Part shown: in pieces, positions 1 to 64,000 of the stretch | Layout of the letters: every line of letters begins with the position of its first letter | Position numbering within the stretch: position 1 is the first letter of the stretch | Translations under genes and position numbers: made by a program | Assembly: GCA_963921825.1 (NCBI GenBank) | Contig: OY997589.1 | Coordinates: 69,610,523-69,674,522, forward strand | Origin: Erodium maritimum | Lineage: Eukaryota > Streptophyta > Magnoliopsida > Geraniales > Geraniaceae | Direction of reading: 5' to 3' | Length of the DNA: 64,000 nt | Notes under the pieces: generated by a model | What the model saw: the letters and a program-made list of their open reading frames with translations, nothing else | Database searches by the model: none | What the model was told of the DNA's origin: nothing

Positions 1-1130
1 AAAACAAGTAAAAGCGAGTTAAGAGATGTAAGGGTTGTAAAGTTGCTCCAATATCCAACAGTAATAAAGTCAATGACCTAGGTAGTTCTAATAAATACAA
101 CGTAGCAAGTCTCAAAATACAACGTATGTCTCTAATAAATAAAATAAAACCACGACTCTCGTTAGCCCCATGCTCTGCGATGCCCTCTAATCCAGATCAT
201 AGCTAACACCTGTAAAAAAACACGGTAAGGGGTGAGCTTGATGCTCAGTAGGAAAAAGCCACGAAAACCACTTCGTTACTGATTTACAAAGAACGCCTTT
301 CCAAAGTTAAAAGTTGATTAACAGGGTTGATAAACCGAAGCGACACTTAAATCATTTTAAGCACAAACCCGTTTACCCTGACGCTCAACAGAAAAACAAT
401 CTCCAACTTCGAACTCAACACTAAAGCCACACCGAGGTAACACCGAAGGAACACCAAGGGACACACTCATAGCCACAACCACACAACAACACTCATTCAA
501 ACCCAAGGCACTATCAACACAACAATTCACACTCATGCACGGTTTCAGGAGCAAGTCGCTCGGCCCGGCGAAGCCACACGTAACTTTCCCCAACACACAG
601 TCGGGAGAGGCGGTCGACCTCATTGCGGAACACACTCTTCCCGGAACACATCGCGGACACATCGTTTTACCGACACACGGAAGGCAGGGAAATCGCCTCT
701 TCGCGAACACAACGTTTTACCGAGTGCTAGTCCGAAGTTAGGGAGACCACCTCTTCGCGGGACACAGCGGTTTTACCGACTCTAGGTCAGAAGGTAGGGA
801 AACCACCTTTCTCATGTAACCACGGTACCACAATCACAATCACAATCACAATCGCATTCTCAATTTACTCCCATAACCATCACGCACTTACCATCACTTA
901 CCGACACCACACTCAACGTGGTAACCCCACCGACTTAACGGTATCCATTCCCCAAAGTCCACAGTTCAACAAATCTTAAAAACAGGGAATAACCACTCTA
1001 GTCACTAATATGCATCACCAGTTTAACTTTACTCGTTTCATGTTTTTTATTTATTAACCGTTCAACCAAAAAATACCACACAAGCAAATACACTCAGCAA
1101 ACAACCCTACAGGCACGACATGGCCCGATT
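1..1130 (-). mobile_element. Ty3/gypsy-type LTR fragment, left end outside window
   Basis: This is LTR-like, non-coding sequence. It holds the motif AGGGGTGAGC-N-GCTCAGTAGG (228-252), which recurs in four other LTRs of this window, always about 240-300 bp inside the end beginning TGTCACGCCCC. It also has the GGCGGTCGACCT motif and CACAATCACAATC runs (827-860) shared with the solo LTR at 21849-25085. Orientation follows those LTRs, with element sense on minus. Neither terminus is visible and small open frames here look spurious. Confidence 0.6.
651..815. repeat. About 54-bp tandem repeat, three diverged copies
   Basis: Three copies each start near CGTTTTACCGA and end in CACCTCTTCGCG-like sequence. 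They lie inside the LTR fragment. Such arrays are common in the LTRs of this family (compare 22431-22690). Confidence 0.6.
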
Positions 1131-1146
1131 CTACTAGCACGGCAAT

Positions 1147-1430
1147 TGCCCTCTAATCCAGATCATAGCTAACACCTGTGGGTTAGACTAGGGGACGTCG
1201 CGGAGCTTGGGGATAGCAAGGGTCCGGGACTTATCTTTACTTTTTGTTTCTTTTAGAGACGTATTGTTATTTAACTATTGTATTTGAATGAGTTTGGGAT
1301 TCAGGGTCTGAACCTTTTGTTGGTTTACGTTATTTCATCTTTATCAGATATTGTTTACTTTTAAACTGTTTTATTAAATCTCACTAAGTCACGTCTCGGG
1401 TCCGGTCAATACCGGATTTAGGGCGTTACA
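1147..1430 (+). mobile_element. LTR terminal fragment in inverted orientation
   Basis: The fragment ends in GGATTTAGGGCGTTACA at 1430. This is the reverse complement of the TGTCACGCCCCAAATCC terminus of the other LTRs, so it is an LTR end on plus, opposite to 1-1130. The preceding CACGTCTCGGGTCCGG matches the reverse complement of bases just inside the LTR at 56001. It begins with a 33-bp copy (1147-1179) of 181-213 in direct orientation. Confidence 0.6.
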
Positions 1431-2741
1431 TTGTGAGATAGCCGACACGCTGGCGGTCAGCACCGCAAACAGCAGAACTAGGGCGGAGACCCAACCGCCG
1501 CAACTTAAACACTCAAAGAGGAAAAAAAGAAAGTCTTCAGACTCAGACTGAATCGAGAAACCAACTAGTCGGCGGCCAACACCTTATACCGACGAGTCCC
1601 ACCACGAACGGATGGAGAACGGAAGACCAACAATTTTACAGCTCTAAACGAGTGACAAGCTAAGTCTCAAACAAATACCAGATTGGAGAAAGGGAACCTC
1701 ACCCAAACGAGAAATCCCCGAGCGAGAAAAGACCATCCAACGCAACCTCGCACAAAGCCAAACAGAAACAGAAACCCGAGCACAACGTCCGAACCCCAAC
1801 ACTCTGAAAGTATATATACAAAAGGAATAAACACAGGTAACACAAGCCGGAGCACCAAGGGAAGTGGACTGTCCGGTCAGGCATGGGGAGGCAGCGAACC
1901 GCCAATTCGTCGGGGTAGTGATGGTCGGACAGAGTAGTAAGGATCCACAGCTACTCCATGCCGGAAAAGCTTCCCACGATAGATATGTGAAGCCTCGCCG
2001 GAGCAAATTCGGTGAACCACCACGACCGGCCAAAGATCCGACCAAATTGAAAGTGAATCCCCCACCAACGCTTCTCCAAAACTGGACCCGGTCAGATCTA
2101 AAGATAGACGAGATCTATAGCAAGACCACCGGTACGCGGAGGCGAGGAGAACGAAGTAATGCCAGAGTAGGAAACGCGACACCGGAGGTGTGTCGGAAAC
2201 AAGGAAGTGGAGAGAGATGGAGAAGTCAAGGGGGCAATCGGGACAAGGGGAACGAAGGAGAGGGAGGACGCGAAGAGGGGGAAGGGGGAAAGGGAGCAGG
2301 GAGGGCTCCACCGGTAACCACCATGGCCGTCACCAGCGAAGCAGAGAGGAGGCGGCGGCTGAGAAACTAGGGTTTGAGGATGCAGAAGGGGTCAGTTTTG
2401 CGAGCCGAGGGAGAAGAAAGGGTTGGTAGAGGGGGGAAATAAGGGGGAGTAGGCCGAAAGGGGAGCCACCACCGATGACTGGCCTGGCCGGAGCCCAGAC
2501 CGTAGCCGGTGGAGGAAAAGGTGAGGGCGGTGGCTGGTGTTGATGTAGGGTTTTGGTTCACTAATAGATAGAGAGAAAAGTCGAGTCTTTAATTTATTGC
2601 TTTTCATTAGAAAAGCATTTCAGTTTTGAGGACGACCTTCTCTCGGATGGTCTGTCCCTATCTTTGTAATTTTCTCAAATTTCAAATATTAATAAATTTC
2701 ATTGCTTATAAGTAAAAAAAAACTTTTGTATTCACATGAAC
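1431..2741. other. Unassigned stretch ending in an A-run
   Basis: No convincing coding sequence is present: the frames are short, overlap on both strands and show no recognisable domain. The plus strand ends in an AT-rich segment and an A9 run (2714-2722), as at a retroposed 3' end. The GC-rich middle (1860-2540) resembles a plant 5'-UTR or first exon. It could be a degraded retroelement or a gene fragment. Confidence 0.3.
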
Positions 2742-2744
2742 TTA

Positions 2745-3860
2745 GAGCATAAACAACGGGTCGGACCTGAGGCTCGGCTCATGTTTTTGCGGGCCGCGGG
2801 ACGCAGGCCGTCCCATTGTGGGATGGCTTTTATGCGGCACGCAGGCCGGGCCGCAGCCCTCGCCCCTCGCCCCGGAAACGCGGGCCGAGCCGCGTCCTGA
2901 GGCCCTCGTCCCTTGCCCGGTTGCCCTCCAATCACGTGGCGCCACGTGTCCTGCGTTAGAAAAAAAATCTGACCGTTTGAAAACAGTCGGAAACAGTAAT
3001 ATATATATTTTTTAAATTAAATCTACTACAATTTAAACCCTATAAATACCCAAAACCCAACCTCATTTTTTTCACTCATCACTCACCCATTCTCCAATTT
3101 CACTCTCCCATTCCCACATTATACTCTCTCATTTCCAAAATGTCCGACAATGAGGTTCTGACATATGAGGAGATGGCAGCCCAAATGCGGGTAGTTGAGC
3201 GACGACTCCGGTAGAGGATTGAGAGGAGCATGCAGAGAGCTATGCCAAGGATTGAGAGGGCCGCCCGTGGGGAACCAATGCGATGAGAGATTAACAGAGG
3301 TCGTACTGAAGCCCACGACCAATTAATGAGGTACTATTTTGTCGATCAACCCATATATGGCCCATATATGTTTAGGCGTCGGTTTCGTATGTGCAAACAA
3401 CTTTTTCAACGGATTATGGACAAGGTCAAGGAACACGACAATTATTTCGTTCAGAAGGTTGACGCGGCCTCTCGGTTGGGCTTATCAATGAAACAAAAGT
3501 GCATCGCCGCGACACGGATGCTTGCGTATGGGTGCTCTACTGATTCATTGGACGAAACTCTGCACATTGGGGTAAGCACTATACTTGAATTTTTTATTGT
3601 CATTAATTATTTTTTTTCACATTTGTTTATATTTTATATAATTTAAATGATTTCTGATAAAGAATTTAATAAGACAGCAAAATATCAATTAATTAACAAC
3701 TCAGCATCCAGTCAGCATCTACTAAAACTGTTAGCCTCACTGTGAGCCTCTCATTGCAAAACACCAACTATTCTGAGTCCCAAGTCCCACGATTTTGTCC
3801 AGTCAGCATAAGGGACTTAGGACTTGAGACTCACTACTAATAGATTAAGAAAAGACTTAT
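2745..3860 (+). mobile_element. PIF/Harbinger element, copy 1 (3' end not recognisable)
   Basis: The element starts with GAGCATAAACAACGG right after a TTA target triplet (2742-2744). A very GC-rich stretch (2765-2945) follows, then a leader and a transposase remnant. Layout and sequence parallel the complete copy at 5828-7845, including the subterminal AACTCAGCATCCAGTCAGCATC. Most of the transposase is deleted (the sequence jumps from 3590 to the 3' subterminal part), and the 3' inverted repeat cannot be found near 3860, so the right boundary is approximate. Confidence 0.65.
3140..3650 (+). pseudogene. PIF/Harbinger (Plant_tran type) transposase, N-terminal remnant
   Basis: The ATG at 3140 opens a frame closely matching the first 160 residues of the transposase at 6189 (MSDNEVLTYEEM here, MSDDEGPTYEEL there; MRYYFVDQPIYGP in both). 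Two in-frame stops interrupt it: TAG near 3212 and TGA near 3283. The longest clean piece, 3326-3646, encodes the pre-catalytic region ending TLHIGVSTILEFF and then runs into non-coding sequence. The whole DDE catalytic domain is missing, so it cannot make an active transposase. Confidence 0.75.
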
Positions 3861-3914
3861 GAGAAATTTTATTTATTAGTAGTACAAGAGTTGAACAAAT
3901 TAAACCTTCATGAA

Positions 3915-5226
3915 ATCTCGTTTCTGCAAATTAAAAATCTCTCTCGCTACTTGGGAGTTTCAACCTAGGCCTAGCCCTATCGCTATGGTGCTCTTTCTTG
4001 ACAATGTCGCCGCCGTGCCGCCTATGGCTTCGCCACTTGGTGCTGCTCCTATCGGGAAGGAGGGGATGGGTTGGGTCCACCTCCTCCTCCGCGTGGCGAT
4101 TTTCGTCTCGGGATATTGTTGCGACGGCCACGACTGCCTTCTGCTCCACGCTATTGGGTTGCTCCCGTTAGGCCAAACCTTAGTTTGTTTCCCCAGGTTC
4201 ACTGTGACCTTGCTCTGGTGACGCCTAAGGCGGCGTCAGTCCATTCCATAGTGTCGTACTCGGAGTTCTTCTTGACCACGACGGTGACGGCTAGAACCCA
4301 ACGCTTGATCCGTGACAGACATAGGTTGCGACGGAGTGTGGTGGATGCATCATCCAGGGTTATTCGTCAAGGCTGGACGCGATGGCAAAATAGGGTTTGG
4401 AAACCCTACAAGGGAAGGTGCTCTAGGGCATGACCCTAGTCGGTCGTTTCTGTCCCAGAGGGAGGTTGTGTCGGTGCTGCGATGCTTGGGATTATGGGTT
4501 GAGCTAGTTCCAGCCCATTGACATTGGATCCGAGACCTAAGAAGGGGTTGCCTAGAGGACGGGGTGCCTGTGTGACAATGGACCCGAGACCTAACTCGGC
4601 ACCCTGTTCTCCAACATGGCGCACCAGCCGGCCACCCGCGATAAGCCTCCCTAGAGGTTCCGCTCCATCCCTTCCGGATTTTGCACACACGTAGGTTCGG
4701 CGGGAGCCGGGTGTTGATCAGCTATCTGCTGATTCGATTGCTGGTCCCCTGCCCCGGGAGCGTGGGAAGTTAGGAGGTGGAGGACGCACGCATCCAGGGG
4801 CGTGATGTGTTGAAGTTCCATCGGTCATTCCCCTTGGGAGCGCCACTGATGGTGCACGGAAGAGGATGACACCAGCTCCTTTGTGGGGAGCAATAATACT
4901 GGCGGGGAAGAAGCCCTACCGGGAGAGATGATGCACCGTTTGATCATCGGGGACTGGTCCTGCGAGGGGTCCCCAGACGATACTTTGCCTCCCACCATCA
5001 CCATTACTGTAGAGGTCGCTCAAGATCTCCGGTACATCGCTCCTCCTCACTGTTTTCTCTCTCTGCCCAAGAGGCACCACAATATCGTCTGTGACGATTA
5101 TGATAGTAAAAGAATCAGTAAACTGATGTTCGTAAATACTAGCCTTCTGATGGTTAGAAAACATCTTCCCCGATGCAAAATAATGTAATCGATCAAGTAA
5201 TAAAATTGCACCCTTCGTTCAAAAAA
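3915..5226 (+). mobile_element. Short non-LTR element with A-tail and 16-bp TSD
   Basis: The insertion is framed by ATTAAACCTTCATGAA (3899-3914) and ATTAAATCTTCATGAA (5227-5242), one mismatch in 16. The 3' end is AAAATTGCACCCTTCGTTC followed by A7, very like the tails at 33274 (minus) and 59275. Near the 3' end a frame reads LPPTITITVEV (about 4983-5015), which recurs in the copies at 33274-35466 and 43755-59275. No CCHC knuckle or DUF4283 region is visible, so this is a shortened relative of the ORF1-only LINE family. Frames at 3910-4690 are broken and I assign no product. Confidence 0.7.
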
Positions 5227-5242
5227 ATTAAATCTTCATGAA

Positions 5243-5824
5243 GGATAACTGGTTTGAGTATCTGCATAAAGTTGTTAAATTTTAGTGATTCAATGTGATG
5301 AGTTTATGGCAATTGGGCAGGTTTGAATAGGAATAAAAATGACACGAATAAACCTCGTACAACTTAAATTCGATCTCGCGTGTTTCAATAGTAGATCTTA
5401 TGATCCAATCAATTGTGTTAGTGTTTATATATTCTTCGCAGTCTTAGAAAGAAAGAACTGAGTAGCGCAAGCGCCAATGGAGGAGCTATTGGTTGGACTA
5501 ATATCTTTACGGGTTCTCGGGTCTTTGACTTGTATTCTTTTAATTAGTAATCAATATGACTGGAAACTAACAGACTTGAAGTTGAGCCTGCAAGTGGAAG
5601 TTGAACACATAGGCAATGGTGCTGAATCCTCAAATAGGGACAAATGCTCTTGGATCACTCCGCACTTTCCTTCGGTATGCGGTTGTGCCAAGTTGCCATT
5701 TCCTCCATTTTTTAGTTTTTCTAATAGTAATATGTAACATAAAACACAGTAGATCCAGTATTGATGGATGTCAATATACATATCTACCAGATCCAATCAT
5801 GTCGTCACTCGTATATATTAACCA
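5243..5824. other. Stretch between two insertions; one weak small ORF
   Basis: No recognisable gene or repeat is seen. An 86-codon plus frame at 5477-5737 starts with a hydrophobic stretch (MEELLVGLISLRVLG) that could be a signal sequence or first exon, but it matches nothing I know and may be chance. Confidence 0.2.
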
Positions 5825-5827
5825 TAA

Positions 5828-7845
5828 GAGTATGTACAATGGACCGACGCATCGGCCCGACTCACGTTTTTGCGGGCCGCGGGACGCGGGCTGTCCCGTT
5901 GTGGGACGGCTTTACCGCGTCCCGCGTCCCACAAAAACGCGGGCCGGGGCGAGGCCCGCGTCCCACGTCCCACAACCGCGGGATGGGCCGAAGCCCGCGT
6001 CCCGCGTCCGGCCGCCAGCCTCTCCTGTGCTGCCACGTGTCCCCGACCGTTGGCTAACGACTCTATTTTTTTTTTAATTCAAAATTCCTACATTTTACCC
6101 CTATAAATACCCTCAACTCCTTTCTCAAACCATCCTACAACTTCTCTGCAAATTCTTTACACATTTCAGTTTTATTTTTCGATACAAAATGTCCGACGAT
6201 GAGGGTCCGACATATGAGGAGTTGGCAGCCCAAATGCAGATAGTTGAGGAACGATTCCGGCGAAGGATTGAGATGGGCATACAGAGAGCAATGCCAAGGA
6301 TCAACGCTCTGAGGGAGAGGGTCGCCCGTGGGGAACCAATCCGACGACAGATTGACAGAGGTCGTGTTGAAGCCCGCGACCAATTAATGAGGTACTATTT
6401 TGTTGATCAACCCATATATGGCCCAAATATGTTTAGGAGTCGGTTCCGTATGTGCAAACCACTTTTTCAACGGATTATGGGCAAGGTCAAGGAACACGAC
6501 AATTACTTCGTTCAAAAGTATGACGCGGCCTCACACTTGGGCTTATCAACGAAACAGAAGTGCACCACCGCGATACAGATGCTTGCGTATGGGTGCTCGG
6601 CCGATTCATTGGACGAAACTCTGCACATTGGGGTAAGCACCATACTTGAATGTTTACGTAAGTTTTGCAAGGCCGTCATTGAGGTATTCGGAGCCGAGTA
6701 CCAGCGTACACCCACACCGGCTGACATGGAGCGCTTACTCCGAGAAGGGTACAACTGAGGGTTCTCCGGAATGGCTGAGAGTCTTGACTGCATGCATTGG
6801 GAGTGGAAGAATTTTCCAACCGCAGGGAGCCAATGGAGGGGGAAGTCACCACGAGGTAAAGACAATTATGCTTGAAGCTGTAGCATCCCGTGATTTATGG
6901 ATTTGGCATGCGTTTTTCGGGATGGCTGGCTCGAACAACGACATCAACGTCCTGAACAACAACCACTTATTTTAAGACGCTTATTACGGCCGTGAGCTTG
7001 GAGTGGAGTACCTATCAACGGGCATCGGTACGACCGACCTTATTACTTTCTGGACGGCATTTACCCAACCTGGGGACGGTTCGTGAAGACTATTCGGCAT
7101 CCCTACTCGCCAAAAGAGAAGTTGTTTGCTAAATGCCAAGAAGGTGCTTGGAAAGATATTGAAAGGGCTTTTGGAGTAATTCAAGCAAGGTGGCACATCA
7201 TTTCCCGTCCCGCTCATACTTGGAGCAAACACGCTTTGGCTGATATCATGCACACTTGAATCATTCTACACAACATGATTGTAGAGGATGAACACGACCG
7301 GTACGAATATGGAGATGACGAGTTGTTGTACGAGCAACATCCAGAATTGCCGAATTGGACAACACCGAAACGATGGCACCGAGGAGAGACATTGGAATAC
7401 TAGCAACGAGTGGATGCTCAACATAGTGTCACAAGTCATCAGACACACAGGCAACTACAACATGATCTTATAGAGCACTTATGGGGTCTATATGGAGCTG
7501 GTTTCAATTCCGGCGATTAGTCTTTTGTACTTTATGGTCCTATTCGGGAATAAATAAAATTATCAGTTTTAATTTACTTGATTATTTTTTTTATTATCAT
7601 TGTTTATTTTTTTCACATTTATTTAAATTTTATATAATTTAAACTGTTTCTGATAAAGAATTAAATAAAACAACAAAATATCAATTAATTAATCATTCAG
7701 CATCCAGTCAGCATCCACTAATAAAGTGAGTCTCACATACAAGCCTCTCATTGCAAAACACCTACTATTCTTGAGTCCTGAGTCCCACTATTTTGTCCAG
7801 TCAGCACATGAGCCTTACTAGTGAGCATTTCCATTGTACATGCTC
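5828..7845 (+). mobile_element. Complete PIF/Harbinger element, copy 2 (2.0 kb)
   Basis: Terminal inverted repeats are GAGTATGTACAATGGA (5828-5843) and the complement of TCCATTGTACATGCTC (7830-7845), one mismatch in 16. They are flanked by the TAA triplet at 5825-5827 and 7846-7848. A 3-bp TWA target duplication and short TIRs are diagnostic of PIF/Harbinger. The first 230 bp are strongly GC and CpG rich. The single gene (6189-7520) is decayed, so the copy is non-autonomous. The unbroken ends suggest a moderate age. Confidence 0.88.
6189..7520 (+). pseudogene. PIF/Harbinger DDE transposase (Plant_tran family), decayed
   Basis: This is the transposase that would cut and paste the surrounding element. 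The ATG at 6189 gives 189 clean codons (MSDDEGPTYEEL onward) up to a TGA at 6756-6758, probably a CGA to TGA change because the same frame continues into SLDCMHWEWKNFP, which holds the first catalytic Asp. A frameshift near 6860 moves the coding frame to TIMLEAVASRDLWIWHAFFG and SNNDINVL (second Asp). After further breaks, DIERAFG carries the catalytic Glu and IILHNMIVEDEH ends the fold, with a TGA just before it. Family members are about 400 residues with the same motif order. The catalytic residues survive but there are at least four disabling lesions. Confidence 0.85.
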
Positions 7846-7914
7846 TAATGGTACATTTCTAGCTCCGAACTAATAATAACCTCAACTATTTTGCCAATTC
7901 ATTCGCAACCTTTG

Positions 7915-9938
7915 TTTTTTACTTAAATACCAATATTCTATTAATAAATAAAGAGATTCATTACACTGTATAAAGTCAAATAAGGTCTTCTTATAAATAA
8001 AAAAACTCTAGAACAATTGGACCGTTGTGAACGATGGGAAAAAAGTCATATAGGCAAACTAAAAGTAAACTACGACAAACCAACGAATATTGCTCAAGGT
8101 GTTACTTAGATGCTGCATACTCTATAAAGTGCGACTGAACTTGAATCCTTTAGTTTCATAGGGACGTCAAGCTCGAAACAAGGACCCTTATCAAGGTTAG
8201 TTCGTGAAGCCATGAATTCCTTTCAATCCTCCTAGCGGGCCTGTTTCCCAGCCCTCACCTGATCTGTCCGAGGTTCCCCTACATGGCCCCTCTTTTGACC
8301 CTACCTCCCTAGGGGCAGCGTTCCCAATGGGTCGGGCTACCTCCCAAGAGGGGCAGTTGATACCCTGGGCATTCCCCGCTAGTCCGCCGTTTCTTGAGGA
8401 TTAGGTGGAATATGTGAGGTTACAATTGACCCCCTTCTACAAGGTGGTGGGGTCTTAAGTGGGATAGCCGAGATAAAGGTTTAAAGCCTGGGGGACACTA
8501 TGGTGATTTCCCCCAATCAGTCGCATACCTCTTAGTTGTATGATATTGATGATATTCCAACAACGACTTGTCAAAGCGGGAAGCACCTGGCATTTCCCGA
8601 TCACATGCATGCGGCGTATGACCATTCCGACCATAAATGCCACATAAGGTTAGCAGTTTGGTGTAAGTGAGAGAGCAATGGACCGGGTCACAAAATTCCT
8701 TAAACCGTAGTAGGAAGCTCTAGCGGAGGGGACGGTCGACAAAGTGCTAGAAATGCACTTTGACCGCTCCTCCCCAACATTTTCCCCCTCCATCACAGGG
8801 CATATCCATAAAAGAACCCAAGGTGACTCCAATTATTTCCCTTGTCCTCCTCGTCCTCACAGTTGTGGGATACCATGGGTATGGACACATAGCTGCAGTC
8901 GGTTCGAGGTGGGAAGGTCTCTAGCCAACGGGTCAATGTTCCTAATTATAAGGCGGTGTCCCTCAAAAGACCATGGTTTGTTAGGCCGAATCCAAGAACG
9001 ATCCTCCTCTGTTGAAAAATAGAAACCAGAAACCCCTGCCTTAACAACTTTGATGATCAGGCCATCTGCCGATCGTCGTCATGGATTGGTCATGATCCGC
9101 ATTAGGGTTTCCTTCTGGGGAAGACGCGGAGCCATAAACTTTCTGACCATCCAAAACTACTAACGAGCTAGAACTCGTTGGTCCAGAGATGCATCGGGGA
9201 CCACACTCTCTTGAAGGCTCACCATTGGGGAGACCTTCAAGCTGGACGTGATCGGAACAATCGGGGCAAGGATAACCTCTTGTGGTGTTGGAGGCAGTTC
9301 TCCTTGACGCAGTAGAAAGGTCGGGATAGGAGGGAGGGAGGGAATGATCGATATACGATCTGCTTTAGGAAGTAGTAACGATATGCAAGGTGTGGAAACC
9401 TGTCACGCACGCCTGGACCCTGATCCAAGAGGGACGGTACCAAAGCATGCACCGAGTCGACGCAACCTTGTGATTCAGAAGCCTCGCCAAGGGTAAGAGG
9501 AGACGGTGAACTGTTGCTTGCGGCTAACACAAGTAGGGCTTTGGGTGGTCGACCCCTTTTTGTTGGCGCTCATGGAGGTTCTAGGGACGAGGACCCTGAA
9601 GAGAAGGCGAAAATCGACGTAGAGGGAGGCAGTAGAGGCAAAGTTGGGTTCAGCGTCGGTACTGAGACAATGTTCACAGGCTTCGCCTTCCTCTTCCGAC
9701 ACCCTTTTAATGGTATAATCACATCCATGGAAGGACGCAGTAATGGGAAAGTTATCTCTTCATCCATTTGAGATGAAAGCGGTGAGGAGACATGTGCAGT
9801 GGTCATAGCGGCGGCGGTTGCAAGTGATGGTGACGGCGTAGGTAGGATAGGAGTTAGGGTTTCCTCTCAAGAAACACACGAATGACGTGAGAAAATCGAA
9901 TATATTCAAGAACACGTTTGTTTTTTCTCAAGTTCTCA
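7915..9938 (-). mobile_element. ORF1-only LINE, complete 2.0-kb copy
   Basis: The copy is bounded by a perfect 9-bp duplication, CAACCTTTG, at 7906-7914 and 9939-9947. The 3' end is on the left (T-run 7915-7920 on plus, an A-tail in sense), with a tail segment alignable to those near 29630 and 43740. Sense order is leader, ORF1 (DUF4283-like domain, then zinc-knuckle region), 3' UTR. There is no room for, and no trace of, an endonuclease/reverse transcriptase ORF2. Length and layout match 33274-35466. Confidence 0.7.
8100..9806 (-). pseudogene. LINE ORF1-type protein (DUF4283 + CCHC knuckle), decayed
   Basis: The likely start is the ATG at 9806 (MTTAHVSSPL). About 9140 to 8830 read a DUF4283-like nucleic-acid-binding domain in broken frames (QKETLMRIMT, FYFSTEEDRSWIR, NKPWSFEGHRL). 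Near 8640-8520 a knuckle remnant reads GRNGHTPHACDREMPG followed by SRFDKSLLEYH and RYATDWG, also present in the copies at 33274 and 41200. Several frameshifts and stops make it non-functional. In LINEs such proteins coat the RNA and escort it to the target; here that is inference from the domains. Confidence 0.65.
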
Positions 9939-10436
9939 CAACCTTTGGTTTTATATCACTGCTTAATAATAGTTTTTTTTTCTTCTGTAAATTTGAGTCA
10001 ATTGTATCATCGTTTGATGATGATCTTTGATCAATGTGTACACATGTCAATGACTTTATCCTTGTTTTAATTTTAAAATTGCACATATAACAACATCCAC
10101 AGTGCTTTCACTCAACCATTTCCAATCATTTGTTTATTTATTTCTCAAAAAAATATATAAAAAATTCATCGTACTCAGTCAAATCATTCTCTTATTAAAA
10201 ATCAAAGCCTCTAAAGTTTTTTTTTACTGTCTTAAGGTTCCATTTTCACATCCCCTTTATTTTCAATCCTCCTCTTCTGATGACAGTCGCTAATCCTATT
10301 TGTCATGGAATCATCACCACCTACCCCTCCGACTATACTCCCTCTTTGATACAACTTTTCTCGTTCGTCTATGCATAGCCCTATATAATAGGGTCCGTCG
10401 GTCTTTCCTACGGGAGCAGACCCTTCCCGACTATCA

Positions 10437-10568
10437 TTAGTGGCAGAGTCACATGGCCCCAGGTGGGGCACGTGCATGTATTTTGATTTTTTTTTCAAAA
10501 ATACATCATATTTCCTTTTATTTTCGTAATTGTGCCCCCCTCACTGAAAAAGCTAACTCCGCCACTGA
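10437..10568. repeat. Small MITE-like repeat with AGTGGC(A/G)GAG ends
   Basis: The left end AGTGGCAGAG (10437-) and right end CTCCGCCACT (-10568) are imperfect inverted repeats around about 130 bp of AT-rich sequence. This type is common in plant genomes. No clear target duplication is visible, and its superfamily cannot be told from this copy. Confidence 0.45.
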
Positions 10569-10965
10569 TCATCAAGAGTGTCTTATTATCAATAAAATAC
10601 TCGTAAAAACTACATATTTCTTGGGAAGTCACAACAACCACAAAGTTGAATAAGTCGTCTACAATTACACCTTCCTCCATCTCCGGTCGCCCAAACCTTT
10701 CCAGCAACATAACAAACCACATATCGTGCCTGCCATCACCCAAAACGCCTTCGACGACTCTATAATCCTAAGCAACACATCCCTCATATTATCTGTTGTC
10801 TGAAAATCAACTCCACATTTCCCACACAACATACGAATCAACGAATTCTGCAGTCCTCGCTCCTCCAAAAAACTAGCCGTTTTCTTTGCACACCAAAACC
10901 TTCAAACTTCTCCGCTTTTAAGCGGAGTTCATACCCCTCATGTTCCATGAGAGGAACTACATAAT
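10500..10965 (-). pseudogene. Possible LINE ORF2 start (endonuclease N-terminus), truncated
   Basis: Just after the ORF1 stop (10972-10974) the minus strand reads FLSWNMRGMNSA and KRRSLKVW, resembling the opening strand of the exonuclease-endonuclease-phosphatase domain in plant LINE ORF2 proteins (usually xLSWNxRGLN). The downstream pieces match the domain poorly, and no reverse transcriptase is present before the element fades out near 10400. Confidence 0.35.
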
Positions 10966-10971
10966 GAAGAT

Positions 10972-12630
10972 TCAGGCAACCAAATCGGGGTCAAAACCCT
11001 CCCCGTCCTCTTCCCACTCCTCCTCCTCATCGTCCTCACTCTCCTGTAAAAAATATAGACTTTTGTTAACTTCTGCATGCCAATTCTGAAGTTGGTCAAT
11101 AACCAAATCGTCTTTCACAATTTCTTTGAACCCAATTTTCTTTAGATAGTCCCACGAGGCTCGACCCTCTGTTTCCGATCCAAGACTTAAGTCGCTACTA
11201 AGTAATGCCCAGTTCTCTTCTGCTCAACTTTTGATTATTTCTGCATTCTTTTTAACCTCCCTACTTATAGACTTTGTGTGATATATAACTGAATCGACCA
11301 TGTTTCTCTTCTTGTTTTTCCTTTTAGTTTTCCCCTGAGTATTTTGAAGGCTCTCTTCACAAGGTAACTCCTTAAAGTCTCCCATCGATGATATAGTGCC
11401 TAACACCTCCCATGAAAACCTTGTATTTGATTGCTCCTTATCAGTTCGGAAAGTTGAGATCTTATTGCAAGTTTGCACCTTTAATTCAACAATAATCCGT
11501 GTCTTATTTGATATAACTTCTTTTGAGCTAGGATTGCTGCTCGGATCTTATCTCTCCACAATTCTTGCTCACTTTCCTTAGTTGCCTTTGTTTCATTTTC
11601 TCCTCCTTCGTCTAAATTGGTTGAAGATGAAGTCGATTCCGATGACTGTTCTTTATCCTCATCCTCTGATGCCTTATCGCATCCCAATCAAATTGCCAGT
11701 ACTACTCTACTCTCAACCAAAAAGATCGACACCAGAAAATGATCATCTCCTAACTGAATCCAAACCTTTTTGGCACACAATCTCCCTCAACAACAGTTAG
11801 CACCCAAACTTTGCCAAATTGCACACTCTGTTCGAAATTATCATGGATGTACAAGACCTTCCCCTCATAACTTAAAAGCTTCTCCATATTCTCCTTATTC
11901 TTCCCATGAAACGACATACCTTTCAACCAAAACCATTGAAATCTCCCTCCCTTAAGACATATTGTACCGGTTCGTCAATGACTTTAATCCAAGGTTTAAT
12001 CCAATCCCACAATTGTTGGTCAGAGTCTCTCTCAATGTTTAACAAAAACACCCTGTTTCCAAAGTTTCTCGCCGTTAAGTGCTAGACCCTTTCACTTTCC
12101 ATCGTATTATTCATCATATCGATAATGCAATGCGTTAGTTCCGCTCTGAGTTTTCTCGTCTATAAAAGTTGAGCATGCTTCGCCACCAAAGAACCATTGA
12201 TCAGCCTGACAACTCGTTCCTTCTCTTCTTGCACCCTTCCAATCCTTTCCTCCCTTTCAACTTGTATCGAAACATGATTCCTTTTCACCAATCTCACCCA
12301 ACGTTTGGGTCTCGCTTGCTTCGATTCTACTCCACCTACCCACGCCATAGCCACGAAAAAAGTATATACACTCACCCTGAAACCATTCATTCTTTCCACT
12401 ACACGCTCTGCATGTGCCTTCATTTGAAAAAACAGAAACCAAAAAATTGGCCCCTTTTGTTTGGTCTTCGCACAGTTTCCGCACTCAGCACTCTCCCCCA
12501 ACGACTGAACAACTTACATAGACACGCCTCATACGTGTTGATCGGCGGAATCCAAACGAAGATCTTAAAGGCCAGCCCCTTCTCTTGCTCCCCTACCGCC
12601 TCGTTTCATGTGGGTTCAACACCTACGACT
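10972..12630 (-). pseudogene. RRM + DUF4283-like LINE ORF1, copy B, decayed
   Basis: In minus-strand order, an RRM at about 12590-12280 reads FKIFVWIPPIN (RNP2 region) and KRGQFFGFCFF (RNP1), then RVVERMNGFRV. A DUF4283-like segment contains FGNRVFLLN (about 12070), followed by a broken C-terminal part (YLKKIGFKEIVKDD near 11130) and an acidic tail ending at the TGA at 10972-10974. The protein would bind the element's own RNA. Many stops and frame changes show it is dead. It resembles copy A (12825-13462 plus 26291-27066), whose second half has FGNKVFLLN. Confidence 0.6.
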
Positions 12631-12824
12631 CTTTGATTCCTCTCGAAATTGAGACTCATTGGATCCTTTGATCTCGTAATCCCTGAGATCTTCATTCGAA
12701 TGTGTTTCTTGGGCTCCTTTGTTCACCGAAACCCCAAGAATGTCCTTGAAGCTCCTTAATAGCATCGCTCCTTGTCTTCCTTCCCTACGCTCTGGTGTGA
12801 CCGCTTCGTTACCCAATTCCGATG

Positions 12825-13462
12825 TTACAGGGTAGGAGTCGCCACATCATTAGGGGTAAAATTAGCACCCGAATTTGAAATTTGAACCTCATCCGTAACC
12901 TTAGGTGATTGCGATCCCTTTTCTAGCTGAGTTGATCCCATAGGGGACGGAGAATCGAAACAACCTTGTTTCACCCCAGAATTCACCACTGAACGCAAGT
13001 CAGGTTCAAAACTTGCCGGAGTAAAATCAAACAAGTCTGGGATCGAAGTCGGAACTAATTTTGATTGAACCTTTGAAACTCTAATCGTAAAAATTTCACC
13101 ATCCACCTTAAATAAAATTTCAGAATCAAAAGAAGGGAACTTGGAAGGTACAAAAACATAAAACATTCTGAAATTTGTTGAAGCCATCTTCTTGAACCCA
13201 AAGACACGTCCCAAAAGCCTCTACAATCGCTCTCAAGTTTGAACGATCCCATGCGTGGAAAGGGATACCCTCCAACATTAGCCATTGGAAGCATACATCG
13301 TGCAACACCAATTTGCTCATATCAGGCATAACATCGAACCATTTACGCACCCACATCCATTCAATCTCCTCCATCATGAGTTTGAAATCATCATCAAGGC
13401 AATTTAAAAGGAAAACTTTATTTCCAAAGCCTCTGATATCAATGTCCCACACACGTCACGAA
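12825..13462 (-). pseudogene. LINE ORF1 copy A, C-terminal half (left of MULE)
   Basis: A minus frame reads MWDIDIRGFGNKVFLLN then MLEGIPFHAWDRSNL and a linker rich in Ser and Pro, typical of the DUF4283-like domain and C-terminal linker of plant LINE ORF1 proteins. It joins 26291-27066 when the MULE and one copy of its 10-bp duplication (CAATTTCACC) are removed. At least one frameshift lies near 13130. Confidence 0.6.
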
Positions 13463-13472
13463 CAATTTCACC

Positions 13473-13540
13473 GGACTGATTACTAAAACGACCTTATTTT
13501 TTGGAAGTGTCACTTATGTAGGCTTTAGTTTTTTTCTCTA
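13473..13540 (+). repeat. Left MULE terminal inverted repeat
   Basis: ACTAAAACGACCTTATTTTTTG here aligns with ACTGAAAGAGCCTTATTTTTTG at the right end (complement of about 26240-26265). Identity is high over the first 40 bp and fades after about 60 bp. Confidence 0.75.
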
Positions 13541-14456
13541 ACCAAAGTATCCCTCTCATTGGTGACAGTTCATTAATGCCAAACCTACCCTTTTGTCTGA
13601 TCCATGTCAGCAACCAAGTGTGCTCCATGTCAGCGCCCAACCCTGTAAGAAGTTTGTGACTTTTGGCGCGAAATCCATGTCATCAACGATGATGCAGCTG
13701 AATTGGGCGGGGTTTCGGGGTTTGTTCTCGGGTTCTCGTTCACCTCCTTCTCCTTCATCCTCGTTTTTCATATTTACTCGCTGATTCCTTTTGGTCCTCT
13801 TGTTTGTTTTTTCTTCTTCAATTGGTCGTCCAAGGAGCTCAATTAATTGGCAAAGAAGGCTGCATAGAAAAGCCCTAGCTAGAGGTAAGTAATTAGGAAA
13901 GACCTAATTTGTAGTTTATGCATACAATTTGAAGATTTTCGCAATATGTTTGTATAAACGTAGTTAGTATTATCATGGAATGGTTTTGAAGCATATTTCG
14001 AACTAGTATTGACCTCCATTTCACGATTTTGTGGTTCAAGGATCGTATCGTACCGAGAGTCCTCTCAGTTTTATACGTTCTGGTATGAGGTCTTAGCAGG
14101 TCGGCTTGGCGATCTGGTTTTATGTGAACTAGACCCGGGTGTCAATCCAGTATTTAATGTAACAGAATGTTGTGCTAATCCGTTATTAACTCATCATGTC
14201 TGTAATAACTGAGCCCTTTTTGGTTTTGTTTTAAAATATTTTTACAAGTCCTTTATTTATTTACAGATGCCTTTTGGTTTTAAATTGTTTGAAAACAACT
14301 TTTTAAATATTAGTAGAAGTCCATTATGGTAAATTCTAACTTTATATGTTCCTAACTGTTGTAGGAATGGTTTGATTTCAAATACATGCTTCTTATGGTG
14401 TAGAATATAAGAAAGAGAACGGGAATTACAGGTGGATATCACGTAACTCAAAGACT

Positions 14457-16888
14457 ATGAATATCCTTCTGGATGAGTCGGATACATCATTGAATAAGAG
14501 TTTATGGGATAAACTATATGAGAAGATCGGTGTGGATGAAAATGAAATGGAACTTAAAGTGAGTTACTTAGTACCGGACATGCCTATCGATATTGGAGCA
14601 ATGAATCCTGTTATTTTAGAAGACGATGAAATTGTTCGGGGTTTTCTTGTGGAATATGGACTTGGGAGTCGAAAGAACATATTGCGTGTGGAGGCCATTA
14701 AGAAAGATTCCTGTGGTATGGAAATAATTCCGGCCCCCGCTGAGTATTTTGGGAACATCATGTGTAGTCTAGTAAATACGGGATTTTCCATTGATATGAT
14801 AAGTGGTGTAGGTGGGCAGCACGTTTATCTCCCACGTCGAGCTGCTAGTACGGGTACTACTGATGCACTAATAGTGGGGTCAAATCCTACTCTAGAGCAG
14901 TTAAGTGTTGATGATGATTTGTATGAGGATGACGAAGATGAAGACGAATACGAACGTGAGTATGCAGAACAGTACAATTGTTTTGATGATATAGATTATG
15001 ATGATATGGAAGAAGAAGAGTATTCAGAACAATACCTTGTTGATGATGAGATGAAATATAGGGACGATGAAGACGAACAAACACATTATGATCCTGTAGA
15101 GCATTTTTACCCGACTGAAGTGTGTGATGTCGAATCAAACTCGATTGGTTTCCAAGATGGGTCAGATTTAGTAATTGGTGATGAATTTGACACAAAAGAA
15201 GAGTTGCAAAGTCTTTTGTCACATATTGCTCTGAAGGCCGGGTATGGGTATCGAGCTTCCAAATCTAAAAAGACGGTGTATGTGGAAAAATGTGTTGACC
15301 AGAATTGTGGATGGAGAGTGTGTGCTGCCAAAATTGGAAATTCAGATAAGTTCACCATCAGAACATATTTCAATACTCACTTTTGCTCTGCGAAATCAGC
15401 GACGCTGCACAACCATGGACCAAGTACTAAATATGTTGCTGAATGTGTGAGGAAAAGTTGTGAGGGTCAAAAAACAACACCAGTCCCCAGATTAATTCAA
15501 ATTTTTATGCAAAATGATGCACAGGGAGGCACCCAAATACCATACTGGAAAGCGTGGAAGACCCGAAGACTTGCCAACATTTTACTTAGAGGGGATCCCG
15601 CGAAAAGTTATGGACTCCTTCCGGCATATTTGGAGATGGTTGTAGAGAAGAATCCAAGCACAATCACTCATCTGGAGGTGGATAGCGAAATCATGTTCAA
15701 ATATGTATTTATTGCATATGCAGCATGTGTTCGAGGATGGTCGAATATGAGAAAAGTCGTTATAGTTGATGGTACTTCTTGAAGACATAGTTTAAAGTAG
15801 TAATGCTTATTGCAACGGCACAAGACGGTCATCATCATCAATATCCTATTGCTTGGGGAGTTGTGGACTTAGAGAATGATATTTCATGGACATGGTTTTT
15901 TGAGAAGTTAAAGGAATGTATACCAGATGGAGATGACTTAGTAATCCTTTCTGATAGGCATCAAAGTATCATCAATGGGAGGTTGAAGATCTAGCACAAA
16001 GAAGAGCATGGACACTGTAGGTGGCATTTTGGTCGAAATGTCAGAACTCATTCAAGTAATAAGACCGGGGTTGTAGAAAGTTTCAAACAAGTTGCTGAAA
16101 CCTACAAGTTATCTAACTTCAACAGATTGTATGCAAATATGAGTAAAGACTTCCCAACATCCATCGCGTATCTTGAAGAAACAAATATAGAATTACACCA
16201 GTGGGCTAAAACACACTTTATAGTTGCTCGGTACAATCTTATGACAACAAATGGAGTCAAATCGATAAGCGCAACATTGAAAGAGCCAAGAGAGTGGCCT
16301 ATCATTGCATTGCTTGATGCTATGCAGGCGAAAGTGCTTGAGTGGTTCAACAAGCGTCACCTTTTAATTGCATGTATACCTCCAGGTACAACATTAACTC
16401 AACATGCAGAAAAACTCATTCGGGGAAGGACAAGAGTTGCTGAAAAAATGAGTGTGATACAACTCAACGCGTCAGAGTTTCAAGTTACTGGTAAGAAACA
16501 TGTATCCATAGTTAATTCATCTGAGAAGCGATGCGAATGTCGTGTGTTCGACTTGGATAAATTTCCTTGTGTGCATGCAATAGCAGCTGACAAATTAAGG
16601 AAAATTGATTGTCATCAGTTCTGCTCTGAATTTTACTCGATCGACATGTGGAGAAGGGCTTATTCTGAAACCCTGTATAATGTTCCAGTTGAACGAGATT
16701 GGTTTTCTGATATCTCCGAACCGTTTATGAAGGTTCTTCCTCCAAAGTTAACATTGAAGCACGGTAGACCAGCAATGAAGCGAATCCCATCCGCCGATAA
16801 GCCACGTCGTCGGGCACCAAGAAAATGTGGACTATGTGGTATAGTTGGTCATACAAGGACAACATGTGACATGGAATCTGTTATGTAA
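14457..16888 (+). pseudogene. mudrA-type MULE transposase, lightly decayed
   Basis: This is the transposase for the surrounding element. The ATG at 14457 opens 441 clean codons: an N-terminal region, an acidic stretch (residues about 150-230), then the MuDR DNA-binding domain (about 240-330; ELQSLLSHIALKAGYGY, QNCGWRVCA). The frame reaches VVIVDGTS, containing the first catalytic Asp, and stops at 15780-15782. A one-base shift there and a TAG near 15793 break the DDE core. The other frame continues MLIATAQDGHHHQYP, ILSDRHQSI (second Asp), a TAG at 15992-15994, then an open stretch to 16888. That stretch has the SWIM finger (CECRVFDLDKFPCVHAIA) and a C-terminal CCHC knuckle (CGLCGIVGHTRTTC). 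Only about three lesions separate it from an intact reading frame. A 5' exon may lie upstream in 14000-14440. Confidence 0.88.
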
Positions 16889-17565
16889 TTGTCATGAACA
16901 CTTTGTTAATTTCAACATTAGTTAATTTTCAACACGTTGTGAAGTTATGAACACTTTGTGGTTGTTTTTTTTTTGTTTGTAATAGAGCATTAATAAATTT
17001 GTTGAACACTTTGCGATATTTATTGTCACTAGATGGATTTTATACCTCTGTCCAAACTTCATCAGTTATATACTTGGAAGAACACTTTGCTCTCTGTTTT
17101 ACCGGACCCGACCCTAAATACGTCCCAGATGGCAGTCAGACCTGAAAATATTTCCCAGATTGGCTACATGAACTTCAACAGATACCACACCATCATTCTG
17201 GATATTAAGTCCCATATACAAAATATGAACTGTATTATTAACTATAGATCTATTATTATTACGCTAGATCTATTATAAATTTTCCAGATTAGCAGATGTT
17301 AGGCAGATGGAGACCCAAATTGCAGAAACTCAGAAACACGAGTAGAAGTTACAAACCATAGATAATAACCTTCATTACTAGTTCACCAAAATAGATTTGA
17401 CTGCATAATAGTCAAATCAAAAAAAACACAAACTTTTTAAGGATGGTGGCAAGTCAACCATCCAAAGTCTGACTAGATTAAAAAAAAACTAACATAACTA
17501 ATAACTTCTTCTGGTTCTTCTTCTTCTTCTTCCTTCTTCTTCCTTCCTATCCTTGGCGGGGTGGG
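16889..17565. other. MULE interior, non-coding
   Basis: AT-rich sequence between the convergent mudrA and acidic-ORF ends. Nothing recognisable beyond a CTT-rich run at 17508-17547. Confidence 0.5.
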
Positions 17566-18186
17566 TTACATCATAGCATCATCATCATTGGAGCCGCAGC
17601 TCTCTCCAACGTCATCATCATTACTAGGGTCGGTCACTAGGGGGTTGTCTTCCTCTAGGTCGTCTTCTTCCATGGCTAGGGCTTCTTCCTCGTCTTCCTC
17701 CAGGTCTTCTTCTTCCATGGCTTGGGCTTCTTCCTCTTCGTCCTCTTCCTCGGGGTCCTCCTCCTCGTCTTCGTACTCTTCTTCCCCCTCTTCTTCATCC
17801 TCCTCTTCCTCGGGGTCCTCCTCCTTGTCTTCCTCCTCCTCCTCTTCACCGGCGAGTTGCTCGTCTTCGTCCGGGTCTCCCTCTTCGTCGTCGCCGGAAA
17901 ACGGCTCGTCCTGCGGGTGTTCGTCGTCGTCGGAGCAGCCTCGTCTCCGTTTGGAACCGACCTCTTCCCCGTCTTTGTCGTCACTGGAGTTGATGCTCGT
18001 AACATTGGACCAGGAGAAGTCATCCCCCGATGGGAAAAACCATCCGTCTTCAAAGAACCACGACACATCTGGGGATGGTGGTGGTGGTAGCCCTGGTCCG
18101 CGGCATAGTGGTGGTGGTGGTTGACGGAAACATGGTGGTGGTGGTTGACGGGCTGGTGGTGGTGGTGGTGGTGCTGAAGGGGCCAT
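17566..18186 (-). CDS. Acidic, Pro-rich protein inside MULE (206 aa), function unknown
   Basis: An uninterrupted 206-codon frame, with no relative known to me. Residues 1-40 are Pro-rich (APPPPPPARQPPPP). Residues 40-75 hold an aromatic block (SWFFEDGWFFPSGDDFSW). KRRRG near residue 80 could be a nuclear signal. From about residue 85 to 190 it is almost entirely Glu/Asp, and it ends SCGSNDDDAMM. A TATA-like TATTTAAG lies about 110 bp upstream. It sits between mudrA and the Ulp1-like gene, both broken, yet is itself open. It could be a third MULE gene, a captured host fragment, or a chance frame through (GAA/GAC)n repeats; the non-repetitive N-terminal third argues mildly against the last. Confidence 0.45.
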   Translation of the reverse strand: MAPSAPPPPPPARQPPPPCFRQPPPPLCRGPGLPPPPSPDVSWFFEDGWFFPSGDDFSWSNVTSINSSDDKDGEEVGSKRRRGCSDDDEHPQDEPFSGDDEEGDPDEDEQLAGEEEEEEDKEEDPEEEEDEEEGEEEYEDEEEDPEEEDEEEEAQAMEEEDLEEDEEEALAMEEDDLEEDNPLVTDPSNDDDVGESCGSNDDDAMM

Positions 18187-18294
18187 GAATCAAATAGTGG
18201 AAGGAACGAAGAAGAGAGAAAGAAAGCAAGGCAATTTTGTCAGAATTGAATAAGGCTGTAAACCAGAATAAATGGAATGGGTTCCAGATCGGCT

Positions 18295-18302
18295 CTTAAA
18301 TA
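18295..18302 (-). promoter_or_regulatory. Possible TATA box for the acidic ORF
   Basis: Complement reads TATTTAAG, followed by a pyrimidine-rich leader of about 100 bp to the ATG at 18186. No second copy or transcript evidence is available. Confidence 0.3.
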
Positions 18303-18814
18303 AGGTTCAAAAAGTGAAAATCATCATTACAAAAATTGAAGAGACATGACACTTAGGGTTATGAAGTTATTAAAAAGGCACCTATTAGTAGTAATTCGAA
18401 GGGACTCGTCGGTTCAACTAATTTAATTGACAAGACCCCACTATTCACCCTTAAATTCGGACTAACACATGTCATCATCACCCGAATGCGAACCCGGCCT
18501 GACCATATTGTTCTAAATCAACACCCGGATCTGGTCCAAATGAGTCCCCGACCTTAGAATTTACAAATTACATCCATTAATACAAGTGTAGTCCAGTAAT
18601 AAATTTGACAAGACAATACGGTTCAACCATAAATCAGACTTAGTGTTTCTAAATATATTGTGCAAATCTATCGTAATATGATTGTAGACATTAATTATAC
18701 AAATCTTTTGATGGAATGGACCCCAGATCAGGTCAGAATGTGTCCCCGACCTAATCTCCCTTTGTGTATCTGATTATAATCCATTCAAACACATCATATT
18801 ATAACAAAAAAATC

Positions 18815-18910
18815 AGATTATAATCAAACACATTCATCAAACACATTAATCAAACATATTCATCAAACACATTCATCAAACATATTAATCAAACACATTA
18901 ATTAATTCAT
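18815..18910. repeat. ATCAAACACATT-type short tandem array
   Basis: About seven copies of a 12-14 bp unit (ATCAAACACATTC / ATCAAACATATTA), imperfect. Confidence 0.75.
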
Positions 18911-21900
18911 TCAACATTCATCATTTGTAATCTAGTAGCTTAAACCAACAAATATGTTTCCAATAGTAATCCATTAAACATTTCTCCAAAAAAATATTCA
19001 CATATTTGTAATCAAGTAGCTTCTCGAACTTGTTGGCTACATCCACACACATCTTCAACTGATAAACATGGACATGATACTATTCCATATAATCGGCAAT
19101 AGGAAATTCTTGTAGCTGCAGCTCGCAGTGCTTTAGGGCAAAAACAACTGAGTCTCCTCTGCACAATGAAAGCGAATTAGTGACAATAAATATTAAGTTA
19201 TAAATAAATCTTAAGATGAAAAGTGTTTATGCACACCCATACTTCAACTCCTGTTGAGGCACAGCCGATGCCCTTACATACGTCCAACTCGTCCCCGAAT
19301 GCAGTAATTTCCTGTGAAACATCTTCGAAGCAATGAGCATGGGTGGGATCATCACCAAAAAAGGTTTCATCATGTCGTCTAAGACAGATGCATCTGGGAC
19401 AACTCTTGTATCGCTATCATACACAAAAAAGGATGCAGCGGGATACGTCCGCCACCACCATAACTCAATGTGCATCTTTTTTGTCCATCCCCACAGGAAA
19501 ATATATTTTTCCACACCCTGCCCAAGCCTTACTAGCATGCAGTGGACGATCACCTCTAACATACGCCATTAAGCAGTCTGGTACTTTCCATAAATCAGTG
19601 GTGCTGCATTTCACGTGCTCTTCCTTGATTGCAATAGCAAATGATGTGTCCAACACCACGACATCTTGTGCATAGTGCTTAGTGAAACGCCCCTGCCGCT
19701 TTCTAATTCCCAACATCCCATCATCCATATGTTGCATACATGAAAGTGAATTAAATTCCTAATAAAAGTAAATTGAAAACAGTGCAAATAATAAGTAAAA
19801 TTATACCTTACATTGTCAGTCAACTTGTCGTGACACCGGCTTAACAGATGGAAATAATACCGGGTGAGCTCCGCGTAAGGTGTACGTCGGATTTTTTCCT
19901 TGGCTACGTTCTTCATCAACAGTAGTGTTCTTACATCCGAATAAACCTGGGCTGTGGATGGATCAGGTTTTAGAAGAGGGTCCAACTTCAACAAATTGAC
20001 AAAAAGCCTCCTCTTTTTGGTCTTTGTTGCTTCGCTGTCTTCTTTGCGGATAACAGGTTTTGGCCCTTCAATCTTTGGTTCTCTCTTCCGCTTCTTTGTT
20101 GCGACGTGCTTCTTTGTTGTGACAGACTTCTTTGGGGACATCTTAGTAGCGAGTCGCTTGGTTCTTGTTCTTGTAGCTGGCATTTCCCTCACAACAGGCA
20201 ACTCCATCTCCATCTCTTAGTTCACATCCGGCATTTCAATTTCACTGACATCTTTTTCAACAAGGACATCCTTTTCAACGGGGACTTCGTTTTCAACGGA
20301 CTGCTCCAGATTTTCAGCAGCCATTTCTTCATGTTGGGCCACTTCCTCTACAACAGCCTCTTGTTCTTCTTCTTGTTGGGCCACTTCCTCTACAACGGCC
20401 ATTCCAATTTTTACGACCTCCTCTCCATCGGGCACTTCATCTTCTTCTTCTTGGTTCACAATAGGTACAACAGATTCTTCTTCTTCTTCTTCAGTAGGTT
20501 CAGCAGGTACAACAAGTACTACTTCTTCTTCTTCTCGGTTCCCTTCAACTTCAACTCCAGCGGGCAATCCTTCTTGGTTCACATACTGGTTGTCTTGGTT
20601 CACATTCCCATCCGTCAAATCATCGAACATGTGAATGTCATCTTGGTTGTTCTGGTTGTCCTGATCAGGCATTGATGCTTCAGAATATGGACGAAAGTCG
20701 TTTGATGCATGATTAAATGCATCATGCCGGATAGACAGAGCATCCATGATCATATCAAATTGTTTCTTCTACACTTTCATCGATATTTCCAGATCATCCT
20801 TCAGTTCCAGGAATTGTGTCTTTAGCACCTTAATTTGTTCCATGACAGCCTTCGAAAGTCCATCATCGGACTGTGGATGTGACTGTGGCCCTGACGGTGG
20901 GTGTGACGTATCAACCTCTAGTGGGGTTGGCGCTGTCACATGGACGGTCTCATCCTGAGGAAATGAGACTACATAGCCTTGCTCCAACTTGTCAACCATG
21001 TTGTCCAACAACGGATTCGGATGTTCTTCTTCAAGGTTTTGGAATTCTATCATCCAACGCTGCTTCTTTTCTTCCTCAGTGGGGACAACCAGACTTACTA
21101 TTTACTGAGCATAAAAAACAAATAAAATTATTATGTTAAAATTTATATCAAAAGTGGAGTTGCAACTAAATTCCTAACCTCCAGTGTGCTTTGTAAGAGT
21201 GCTTCCTTAACAGCACTGTAAGAGTGATTTCTACTCCACGTTGTCCTCCATTTCAAAATCCTAGGTAAGTTTGTGCAGAATTCTGGACGAATTGTTGCGA
21301 ACTTCCTTACTAATGATGACATGCATTCAAATGCAAGTACCTACGACATTAGATACAAATCATAAGAGGGCATGTATACTACGATATTTTTTTTGTATTA
21401 ATGAATATTTACTTACCGTTAAAGGAAGAATAAATCCGGTATACGTCATACTACTCTCATTTCTTGGGTTCTTCTGAGCCACACTTGCTTTACTTCTCAA
21501 CTTCTTTGATTTTATTTGTTTCAGCAGATACTTGAAGGACAGATTACCCCAAGGGTATGTGTAGAACAGCTTTAGGTTATCTACTAGTGCCAAATAGTCT
21601 CGATCCAACTTATGGTATCGTCTGTCCAATGGCATCAATACTCCCCCGATCATCAACGACAAACACACCCTAATGATATCCCAATTACGCTTCGTCTGAG
21701 GCCTAACATGCACATGTTCCTCAACCAAGTCAGTCAATTTCTTCTCTAAGGTCACCATACTAGCTTCTAGGTGCGGGAAGTGTTTGGTGGAAAAAACTTT
21801 GGACTTCAATTGTTTTTTTAAAAACTTTATCCTCTGGAAAATCTCCACTGTCACGCCCCAATTTCAGCGAATCGAACTCGGGACGCGAACTTTTAAAACA

Positions 21901-22430
21901 TGAATACTTAAAACCTGTTTTGAATAAAAGCTTTGACATTTCCATTTATTTACCAAAATAATAGTAGTATTTACAATACAAAAACGTCCCAACAAGTGGA
22001 CAAGGTACACATCCGTCACTAGACTCAACAAAAGTAAAGACCAGACTCCGCTCCAAGCTCCATGAACTTCAAGAGCTAACCTAGTCCGTCCGGTGATCAG
22101 TACCTGTAGGAAAAGCAGCTAGGGGTGAGCGTTCGCTCACCTCCACGGATAACAGACTGACTATGGCATAATTAGTAGATAAGCCAGTAACACTAAAACT
22201 AAACCCAACACTGGGACTACAGTCCCCAACTCAAGTACCCAACTGACCCACAACCCGTTACCTTCCTCAACAGACTCAACACTCAATAACACAATGTAGA
22301 CCCGACACAACTATCGACGACCTCCTCCAAGGACACGACAGAAAGACTACACAACGCCAAACAAGATCACAAGGAATCGCACACCAAACAAGATCACAAA
22401 GGATCGCAAACCAGCTGCTCAGTAACCTCC

Positions 22431-22690
22431 CTCACTCACGCGCTTTGCCGAACCACTCAGGCCAGGCGGTCGACCTGTCTCAGTAATCTCTCTCACTCAC
22501 GCGCTTTGCCGAACCACTCAGGCCAGGCGGTCGACCTGTCTCACTCACGCGCTTTGCTGAACCACTCAGGCCAGGCGGTCGACCTGTCTCACTCACGCGC
22601 TTTGCCGAACAACTCAGGCCAGGCGGTCGACCTGTCTCACTCACGCGCTTTGCCGAACCACTCAGGCCAGGCGGTCGACCTGTCTCAGTA
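22431..22690. repeat. 48-bp tandem repeat in solo LTR, about five copies
   Basis: The unit starts CTCACTCACGCGCTTTGCCG and carries GGCGGTCGACCTGT. Copies are nearly identical. The unit is a multiple of 3, which creates open frames on both strands that I do not regard as genes. Confidence 0.9.
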
Positions 22691-22764
22691 ACCTCTCTCA
22701 CTCAGGCAACCACAATCACAGTCACAATCAGTTCAACAACACAGGCACTCAAGGCAACTCAAGA

Positions 22765-23050
22765 CACCTCAACAATCAAGACTCGGGTTCAACAACCCCA
22801 CGGGCACTCACTGCCACTCAAGACACACCAACGATCAAAACTCGGGTTCAACAACCCCACGGCACTCACTGCCACTCAAGACACACCAATGGTCAAGACT
22901 CGGGTTCAACAACCCCACGGCACTCACGGCCAGTCAAGACACACCAACGGTCAAGACTCGGGTTCAACAACCCCACGACACTCACGACCACTCAAGACAC
23001 ACCAACGGTCAAGACTCGGGTTCAACAACCCCACGGCACTCACGGCCACT
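22765..23050. repeat. 58-bp tandem repeat in solo LTR, about five copies
   Basis: Unit contains GACTCGGGTTCAACAACCCC and GGCCACTCAAGACACACC. Copies differ by a few bases. Confidence 0.85.
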
Positions 23051-23084
23051 CAAGACATCAACAGTAAGGCACGGGCACTCATGG

Positions 23085-23275
23085 CCACCCAAGACACCAA
23101 TTTAAATACACGGGCTCTCAAGGCCACCCAAACTCAACAATAAATAACACGGGCCATCAAGGCCACTCAAACTCCACAATAAATAACACGGGCTCTCAAG
23201 GCCACTCAAACTCAACAATAAATAACACGGGCTCTCAAGGCCACTCAAACTCCACAATAAATAACACGGCAACCT
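23085..23275. repeat. 39-bp tandem repeat in solo LTR, four to five copies
   Basis: Unit contains AATAAATAACACGGGCTCTC then AAGGCCACTCAAACTC. The first copy is diverged. Confidence 0.8.
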
Positions 23276-26214
23276 CCGGCATACTCGATGCCTCCAACAG
23301 TCCTAGAATCACTAATTCACAAACAACCTCCGGGCATGGTCATATGCCTCCAGTAATTCAATTATCGCTAAGTTCTCTGTTCCTACGACACTACTAAGTG
23401 TCACATGTTTTTCTCATAATTACTAAATTCCCGTAACATGCTTTTCTAATAAACGCTACAATCCCGTATCATGATTTTCTAATATTTAAATAAATCTACT
23501 CAACCCACGACACCACGGTGTCACAAGCTATTTGACTATTAACTTTCCCTAGTCAGGGCCGAGATCCGGCTACTTTTCCCTACCTCGTGCGTGTTCTCCC
23601 AAAAGCCAAACCACGAGCTCCGGTGATGATCTCAGTCACTCACCCAGCTTTCCCTTGCCTCGGTCCGTGGCACGATCTAAAGGAACACAATTTAAAGTCA
23701 CTAAACAAATCACAAGAATAAACCGAAAACCATTAAACTCGATGCCCAAACTCAACCCCGACAATGTCGATCACTCCCAAACTTCCCAATTACTCGACAT
23801 TGTCGATAAAGGACTCGTAAAGGCCCGATTCGCCCGACATGGCGAATCTGCCCGGTTTTTGTTAATTGCCTTCCGGGGCTCCGAAAGCCCCCGTTTTCGT
23901 TTCTACGGTCTTAGAATAATTCAAGGAACCCAACGCAGTTGACGGAATCGAATTCCGACTTCTAAGTCAAATAATTAACGTTTAAAGTTTCTAAAACCCG
24001 TTAATTACAACTTCTCCAATTTAATTCCAAATTTTGATTCGATTAAGGATAATTGGTCCGGGGAGCGTTTTAAACCACCCGAACGATAAAACCCGAGCAC
24101 CCGAGCACGTGGGCCACACCCAAACTCCTTGGCCGAGACCCTAGGGTTTAAGGGGAGGCTCGAACACCATGTGGTGGCTGCTGCCCGCTCCGGCCAGCCA
24201 CCTCATGGCCGGCCGGCCACCACCCACGGTGGCCGGAGCTCCTCCCGAGTCTCCGGTCACCGGAAAACGTCATCTCTTCCATCCAAACACCTCCAAAACG
24301 TCTCCAACAATTACCCCAACACCAAACCACCTTAAACTAATAGTTTCACCCAAACCCTAACCTTCCAGAATAATCAAAACGAGAATCGGTTTGGATAATA
24401 CCGTAGAGGAGGATGAGGGGAACGGGATTGCTCTTTGCTTCAAGACGATCCAAGGGCTTTATTCTCCTCAAACCCTAGCTTTCCCTCTCTTCCTTATTCT
24501 TCTTCTTCTCCTTCTCTCTCTAAACTCTCTCTTCTTTTCTAATTTAATCAACTAACTAAAATTCTATTTTTTTTCTTCCTTTAACCCTTAATTTCGGCCA
24601 ACACACCTCCTCCACACCTTTCCCCCCCAAAACTAACACCACCATATAATTGACAAGTGTCTAGGTGGGTCCCACAACTTTTGGAAAATATCTAGTTGGT
24701 ATTTTCCAATCAGTTTTGCGAAAAACGGACGTTTCGGGCCCCGAACGGGCAGTTTTGCCAAGAAATTACAAAACTTAGCGGGCTACAAGGAAACGGCTCA
24801 ACTAAGATCGCTGCGACGACGGCTAAGCTTTTCGGATCCAAAACGGTCCTCGAATGGACCAAAACGTCGCTCGGTTGACTTTTCTAGCGAAAAGTCAACA
24901 TTTTCCAAATTGATCAGAAAGTTGCCCTGAGTCCCCCGGAACTCACTTTGGTCAATAACGGGGTCAACTTAAGTCCGGTATGACACTCGGGGTCATTTTA
25001 GGTTCATTAAGTGTCCGTCTTAAATTTTTTAAATTTTCCTGTTTTTCGCAGGTTTGACTAGCGTTGACCGGGAGTGGTTATTTCATCCATAATTCAGCCC
25101 CGATATTAAACAATATTCCTTCAAAGATAATCTCACTGGCCTACCTTGGACCAAAAACCAAATCTCGGACAACCGATCCAATTTAATTTCTCGAACTAAC
25201 AACGCCCAAGGAATTTGACAAGAATTGTCACTATTCGGTTGGACGTCCAACAAATGCCCGAATGGAGATCGCCGAAGACTACTCAGGTGGACCTCTTCAT
25301 CATTTAACGTCTCAAGTTCTCCCTTGATGAACTTAGAAGTTGCCCCTAAATGACTTTTGACTGAAATCTTGTCGTCAAAATGTTCATTCTCGGCCAAAAC
25401 AGGTTCAAGAGGAGGCACCTCAATTTGTACTAATTCTGCATTTTCTAGGCTTGAGCTAGAACTTTCTCCCTCAAAACTAGGAATTTCTTGTTCGGAGGAA
25501 ATTGACCTAGCACTTTCAACTTCTTCATCAAATGAGTTTGACCTAGGATTTAGGGATGACAAACTTGCCTGGAAGGGTACACACAAGGAATTACACAAAA
25601 CAATTCAGCTGCAAAAATGTAATAACACACATAGAACCACATAGAAGGGGGATATAATTTCCCGACAGAGAACCAGAACCGGTCTCAATTTTTAGACCTA
25701 ACCATCCATTCGGGGATATAATTCCCAGACGTCGAGCTAGGACAGGCTACGACCTATAAATCCCTTAAACCGTATCCAAGCATACCAATCCCCTAAATGC
25801 ATACTTTCAGACCGAAATTAAATGTATCTACACAACAATTAAACCTATCTAAGCATACAAAGGAATGGAAATCAAATGGGTTAGGGATTACTTACCATAT
25901 CAGAGGGTAGCTCGGACAGTACTGAAACTGGTCGGAAACGGAGAAGAACTTCAACTAGAACTTGATCCTCCAAGCTTGGAGCTGACGACGGCGATCGAGA
26001 AGAACGGAGATGAACTGGGCACCAGAAATCAGTTGGGTTTCGTGGGGTTTCGTTTGAGTTCAGGTGAAGAAACGTGAATGATGGAAGAAAAAAAAAGACA
26101 AGGCTGACTGGGATGGATTGGTGGTTTTTTTGCAAAGTGTTGAAAGGGTATAAGGGTGATCTTATATTTTTTAGATACAAAAAGAAAATAAAAATGAAAA
26201 GAAAATAAGTTTGG

Positions 26215-26280
26215 TAAATTACGAGGTCTACTCTCCTAACACTTACAAAAAATAAGGCTCTTTCAGTAAAAAAAAAATCC
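26215..26280 (-). repeat. Right MULE terminal inverted repeat
   Basis: This is the mirror of the left repeat. Next to the end it has an A-run (26266-26277) absent from the left copy, which accounts for most of the length difference. Confidence 0.75.
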
Positions 26281-26290
26281 CAATTTCACC

Positions 26291-27066
26291 TTACAACATT
26301 TTCATACTCTAATTCGAATGAGAAACAGCCAAAAACCCCTTTTCAGCCAAATCCTCAGAGGGATTAAAGACGTTACCTCTCAATGTTTTATTTCCCAATT
26401 GCTCGTGTAGATGTTTACTAGTTCAGTTGGCTTTGGCCCATCAGAATTGAGTTTCTCCCTCCACGATCTTCCTGTGTAAATTTTAGGTTTACCTAGAATC
26501 CAATCACAAACCACCAATAAGTCATACGCTTATTCTCTGACCAGAACGCCGTACCATGCAACAAGAGTTCCAACCTATTCTTTCTAACTAAGAGCAGATT
26601 CGCCGCAACGAGCTTATTTAATGCCAAACCAATGACTTAGATTTCCCGCAGAATTTATTTAGTCCTATTACACTACTGATTGGTACATATTTCCACCTAT
26701 ATAGACCCATTACACTTCCTATTGGTGCACTCGAACGCCATTGACTTTGTGCATTATGAAATCCGCCTCCGACTCAGGAACATAAGCGAATCCAAAGAAT
26801 TTTCCCCCTCGATTCGGCCTCTTGACCATCTCCGCCTTCAACACATTACCCACCGAAGCCAGATAATTCCCCAACCAGGAATCTGGTGAATTAATAGGCA
26901 AATTATAGATAAAGAATTTGCAAGATTTCCCAAAAGAGAAATCGCGATCTTCTTGTCGAACTACCAGAACTGATTCCAAACCTTTCCCTTTATCCTCACG
27001 AGAAATTAAGTTCTGGGCCACTCCTGCCACCACAAAAGGAGCCATGCTTCTCTCACTCATCATCAT
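26291..27066 (-). pseudogene. RRM-type LINE ORF1 copy A, N-terminal half (right of MULE)
   Basis: The frame from 27066 (MMMSERSMAPFVVAG) leads into an RRM at about 26930-26720: KFFIYNLPINS (RNP2 region) and GGKFFGFAYVPES (RNP1 region), then MHKVNGVRV. Between 26719 and 26291 the frames are broken. The C-terminal half lies at 12825-13462, separated by the MULE. RRM plus DUF4283-like ORF1 proteins are known from plant L1-type LINEs, where they bind element RNA. Confidence 0.65.
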
Positions 27067-27282
27067 TCATATCAAAATTTCATCTTCTCTGCTCGTCATG
27101 AAATCGGAGACCACGACGACCCAACGGCTTCTTCTCCGCGAGCGCGAAGGGCCAGGATGGTGAGACTCCGGCCTTCTTCTCCTAGTTGAATTGAGGATAT
27201 CTAAGAACGACTTCCCCAATTTCTTTCACCCTTGTACTCCCAGATCTGGCTCGGACAATATGATTCTAAGTTCGTGTTATTT
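27067..27282. other. Probable LINE 5' leader and flank
   Basis: Upstream of the ORF1 ATG on minus; GC-rich to about 27160, then AT-rich. No further feature seen. Confidence 0.3.
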
Positions 27283-27451
27283 ACGACAATATTATTATTA
27301 TCTCCGTCTATTTACTTTATTTTTGGGGACGGATTGCATGTGGTTTCAAAGCACAATGTGATGACTAGAAGTCTATCCTTGCATACTAAATATTTATACC
27401 TCGTCCTACGTATACAATCTCGTATAATATGGGTAATTTTAGTCTAAGGAG
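27283..27451. repeat. Dispersed AT-rich repeat, copy 1 (about 165 bp)
   Basis: ACGACAATATTATTATTATC, then CATCTATTTACTT-like, GCATGTGGTTTCAAAGCA and TACAATCTC align in order with 29470-29635. The class is unknown; no inverted ends are evident. Confidence 0.55.
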
Positions 27452-27987
27452 GAGTACGACAGTCAAAAATTAAAAATATTATTACATCCAATGAGCGTCA
27501 TATTGGTTGAAATTATAGTATGAAGGGTAATATGGAGAAATCGATGGGTGGACAACATTTCTTCGCTTTCATAAGAAACTGGTTTTGTTCTTGTTCCTCC
27601 ACATAGGTGAGCTGTTCTTAATTTCTTAACTGGTTAACTTTGTGGAGAGATTAGGTATTGCTTGTTGGGTATTTTAGTTATTGGTGCATTTGGGGTTGCC
27701 TTGGGGGGCAAGTTAGGTTGAAATTGATTTGGGGCAAATCATTGAATTGTAACCTTGTTCATTTGGGGGATTCCATCCTCCTTTCTTGGGTTTTACTACT
27801 TAAAACCTATTGAATCTATATATTGCTAGCTTTCCAAAAAAATAAAAATAAATAAGGCTAGTTAAATAACATAGATAACATTAACAATTGAAAGAGGGTA
27901 CTCTTGTAGTCAATGATGTAGACTGCCATGAGATATCGGACGAAATATTCTAAAGCTTCTAGGACAACATTATTTTGTTTTCATAAG
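27452..27987. other. No feature seen
   Basis: AT-rich sequence with no coding frame, repeat or known motif that I can support. Confidence 0.4.
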
Positions 27988-28280
27988 ATGGGTCCTAGCC
28001 CCCCTTGAGGTTTGTTTTGGTGATACTAACTGGGCTTGACCTTTTCCTGCACTTCCCAACTACGCTTGACCTTCCTTTGCGAAAACTAACAATTTCCGTC
28101 TATTGTAACGGATTTCGTTAGGTTTTTGACACGTGTTAGTCACGTGCACAGTAGCATTTTTTTAACGGAATCGTCAAAATGGACGAAAAATGTTAGTTTT
28201 CCTAAAAAAATGGAAAGGTCACAGTTGGGAAGTGCAAGGAAAGGTCAAGTCCAGTTAGGATCGCCAAAACAAACCTTAAG
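27988..28280. repeat. Foldback MITE, copy 1
   Basis: The left arm (CCTTGAGGTTTGTTTTGGTG, CTTGACC, CACTTCCCAACT) is the inverse of the right arm (AGTTGGGAAGTGCAAGG, GGTCAAG, GCCAAAACAAACCTTAAG). The arms are about 100-130 bp around a core with CACGTGCACAGTAGCATTTT. A second copy lies at 62167-62480. The outermost right arm is missing here. Confidence 0.8.
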
Positions 28281-28632
28281 AAACACCAGATGGTGATATA
28301 ATGCATCCTTAACCAATCTCTCCGCCAACTAATTCACCCAAACCCTTTCCAATTAAGCAGAGCTTCTTAAACGGTCCATAGGGATCTAAAACATACCCCT
28401 ATCGGACAAAAAATGATCCCCAATGAACTAAGGGAATTTGATGGAATATGGATCAACACCCTCCTTGATGTCTACAAACTCTTCATCCTTGAAGCATTAA
28501 TCCTCCTTAGAGCTAAGATAATCTAATAATTTCCTTGGAATCTCAACTTTGAGATTACAAAATTGGTCAATCACAAGAGTTCCCGATTATATAGATTTAG
28601 AGCCAACTTTGTGGACGTAACCCTGTGAGAAA
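28281..28632. other. Unassigned
   Basis: Single-copy-looking sequence interrupted by the MITE at 28633-29246 and apparently continuing to about 29400. It might be a retroelement remnant, but no frame or motif supports a call. Confidence 0.3.
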
Positions 28633-29246
28633 GGTTTTAAAAAGAGCTAGGCGCTAGTCGGCAGTGAAGAACCCTAGGCGTTAGGTGGGGACTAGTCGGG
28701 GCCTAGGCAGATTTAATTTTTAAATTTTTTATTATTATTAAATATATATTACCTAAATATAATAAAGAAAATAAAATATAAAATATATTCTTATTATATA
28801 AAAAAACTAGCAAGTATTAAAATATAAAACAAAATATCTTACTAATAATGCTCTCATTTTGAATTTACTCTTATCTTAATTAAAATCTAAATTATAATGA
28901 TAAATTTGTTATTTTTATATAAATTATAACAAAAAAAATACATTCACCATCTTTTTTTGTAACTATAAAAAGGTTTATAAATGTACAATTGTATTTTTCT
29001 TTCGTAATAAAAAAGAGAGAGATAAAACAAACCACCAAAAAACGACACATGTCATATTCTTTTTATCAAGGGAATTCAAGACCATTACACACATTCTGTC
29101 TCTCTCACCCATTCATCTCTTCTTCAAAGGTTTAACCTCACAAACCAGAACCTCAAGTTTTCGACTAGTCAGACAGGGCGACCAGTCGAACATTTTGTTT
29201 TGGAGATATTGGGGCTTAGGCGGAGACTTTTACAACCTTGCCTATG
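28633..29246. repeat. AT-rich non-autonomous DNA transposon (MITE)
   Basis: The left end GGTTTTAAAAAGAGCTAGGCG and right end GGAGACTTTTACAACC are imperfect inverted repeats. Subterminal blocks (GGCGCTAGTCGGCAG, CGACTAGTCAG) resemble a common plant MITE type. The middle is over 80 percent AT by eye and has no gene. Target duplication not resolved. Confidence 0.6.
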
Positions 29247-29469
29247 GATATTGAATGTCTTTTAGTGTCCAAACTTGATTAACCAAAATTCTTATCAAGA
29301 TACTGTGTTCGAGACCACTTAGGTTTCTTATGATCTTGTATCTTTAATATTCTCGGTAAAAACTCCCCTCTTCCGTTTCTTGTTGTAGTTAACGAGAGTT
29401 ACAAGTAAGCCACGTGTATCTCACGTTTATTTTTCGTTTGTTAACTGCTCATGTTGTTATTTTTTCAAA

Positions 29470-29635
29470 TCTTGTTACGACAATAATAATTTATGATCTC
29501 CATCTATTTACTTGGTTATGTGGGTTGAATTACATGTGATTTTAAAGCATAATGTTAGACATAGACGTAGATCAAAGATTATATGTCGTTTTAAGTGTAC
29601 AATCCCATAAACTAAGAGTTATTTTTTCTAACAAA
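29470..29635. repeat. Dispersed AT-rich repeat, copy 2
   Basis: Partner of 27283-27451 in the same orientation (CGACAATAATAATTTATGAT, CATGTGATTTTAAAGCA, TACAATCCCATAA). It overlaps the T-run at the edge of the LINE copy to its right. Confidence 0.5.
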
Positions 29636-29961
29636 AGGTACGAATTTCATTAATCCTTAAAAAGAATCATTACATGTTTGGGATCCCATAAGGTCCCCGA
29701 ACAATAACTTTGAGACAGAGTAATCGTATAATATGGTTTGTAAAAGACATAAGGGCAAACAGAAATTAGACTATGTATCTGACGAAACTGATGAGGACTG
29801 CTCAAGGTGGTGCTTGAACGCTGGTTGATCTCATGGAGATGACTCTTTCTGTTTGGCTGAAAATTGAACCTGACATCATCAGTAACATAGGGACAATCAG
29901 TTATAACCAATGACCCCTCCCTAGTTAGGTCCTTGAAGCCACAGTCGTCTATCATTTTTCT

Positions 29962-31321
29962 AGGGTTAATTTTATCTCGTTACCCTAAAAATTACTGATT
30001 TTTATCTCACTACCCTAACCATTTTTTCTGGCACCTCACTTCCTAGAATGCATTTTTTTTACTCATACATGTCGTCAACTTTCCATCCATTTATGGATAG
30101 AAACACTTAAAAAGTCCATAGTACCTCTCACTAACAATCAAATTTTAAAAATTATGCCATTGGTTTTCAAAATATCTTTTTATTTATTTATTTTTATAAA
30201 AATAAGTTTTTTTATTTTATTAAAATTAAATTTTATTTTAAAATTTTAATTTTGTATTTAAAAAATCTGTTTTTAATTTTTTTTTAAATCTTTTTTTACT
30301 TTTTTTAAAACACTTTTTTTTAAATTCATTTTATATTTTAAAAACCTGTTTTATTTTTTAAAAATAATTTTTATATTATAAATATATAAAATTCAGATTT
30401 TAATATTATAAATCAGTTTTTGTTTTTTAATCAATAATGATCTTTGTCTGTTTTTTTATTCATTAATTTTTAATCTATTACTTAATCCACCTTCCTTTTC
30501 CTTATTCATTATAAAAAAATCCATATTGTTCTGAATTAATCCATCTTCTTCTAGATTACAGCGTACAAAATCCCCCAAATTGTACTATAATCCATTCATA
30601 TCAAAATACACCAATCAAACACTACAAATGAATTGATAGTCAAAATCCCCCAAAAGCTGATTTCAGATCCATACACTCCTTGTTCTTATTGTTAAATATT
30701 GTGTTGGGGAGCGAAGCCAAATCTGCAAACCCAGTCCTCTCGTCGGCATGAGAATGGACAGAAGAATGTATAGCCTCGGGTCGAGATTTGGAACGGACAA
30801 AGACAGTCGGATCTCTAGTTCTCCTCTGGGCTTTGGCGTCTAACTCCTCTCTCAGATCTCACCGTCTCTGCCCCACCACGAGCTCATCGCCGCCGCCCCA
30901 CCATAGTGAGGCCAACGATGAAGCCGGATTTGGATGAAGCTTTTAGGTTTGGCCGAGATTTGGACGGAGACGAAGGTTAGACGAGACGGGGAAGCCGAGG
31001 AGCTCGATGTTGATTGAGTGGAAGGGGTGTACATAGAGAGAGAGGAGAGTTAATGGATATGTGAGGGTAATGGGGAAAGAAGTGGAGATAAGGTTTTGTG
31101 GGGTTAAAAAGGTTGAAGGGTAAACACGGAATTTCAAAAAAAAAAATTAAGGTCATGTGCTATGAACATGACCATTTTTAATCTAAAAATGGATGGAAAA
31201 TGACGATAGGTACTAACGTGAAAAAAAAAAATTCATTCTAGGGTAGTGAGGTGCCACAAAAAATAGTTAGGGTACTGAGATGAAAAAAAAGAATTATTAG
31301 GGTAATGAGATGAAATTAATC
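29962..31321. mobile_element. Long-TIR element (1.36 kb) with gene-like interior
   Basis: Inverted arms of about 150 bp: left GGTTAATTTTATCTCGTTACC..CTGGCACCTCACTTCCTAGA, right (inverted) GATTAATTTCATCTCATTACC..GTGGCACCTCACTACCCTAGA. The flanks CATTTTTCT (29953-29961) and CTTTCTTCT (31322-31330) could be a 9-bp duplication with two mismatches, which would fit a non-autonomous MULE. The interior is AT-rich at 30100-30600, then GC-rich and 5'-UTR/exon-like at 30690-31080, possibly captured host sequence. No transposase. Confidence 0.65.
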
Positions 31322-31331
31322 CTTTCTTCTG

Positions 31332-33044
31332 GCGAGGCTGTTTCCTAGTCCTCGCCTGGTCTTCGCGGAGTTTTCCTGCATTGTCCCTCTTCATTCCAGG
31401 TGTCACAGATGGGACTGGTATCCTAACTTTCACAGGCAGCGGCCTAGTTGGCCACATCCCAAGTAGTGTCCCAGACGGGAAAGACAGCTTCCCAAATGGG
31501 ACAAGTAGGGTCGCAGATGGGGAAGACTCACCAAGCCTCCCATGAACGGCGCCCTAATCGACCCCCGTTGTTCCACCCTTACCTGAGTATTAAGTAGGGT
31601 GTTCGGGATTACAATTGGCCCCCTTCTGCGAGATATTGGAGGCTTTGGTAGAGTATTCGATATCAGTTGCTCGAACCTATGGGGTAGGTTGGTGTATTCC
31701 CCAAGTCTATAGCATGGGCCTTCTGTATCATCTCGGGTTTGTACTCAAGGAAAGAATAGTCAACCCGTGAGATTATTGGCATCTCTAGATCCCGAACCGG
31801 GTGGCCAATCCGGCCACAATTGAAGCAGAATATGGGAAGCCGATCATAGGCAAGGTGATCTGGATTGGCTCCCGAAATTCTTGGAACCTCAGGATCATCT
31901 TCCTGCATAGTGGCCGGTGAAGCTCCATCCAAAATCTGACCCTAACGATCCCGCCTCAATAGAGGCCCCATTGATCGCAGGGCCCATCCACACATCCCCT
32001 AAGGGTCGCCCCGATGACTTCGCTTGTTGACTTTGTTTGAACCAACGATGGTAGACCCCGAACATGCACCCATAACTAAATCCCATTCAGCGTAGGAAGA
32101 TTACGATCTATGGGATTCACAATGTCCCCTAGAAGGAGCGGGTACCCATTGAAGCATCATGGTTCGTTGGCACGAACCCATGCCCGAGATTCCTACCTGA
32201 CGAAGTAAAACCCAAACGTGTTTGGCCCGAGGTCCTTCACCACCAATCTAGACATCGAGCGCCCCCATGAACACGTGAATATTTTAAGCATAAAATTCTT
32301 CTTGGTGGTTTCTAGGGGAGCAGACGGCCAACCATATCGTATTGCTGGCGAGCAATAACAGTGAGGTTTTTCGGAGTGTAGGTCACAACGAATTCCATGG
32401 ATTCTTCCATAAGAAAAGAATAGGCCAACCTGAAGAGTAGCCATGGATGGTCCCGGCTTCCTACATAGCGCGTCATCCCTAGGATTTCTCGGAATATCAG
32501 AGACAGAATTATCCAAGATCAGAGAACACGCCTTCAGAGCCACGTGAAAAGGACCTCCTAGTGGCGGTATTGCCATGCGCTGAGCTGAGGCACTTAAGTT
32601 AGGGTTGGATACTTCGCCTTTAGATTCAAGGCCTTCTAATGGTATCAGATAAAAGGGGCTAGTAAGGAGACATAGGAGATCTTGGGTGTCCGGCCACGCT
32701 TTGGCTTAAATAAACCTTGGATCCCCGAGTAGTCCCCTGGAGAAAACACGGCCAACGCCGAGGATACAATGGGTGTGAATTCCGGGGAAGGAGACGAAGA
32801 TGCAGGGTTGGAGCGTTGGTACGATCGGTGGGGAGGAAACAATGGTGATAACTTTGGGTTTGCGCATCTTCCTCTCTCTCACCGGGCGAACGAAACCTAA
32901 TAGAGGTCGTGAGGGCATGAGTAGAAGCACCGAGGGGACATGGACACCAGATACACCGTGCTCTATTGGTGGAGAGAGCGGCGACGTGGTGAGTGAAGCT
33001 GCAGGATTCACCATCGACAGAAAGGCTAAAACGGCGTATTAGGA
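31332..33044 (-). pseudogene. LINE ORF1-type protein (DUF4283 + knuckle), decayed
   Basis: Minus-strand pieces show a leader rich in Ser/Pro (from about 33040), a DUF4283-like part at 32580-32170 (SWGRSMSRLVVKDLGPNTFG) and a knuckle remnant at about 31830 (FCFNCGRIGHPVRDLE) whose last Cys is replaced by Leu. SRVDYSFLEYKPEM follows, matching SRFDTSLLEFK and SRFDKSLLEYH in other copies. Several frame breaks. Role by family: RNA-binding partner in retrotransposition. Confidence 0.65.
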
Positions 33045-33273
33045 TTAGGGCTAACATTTTAGAGAGCAGAACACACGTAATCGTAAAGAAGCTCCAACCT
33101 TATATGTTTTTTTTTGTTTTGTAAAATAAGATTTATTTTAATGTAAAGAGAGATGTATCAAAAGATATTATTTCATTTGTATGTTAATAAACATAAAAGG
33201 ACCAAATCAGAATTCACAATTTCAACATTTGTATTGCATGTACAACTAACAAGGAAGCTTCAATCAAGAGTTT

Positions 33274-35466
33274 TTTTTAGCGAAAGGTGCAATTTTATAA
33301 ATGTTTATATCAGAGCATCGATGTGCGCTAGAGTACATGCTCTCGGGCCACTAAGGTCAGATAAAAAGAGCAATGGCTCACTGATCCTTTTTTCACTAAA
33401 ACCGTCACAGATAGTATTTGAAGGTCATATAGACAATGATAGAATACGAGGGAAGCGAAGGTTGTACTGGAAATCTTGCTCTGAAAATTGGACAAGGCCC
33501 TCAACAGTAGTGGTGAGAGGCAAAGCATCGACCAGGGACCCCTCCTAGGGCCAGTCCATGTTGCTCAAATAGTCTAACATCCCTTCTGGCGGGGTTGTTT
33601 CCCAACTCTCACATGATCATGTCGAGGCTCTCCAACGGCAGACCTCTTGAGCATTCCTATTCTAGCAGCTCCCACAACATTGGGTTCCCTAGAAATGGGC
33701 GGTGGAAGATCAACCCCTCTTGTACCTGGTTAGTCAGTAGTCCGGTGTTAGCCTGAGCCGTAGTAAGGTTAGGTACAGTGCTCGGGGAAACCCGGGGACT
33801 CCCACTCACATGTAAGGAGCCTTTAGGTACAATTCTCGAGGAAATATACCTACAGCCTGGCAGAGCGGACGACCGAGCAGACACACTCCAGTCCGTGGCG
33901 TACGGCTGTACCTGCTTTCCTTTCTGGTACTCCAAGAGGGACGAGTCATACCTCGGTGTGCCCCGGACTTCCCACTCGCAGTCCTTGACAATGTTGCCGA
34001 TCCTCCCACAGTTGTAGTAGAAGCTCGAGAGCTTGGCGTAAGGTAGCTCGATCTTTACCAGGTCCGGGAACACCTTGAACCGTAGGACTATCCCACGCCG
34101 AAGGGGCCGCTCAATGAGGTGCCAGAAACGGACCCTAACCGTGCCTCCCTATCACATCCCCATTGGTCACTTGGGACCTCCGTGCAAGTACCCAGCGTGT
34201 CCCCAATGGACATTCCTGTCTCCTTCGTCCGGACCAGAGGCGGCAGGCCCCGAACATGCACCCACAGCTGGATACGATCCAATACCGGTAAGTCCCAAGC
34301 GCAAGGATCCAAATCCCCAAGGAAGAGGGCCCTCCCGTCGAAACACCAAGGTTCGTTGCTCCGAACCCATGCACGTGCTTCCGATGAACGGAAGTAGAAG
34401 CCAAAGAGGGTCGGACCAACTCTTTGACAACCAGACCCTCTGCAGCACGTCCCCACGCAGTCGTGATGATCTGCGACATTGTCTCCTTTCGGGGGGATGT
34501 CGGCGACCATAGCTTCCCCACCAAACCCCACTGTTGCCTGACAATGGTCGTGGAAATGACTGGAGAGAATGGCACGACCACCTCAACCTCCTCCTCGTCC
34601 TCAATAGACCATGACGACGACCCATCTTGGAGAGCCGCCAGCGAGGCATGGAGGTCCGAAACCACATCAGCATGGGTCAGCGCAGCCTCCGGCAACCCCT
34701 GGGTCGGTGTGCGACCCTTACACATCCCTCCCGAGATTTTAAGGGCAGTAGAGACAAGGGGGATCCGACCCTATTATGGAGGCACCTACCCAACCCTAGG
34801 GCATCAACTGCCCTCTGAGGAAGGTCTGCCATCGACGCTTTTCCTTTCGCCGGATCCCTTTTAAATGGGACATCAGCAGGAAGGCCGGTGGCATAGAGAG
34901 GAGACGTTGGCGATAGCGAGGAGAGTTGCAGAACAGGGGCTACAACCCTAGAAGCAGCACCGCTAGGGCCAACTGGACGCAGACCCTGGGATTCAGAGCA
35001 CGACGGTATAGGGTTACGTGGAGACGAATGCAGGACCACACGCGGCGCAGGAGGAGGCGGCTGTGGGTTTCTTGGAGGCGAAGCAATCATGGTCTACCTA
35101 ATTGGACGTTCTCTCATTGGTTTCGATGCCGGCTGAGAGGAGACACCCCCATGGAGAAGGGAATCACCACAGTACAGAGGGGCGGAAGCATCGCCGAAGT
35201 CGGAGGAGAGCTCAAACCAAGTGGTTTGCGGCGTCTCCTTCGATGGGTCTCATCCCCCGCACCGGACACGATCTGCGAGGGATTGGACATGATAGAGTCA
35301 GTGGCCACAGAAACGACACGGGTCTCAAGCAGAATAGCACCAACAACGTTAGGTGGAACCACATCAGTCAGTAAGGCAGCGACGACCCCAAAAAACATTA
35401 TGATTGGTTAGGGTTAGGGTTAAGTTTAGACCTCAATTTCGAGAGAGAATATCGAAAGAGTGTTGT
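33274..35466 (-). mobile_element. ORF1-only LINE, complete 2.2-kb copy
   Basis: Bounded by a perfect 12-bp duplication, AATCAAGAGTTT, at 33262-33273 and 35467-35478. In sense orientation it begins ACACTCTTTCGATATTC (5' leader), has ORF1 from about 35398 to 33400, and ends AAAATTGCACCTTTCGCTA followed by A's. It has both a 5' leader and a 3' tail but no endonuclease or reverse transcriptase, so it is complete rather than 5'-truncated. It must have been mobilised in trans. Confidence 0.8.
33400..35398 (-). pseudogene. ORF1 of the ORF1-only LINE, decayed
   Basis: The probable start is the ATG at 35398 (MFFGVVAALLTDVV). In order: a Pro/Arg-rich region (about 35090-34700); an acidic block and DUF4283-like domain at 34600-34120 spread over frames (LVGKLWSPTSPRKET, FRSSEARAWVRSNEPWCFDG, VLDRIQLWVHVRGLPPL); and a knuckle at about 34020 (YYNCGRIGNIVKDCEW) with Cys1 as Tyr and His as Asn. 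PRYDSSLLEYQ then ATDWSVS follow, and a C-terminal block EGSLVDALPLTTTVEG (about 33550). That last block recurs in three other copies but not before ORF2 in ordinary LINEs. Frameshifts are frequent. I infer an RNA-binding role; the C-terminal block is unexplained. Confidence 0.7.
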
Positions 35467-35478
35467 AATCAAGAGTTT

Positions 35479-36369
35479 ATAGTGGTAAACGATTGATGGG
35501 GCTATATATTCGGAGCAGTTAAGTGTTTATACATACACAATTGGTTGGGTACGTTTGGAGTAGAGCATGCCAGAACAAGAATAAAGGAGAGTCAAAAAAA
35601 TATATTGAGGATTGGGAGGAGCATACTACGTGCCGGATTCGCAAAAGGCAACGGCGAGCCGTCAGCGAAGTTAACGTTGGAGCTCGACCAAACTCACTCA
35701 AAGACAAAAATACAAATTTTTATGGTGGTGGTTGTTGGAACTGAATTTGGACAGCCTTAATAGGCAACAAAAACCGCTACAACTCTTGTGTTTCTTCTTC
35801 TATCTCTTTGCACTTCGACCCCACTTCTCTTCTTCTGTTTTCATCTTTATCGCCAACTAAGATTCCTCCTCCCATTTTCATTAAAGGCTATTTGGATGCA
35901 TCAGTCATCTATAGGCTGCATCTGCATGTGCACAATTTGGCTGCCATATATTTCCCAAATTAGGAAAAATAATAGTTATGTCCTATACGTGTATTTTTTT
36001 TTAAAGTTCTATTAATAAACCTTACACACAATACAACAAAGAGTGTTGTACTCGTCCGTCGTTTTCTAGATCTTAAAATACGACCAACGCCATTATAGCA
36101 TTAGAACTTTGGGTTTGACCTCCTTTAAACGAAAACAGACTCAAGTGCCAAAAGAACGACACAACGTCAACTTCAAACGAAGCATCTTACTACAGTGTAA
36201 AATTTGTACATGGTAATCAAACACTCTGGTGGTTGTAAGTGATGTGAACTAGTCTCAAACTCATACCTTAGTTGGGGCGGGTTTGAGTGCGTCGGAGCGT
36301 TGGATAGAACAACCAACAAAAAAACTGTTAGGGGTGTTTGGATAGGAGTACTACCTTCTTTTATCAGCT
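35479..36369. other. Unassigned AT-rich stretch
   Basis: Two short overlapping plus frames at 35523-35760 are not credible genes. No repeat or domain recognised. Confidence 0.35.
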
Positions 36370-37800
36370 CATTTTTTATTAGAAAAAGATACTCTCCAAG
36401 AAGCAAAGTGTCTCGGGGGCAAGCCCCGAGAAAACAATTATAAGGGAAGCTCAATAAACGGGAACTCAAAAGAAAATTATCCTAGATCGTGGGACAACAT
36501 GTCCTAGAAAACAGAAACGAAACACTAAGGGCCAAATTTCGACATTCAGCCCTCATTAGTGACACATTCATCACCTTCCGATATGTCATCGGTAGCCTTC
36601 GCTTCAAACTGATCTGTATAAGCTTTACGAGCTTGCGCAACATGTGACCAGACATCAGTAGGATTTCTTATTCTTTCACGACTCAAAAACCGTACTGTTG
36701 GCTTAGTCGAAGCTATGCAGTAATCCAAGAAGTTTTTAGGAGGATAACTCTGGCGTTTCGGGGGCTTGAGCAGGACGTCCTTCCACAGACTATCCTTGCT
36801 TTGATTACCTCCCGGTACACCTAATCTTGAGCTGGAGCTCGAACCACTCGAATATTCCGAGGCGGGCCCAACACCTGAGCTAACTGCCAAAACCTTTGAA
36901 AAAGTCTCGGCCACCAACACATCTGAACCAGTTCCGAGTTTTGATGGTTAGTGGGTGACTATTTAACTCGAATATGAAGGTGGATCTCAAGTGAGTGGAC
37001 CTTGGGTTACTTGACCCGTAAGCAACCCACCACCCAAAATAGACCCACCCGTAACCCCCATGGGATTCAACAAGGATAAGAAATACCAAATAGGATACGA
37101 GTACAACCTAGTTGGTATTTCTTATCGATGATTGGGAGAGATCCTCTGAGAGAGACAATCGACCAAGCACACCATAAGAAGCAGCAACCACACTTTCCAA
37201 AGATCCACCAGAGCGAGATGAGTGGGTATTTGAAGGCAACATTCTGACAGAAAGAACCTATAAAAAATAAAAAAAAACATCGAAAAAGAAGAAAACATAT
37301 AACCCCCCCCCCCCCCCAAAGAACGTCCAAGATCCGGTGGCACAGATTTTGTTGGTGATTGCCAAATCTATCGACGAGTAAGGGAGGAGGATAGAATCAC
37401 GGCTAGGAGCCTTGCCGAAGGAAGGGGAGTGGAGATTCGCGGCCGACCATCGTTATTCAGGCTATTATCGGAGAGAAGGGAAGGAGGTGGACGACGCTGG
37501 TTAATGCAAATATTACCGGCTTGGGGCGAGAGGTAGTATTATGGCCGGATGAGTACAACGAAGAGGCTCGAGTTGCGGAGATTCGATGGATGGTAAGTGC
37601 AATTCTGACCGTCTGGCCGGAGGAAGAGAAGCGAAGAGGTGGTCGAAGGAACTCGGGATGAGGAACGTAAGGGAAAAAGAAGAGAGATACAGAAAAGTTC
37701 AGAAAGTAGAGATTGGACGGGGTGCTGAGTATTCCAACACCAACCCTCATGGCCAAAGCTACGGCTGTCGTAAGTGATGACAACAGCTGAAGAAAAAAAA
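36370..37800 (-). other. Possible LINE or gene fragment with one unexplained ORF
   Basis: The left edge (T-rich 36370-36380 on plus, then CTCGGGGGCAAGCCCCGAG, a perfect short hairpin at 36412-36430) looks like the 3' end of a minus-strand retroelement. A 124-codon minus frame at 36546-36920 (MLVAETFSKVLAVSSG, ending CVTNEG) has a Ser-rich segment and WKDVLLKPPKRQSYPPKNF but matches no family I recognise. 37300-37317 is a C-run. 37450-37790 looks like a pyrimidine-rich leader. Confidence 0.3.
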
Positions 37801-37875
37801 GGAGTGTGGGGTATATTTTTAGCAGGAGAAAAAGGTGTGGCTATAATTAAGGTTGAGTAGCCTAATAATATTAAT

Positions 37876-40551
37876 TCAAACTTTACATGTCCTATACATA
37901 TATGTATTTGAATTCTTCACAAAATGACGATTTCCATAGTACGTTAAGGGGTTTAGTTTTGAACCCATTCTTCCCACCGGTATGGATAGTGAGGGTTTAC
38001 GGGTTGTCCATGGTGCTCCCAAGTTTGGTCTAGGAATATTGAGCAAACTGGCAGTGGAGGAATAGATTATCCATTGTTTCTTACTGATCATTGCATATAG
38101 GACACATCGGGGCATAGGGAAAAAAGGACGGTACGAGTTTACGACCACCAAGAGGTTATCTGTTAGGAGACGCCATAAGAATATACGAATTCGGGATTTT
38201 ACCATTAGCTTCCATATGTGTGGCCAGATCGGAGGGGTGTTCGAGTTTGAGGGTCCCTTAGGTTGGAGTGCTCTATATCCTGCCTTAGTGGAGTAATGTC
38301 CCTTAGGGTCATTCACCCAATACCATGTATCCATTTCCTGGGTTGCTGTTAGTGAGATGACAAGGATGGCCGCTTGATCCCTAAGAGAGAAAGTTGCTTC
38401 GATGAAAGGGATATCCCATCGTTTGGTTCCTATGAGGATTAATAAGGCCATCATGATATATTACAGCTTCATGGAGGTTATGTGAATATACGAATATGCA
38501 TATGGTAGCCACGGTGTATGGAGGATGGTGTACAGGGGGCTTGAACGACTCGATACCCATGTATCCCCCCGTTGGGCTGCCTTAATGATTCTGCAAATTC
38601 CTTCCATGCAAAATAGGAAGAGATACGGTGAAAGAGGGTCCCCTTAACAAATGCGTCTTGTTGGAATTATGGGTGTTGCCGTATGATTCTTTGAGGCAAT
38701 CTGATAGGAGACCGTTCCAATGCATACCATTATGAGTTGTGTCCACTCCATCAAGAAGCCCATCTTACGCATCATTTTCATAATGAAAGTTCATTACACT
38801 ATATCATAGGCCTACTCGTAACCAATTTTAGGGTCATGACTCTCATGATACCTTGTGTTTCTGTTGTATATAACAGATGACTTCAAATGAATACAAAGAT
38901 ATCGTCTTGGATGGAACTGTCCGGGATAAAATCTCCTTGTGTAGGTGATATGATAGTTGGGAATAGTCCTTTGAAATGATTTGGTAGAATTTTGAAGAGT
39001 ATACGGAAGAGCTTATTACATAGTGCAATCGGGCAAAGATCTATGACCAGTTTGGGCCCCGGTTTCTTTAGTATGAAGACTATTGTTGTGTCATTGATGC
39101 CTCTATCCAGATCCCCTCCTCTCATAGTTTGTTGGTCAAATGTGTCTTCCGGTGCTAGGACGGGCCAGTAATATTGGTAGAACTTCGGATTAAGTCTATC
39201 TAGTCCTGGGACCTTATCCGGGCCCATGTGGAAGCCCGCCTCACTCACTTCCTCTTCTAAAATATGTGTCATTAGAGCTTGGTTTTGCAGCCTTGTAATT
39301 TTGGAATGGGTGCAAAGATGTATGGTATTTAGAGATGCACCCGAGGTGATGAACATATTCTGGAAATAATTCTGAAGGAGATCGTCCATGCTTGATTCCC
39401 ATGTAACTGTTCTCCCTTATTCATCCTAGAGGGAGCATATTTCATTGATTATGTGACAGAAGGAAGTTAGTGCATGAAATAATTTGTGCTTCGATCTCCC
39501 TCTGTGAACCTATGGTGCTTGGCACGTTATTTCAAAAGTTTGCATTTTGGGCTAGAACCGCTTCATATTGGATCTGAAATACTTTCCTTCGGTGGATTCC
39601 TTCCCTATGGTTCCTCCGATTGAGAATAGCTATTTGACGTTAGCACCATTTGATCTTTTGGATGGTGGCCCGATACACATTCCGACCCAGTCATGTAAGT
39701 TTTCCCCAATTCTCGTTGTCTTATCATTGATGTGATATGTCGCATATCCGTTCTATGCTTCTTGGACATGTAAACCACATTCTGGTTCGTGAGTCCAATT
39801 GGACTCAAATCGTAAGATGGGTTGTCTAGGGGCTTTGATAGGTGGCGCCAATGAGATGAGTAATGGATAGGATCAGAGGTTATAGTACCCGTGTTCTGCA
39901 ACCGTAGATTTGGGAAGTCAGTGGCCATGTCCCTTGATATTATGGCTCGGTCCAACCTGGTCTCTATCTTATCTTCCAACACACAATCACGGAACCATGT
40001 AAAAGGGAGTCTTCCATCGGGACGTCAGTGACGCCGATATCTTCCAAGACTTCTTGGAATTTTGCGATAAGAGCCCGAGGATATGCTCATCCTCCTCTTG
40101 TTTCCTCATGGGATAATATAGCCTTGAAGTCACCAATAAGGATCCAGAGGGTGGTATCTTGTTGAGCCAATTTCCGAAGCGTCGACCACGTGTTCTGACG
40201 GAGGCTTTTGTTTGGCTACCAGTAAACCCCTGTTAGGCGGATCGGTGCTTGGCCCGAGAAAGTGACTCAGGTATCAATATAACGTTGATCCTTGTCTATA
40301 ACCGTGACCTGAATATTCGGTTCGCAGAAAAGGGCTAGGCTCTTTTGATGTCCCTCTGTTATTTCAAACCAAGTACCATCCTGAAATCCCAGGTTTCTAC
40401 ACATAATAGTTGTGTCTTATGCTGATTGCATTGTCTCCGATAGAAAAATAACTTGTGGGCGATAAGTGTTGGGTAGAATTTGAATATGTTTTCGATGTTT
40501 CAGATTCGTTATACCCTTAAAATTCCAAGCCACAATGTTGTGTTTTGACAT
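37876..40551 (-). pseudogene. LINE ORF2: endonuclease, reverse transcriptase, zf-RVT, decayed
   Basis: This would nick DNA and reverse-transcribe LINE RNA. The ATG at 40549-40551 gives MSKHNIVAWNFKGI, the start of the EEP endonuclease. Its end appears at about 39980-39860 (RLDRAIISRDMA; TSDPIHY, where family members have SDH). The RT region is at 39389-38883 (MGPDKVPGLDRLNPKFYQ, IVFILKKPGPK, CPIALCNKLFRILFKIL) and at about 38650 (GDPLSPYLFLF after a TAG). The YADD motif is absent. A zf-RVT part follows at 38454-37900 (DTWYWVNDPKGHYSTKAGYR, IWKLMVKSRIRIFLWRLL). At 2.7 kb it is well below the usual size of about 4 kb, so part of the palm and thumb is deleted. Confidence 0.82.
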
Positions 40552-41199
40552 GTAGGTAGTGCATGTCGATTATCCATTGATTGGAGGCGAGATGGTGTTG
40601 GTGTGTTTTGTTGATCCATTGGGAAGGAGGTGGCGGGAAGGGGGGCTGAGGGGGAGTACGTCGTCTCTTCTCTAGGATGTGCCTGTGATTGTGGTAATAG
40701 AGGTATGAGTGTAGGAAATCAGATTTCGGAATCCCCACTTGCACCATTGACGGCTGATCCATAGTAAGGAGGGGATATGTTGACGCTATATTGTTGGCCT
40801 AGGGAGGATAATAACGTTTCCAACCACAAAGGGTGGAGGGGCCATTGGTAGAGGTCGGTCATTCGAAGAAATATGAATATTGGGGAGTACAGATTACCTC
40901 AGGTTGCGATGCAGCGTAACAGGGGAGATCTGGATGGGTGAGGTACAAACATCGTAGATGGAAGCACAAAGAGACTCGAAGGAGGTGACAGTGGCGATGG
41001 TTGCGTAGAGTGGACACCGCTGAAGAATAAGTAGGCCCTACTGGCGAGAAACCGCCTAAGTGGGGAGACAGAACAAGGCCTAGGGATGATGACAGCGGAT
41101 CCGTCTAGGTCTGGATTCGACGATCGGCGATTTTGTCGGATCGGTGGTCGCAATTAGATCCTTAGGTACAAAAACGATGACAATATGGGAGAGCATTTT
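40552..41199 (-). other. Region upstream of LINE ORF2, Pro-rich ORF1 tail
   Basis: Minus frames here are Pro/Ser-rich (TPPQPPFPPPPSQW near 40660), as is usual for the C-terminal linker of LINE ORF1 just before ORF2. No DUF4283 or knuckle remains, because the element is cut near 41160 by the plus-strand copy. Assignment by position. Confidence 0.4.
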
Positions 41200-41229
41200 A
41201 TTTATTTTTTTCCATCGTCGCCTACACCA

Positions 41230-42546
41230 TCAATGGGTCTGGTCGTTGCACCGCCAGATCCGTCTTCCGAGGTCGTCATCATTTTTAAGGCGCGTCGCAA
41301 ATGCAAGCCGAAGATTCTCATCCAGAATCAATCTCCCTTCCTCTGACTCTTCTGCAACCCACTTCCACGGCCATCACAACGTTCTCACCAAGACTATCCA
41401 AGCCGGAAAAAGAAAAAAAAACGGGGTCGACACATGAAATCCTTATCCCTAGCTCTAGCTTATGTCCCAACAAACCCTAAGACGGTACCTCCTTCACCTC
41501 TCCGAGACGGCCCTGAGTCTCTGAGGTAATGCCGTGAAGGTTCTAAGCATCTGAGGGGCGGCGGGATGGTTAGACGTCACTCCACGTTACGATCCCACTC
41601 TCATCTCTCGGGAAGGAGCCGGTAATCCCTATTCTCTCTAGACAACGCGTGATGGCTCATTACAAGGGGACCTCTTCATTCCTCTTAGAAAATCTAGCGT
41701 TGTCCGTCACGATGCCTCTAAGTTTGGCGACCTCACCTTTCATTAGCCTCCAGGAGAGACTCTCCACATGTTCCCTTGAGGAGGAGGAGGATGATATGGT
41801 GGTGATCGTCCTTTACAATCCCATGGACCCAATTGTGTTGGCTCGCCAATAGTTTGGTATGCTTGGGAAACTGATATCCCCACAGCATCACTGGAAGGAC
41901 ATCATGCTTAGGTCCATTCCCAAAGCATGGGGTCGTTCGGCATCAGGTCTGGTCGTCAAGGATGTCGAGCCGAGAATCTTTGCCTTCTATTTTGACTCCG
42001 AGGAGGTTTGGATTTTGGTTCGTGGAAACGAGCCCTAGTGTTTTGATGGTCATACATTACTCCATGAGATATTGATCCATTGGCCCGGGATCCCCCCAAC
42101 CTGATTCGTCTACAGTTGTGGGTTCATGCCAAAGTTTTACCGCCATTGGTAAGGATGAAAACGATTAGGGAGAGAATTGGTACGACACTAGGAAGCTGTG
42201 TGAATGTTCCGTATGACCAGTGGGGTCTTTGTTAGGGAGGTGCGATCATTGTCCGTTTCTGGCATCCCGTGAAGCTCTCTCTACGTCGATCGCTCCTTCT
42301 ACGGTTCAAGGAATTCCTTGATCTTATCCACGTCTCCCTGACATACACTAAGTTGCTCGCTTTTTGTTTCTACTGTAAGAGGATTGGCCATGTGGCCAGG
42401 AGGTGCGACTAGGAGATGTCGGGGGTTTCCCGCTTTGATACCTCGCTGTTGGAGTTCAAGGCAAACCACCAAAATAAGAACTATGCTACTAACTGGGAAA
42501 TCAAGGAGTACCTAATCATCCCACCAGGATTTGAGTATCGTCTTTT
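41230..42546 (+). pseudogene. LINE ORF1 (DUF4283 + CCHC knuckle), decayed
   Basis: Starts near MGLVVAPPDPSSEVVIIFKA (41234). The DUF4283-like domain lies at 41850-42130 (GMLGKLISPQHHWKDIML, AWGRSASGLVVKDVEPRIFA, CFDGHTLLHE). The knuckle at about 42365-42410 reads CFYCKRIGHVARRC, a fully conserved CX2CX4HX4C, followed by SRFDTSLLEFK and NYATNWEI. Stops replace a few codons and frames shift several times. The coding ends at the nested insertion (GFEYR at 42540), so the family's C-terminal block is missing. Confidence 0.72.
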
Positions 42547-43590
42547 TTTATAAGCAAAATTTATTAAACCACTAATCTAACAGAATGAGAGTAGGTAAAG
42601 GTGATACACAACAAAGGATCAACCTCAAAACCAAAAGAGGACCGAAAAATGATCCAAAACCTCCTTGAAGGAAATGCTTTCAAGGACATAAGAACCAAAT
42701 GAAGCTGGCTCGGATAGAAAAGCTAGACTTTGAAACAAAAAACAAAAACAAGAACAATAAAGACACAGAACAATCCACAGAGTCCACGAAATCTTCCAAC
42801 AAAATCATTTTCCACTTCAAAAGTCGACTGTTGGCCTAAAGCTTTCTAGAAAAGGTCAGGATGAACCAGAAAATCCTTTACTAGTTTAAAACCCATATCA
42901 ATACAAAGCTCCTGAATGGTCTTTTCGAACTCGCCCTTCGAATTAGCAGGCGATTTGTAACAACAACAGGGGATGTCGAAGACTCGGAACCAAGCTTGGC
43001 CTTAACTTCTCACACGAACTTTGTTTCGACCTTTTTCTTAGAACCTTGGACCTCCTATTCGACCTTTCTTTGGCTACCACGGTGACATCCTTGTCTCTGT
43101 ACCCTTGAAATAAATAAAGATCATTCACTGACGAGGGTCTAGGATCACATGATTCTATAACAACAAGAGAAGTGGGTGAAGAAAAAACCTGATCGAGATT
43201 ATCAACCTGCACAAAAACTTCCGCAACAGGATAAGGTCCACCCGACTGTGATACAACCTTACCCACAACCTCTTCTCCATGTTGCTCAACCGTGTTGGCT
43301 GCGTATGACTCTGTGTTAACAATTCCAACTAGGTAGTTTGCAGGCCCGATCAAAGCTCAAGAGACAGGCCAGCCACACAAGAATCCAGTCCACCAGACGC
43401 GTCCTAAGACGAAGCTTCGTCTTCTTCCTCGCGCGAATCGCGCTCGGCCAAATCAAGGATTGCATCTGCACGTAAAGCACGGTCCTCTAATTCAATACTA
43501 CCGCGAATATCCTCCAGAATAGCCAGAACTTCAATACTTAAAATCAAGGGAATCACGGGAGCAAAAATGACGATTGTCTTTTTAGTATTT
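42547..43590 (-). mobile_element. 5'-truncated retroelement nested in the LINE copy
   Basis: Plus-strand T-run at its left edge (A-tail in minus sense). Flanks GTATCGTCTTTT (about 42535-42546) and GTATCGTTTTTT (about 43591-43602) form a plausible duplication. A 136-codon minus frame at 42943-43353 (EQHGEEVVGKVVSQSGG; VLRKRSKQSSCEKL) and FEKTIQELCIDMGF further on look coding but match no family I can name. Probably an ORF1 linker of another LINE. Confidence 0.5.
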
Positions 43591-44132
43591 GGTATCGTTT
43601 TTTAGTATTTATTGTTTTTTAATCTGAGTGTGATACCGTAAATATATCATAGAGTTTGTCGCAAGGACGCCTTAGGATATCTATCATTTGTACTGACTTT
43701 TTTAAAGGTAATAATAATATTAATGATAACTCTCGCTCAAAAAAAGAAACAAGCCAAGAATGCGACCTAACAAATAATTAGCAGACTATAAAAGCGAGTT
43801 TTGCTCCTCTAGGGTTTTGATGCCTCCTCCTCACGAGCCGCCCAAGTCTCGCCGATCATTATCCTCCCGTCGTCGTTTCAGCTCCTCTACTCCGCTGCAA
43901 TGGCGTTCTTCTCAACCGTCCAATTCCTCTCGACTCGGGTTGGGGAGGAATTTATCTCGGGGCGACGATCTCCCTCGCCAAATTCCCTCGACAATCCCTC
44001 TACCTCTGGTGGTTGCGCCTCATCCGCCTCTGCACTCTCCGCCGTCTTTTGATCGATCCTCTTCGTTTCTGAATACGCCGCTAGCGTCTCTAAAGTCGCT
44101 GTCGCCTTTGGAGCCGCCTTAGAAGCTGCCGT

Positions 44133-44318
44133 TGTAACATCCCGCCGTCCCACACAAGGCCCCACGCGCGGCGATGTTAGGTCTGCAGCCCAATACACCC
44201 CAACCCCTCTGGTGTATTGTCCACAGACAAATACCAACCTAGGTTGTTGGTGAGACTTGAACCCAAGACCTCACCCTTTATAGCATTATCTTGAGTGATG
44301 CTATCACCAATTGAACTG
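44133..44318 (-). other. Extra 186-bp tRNA-like extension at the outer end of the 3' LTR
   Basis: Present only on the left LTR. On minus it reads GCAGTTCAATTGGTGATAGC (box-A like), 50 bp later GGTCTTGGGTTCAAGTCTC (box-B like), and ends GGCGGGATGTTACA, a second LTR-like terminus directly abutting the GCCGT duplication. It may be a tRNA-derived SINE or the end of a different LTR joined during reverse transcription. Confidence 0.55.
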
Positions 44319-47300
44319 CGTCACGCCCCTAATCCGGTCTTTCCCGGACTCGAGACATGATCTAAAGAAAAGCAGTTTTAACCATAATGTACCATTAATA
44401 AATCCATAAAATCCTCCAAAGTAGTTCTCAAACCAAAATCCCTTAACAAGGGTTTATAACAGAAAGTACGACCAACGTATCTAAGCACCCGGACTCCCGA
44501 AGCTCCCGATCCTCGAGTCCACAAGTCATCACGCAATCCTGTAAAACAGTCATAAACAAATAGGGGTGAGCTTACGCTCAGTAGGGAAAATCGTAAACAA
44601 TTTTAGTCTCCAAGTTTAATATTAAAACTGCTTTAGTTCGATGTCACAAAAGTATTTAAAACCCTTAGACCAAAAGATATAATAAACAAATAAAAAGCAA
44701 CGAGAACAATAGCGCATTCTCAAGGTTAACGATAACTTCCCAGAGAACAAGTAGAGAACATTATAATAAAATAAAATAAAACCATCACAACTGGAAACGA
44801 GTAAACACTATTAATCAATGAAATGCTATGGAATCAGTGTAATGAAATAGTATCGCTTTTTCGATGATAACAGTAACTTAAAAGATTCCATGAAAATACT
44901 ATGGCGAATCATAATTTATTAAAATGGGAGTAATTAATATCACGCCAACCACTCGCTTTCTCAAGCCTCCGATCCATGGATAGATTATGGGATCACATCG
45001 GTTCCCATATTCCGATCCACCAGAGTACCCATATAATATCATATTTTCCCTCGGTCCAGAGGAGGCACATGCGTTGGGGCACCGGAAACAATCCCAAATG
45101 GGCGCTTATCATCGGAATTCTCGGAAATGCCTCCAAATGACCATATGTCATAGGGAACCAAGGTAGTGCTCCCGTAGGACGCATACACTTGGGTGAAACC
45201 ACAGTAACTATCTCTCACGAAATAATCCATCCAACTGCCCCGTAGGGTCCAATAACCAATGCCCTCAGGCTCCAATAATCAATCCTCATAATATCCAGTA
45301 ACCAATGCCCTCAGGCTCCAATACTCAACCAATATTTCACAGTATCTGTCAACTCCAACAACCACAACGGCACCAGATTACCCCCCCCCCCCCCCGGTGT
45401 AGTACCGAACCAAACAAACAAACAAACAAACATACATACATTTCAAGAATAAGAATAAGGGAACAAGCATAAACATTCATCCATCAGTCAACACTCATCG
45501 AAACACACTTTCACCACAACACGCAAAGACGTTCACTTAATCCTCAATCTTAGAAGTACACACGTTCATCAATACATACCACACGTGATTCATACACACA
45601 ATTACCCTTACCGTCATACTTACCTGTCACGAACCATCGGTACATCGATCACCTGATTGTACCCCTTGGCACAACTAGTCATACTCGATCATCCGTTCAA
45701 TCAACAGTTTTTATCAACACAATCATTCAACCAATCAAGTAAACATTCAACAAATCAACAGTAAAGTAAACTAGTTCCATTAGACTCTTGATTACCCTAA
45801 TATCTATCAACCAAACATGTGAACCTAGCACGCAACTAATCTGAGAGCTCTTCACAGCCTCTCTACCAGTAAATCAATTCCTAAGTATCGAAAGCGAGTT
45901 TCACTAGTCATCTTCATCCTAAGCATGCATTCTAGACACTTTCGGTTATTAGTAATTGAAAGACAATTATTCTAGTTATTCGCATCCTATATGTCATTCT
46001 AGGACCTTTCCGGTTTTATTATCCTAACATGCATACTAGTAATGAAATACTCGAGTCGTTAGGACTTTCCCTACCTTGTGGTCTTCCTCTAAAATACTCT
46101 GATGAAAACTTGAGTAGCCTTTCGTCCGTTCTTCACACGGGTCCCGGCGTGATCTTCGTCTTCTCGAAAGGAGTCCGAGCTCTCGGGCGAAGTCCAATCG
46201 GATTTTTAACAGTTAAAACTTGGACTCATAACCGGTATAGTCCAAAATAAACAACAAATTGTCTTTTTAACACGAACGATTTAAAAGCGGGATTAAACGA
46301 CGAATCGGGTTTGAGTATTTGGGCATAGAACCCGATGCACGTTCCTGATGCACGGGTTCTGAGGCACGGTTCTCGAGGCTCAATTCAACGTTCCCCCTTT
46401 GTCCCGTCCTAGTCCGATTTACAGTTCGGGTTTAAACGTCCAGGTTTCGTTCATAGTCCCAAAAACCGTCTTAAATCAACTCTGATTTTAAACTCTTTTA
46501 TTTTAAAACCTCCTTCTATTAATACTGATTCTGTCTTAAATCATTTCCCTTTTTAACAAAACATTTTTCCTTTAATTTCCTGTTTTCAACAAGAACCGTT
46601 CAAGGTTCGCCCAGACCCAAAAGAAATTGCTTCAGTTTCCAGATTAAAAATCAACTCTCAAGGAACAGATCCACGAGTTCTCGCTTCAACCAGAACAGAA
46701 TCAACGGAAACTCAAAAAAAATAACGAAAGGGAAGATGGAGTGTTTTTGGTCAGATGCCGACCACCGGCGGTGACCAACCCGGCCGGGGCTTCACGGTGT
46801 AACGCTCACCGTAGGAAGCATAAAGGGTAGCGGCGGCGGAGGTGGTTGCGGCGGAGTACGCCTCAGATCTGCACCGGCCCGGCCGCTCGTCTCGTCTCCA
46901 GACGAGAACGGCGGAGCTCGGCGTGGAGTCGGGCGACTGAGGGAGAGGGAGGGGCTCAGAGGCTAGATCAACGGCGGCGGGTTTGAGGGCTCGGCTACGC
47001 GTGGTTCTTTCCTCACCGGCGAGCCCGAAACCAACACGGAGAGAGATGGAAGGAGACGGGAACGGTCGGATATGGAAAGTGGCAGCGTCGTGTGGGGATC
47101 GGAGAAGAAGAAGGAAGGGTGGTCGGGGATGGCTGCGATACAGAGAGGAAGGAGGAGAACGAATGGGTATGAAACCCTAAAATGGGTCTTTTATACCACG
47201 GGCTTGGGCCGGGTCAGAAGTCTGGGCTTGGTCGTCAACTTGGGTCGGGTCTGTCCGGTCTAGCCCAGATCAAATCCTTTTTTTTTATTTTTTGAAGTCG

Positions 47301-47449
47301 ATCCAGTTTCCCACTCGATTTCCACCCACGATGTTGCAAGACGATAAAATTAATATTTTACTTCTTCTAGAAATTCACTAGTTGTAATTTCTCACCCTAA
47401 CGTTTCCAATTGCGAAAAAGTACCCCTTGTAAACAAAACGGGTTTTACA
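44319..47449 (-). repeat. 3' LTR (left copy) of the gypsy element
   Basis: About 3.13 kb, from CGTCACGCCCCT (T to C change at the first base) to GGGTTTTACA. It contains the AGGGGTGAGC..GCTCAGTAGGG motif at 44562-44585, a 16-C run near 45381, a GC-rich gene-like block at 46740-47180 and a TATA/telo-box promoter. Small open frames within it are repeated in the other LTR and are not host genes. Confidence 0.88.
47172..47195 (-). promoter_or_regulatory. LTR promoter: TATA box and telo-box (left LTR)
   Basis: The complement reads TATAAAAG (47188-47195), then 8 bp later TTAGGGTTTC, a telo-box. The same pair sits in the right LTR. It implies a short U3 (about 280 bp) and an unusually long transcribed R-U5 (about 2.8 kb). 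Confidence 0.6.
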
Positions 47450-47451
47450 AT

Positions 47452-47467
47452 CTACCCCCCTTAAAAG
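47452..47467 (-). promoter_or_regulatory. Polypurine tract
   Basis: The complement reads CTTTTAAGGGGGGTAG, directly before the 3' LTR start (TGTAAAACCC). The adjoining GAGGACGAAATTC is typical of gypsy elements. It primes plus-strand DNA synthesis. Confidence 0.85.
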
Positions 47468-49339
47468 AATTTCGTCCTCAAAATTTAAACGAACGCTCTC
47501 CATTCGATTACACTAGTTATCCAAACGTCATACTTGGCGGTGAAAGACAACCTCGATGTAGATACCTCTCATCAGGATCCTCAACGGTACCGGTATCACA
47601 TTGGATAGAACGACCTCGGTTCAGACATGCCATATCGGAATTTTCCGTCGGTATGGGCGTCTTACTGGATTACCCCGAAAGTCGGGCAAGGACGGAGCCA
47701 TCCGCAGATGTACTTCTCAGTTTCTCTATAGTAATCGTTACAAGAATAGTTCATACTGGAACGTCAATAAGGTCATGTCTCGACCTAACACACACAAAGC
47801 AAGCAAGTAACACACAAATGCTTCCATCAAACCAAAGTTCTCATCACTACTGTGGGGTTTGGAACAACCGCTCGTTTCATCACATCTCGTGGAAAGGTAG
47901 ACGTATCTCAATCAAGTAAATGGTACAGTGTGTCGGCATCTAGTCGAAAGGCGGCATGCCTCAAAACATAACTTAATCCAAAGCTCCTGTCATACCAAGC
48001 GTGGCACACTTGTCCAACGTAGCCGCATGTGACACCGAGTAATCCTTATCAAGGTTCGCAACCTGATACGGGTCAGTCACACATCAAGCATCACAAAATT
48101 AACTCGCGGTAAACCATCAACACCTAACTGTGATCAATCAAGAAGGTTATCCAACTCGTGATACTTCTCTTGACATCGATATCAGTTCTCAACCCCTGAT
48201 CAACCCACCTCACAAGTCATCTCACCCAAATAATCATATCAACGAGACAACGGTTCTCAAAACCGGTGCATGGTTCAGTACCACCATGAACTCTACCAAC
48301 ACTCGTTCACGAGCTGTCGATCAAAACAACTGATAGTCAAGTCCACCGAAATCACTACTCAAGGAGTAATCAACACGTACTGAGATCTCGATAAATTGAA
48401 CAGTTCAGAAACTAGCGCGGTTCCTTCAATCGTTCCTCGAAAATTAAAATCAATGACGGTTAACTCTTATCCTTCCCTGTGTCTATGCATGGTACATAAC
48501 CCGACCTACCACACCACGCTTCGTGCAGTGCCATCTTTTTACTGGCCTGGAAGCTTGTGGTAGTCGCCATCGGCTATCTGTTACCGGATTTCAACGTGAG
48601 GTGCTCTCACTTCTAGGGCATAACCTCATGGTTATGCTTAGTCCTCGCGGGACCTTAGCATTCGTTCTTCTCTTGCTGATGGAGATCTGCCTTGGTACTC
48701 GGCTCGCGTTCTCCGTATTCTTCTCCGTTGGGAAAGTCGTCTGATTAACTTTCAGTGTTAGCCGTTTGTTCCGTGCGAACTGGCGGTAAAACGATTAGTC
48801 CTTCTGGAAAGAACGTAAGAAACACACCCTAATCTAGTTTCTCACGTACGGCACACACTCGTGCAACTTTTCGCTCGTTAGCCGGGATTTTGAAACGAAA
48901 TCGTCTCGACGGTTTGAATCTTATAACTTAACTCTTGTAGTGGGGTAGAAGAAGTTATAGATTACAACTCCTGAGGGTATGGGCCCACCACGCTTCCGCT
49001 GCGCCACTCTGATCTTATCGTAGCTCGGTCATCTCCTGTGACCGGTCGGACCGTTTACTGGTCAGGGCTGCAGCCTTTCACTACTTGGCATTCGCTGCTG
49101 GTAGCACTCGATGAACGCTTGCTGTTTCAACAATCGATTCTTAAAATTCGATCTGCACTAACGGAGAAGGAAAAGAACCTTCAGCATGGCCAAGTCTGTT
49201 ACTCCACTCCCAAACTCTCACTGATACTAGTCGGTACTACCACACCTCTGGTCGGTGTGTTAAGATACCGGTGGGCTTAACAGTTTTAAACTTTTTCGAA
49301 CCATAAGTAATCATGAACCAATACAACCCCGTGTAATGC
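47468..49339 (-). other. Gypsy internal region downstream of gag, no domain recognised
   Basis: By position this should hold protease to integrase, but 1.9 kb is too short for pol and no RT (YxDD) or integrase motif is visible in any minus frame. Frames are short and broken; the plus frame at 47410-47919 is antisense. Confidence 0.4.
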
Positions 49340-50657
49340 TCAAATGTCCGCAGACACGAAATCCAAAATGTAAATGGTAACAAGTTCTCTAAGCGATCTC
49401 CAGATCGGTATCAAGTCCTCAACTTGGGGCCCGGTCATCGTGTACGCTCGTCCCTGCCGCATCGGAGGTCCTCCTCTCGATGAGGTGGAAGAATTTGCTT
49501 CTGTGGCAGCATGTTCTCTTATCATCTCTTGTAGATCGACCTGTGGAACGGTTCGTAGATTCATCACTCAACGGGCAGTCTCGGCCCAGATGTTCCAACG
49601 GTCTGCACAAAGGACAACATTATGCCACAGGGGCAGGGTCAACAGAGGTTACTGCTCCAACCCGTCGTGTCTCACCGGACTGGGTCTGTGGCTGAAACTA
49701 TCCTGAGGTCCTCTGCCTCCTAGGATTGCGACTCTCTGACGGCCTCAAGAAGTCACTCGGCCTCGGCCTGGTCTTCCTCGCCTTGGCGGTCTCCCAAAAT
49801 GTCTCTCTAACGCGAGTGTTTGTTTCACTAGTACAGAATAGTCCTCGGATCTGAATGTAATGACTTAATCCGTGATAGACGAACTGAGTCCCTTCTCAAA
49901 ACGTCTGCGGCGGCTCTCCTCGGTCGGCACCATCTCGGGTGTGAAGCGAGACAGGGACGTGAACCTCGCCTAATACTCATAGACGGTCATCCCTTTCTAC
50001 CGCAGATCCAAAAACTACTGGTGTCGGTCATCTCGAACAGATCAAGGGAAATATTGTCCCAAGGACAGTCCGCTGAACGGCTGAAAGCCATTTCCAACCC
50101 TTGCCTACACATGTTGCCACCAGTATCGTGCTTCTCCCTCAGCTGGGAGGTCGCGGAAAATATTCTCCAACGAATATTAGAATACTCTAGAAGTATTCCG
50201 GATATGGGTAATCCGCTCCAACCATACTACATCTGCCTCGGGCTCTGAATTCCGGGAATAGATTGGTGTACTCGACTTATGAAAATCTCTGAGTGCCTGG
50301 GCCGTGTAGCTGTCCACCTGGCCGGGCATCTTGGTAGTGACTGCATCGGCAGTAGGCACAGACTCTGGTGCCGGTGTTGCAGTCTCATGCTGAGCGCTGC
50401 TAACACGGCGCGGACCACCTCATCAATAGGGCCGCTTGAGTCGGCTCTGCGACTGGGGAAACTCTAGGTGGTGACCCTTCCGGTCTATCCTCAAAACTCG
50501 GGTGCTCTGTGGAAGCAGCACCATGGGCGCTCGCTGCCCCTGACAGACCAACAGCTGGTGCTGGCTCTGCCCCACAACTGGGCGGCACCTGGTACCCCTC
50601 AGGATATAAACACGTGACATCTCGTAAATTCACTGCATTTAGAACATATAGGTTCAT
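49340..50657 (-). pseudogene. Gypsy gag remnant with CCHC knuckle
   Basis: Gag would package the element RNA. From 50657 (MNLYVLNAVNLRDVTC) a Pro/Ala-rich N-terminus runs into broken frames. At about 50280-50190 a capsid-like piece reads FHKSSTPIYSRNSEPEADVV then WLERI, as in plant gypsy gag (F.P..F.G..DP..AE.WL). The knuckle at about 49565-49606 is CPLCRPLEHLGRDC, a perfect CX2CX4HX4C. The segment to 49340 (QGRAYTMTGPQVE then IYILDFVSADI) resembles the gag-protease junction. No single frame survives. No active-site Asp-Ser/Thr-Gly of protease is visible. Confidence 0.7.
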
Positions 50658-52541
50658 GTCTCAGTTTAACTCAATCGGTTCGATTCATCATATCATGACG
50701 TTCTCGTGCGTCTCACACAGCAATCAGCGGTTCAATCAATCCTCAATCAATCAATCAATCAATCAACTCCCACAGGAGGGTTCAATATCAAATCGATAAA
50801 TCAACTCCCACCGGAGGATTCAATCTCAAGTAATCCACCCAAGGCACAAGGCAACAGGCATACCCCTTTCTCGGGTATCCTTCCAATATGTGGGGTCTAG
50901 CATCGTAACACGATCAATTTCATCAAAACTTAGCATTTCTTTCCTTTCCACCGGTTCTCAACTTCTTAACTTCTACTCAAACTTTCATGTCGATCTCGCG
51001 TCATTACAACCCGATTCAGGCGTCCCTGAATCTCGTTGTAACAACTTGACAACCAACCATCACGCTTGACTACAGTGGCGCCCCTGAGTCAGCCCGTGAT
51101 AGTGCAAACACTTCAGTTTCTAATGAGAATTCGGCATGACCCGTTTGTATTTTCTTCTAACCATCCGCTTAAGCGGGACATTTCTATAATAACCTGTACA
51201 CAGAGTCCTACCCATAAGGTACACACAAAACACCTCAATTACACAACATCTTGAACATCAAAGTAACCCACGCGAGTCTTAGCAAATATCTCAATACTAC
51301 CCGGTCAATTTAGCATTTCAGGTTTTTACATCACTTAGCGGCCGACCCAAACGGCAAATCCTTCAACAATTACTTAACAAACGTGTCATGACCAACCCGA
51401 GCACCGCTCGTTCATCCGATCTAAACCCGATCTTAATTTCAATCTCAATCTCTGTCTCGACTTACTTTCCATTTCGAGCTCAATTTCAATTTAAGTTAAG
51501 CCTTAGCTTCAAACTCAAAGTTAATTTCAAACTCATTATTAGTTTCAACTTTAATTCTTAAATGACGGTTACCACTTAAACAAATCAACAATTTCACAAC
51601 TAACATTTCATCACTCTAGAACACGCAGCATTAGAGTAGTACAGCAAAGTATGGTGTCGGAGCATCATCGACTCAGTCTTCCCGTATAACGAAGCATAGG
51701 GGTATAACCAGTCCTGTATCACGAAGCATAGGAGTAAAACCAATCCCGTATCACGAAGCATAGGAGTAAAACCAGTCCCGTATCACGAAGCATAGGAGTA
51801 CAACCAGTCCCGTATCACGAAGCATAGGAGTAAAACCAGTCCCGTATCACGAAGCATAGGAGTACAACCAGTCCCGTATCATGAAGCATAGGGTGGAACG
51901 AGTCTTTCCGGATCACGGAGCCTCGGAATAGACACAATACACTTAAAAAGAGCGCAAGAATACATGAGTTCTACTCTTTTCTCAAATCTCATCCCAATTG
52001 GATTATCATCTCAGTTTTAATTCCTTAAATAGCGGTCAAAGTCCCAACCAAGTCAACGTTTCAACAATTCAACACCTTAACATTTTAACCCTTCAATAAA
52101 TCAAGCAGTCAACACTTCAATAAGTCCACACCTCGATACACTTCGATAAATCAACCCTTCAATCTTATCAATCATGGAACGACCAATCACAGTGGTAATA
52201 CACTTAACAAATAATTTACTCAACGACCAGTTTATCGCGGTTCGATCATTGCTCGTTAATCCAATACCGATCTCAACCTTTTGGCTTCACCGATCATTGT
52301 ACCTTACAGTCAATGGGGTAAGGATCCCAATCAAGCGATGTAACCATCATAATAAAGAGATTCAAATTTAAACAACCATTGAGACAATCAAGATTTGTGT
52401 CGTTCCCACTCTACGCATCAAATATTTTCACTTTCGTCACTGAGCACACGACTTAGACCTCCTAACTCTACCCACCTAATTGACGTTGGTCCGAGGTTTT
52501 GAAAACAAGTTCAAAATTTAACCTGTTTCAAATGAAACCAG
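50658..52541 (-). other. Gypsy 5' leader between primer site and gag
   Basis: Non-coding, 1.9 kb. It contains CAATCAATCAATC runs (50735-50830) and a 32-bp tandem array (51677-51925). Confidence 0.6.
51677..51925. repeat. 32-bp tandem repeat in gypsy leader, 7-8 copies
   Basis: The unit contains CCCGTATCACGAAGCATAGG then AGTAAAACCAGT. Copies are near identical except the outer ones. No spacers, so not a CRISPR-type array. Confidence 0.9.
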
Positions 52542-52553
52542 GCTCTGATACCA
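52542..52553 (-). promoter_or_regulatory. tRNA-Met primer binding site
   Basis: The complement reads TGGTATCAGAGC, the classical plant initiator tRNA-Met primer site, 3 bp inside the 5' LTR end at 52557. Confidence 0.92.
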
Positions 52554-52556
52554 AAT

Positions 52557-55500
52557 TGTCACGCCCCAAATCCGGTCTTGCCCGGACTCGAGACTTGATC
52601 TAAAGAAAAGCAGTTTTAACTATAATGTACCATTAATAAATCCATAAAATCCTCCAAAGTAGTTCTCAAACCAAAATCCCTTAACAAGGGTTTATAACAG
52701 AAAGTACGACCAACGTCTCTAAGCACCCGGACCCCCGAAGCTCCCGAGCCTCGAGTCCACAAGTCATCACGCAATCCTGTAAAACAGTCATAAACAAATA
52801 GGGGTGAGCTTACGCTCAGTAGGGAAAATCGTAAACAACTTTAGTCTCCAAGTTTAATATTAAAACTGCTTTAGTTCGATGTCACAAAAGTACTTAAAAC
52901 CCTTAGACCAAAAGATATAATAAACAAATAAAAAGCAACGAGAACAATAGCGCATTCTCAAGGTTAACGATAACTTCCCAGAGAACAAGTAGAGAACATT
53001 ATAATAAAATAAAATAAAATAAAATCATCACAACTGGAAACGAGTAAACACTATTAATCAATGAAATGCTATGGAATCAGTGTAATGAAATAGTATCGCT
53101 TTTTCGATGATAACAGTAACTTAAAAGATTCCATGAAAATACTATGGCGAATCATAATTTATTAAAATGGGAGTAATTAATATCACGCCAACCACTCGCT
53201 TTCTCAAGCCTCCGATCCATGGATAGATTATGGGATCACATCGGTTCCCATATTCCGATCCACCAGAGTACCCATATAATATCATATTTTCCCTCGGTCC
53301 AGAGGAGGCACATGCGTTGGGGCACCGGAAACAATCCCAAATGGGCGCTTATCATCGGAATTCTCGGAAATGCCTCCAAATGACCATATGTCATAGGGAA
53401 CCAAGGTAGTGCTCCCGTAGGACGCATACACTTGGGTGAAACCACAGTAACTATCTCTCACGAAATAATCCATCCAACTGCCCCGTAGGGTCCAATAACC
53501 AATGCCCTCAGGCTCCAATAATCAATCCTCATAATATCCAGTAACCAATGCCCTCAGGCTCCAATACTCAACCAATATTTCACAGTATCTGTCAACTCCA
53601 ACAACCACAACGGCACCAGATTACCCCCCCCCCCCCCCGGTGTAGTACCGAACCAAACAAACAAACAAACAAACATACATACATTTCAAGAATAAGAATA
53701 AGGGAACAAGCATAAACATTCATCCATCAGTCAACACTCATCGAAACACACTTTCACCACAACACGCAAAGACGTTCACTTAATCCTCAATCTTAGAAGT
53801 ACACACGTTCATCAATACATACCACACGTGATTCATACACACAATTACCCTTACCGTCATACTTACCTGTCACGAACCATCGGTACATCGATCACCTGAT
53901 TGTACCCCTTGGCACAACTAGTCATACTCGATCATCCGTTCAATCAACAGTTTTTATCTACACAATCATTCAACCAATCAAGTAAACATTCAACAAATCA
54001 ACAGTAAAGTAAACTAGTTCCATTAGACTCTTGATTACCCTAATATCTATCAACCAAACATGTGAACCTAGCACGCAACTAATCTGAGAGCTCTTCACAG
54101 CCTCTCTACCAGTAAATCAATTCCTAAGTATCGAAAGCGAGTTGCACTAGTCATCTTCATCCTAAGCATGCATTCTAGACACTTTCGGTTATTAGTAATT
54201 GAAAGACAATTATTCTAGTTATTCGCATCCTATATGCCATTCTAGGACCTTTCCGGTTTTATTATCCTAACATGCATACTAGTAATGAAATACTCGAGTC
54301 GTTAGGACTTTCCCTACCTTGTGGTCTTCCTCTAAAATACTCTGATGAAAACTTGAGTGGCCTTTCGTCCGTTCTTCACACGGGTCCCGGCGTGATCTTC
54401 GTCTTCTCGAAAGGAGTCCGAGCTCTCGGGCGAAGTCCAATCGGATTTTTAACAGTTAAAACTTGGACTCATAACCGGTATAGTCCAAAATAAACAACAA
54501 ATTGTCTTTTTAACACGAACGATTTAAAAGCGGGATTAAACGACGAATCGGGTTTGAGTATTTGGGCATAGAACCCGATGCACGTTCCTGATGCACGGGT
54601 TCTGAGGCACGGTTCTCGAGGCTCAATTCAACGTTCCCCCTTTGTCCCGTCCTAGTCCGATTTACAGTTCGGGTTTAAACGTCCAGGTTTCGTTCATAGT
54701 CCCAAAAACCGTCTTAAATCAACTCTGATTTTAAACTCTTTTATTTTAAAACCTCCTTCTATTAATACTGATTCTGTCTTAAATCATTTCCCTTTTTAAC
54801 AAAACATTTTTCCTTTAATTTCCTGTTTTCAACAAGAACCGTTCAAGGTTCGCCCAGACCCAAAAGAAATTGCTTCAGTTTCCAGATTAAAAATCAACTC
54901 TCAAGGAACAGATCCACGAGTTCTCGCTTCAACCAGAACAGAATCAACGGAAACTCAAAAAAAATAACGAAAGGGAAGATGGAGTGTTTTTGGTCAGATG
55001 CCGACCACCGGCAGTGACCAACCCGGCCGGGGCTTCACGGTGTAACGCTCACCGTAGGAAGCATAAAGGGCGGCGGCGGCGGAGGTGGTTGCGGCGGAGT
55101 ACGCCTCAGATCTGCACCGGCCCGGCCAGCTCGTCTCGTCTCCAGACGAGAACGGCGGAGCTCGGCGTGGAGTCGGGCGACTGAGGGAAAGGGAGGGGCT
55201 CGGAGGCTAGATCGATGGCGGCGGGTTGAGGGCTCGGTTACGCATGGTTCTTTCCTCGCCGGCGAGCCCGAAACCAACACGGAGAGAGACGGAAGGAGAC
55301 GGGAACGGCCGGAGATGGAAAGTTGCAGCGTCGTGTGGGGATCAGAGAAGAAGAAGGAAGGGTGGTCGGGGATGGCTGCGATACAGAGAGGAAAGAGTAG
55401 AACGAACGGGTATGAAACCCTAAAATGGGTCTTTTATACCACGGGCTTGGGCCGGGTCGTCAACTTGGGTCGGGTCTGTCCAGTCCAGCCCAGATCAAAT

Positions 55501-55668
55501 CCTTTTTTTTTTGAAGTCGATCCAGTTTCCCACTCGATTTCCACCCACGACGTTGCAAGACGATAAAATTAATATTTTACTTCTTCTAGAAATTCACTAG
55601 TTGTAATTTCTCACCCTAACGTTCCCAATTGCGAAAAAGTACCCATTGTAAACAAAACGGGTTTTACA
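52557..55668 (-). repeat. 5' LTR (right copy) of the gypsy element
   Basis: From TGTCACGCCCC to GGGTTTTACA, 3.11 kb, about 99 percent identical to 44319-47449 by hand comparison. An 18-bp segment near 55457 is missing relative to the left copy. The shared GTGAGC/GCTCA motif is at 52800-52823. Confidence 0.9.
55415..55438 (-). promoter_or_regulatory. LTR promoter: TATA box and telo-box (right LTR)
   Basis: Complement: TATAAAAG (55431-55438) followed by TTAGGGTTTC (telo-box at 55415-55423). As the 5' LTR copy, this is the one that would drive element transcription, starting near 55400. Confidence 0.65.
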
Positions 55669-56000
55669 GCCGTCGTCGCGTCCATCTCCCTGGTCTCCAC
55701 CACCGCACCCTCCTCGACCCCTCTCTCGGTTCTGATACTAGATAATCAAGGGGGTTGTTTTTTTATTTTATTTGATTTCGTTTTTGTAGGGTCAAAAACT
55801 AGCGAGCAGAGATTCAGGGACTGGCAAACGGGCATCAGTGACTGGCCTTGGGAGGTGTCCCTGGTCGATGCTTTGCCTCCCACTATTACTGTTGAAGTCC
55901 TTGGCTAGTTTTCGGAGCAGGAATTCCAGTATCACCTTCTCATCCCCCGTATTCTATCATTGCGTATATGGCATCCCAATACCGTCTGTGATGTTCTAGT

Positions 56001-59000
56001 TGTCACGCCCCAAATCCGGTTTTGGCCGGACTCGAGACGTGACTTGATGTTGACAATAAAGTAATTAAAAAAAGATAATAAAATCGATTAAATACTCAAG
56101 AGGTTCCGATAAAATACTCGAATAACATGTTCCAAATCAGAATTAAGAGTCAAGGCTCCATAAAGACTATGTAAAATAAAGGGTTCACTACAATGACCAA
56201 AAGGACGTCTCTAAGACTAAATGCCTAGACTCTCCAAAAGCTCCTGAGCCTCGAGTTCACTATTCATCAAGCACGCCTGTATAAACAATAAATACAACAA
56301 ATAGGGGTGAGCTTACGCTCAGTAAGGAAAATCATAAACAGTTTAACCTCCGATTTAGTAAGAAAACTGCTTTAGCACGACGGCACATATTGCAATTGAT
56401 ACTTTAACTCAATATGATGCTGTAAAATGAGCAAGATAAGAATAATATCACATTCTTAACGATAACGGTAACCTTCAGGAGAATAAGTAAAAAGCGCTCT
56501 AAATATTTAATGACTACTAAAATGGGATCAAGTGAATGTCACACCAACAGCTCAAATCCTCAATACTCCGATCCACGAATAGGTTCTTGTGTCATATCGG
56601 ATCCCATACTCCGATCCACAAGAGTACCCGTGTCATATCAGTTTTTCCCTCGGTCCAGAGGAGGCACATACATCGGGGCACCGGAAATATCTCTGAAAGG
56701 ACACCTATCGTCGGAATTCTCGGAAATGCCCCCAAAGGACCATAGATCATCGGGATGCAACATGATAACAATCCCTCGGCTATGATAATACCCTACACCG
56801 GAATCCTCAACGGTGTAGGTACCATACCATATCAACAATATTATCCCACCCTACACCGGTATCCTCAACGGTGTAGGTATCATTCAACAGTAATTGTTCC
56901 CCGCAATGTAAATCATCCATCGGCTATGATACTACCCCACACCCGAATCCTCTACAGTGTGGGTGCCATACCGGATCACCAATAACCATTATACTACCCT
57001 ACACCGGAATCCTCAATGGTGTGGGTACCATCCATCGGCTATGATATTACCCCACACTAGAATCCTCTACAGTGTGGGTGTCATACCGGATCACCAATAA
57101 CCATTATACTACCCTACACCAGAATCCTCAACGGTGTGGGTACCATCCATCAGCTATGATATTACCCCACACCGGAATCCTCTACGATGTGGGTACCATA
57201 CCGGATCACCAATAATCAATATCCCGCAGGATAAGCCAATCAATGCCCCACAGGGTCTTCTAATCAATATCCCACATGATTAACTAACCAATGCCCCGCA
57301 GGGTCCACAACTAATATCCCGCAGGATCAATCAATCAATGCCCCGCAGGGTCCACAACCAATATCCTACAGGACCAATCAATCAATGAGACAAATTCACC
57401 AACACACATCACAAGGGATTTGTACCCACAAGTACACTTACGTGCACACTTACCAACCATGTTCCATCGGTCTATCACTCACCTGATCATACTCTTTTGG
57501 CACAACCAATTACACTCAATCATTCATTCATTCATGCATTCATTCAATCATACAATCATCCAAGCATTCATTCGATCATTCAAACATATAATTTATCTAG
57601 TTTCATTAGACCCTTAGTTCATCATAAAACTAAGCAAGCATTGCATGTAAGGCAACCACAACCAATCATATGGCTCATCTCGGCCTTTCTACCAGTAAAG
57701 CAAGTTCCCAAGTATTGAAAGCGAGTTAAACTAGTTGTTCACATCCTATGCATGCATACTAGACACGTCTGGTTATTAGTAATTGAAAGACAATTATTCT
57801 AGTTATTCGCATCCTATATACATTTCTAGGACCTTTCCGATTTTATTAACCTAATAGGCATACAAAGTATTAAATTGCACGAGGAGTTTAGTACTTTCCC
57901 TACCTCATGTCTTCCTCTAATAATACTCCTAGCTGCTGACGACTGGGCCAACTCCGTCTTCTCGGGCGAAGTCCAAGTTCGAGTATGGGTTTAACAGATA
58001 AGAGGGTCCAATTAGAACCGGTATTTGTCCAAAGGTCCTCTAATTACCCATTTTAAGTCAAATAATTAAATTAATTAATTATTAAATCTGATTTTTAAAA
58101 TAATTAAACTTTAAAACCGGGTTGACCCGGCTCCGACCCGGCCCGACCCGGATCCGGGCCCGAACCCGTAACCAAACCCGGCCCGAGCCCGCATCTGAGT
58201 CCAGGCCCGACCCGAGTCTCGCCCTGGGATCAAGGCCAATCTGGCCCGAGTCCTGGCCAAGGCCCAACTGCCCTGGCCCAAACCATCCTTGGCCCAAAAC
58301 CCGTCGTGGTCTAGCCGTACAGGTTCGCGTCCGGTTAAGATTCCGGCTGGCCGTGGCGGCGAACGGTGTCGGAGATGTTCGGGAAACACGCAGAGAAGGT
58401 CGGAAAGGGCGTCAGCGCCTCGGCGTGCCCACGGTGGCGACGGACGCGCGGTCCAACACCCCTCCGTCTCCAGATCTGGCGAGGGAAGGAGTGGTCGCCG
58501 GCGTGGGAGCTTCTGGCCAGCATCGCGCCCGTCCGAGCTCAACCACGGCGCTGCCAAATGGGATTTCTGAAGGTGGTTGTCGGAGAAGAAGGGCGGAACA
58601 AATCGAGTACGAACCGTGCTTCGATTTCTATCGCCGGCGTTTGAGCGAGTCGTAGCCGGAGAAGCAAGCCAGGCCGAGACAATTCGAGGCGGTGACGTCT
58701 CTTTTCCGGCCCGGTGCGGTTCCATTCTTGAACGGAGGGGAGATGCACGACGAGGGACGAATCTGGTGCGAGCAGAGAGGGAAGATGAAAAGAGAGAAGA
58801 GGAAATGAGATCCAGAAAGAGAAGGGAAGTGAGGCGACCGATCTTTGGGGTTGTGCGGGTACGTGAGGAAGGAGAAGCAACCTTAGGGTTTTCTGAAGTG
58901 GAAATGGGCTGGATGCGAAAATGGGTCAGGTTGGTTTGGGCCTGGTCAGCCTGATCCGGCCCAACTCTTAATCCCCCCCTTTTTTTTCTTTTCATTTTTT

Positions 59001-59097
59001 TTGAAGTCGATCCAATTTTCCCACTCGATTTCCACCCACGACATCGCAAGACGATAAAATTTATGTTTTACTTCTTTTAATTTAGCCGGTCTTTACA
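56001..59097 (-). mobile_element. Solo LTR (3.1 kb) related to the gypsy element
   Basis: Runs from TGTCACGCCCCAAATCCGG to GGTCTTTACA with a perfect 5-bp duplication CTAGT at 55996-56000 and 59098-59102. It shares the terminal block TCGATTTCCACCCACGA (about 59023) and the GTGAGC/GCTCA motif (56303-56326) with the gypsy LTRs. No primer site or internal region, so it is a recombination product. The GC-rich block at 58110-58960 gives long open frames on both strands that I do not accept as genes. Confidence 0.88.
56793..57193. repeat. Seven tandem hairpins in the solo LTR
   Basis: Units at 56793, 56851, 56936, 56999, 57051, 57114 and 57166 each have a 7-8 bp stem around an AATCCTC loop. Type A is CTACACCG/CGGTGTAG; type B is CCCACAC/GTGTGGG. 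From the third unit on they alternate B, A, B, A, B in blocks of about 115 bp. The following 57220-57370 carries related CCCCGCAGGGTCC repeats. Confidence 0.8.
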
Positions 59098-59451
59098 CTA
59101 GTATTACAAGAATCAATAAACCATTGTTCTTTTATTCTGACCTTAGTGGTCAGACAACATGTTCCCTAACACACTTCGATGTTCTCCAGTGATCGGACCC
59201 TATGCCAGACACACTACAATATATCGTTCAATCTAAAATCTAAATAAAAATTACACCTTCCGCTCAAAAAAAAAAAAACAAGCATGCAAAGAAAATTTTA
59301 GAAGAATAGATGAAAAGGGGTGGTCGGTCTTTGAGATAATGCCTCTCATAGATAATTAACCTTACCCCAAATACAAAATTATCCCTCTTTCACTGTACAG
59401 CTTAGGACAAAAAATACAATTAAGGAAGAAAAAACAGACTAAAAAAACAGA

Positions 59452-60751
59452 TTAGACAAGTGAATTATGATAATGATGATAATGAGTTTCATCTAAATCA
59501 TCACCTAATAATAATTTATTCAAAGAATCCTCCTTGATTTCAGCAGTGAGTGTCCTCCGCTTCTCAACCTTTTCTTCGCTGTCATCAACCACCGCCACGT
59601 CACCCTCTCCGGTGAGCTTCCTGGCCCTCTCCGCCTCCGTTTCCCAATCCGTGCGAGTAATGACGACCAGCATGGTGACGCCGCAAGAGCCCTGCGCCGC
59701 CAGTAGCCCCAGCCAAAGCCCCCTGAAGTCGAACCCAAAATAGAAAGCCAGCGCCAGAGCCACCGGCATTCCGACGAAGTAGAAGCACCCCAAATTGATG
59801 TTCGCTCCCACCTTGGGCCTCGCCGTCCCCCTCAGGACCCCGCACCCCGTCGTCTGCGGGCAGTTTCCGAGCTCGCACAGCCCGATTACCGGCAGCACCA
59901 TCGCCGTCAACGTTATAATCTCCGGGTCCTCTGTAAACATCCTGGCCCACGTGTTCCGCACCGTGACGGCGAAAACAAGCGCCGTCAGGCCCAACAGGAA
60001 GCTGCAGGAGAGCCCCACAATGGCTGCCCGGCGGGCCTTGGCCGGGCGGTTGGCGCCCAGTTCGTTCCCGACCCTGGTGGAGACGCTGAAGCTGAGGGAC
60101 GAGGGGAATATGTAGATGAGAGCAGTGGTCTGAATCAAAATACCCATGGAAGCCACGGTGGCCCTGGGATTCAGCAGCAACCCGCAAAGGAGAATCATGA
60201 TTTCGTACCACCACCACTCAAGGCAGACGGAAATGCAGCTCGGAACGGCTAAATTGAGCAGCGGCTTCCACTCCCTGAAGCAGTCGAGGGACAATCCGTC
60301 CCACGAGTTCCTGTGGACGCCGGAGATGACGATGTAGAGAAGCAAGGACGCGACGAGGTTGAAATTGCTCCAAACCCCGCTCAAGGCGACGCCTTTAATC
60401 CCCAAATTGAGGTGTTGGACGAGGAAGCAGTTGATGGGAAGGTGGAGGAGGATGGCGAGAGTGGCGCAGAATGTGAGGGGGAGGGTGATGGACTGAGAGC
60501 GGAGGTAAATGCGCAATGGGTGTAGCAGGGATTGGGCTAAGAGGTCAGGGAGAGAGTAAACAAGATATGATTGAGCTTCTGTGGCTATGGCTTCGTCTTG
60601 GCCACAAAAAAGCAAGATACTTTTCATGTTGAGCCAGAGGAATGAGATGGGGAGAGAGACGAAGAGGAGCAGGAGGACGGTCCGCTGGAGGCAGAGGCCG
60701 AGCAGAGTGGGCTTCCCGGCGCCGAAAGCCTGGCCGCAAATGGGCTCCATC

Positions 60752-60783
<32 letters not shown>

Positions 60784-61107
60784 TGTGATGTTGGCGAACC
60801 CCACGGCCAGGGAGCCGCCGGCCAGGGCAAGCTCCCCGAGCTGGCCGAGGAAGAGCATGGAGATCATTGAGCGAGAGTAGAGCAAGAGGCCCGTCAGTAT
60901 CATAGGCAGAGCTATCCCGGCTATGGAGTGGGCCTCCTTCACGGCAAGGGATGCGCTGCCGTTTTGTGCTACTTTAGCTGTTGGAGTTGGAGTTGGCCTT
61001 TTGTCTTTGATAGACTCAAGGTAAGGGAAGGTATGCTCTTGTATGGGGTTGCATTGTGCGTTGCAGGTTGATGAAGGTGAAGAACAAGGTAGCTGACAGT
61101 GACACAT
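59452..61107 (-). CDS. MATE (DETOXIFICATION) efflux transporter, DTX48-51-like clade
   Basis: MATE proteins are 12-helix antiporters that export small organic molecules using an ion gradient. This 551-residue, intronless frame shows the whole family fold. A cytosolic N-terminus (1-60, unusually Cys-rich: Cys 2, 4, 8, 15, 19) is followed by the first MatE repeat (about 65-230, GMEPICGQAFGAGK at 119-132). The second repeat (about 285-490) has SVCLEWWWYEIMILLCGLL at 293-311, STRVGNELGANRP at 343-355 and NCPQTTGCGVLRGTARP at 415-431. The tail is charged and His-rich. Those signatures and the lack of introns suit the plant DTX48-51 group, whose members act at endomembranes or the plasma membrane (hormone, iron or organ-growth roles reported); the substrate here is unknown. 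A TATA box sits about 70 bp upstream. No lesion is visible, so it is probably functional. Confidence 0.95.
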
Positions 61108-61174
61108 TGTTAGAGGTTAGCTGACACACACAAAGAGAAGAGAGCTTGAGTAATAAGAGGATACGGAGATGGGG

Positions 61175-61182
61175 TTTTATAG
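61175..61182 (-). promoter_or_regulatory. TATA box of the MATE gene
   Basis: The complement reads CTATAAAA, 67 bp upstream of the ATG, placing the transcription start near 61145 and giving a leader of about 40 nt with CTCTCTTC-type pyrimidines. Confidence 0.7.
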
Positions 61183-62166
61183 GCAAGTGGCTTTATAACG
61201 TTAAATCCACCCAAATTCAAATATTCCAATCTGTTTTCACTGTCGACTAGAATTAGAAAAGATGGTTGGTCCTTGTCACTTTTCCAACCAAGTCAACATT
61301 TAGATCGCAAACATAATGTCCGAATCAAACTTGATCAACTCACAAATTGAGTTTCCTTTTGAAGTTGGTCTTGTCAACTATTTTTAAGGGCGGTTCTACT
61401 TTTTTCCATCCAAACATGAGATTCTTTATCAACTATAACGGCTCTAGTGAGCCAGGGACGGTTCTACTTCACAACAAAACCATTCAAAGTCATAGACTTT
61501 ACTTTAAAGGGAAGTAAAGTCAGTTTTGTTTTGGGTTGGGTTGGGAGGGCACGATTCTATATATGTTTGTGTGGAACGCAACATCAAGAGCAATAGTATA
61601 GCAAAGCCAAGTAGGAGGACCAGTGCTTATATGCACCTATTAGCAGTAGTGGATTGGTCTTAACCCCAAAAAGATGACATGTACAGACAATACAACGATG
61701 TAATGTAAATGGCCTGCCTTGAAAGCGTGTGGATAAGTTGGTTCATAATGCCTTAAACTTGACCAAAACAACAACACTTGAATTATCAGTTCTCACGCCA
61801 CAGAATTGTAAAATTGTGGTCAAAACAAATTAAAAGTGGTGAAGTCAAATGAGCATAGAACTTGTCCCGCATTGCTCGAAGGCTATTGGGGAAGCTTTAT
61901 AGTTCTTGTCATCTTTGAGCAGCGCTTGGAGGTTTGGAAAATTCTAAGGTTATCCTAACAACGTTTGGACAAACAGAGAGACAGCTTAGCAACAAAACCA
62001 TCCTAAGCTGTGAAAAACTATGATTGATCAACAACTAGAATCTAGAAAGCACTTGTAAAATGATAATGGAATCTTTAATTAACATAGAAACTGTTTTTTT
62101 CTTCTTCTGTCAATGCCATTATAAAATTGATCAAGCTGGTGGATGCTTCTTGTAACTAAATGGGGA
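61183..62166. other. Intergenic, upstream of the MATE gene
   Basis: No coding frame or repeat seen. It may contain MATE control elements. TTGACC/GTCAA (W-box-like) runs occur near 61275-61345 but are too short to call. Confidence 0.4.
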
Positions 62167-62480
62167 AACCATGGGTCCTAGTCTCTTTGAGGTTTGTTTT
62201 GGCGATCCTAACTAGGCTTGACGTTTCCTTACACTTCCGAATTACGCTTGATCTTTTTTGTAAAAACTAACAATTTTCGTCTATTTTAACGGATTCCGCT
62301 AGGTTTTTGACATGTGCTGGTCACGTGCACAGTAGCATTTTTTTAACAAAATCGTCAAAATAGACGAAATTTGTTAGTTTGCGCAAAAAATGAAAAGGTC
62401 ACAGTTGGGAAGTGCAAGGAAAGGCCAAACTCAGTTAGGATCGCCAAAACAAACCTCAAGGGGGGTTAGGACTCATGGTT
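62167..62480. repeat. Foldback MITE, copy 2 (complete arms)
   Basis: The ends AACCATGGGTCCT and AGGACTCATGGTT are inverted, and the arms of about 130 bp pair throughout (TTGAGGTTTGTTTTGGCG / CGCCAAAACAAACCTCAA). The core shares CACGTGCACAGTAGCATTTT with copy 1 at 27988. No protein; presumably mobilised by an unseen transposase. Confidence 0.82.
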
Positions 62481-62685
62481 ACTCCACTAAATTATGCAAA
62501 CTATAATTGCATCACTCTACGACAAAACCCCAATCTCATACTTCTATACATCGTGTTTCAATGCGGCTATCCATCTAAAGTAAGCATGCTAAGGGTCATT
62601 TATTAAGAGTTAACTTAAGTAAACGCAGACCTCTCTCGTTTTTCACTCTCAGAAAAGAAATAAAAGCTAGGGGATTTGCGACATC

Positions 62686-64000
62686 ATGGAAGCGATGGCA
62701 AAGAACAACAACAGTGATTCCGACAGTGTTCAAGCATCGAGCAGCGACGAAACAAGAACCCGGATGGTGAGTCTCTCCCCTCCGGTGTTCCCGTTCTCGC
62801 AGTCTCACAAGGATACTCGATCTCCTAGCTCTATGCCACCAGTGAGCGGTGGGCTGCAGACACAAAGGGGACCGGAGATCGTCCTCTCTGCCAGTAAGAC
62901 GGCGGAGCAGGATCATCAGAGAAGCTTCATGGCCTTAGGTGGTCGGAGATTTCATGGACATCTCCTTGAGAAGTCATACGGGATTTTGGGTCGAACTTCG
63001 GTACTGGGTCCCAAGCCACAAAAGTGGAAGGCTGAGTAGGCTCTAGTAAGGGCGAGTCAGGGGGAGTGTGCAACCTTAGGGTCGTCCTCTCTGGTGTATT
63101 CGAAAGACTTGGCTGCTGTGGAAGGCCTCCATTGGAGGAGACACGGCATCGGGTAAATAGTGTCGGAGGAGGAGGGTCACATCGACCTGATAATGGAGTT
63201 TGGCGGACGCCTGTCAGAGTCTCCTGCAGTACCAGTCTCGGACTCGGATGCAGAAGAACCGCCCGAGCACAGAGTGGAGGCGACGTGGAGGCGGCGTGAG
63301 GGCAAGGAACCCGCTAGGTTTTCAAGCGAAACTGTCAGAGACGACGGGTCGTAGGTCGCTACATTGGGCATGTATCGTCTCAACCTTGGGTTGCGAAGAA
63401 GGGATGGTTCGGGCCGACCCATGAACTAGTCAGGAGGGCCCAATGTTTATTCGGACAGTGGGGGCTTGAACCATAATAGTCTGAACACAAGGGCCTCTCG
63501 TGATCAAACCGAGGGGTAAGGAACCCAAACACCAACCCCAGTAGGAATTGTGGAACCAAAGACTAAGAAGGACTGGGCGATATGGGATCCCGGATGAGAA
63601 ATTTATGTATCAAGGAGGTGGTGGTCCCACCGTCTAAGGTGTGCCGCTGAGGGAAAAACTTTTCGTTTGCCTTAGCTGCAAAGGTAATGTCCACGAGGGC
63701 TTTCTTCTAGAAGACCTGATTGGAATGGATGGAGGAAAAATGGGAAATCATGCATGTACAAGCCAAACCATTGGAAGAAGTTATAGTTTCTTTCTTTTGC
63801 AGGAATGCAAAAGAAATGTACAAGGGTCCTAGTAGGGGAGCCTTAGGAGTTTTGGAGTTCGGGTTCGAGTAGACATTCGAATTCCCCTTCAGAACCAGCT
63901 ATGGTTTAGACTCACCGAGTCTCAGGTACGTACGATGCTTCATGTTTCGTATGAGAGACTGCCCAACCATTGTTTTGGTTGTATTTTTGTTCGTCACCTT
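62686..64000 (+). pseudogene. LINE ORF1/gag-like protein with zinc-knuckle, partial
   Basis: The ATG at 62686 opens 117 codons (MEAMAKNNNSDSDSVQASSS), Ser-rich, stopping at 63039. Further broken frames follow (IDLIMEFGGRLSESP near 63180, MYRLNLGLRRRDGSGR near 63370). At the window end a frame reads VRTMLHVSYERLPNHCFGC, matching the segment just before and into the CCHC knuckle of DUF4283-type proteins. The knuckle then reads FVRH instead of a clean CX4H, so it is already diverged. The rest lies outside the window. Confidence 0.5.

Follow-up and report, generated by a model that had tools for sequence, protein, structure and literature searches.

Structure of the element at 33274-35466

The 64-kb window, by which we mean the whole stretch of DNA that was analysed, contains a non-LTR retroelement on the minus strand that carries a single open reading frame (ORF1). 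The element is termed E1, and its features are:

33274..35466, minus strand: E1, ORF1-only non-LTR retroelement (flanked by a target site duplication, TSD; 21 of 39 fetched relatives match it end to end)
33262..33273: TSD copy at the 3′ side of E1 (AATCAAGAGTTT)
35467..35478: TSD copy at the 5′ side of E1 (AATCAAGAGTTT)
33657..35398, minus strand: ORF1, about 580 codons, ends approximate
34175..34420, minus strand: DUF4283 (PF14111), E=7.5e-11, 42.3 bits, passing the cut-off of 27.2
33975..34055, minus strand: CCHC zinc knuckle (PF14392, zf-CCHC_4), E=7.4e-5, 22.7 bits, below the cut-off of 27
33279..33656, minus strand: 3′ UTR, with ATTGCACCTTTCGCT just before the A-tail

E1 consists of a short 5′ leader, the single ORF1, a 3′ UTR and a short A-tail, and it is flanked by a perfect 12-bp TSD (AATCAAGAGTTT). 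Endonuclease and reverse transcriptase (RT) are absent. ORF1 is interrupted by frameshifts and stops and is therefore distributed over several frames; its borders were estimated from the frame with the fewest stops and by reading the frames. The 3′ UTR was assigned by its similarity to the 3′ ends of two further window elements, E5 and E6, and of copies fetched from the genome. Only about 375 nt separate the estimated ORF1 end from the A-tail, thus E1 has no room for an ORF2. An earlier note on this DNA had described exactly such an element, with a perfect 12-bp TSD, leader, ORF1, 3′ UTR and A-tail and with neither endonuclease nor RT, and this description was confirmed, with DUF4283 scoring over the profile cut-off and the zinc knuckle below it. 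A protein search with the read-through ORF1 gave no relative at E≤0.001 among 1215 candidates.

Related elements in the window

Several further elements in the window share the architecture or the 3′ end of E1:

7915..9938, minus strand: E2, second ORF1-only subfamily (TSD CAAAGGTTG; collinear with E1; seven end-to-end genomic copies by coordinates)
29624..33080, minus strand: E3, third ORF1-only copy, with a DNA transposon inside (alignments; knuckle E=4.7e-7, over the cut-off)
29962..31323: DNA transposon with inverted terminal repeats within E3 (arms of ~140 bp, about 80% complementary)
41200..43745, plus strand: E4, ORF1-bearing copy with the end CGCTCAAAAAAA, ORF1 C-terminus missing (knuckle PF00098, 20.9 bits, cut-off 20.8)
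about 42546..43588, minus strand: E7, inverted L1-like fragment in E4 with a different tail type (read by eye)
43755..59275, plus strand: E5, common tail without the DUF4283 block, 8-bp TSD AAACAAGC, split by LTR elements
44320..55668: LTR retrotransposon inside E5 (3.1-kb LTRs, 97.8% alike)
3915..5226, plus strand: E6, from a shorter family that shares the tail (TSD about 17 bp, one mismatch; own family in the genome)

E2 is collinear with E1 (57.7% identity across 33523-34523) and is flanked by a perfect 9-bp TSD (CAAAGGTTG). The profile search gave only a weak DUF4283 match in E2 (E=0.019, below the cut-off) and no match for the knuckle piece. The claim that 7915-9938 is an ORF1-only element with a perfect 9-bp TSD was borne out, though its domain matches are weak or absent. 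E1, E2 and E3 have the same architecture at about 57-61% identity, and they align from ORF1 into the 3′ UTR with no gap that could hold an ORF2. The DUF4283 pieces tested from E3 and E4 gave no profile match; no convincing TSD was seen for E3 and none for E4. In E4, the C-terminal end of ORF1 is missing together with most of the 3′ UTR, and the inverted fragment E7 splits the element; the knuckle of E4 scored below the cut-off with PF14392 and just above it with PF00098. Among the window copies only E1 passed the DUF4283 profile cut-off. The earlier note had listed three more intervals as copies that share tails or ORF1 blocks. The first, 29627-33080, is indeed an ORF1-only copy, and the second, 41200-43746, contains a damaged ORF1, but the third, 43755-59275, shares only the tail and has no DUF4283 block.

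A further LTR sequence, related to the retrotransposon inside E5, also interrupts E5 at about 56001-59101. The window additionally contains a MATE gene at 59452-61107 (MatE E=1.6e-70) and MuDR-like transposase pieces at 14457-16888 (DBD_Tnp_Mut, SWIM). All named organisms among the at least 120 relatives of the MATE gene that were obtained are flowering plants, one of them Musa and the others apparently eudicots, which identifies the host as a flowering plant.

Relatives of E1 in the genome

The whole assembly (763 Mb in 40 contigs; the nine contigs involved are each 62.6-158.6 Mb long) was searched with E1, which is the check that the earlier note had proposed. The search gave 3212 first-look candidates, of which the best 40 were scored, and 39 non-self loci were fetched. 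End-to-end ORF1-only copies were found: 21 of the 39 relatives span E1 from position ≤33 to position ≥2187 in one alignment and are about 2.15-2.2 kb long, and the remaining 18 are shorter or split. The mean pairwise identity of the 22 full-length sequences (E1 included) is 0.81, with a range of 0.74-0.86. The sole low-occupancy block of at least 30 columns in their alignment is due to a single copy, which has an insertion of 54 columns, and none of the 21 full-length copies has an insert between ORF1 and the tail.

Since nested repeats fill the window and both E4 and E5 are heavily damaged, one might regard the window elements as a random collection of old, broken pieces of L1 in a repeat-rich region. 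The end-to-end copies at other loci already refute this explanation, and together with the other genome searches and the TSD control described below they reduce its probability to a negligible level.

The second query comprised 327 bases of the 3′ tail, lying wholly in the estimated 3′ UTR, and gave 1753 candidates. The 40 best matches, which were scored, are E1 itself, 19 loci fetched earlier and 20 new ones. In all 39 non-self copies selected in this way the tail runs into ORF1, and in none of them is an ORF2 located between the two. In two of the 20 new copies (L058 and L066) the part of ORF1 covered is limited to roughly its final 50 nt. Seven (L051, L053, L056, L059, L062, L063 and L064) are unbroken to, or to within a few bases of, the fetched end and L057 to within eight bases of it; the other new copies stop earlier or are split.

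The loci were also compared by tblastn with parts of a different LINE of this genome (endonuclease and RT-RNase H), whose family is maybe not the closest one. Matches were obtained for 29 of 29 ORF2 control loci and for two of the 39 E1-like loci; the 20 new tail copies gave none. The two E1-like matches (L019 and L036) are RNase H ends that lie beyond the element, just upstream of its 5′ end and in the same orientation; perhaps these two copies are insertions beside a LINE tail. The absence of ORF2 applies to the best 40 matches of each DNA search, and rare ORF2-bearing relatives could still exist among the others.

If the ORF1-only copies had arisen by independent internal deletions, the earlier note argued, most genomic copies should have an ORF2 between ORF1 and this tail. 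This was the case for none of the 39 tail-selected copies, and independent deletions are therefore rejected. Altogether, many copies from at least two subfamilies are full-length and ORF2-less.

Marks of retroposition

E1-family copies end with ATTTATAAAATTGCAACTTTCGCTC or a similar sequence, followed by an A-tail. The earlier note had also proposed TSDs as a test of the full-length copies, and they proved to be above chance: 14 of the 21 copies have a TSD score of at least 9, compared with 6.4% of 420 mismatched flank pairs. Seven copies exceed the null maximum of 11, among them L020, whose TSD lies in low-complexity sequence, and seven of the 21 are under the threshold. An AA start was found in 12 of 15 TSDs (the 14 scoring at least 9 and that of L017 with a score of 8). 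L1-type elements nick at TT/AA, and the AA start fits this. Twelve tail copies were inspected at the break of the alignment, and perfect TSDs of 5′-truncated copies are present at two of these breaks (L049, 16 bp; L058, 14 bp); the other 10 broken copies showed no convincing TSD there. The TSDs, the A-tails and the 5′ truncation show that the E1 family spread by target-primed reverse transcription.

Selection on ORF1

An intact ORF1 was found in none of the 39 fetched copies; the longest open stretch comprises 313 aa and all copies are decayed. The frame can nevertheless be followed in the alignment: when this is divided into 12 blocks of 150 columns, a single frame has the fewest stops in nine of them (there ≤2.2%), and the lower value of a different frame in the other three blocks was put down to alignment indels. 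To measure selection, parsimony changes were counted by codon position on a FastTree tree, separately for internal and terminal branches.

On the internal branches, the DUF4283-CCHC block has 41/25/97 changes at positions 1/2/3, a ratio of position 3 over positions 1+2 of 2.94 (p=3.8e-12). The ratio is 1.26 in the N-terminal part (129/81/132, p=8e-4), the C-terminal part has 45/30/43 changes (p=0.17) and the 3′ UTR shows no significant excess (37/42/47, ratio 1.18, p=0.57). The terminal branches of the DUF4283-CCHC block show a ratio of 1.38 (259/239/344, p=1.5e-5), which is weaker than on the internal branches (p=2.6e-5). The earlier note had proposed dN/dS of ORF1 as a test; by the present counts, purifying selection acted on the DUF4283-CCHC block during the spread of the family, whereas on the N- and C-terminal parts it was weak or absent. 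The excess at third positions on the internal branches, with none that is significant in the 3′ UTR, indicates that the protein mattered during the spread.

Compared with the E1 family, E2, E3 and E4 differ in the DUF4283-CCHC block by 0.26-0.31 at position 2 and by 0.60-0.63 at position 3. The 3′ UTRs of E2 and E3 differ from the E1 family by 0.38-0.50, which is below the third positions and suggests that the 3′ UTR may be constrained, too. With a mean of 0.106 substitutions per site on its terminal branches, the E1 subfamily is old.

Further families without ORF2

The E2 query gave 1169 candidates; among the best 40, which were scored, seven non-self copies are covered by one match from position ≤46 to position ≥1993 of 2024, as judged by coordinates. 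With E6 as query, 2673 first-look candidates were obtained and again the best 40 were scored. Most of these relatives share the E6 3′ end and match in two or three blocks, between which they contain about 140 and 180 extra bases that are absent from E6. The two stretches missing from E6 were considered as introns, but clean splice sites are not apparent at the junctions. The earlier note had listed 3915-5226 as a shorter copy; it shares the tail but belongs to a shorter family of its own, and DUF4283 was not found in it, either by profile in two open stretches or as a nucleotide match to the ORF1 core. The searches with E2 and E6 show that the genome holds more than one kind of family without ORF2 and that these have a common 3′ end.

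Located at the 3′ end of a degenerate ORF2-bearing LINE in the window is a short element (36385-37860, minus strand) with another L1-like tail, TAATAAAAAATGAGCTGATAAAAG. Its small reading frame has no Pfam match, and it is perhaps another ORF2-less family.

A cellular DUF4283-CCHC transcript that was retroposed many times would yield retrocopies with A-tails and TSDs as well, and DUF4283 alone is no proof of an L1 origin. Retrocopies of a host gene are difficult to reconcile with more than a thousand first-look candidates per subfamily, with 5′ starts and 3′ ends that the copies have in common, with diverged subfamilies that were each amplified and with the occurrence of the 3′ end in E5 and E6 without the gene block. 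Copy number, common ends and amplified subfamilies form the pattern of a replicating element; a host gene as source is thus rejected and is very improbable.

LINEs with ORF2 as possible enzyme source

One LINE with an ORF2 is located in the window itself:

37879..40545, minus strand: degenerate ORF2-bearing LINE (zf-RVT 25.6 bits, cut-off 27.5; RT-like by tblastn, E=3e-23)

A genome search with the zf-RVT profile gave 12902 candidates. Most of the best 150, which were scored, lie in open frames of up to 1373 aa, thus an enzyme source exists. The DUF4283 profile gave 12439 candidates, of which likewise the best 150 were scored. Comparison of the two top-150 lists by eye revealed three pairs in which DUF4283 is located 4-5 kb upstream of zf-RVT (C1:158.49 Mb, C3:73.99 Mb and C8:18.55 Mb). 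Since the domains are in the right order, canonical two-ORF LINEs are present in the genome.

From such LINEs, ORF1-only copies could also be generated if ORF2 was recurrently removed from the RNAs of full-length L1s with this 3′ UTR by splicing or internal deletion at a preferred junction, in which case no ORF1-only lineage would exist. Spliced copies of human L1 are a precedent, and recurrent splicing would likewise account for a junction common to the subfamilies and for the internal-branch signal of purifying selection. However, neither the tail-selected copies (0 of 39 with ORF2 between ORF1 and tail) nor the 21 full-length copies, which have no insert at this position, show the expected precursor arrangement, and E1, E2 and E3 hold their architecture at about 57-61% identity. 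We therefore regard recurrent removal of ORF2 as decidedly unlikely compared with a lineage of ORF1-only elements.

An ORF2 partner carrying the E1 3′ UTR was not found when 39 E1-family tails were compared with 16 ORF2-family tails. By eye, an RNase H-like region was recognised at the C-terminus of the best-scoring ORF2 family, whose copies continue only briefly beyond ORF2 and finish with ATTAATAAATTTGCATTTCTCTC in some cases and ATTAATACAATATCGTTTATCTC in others, plus an A-tail. Over 27 nt, the E1-family tails score on average 7.3 against this family and the controls, which include E1's and E4's own, 3.25; only 10 of the 39 tails are above the 99th percentile of the controls. The tail of E7, which is of a different type, scores 8.2 and thus higher than the E1 family. 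The likeness between the E1-family tails and this ORF2 family is only suggestive, and we do not claim a partner on the basis of tail similarity.

The ORF2 LINE of the window is arranged head to head with E4; within 37879-41197 its endonuclease start is preceded by about 0.65 kb without a recognisable DUF4283. Another ORF2 LINE (L100 with L075, C5:56.09 Mb) contains a 1373-aa open frame. A possible 5′ end, with a possible TSD of 9 nt, is located about 480 bp before the start of its endonuclease (PF03372), and in this one copy no DUF4283-like frame was seen by eye upstream of the endonuclease start. Both LINEs thus have about 0.5-0.7 kb before ORF2 without a recognisable DUF4283. This might reflect a split two-component LINE, in which ORF1-only families give the nucleic-acid-binding protein and ORF2-only LINEs the endonuclease and RT, with a similar 3′ end on both, an arrangement that we consider unlikely; 5′ truncation or deletion explains the missing DUF4283 of the two LINEs equally well.

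Discussion

The data are best explained if the E1 family is a non-autonomous ORF1-only non-LTR retroelement, which is copied in trans by L1 and whose own ORF1 favours its own RNA, similar to mammalian HAL1; we assign this interpretation a probability of about 0.88. An equivalent of HAL1 with its own protein had been postulated in the earlier note and is supported by the end-to-end copies (21 of 39), by the tails that run into ORF1 (39 of 39), by the selection on the DUF4283-CCHC block and by the E2 lineage. The RNA of the element encodes one protein, an L1-type plant ORF1 with DUF4283 and CCHC knuckle, and has the conserved 3′ UTR and the A-tail at its end. Endonuclease and RT of resident L1 elements would copy this RNA in trans, the enzyme recognising the A-tail and perhaps also the conserved 3′ end. 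The ORF1 protein may bind its own RNA (cis preference) and so raise the share of L1 machinery that this RNA obtains, and because of this advantage ORF1 would be kept intact in the source lineage.

Like HAL1, the E1 family has an ORF1, a poly(A) tail and TSDs and lacks ORF2. It differs in its plant host and in its ORF1, which is of the DUF4283-CCHC type, whereas that of mammalian HAL1 is of the coiled-coil type. From this difference we expect the E1 family to be an analogue of independent origin and not a member of HAL1 by descent. HAL1, with nearly 2,100 human copies, has no ORF2 and is said, in the passages of the report that concern it, to depend on RT and endonuclease of full-length LINEs (PMC5322556). 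An independent origin of HAL1 several times is stated in the corresponding part of a second report (PMC5753468). Unlike this, the diverged subfamilies E1 and E2 share their architecture, which suggests one old origin of the plant ORF1-only architecture.

Plant L1 LINEs resemble the E1 family in the type of ORF1 (DUF4283/zinc knuckle), the A-tail and the TSDs. The E1 family is unlike them in lacking ORF2; an autonomous plant L1 combines endonuclease, RT and zf-RVT ORF2 in one element, and E1 and E2 have no room for these. A LINE tail is also found in SINEs, since ZmSINE2/3 of maize share theirs with LINE1-1_ZM, according to the section of that report on these elements (PMC3747384). The E1 family is likewise non-autonomous, with a 3′ end that probably recruits the LINE machinery. 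SINEs are short and have a Pol III promoter derived from tRNA, 5S or 7SL, whereas E1 is 2.2 kb long, has a long ORF1 and encodes a protein that was once under purifying selection; in the 64-kb window no tRNA was found, nor did any Rfam family match at its gathering score.

The EKA sequences of Blumeria comprise 7513 genomic copies homologous to ORF1-derived genes, and RT-RH was present downstream of one of the 34 full-length Avrk1-like fragments examined (PMC4641428). The Blumeria LINEs are fungal and belong to the I superfamily; Satine, one of the two that are named, is modelled with both ORFs (PMC4641428). In the passages of that report on EKA, the copies are treated as effector genes and not, unlike the E1 family here, as an ORF1-only replicating lineage (PMC4641428). 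Searches of open-access literature text revealed no plant ORF1-only LINE family, and within the text searched the ORF1-only architecture would be new for plants.

The ORF1-only strategy that is known from HAL1 thus arose in a plant, too, where the ORF1 belongs to the DUF4283-CCHC type. As the selection result implies, the ORF1 protein aided its own RNA while the enzyme of another element did the copying. Natural ORF1-only elements make the role of the plant ORF1 in cis preference testable. For genome annotation, some plant gene models that contain only DUF4283 may be such elements.
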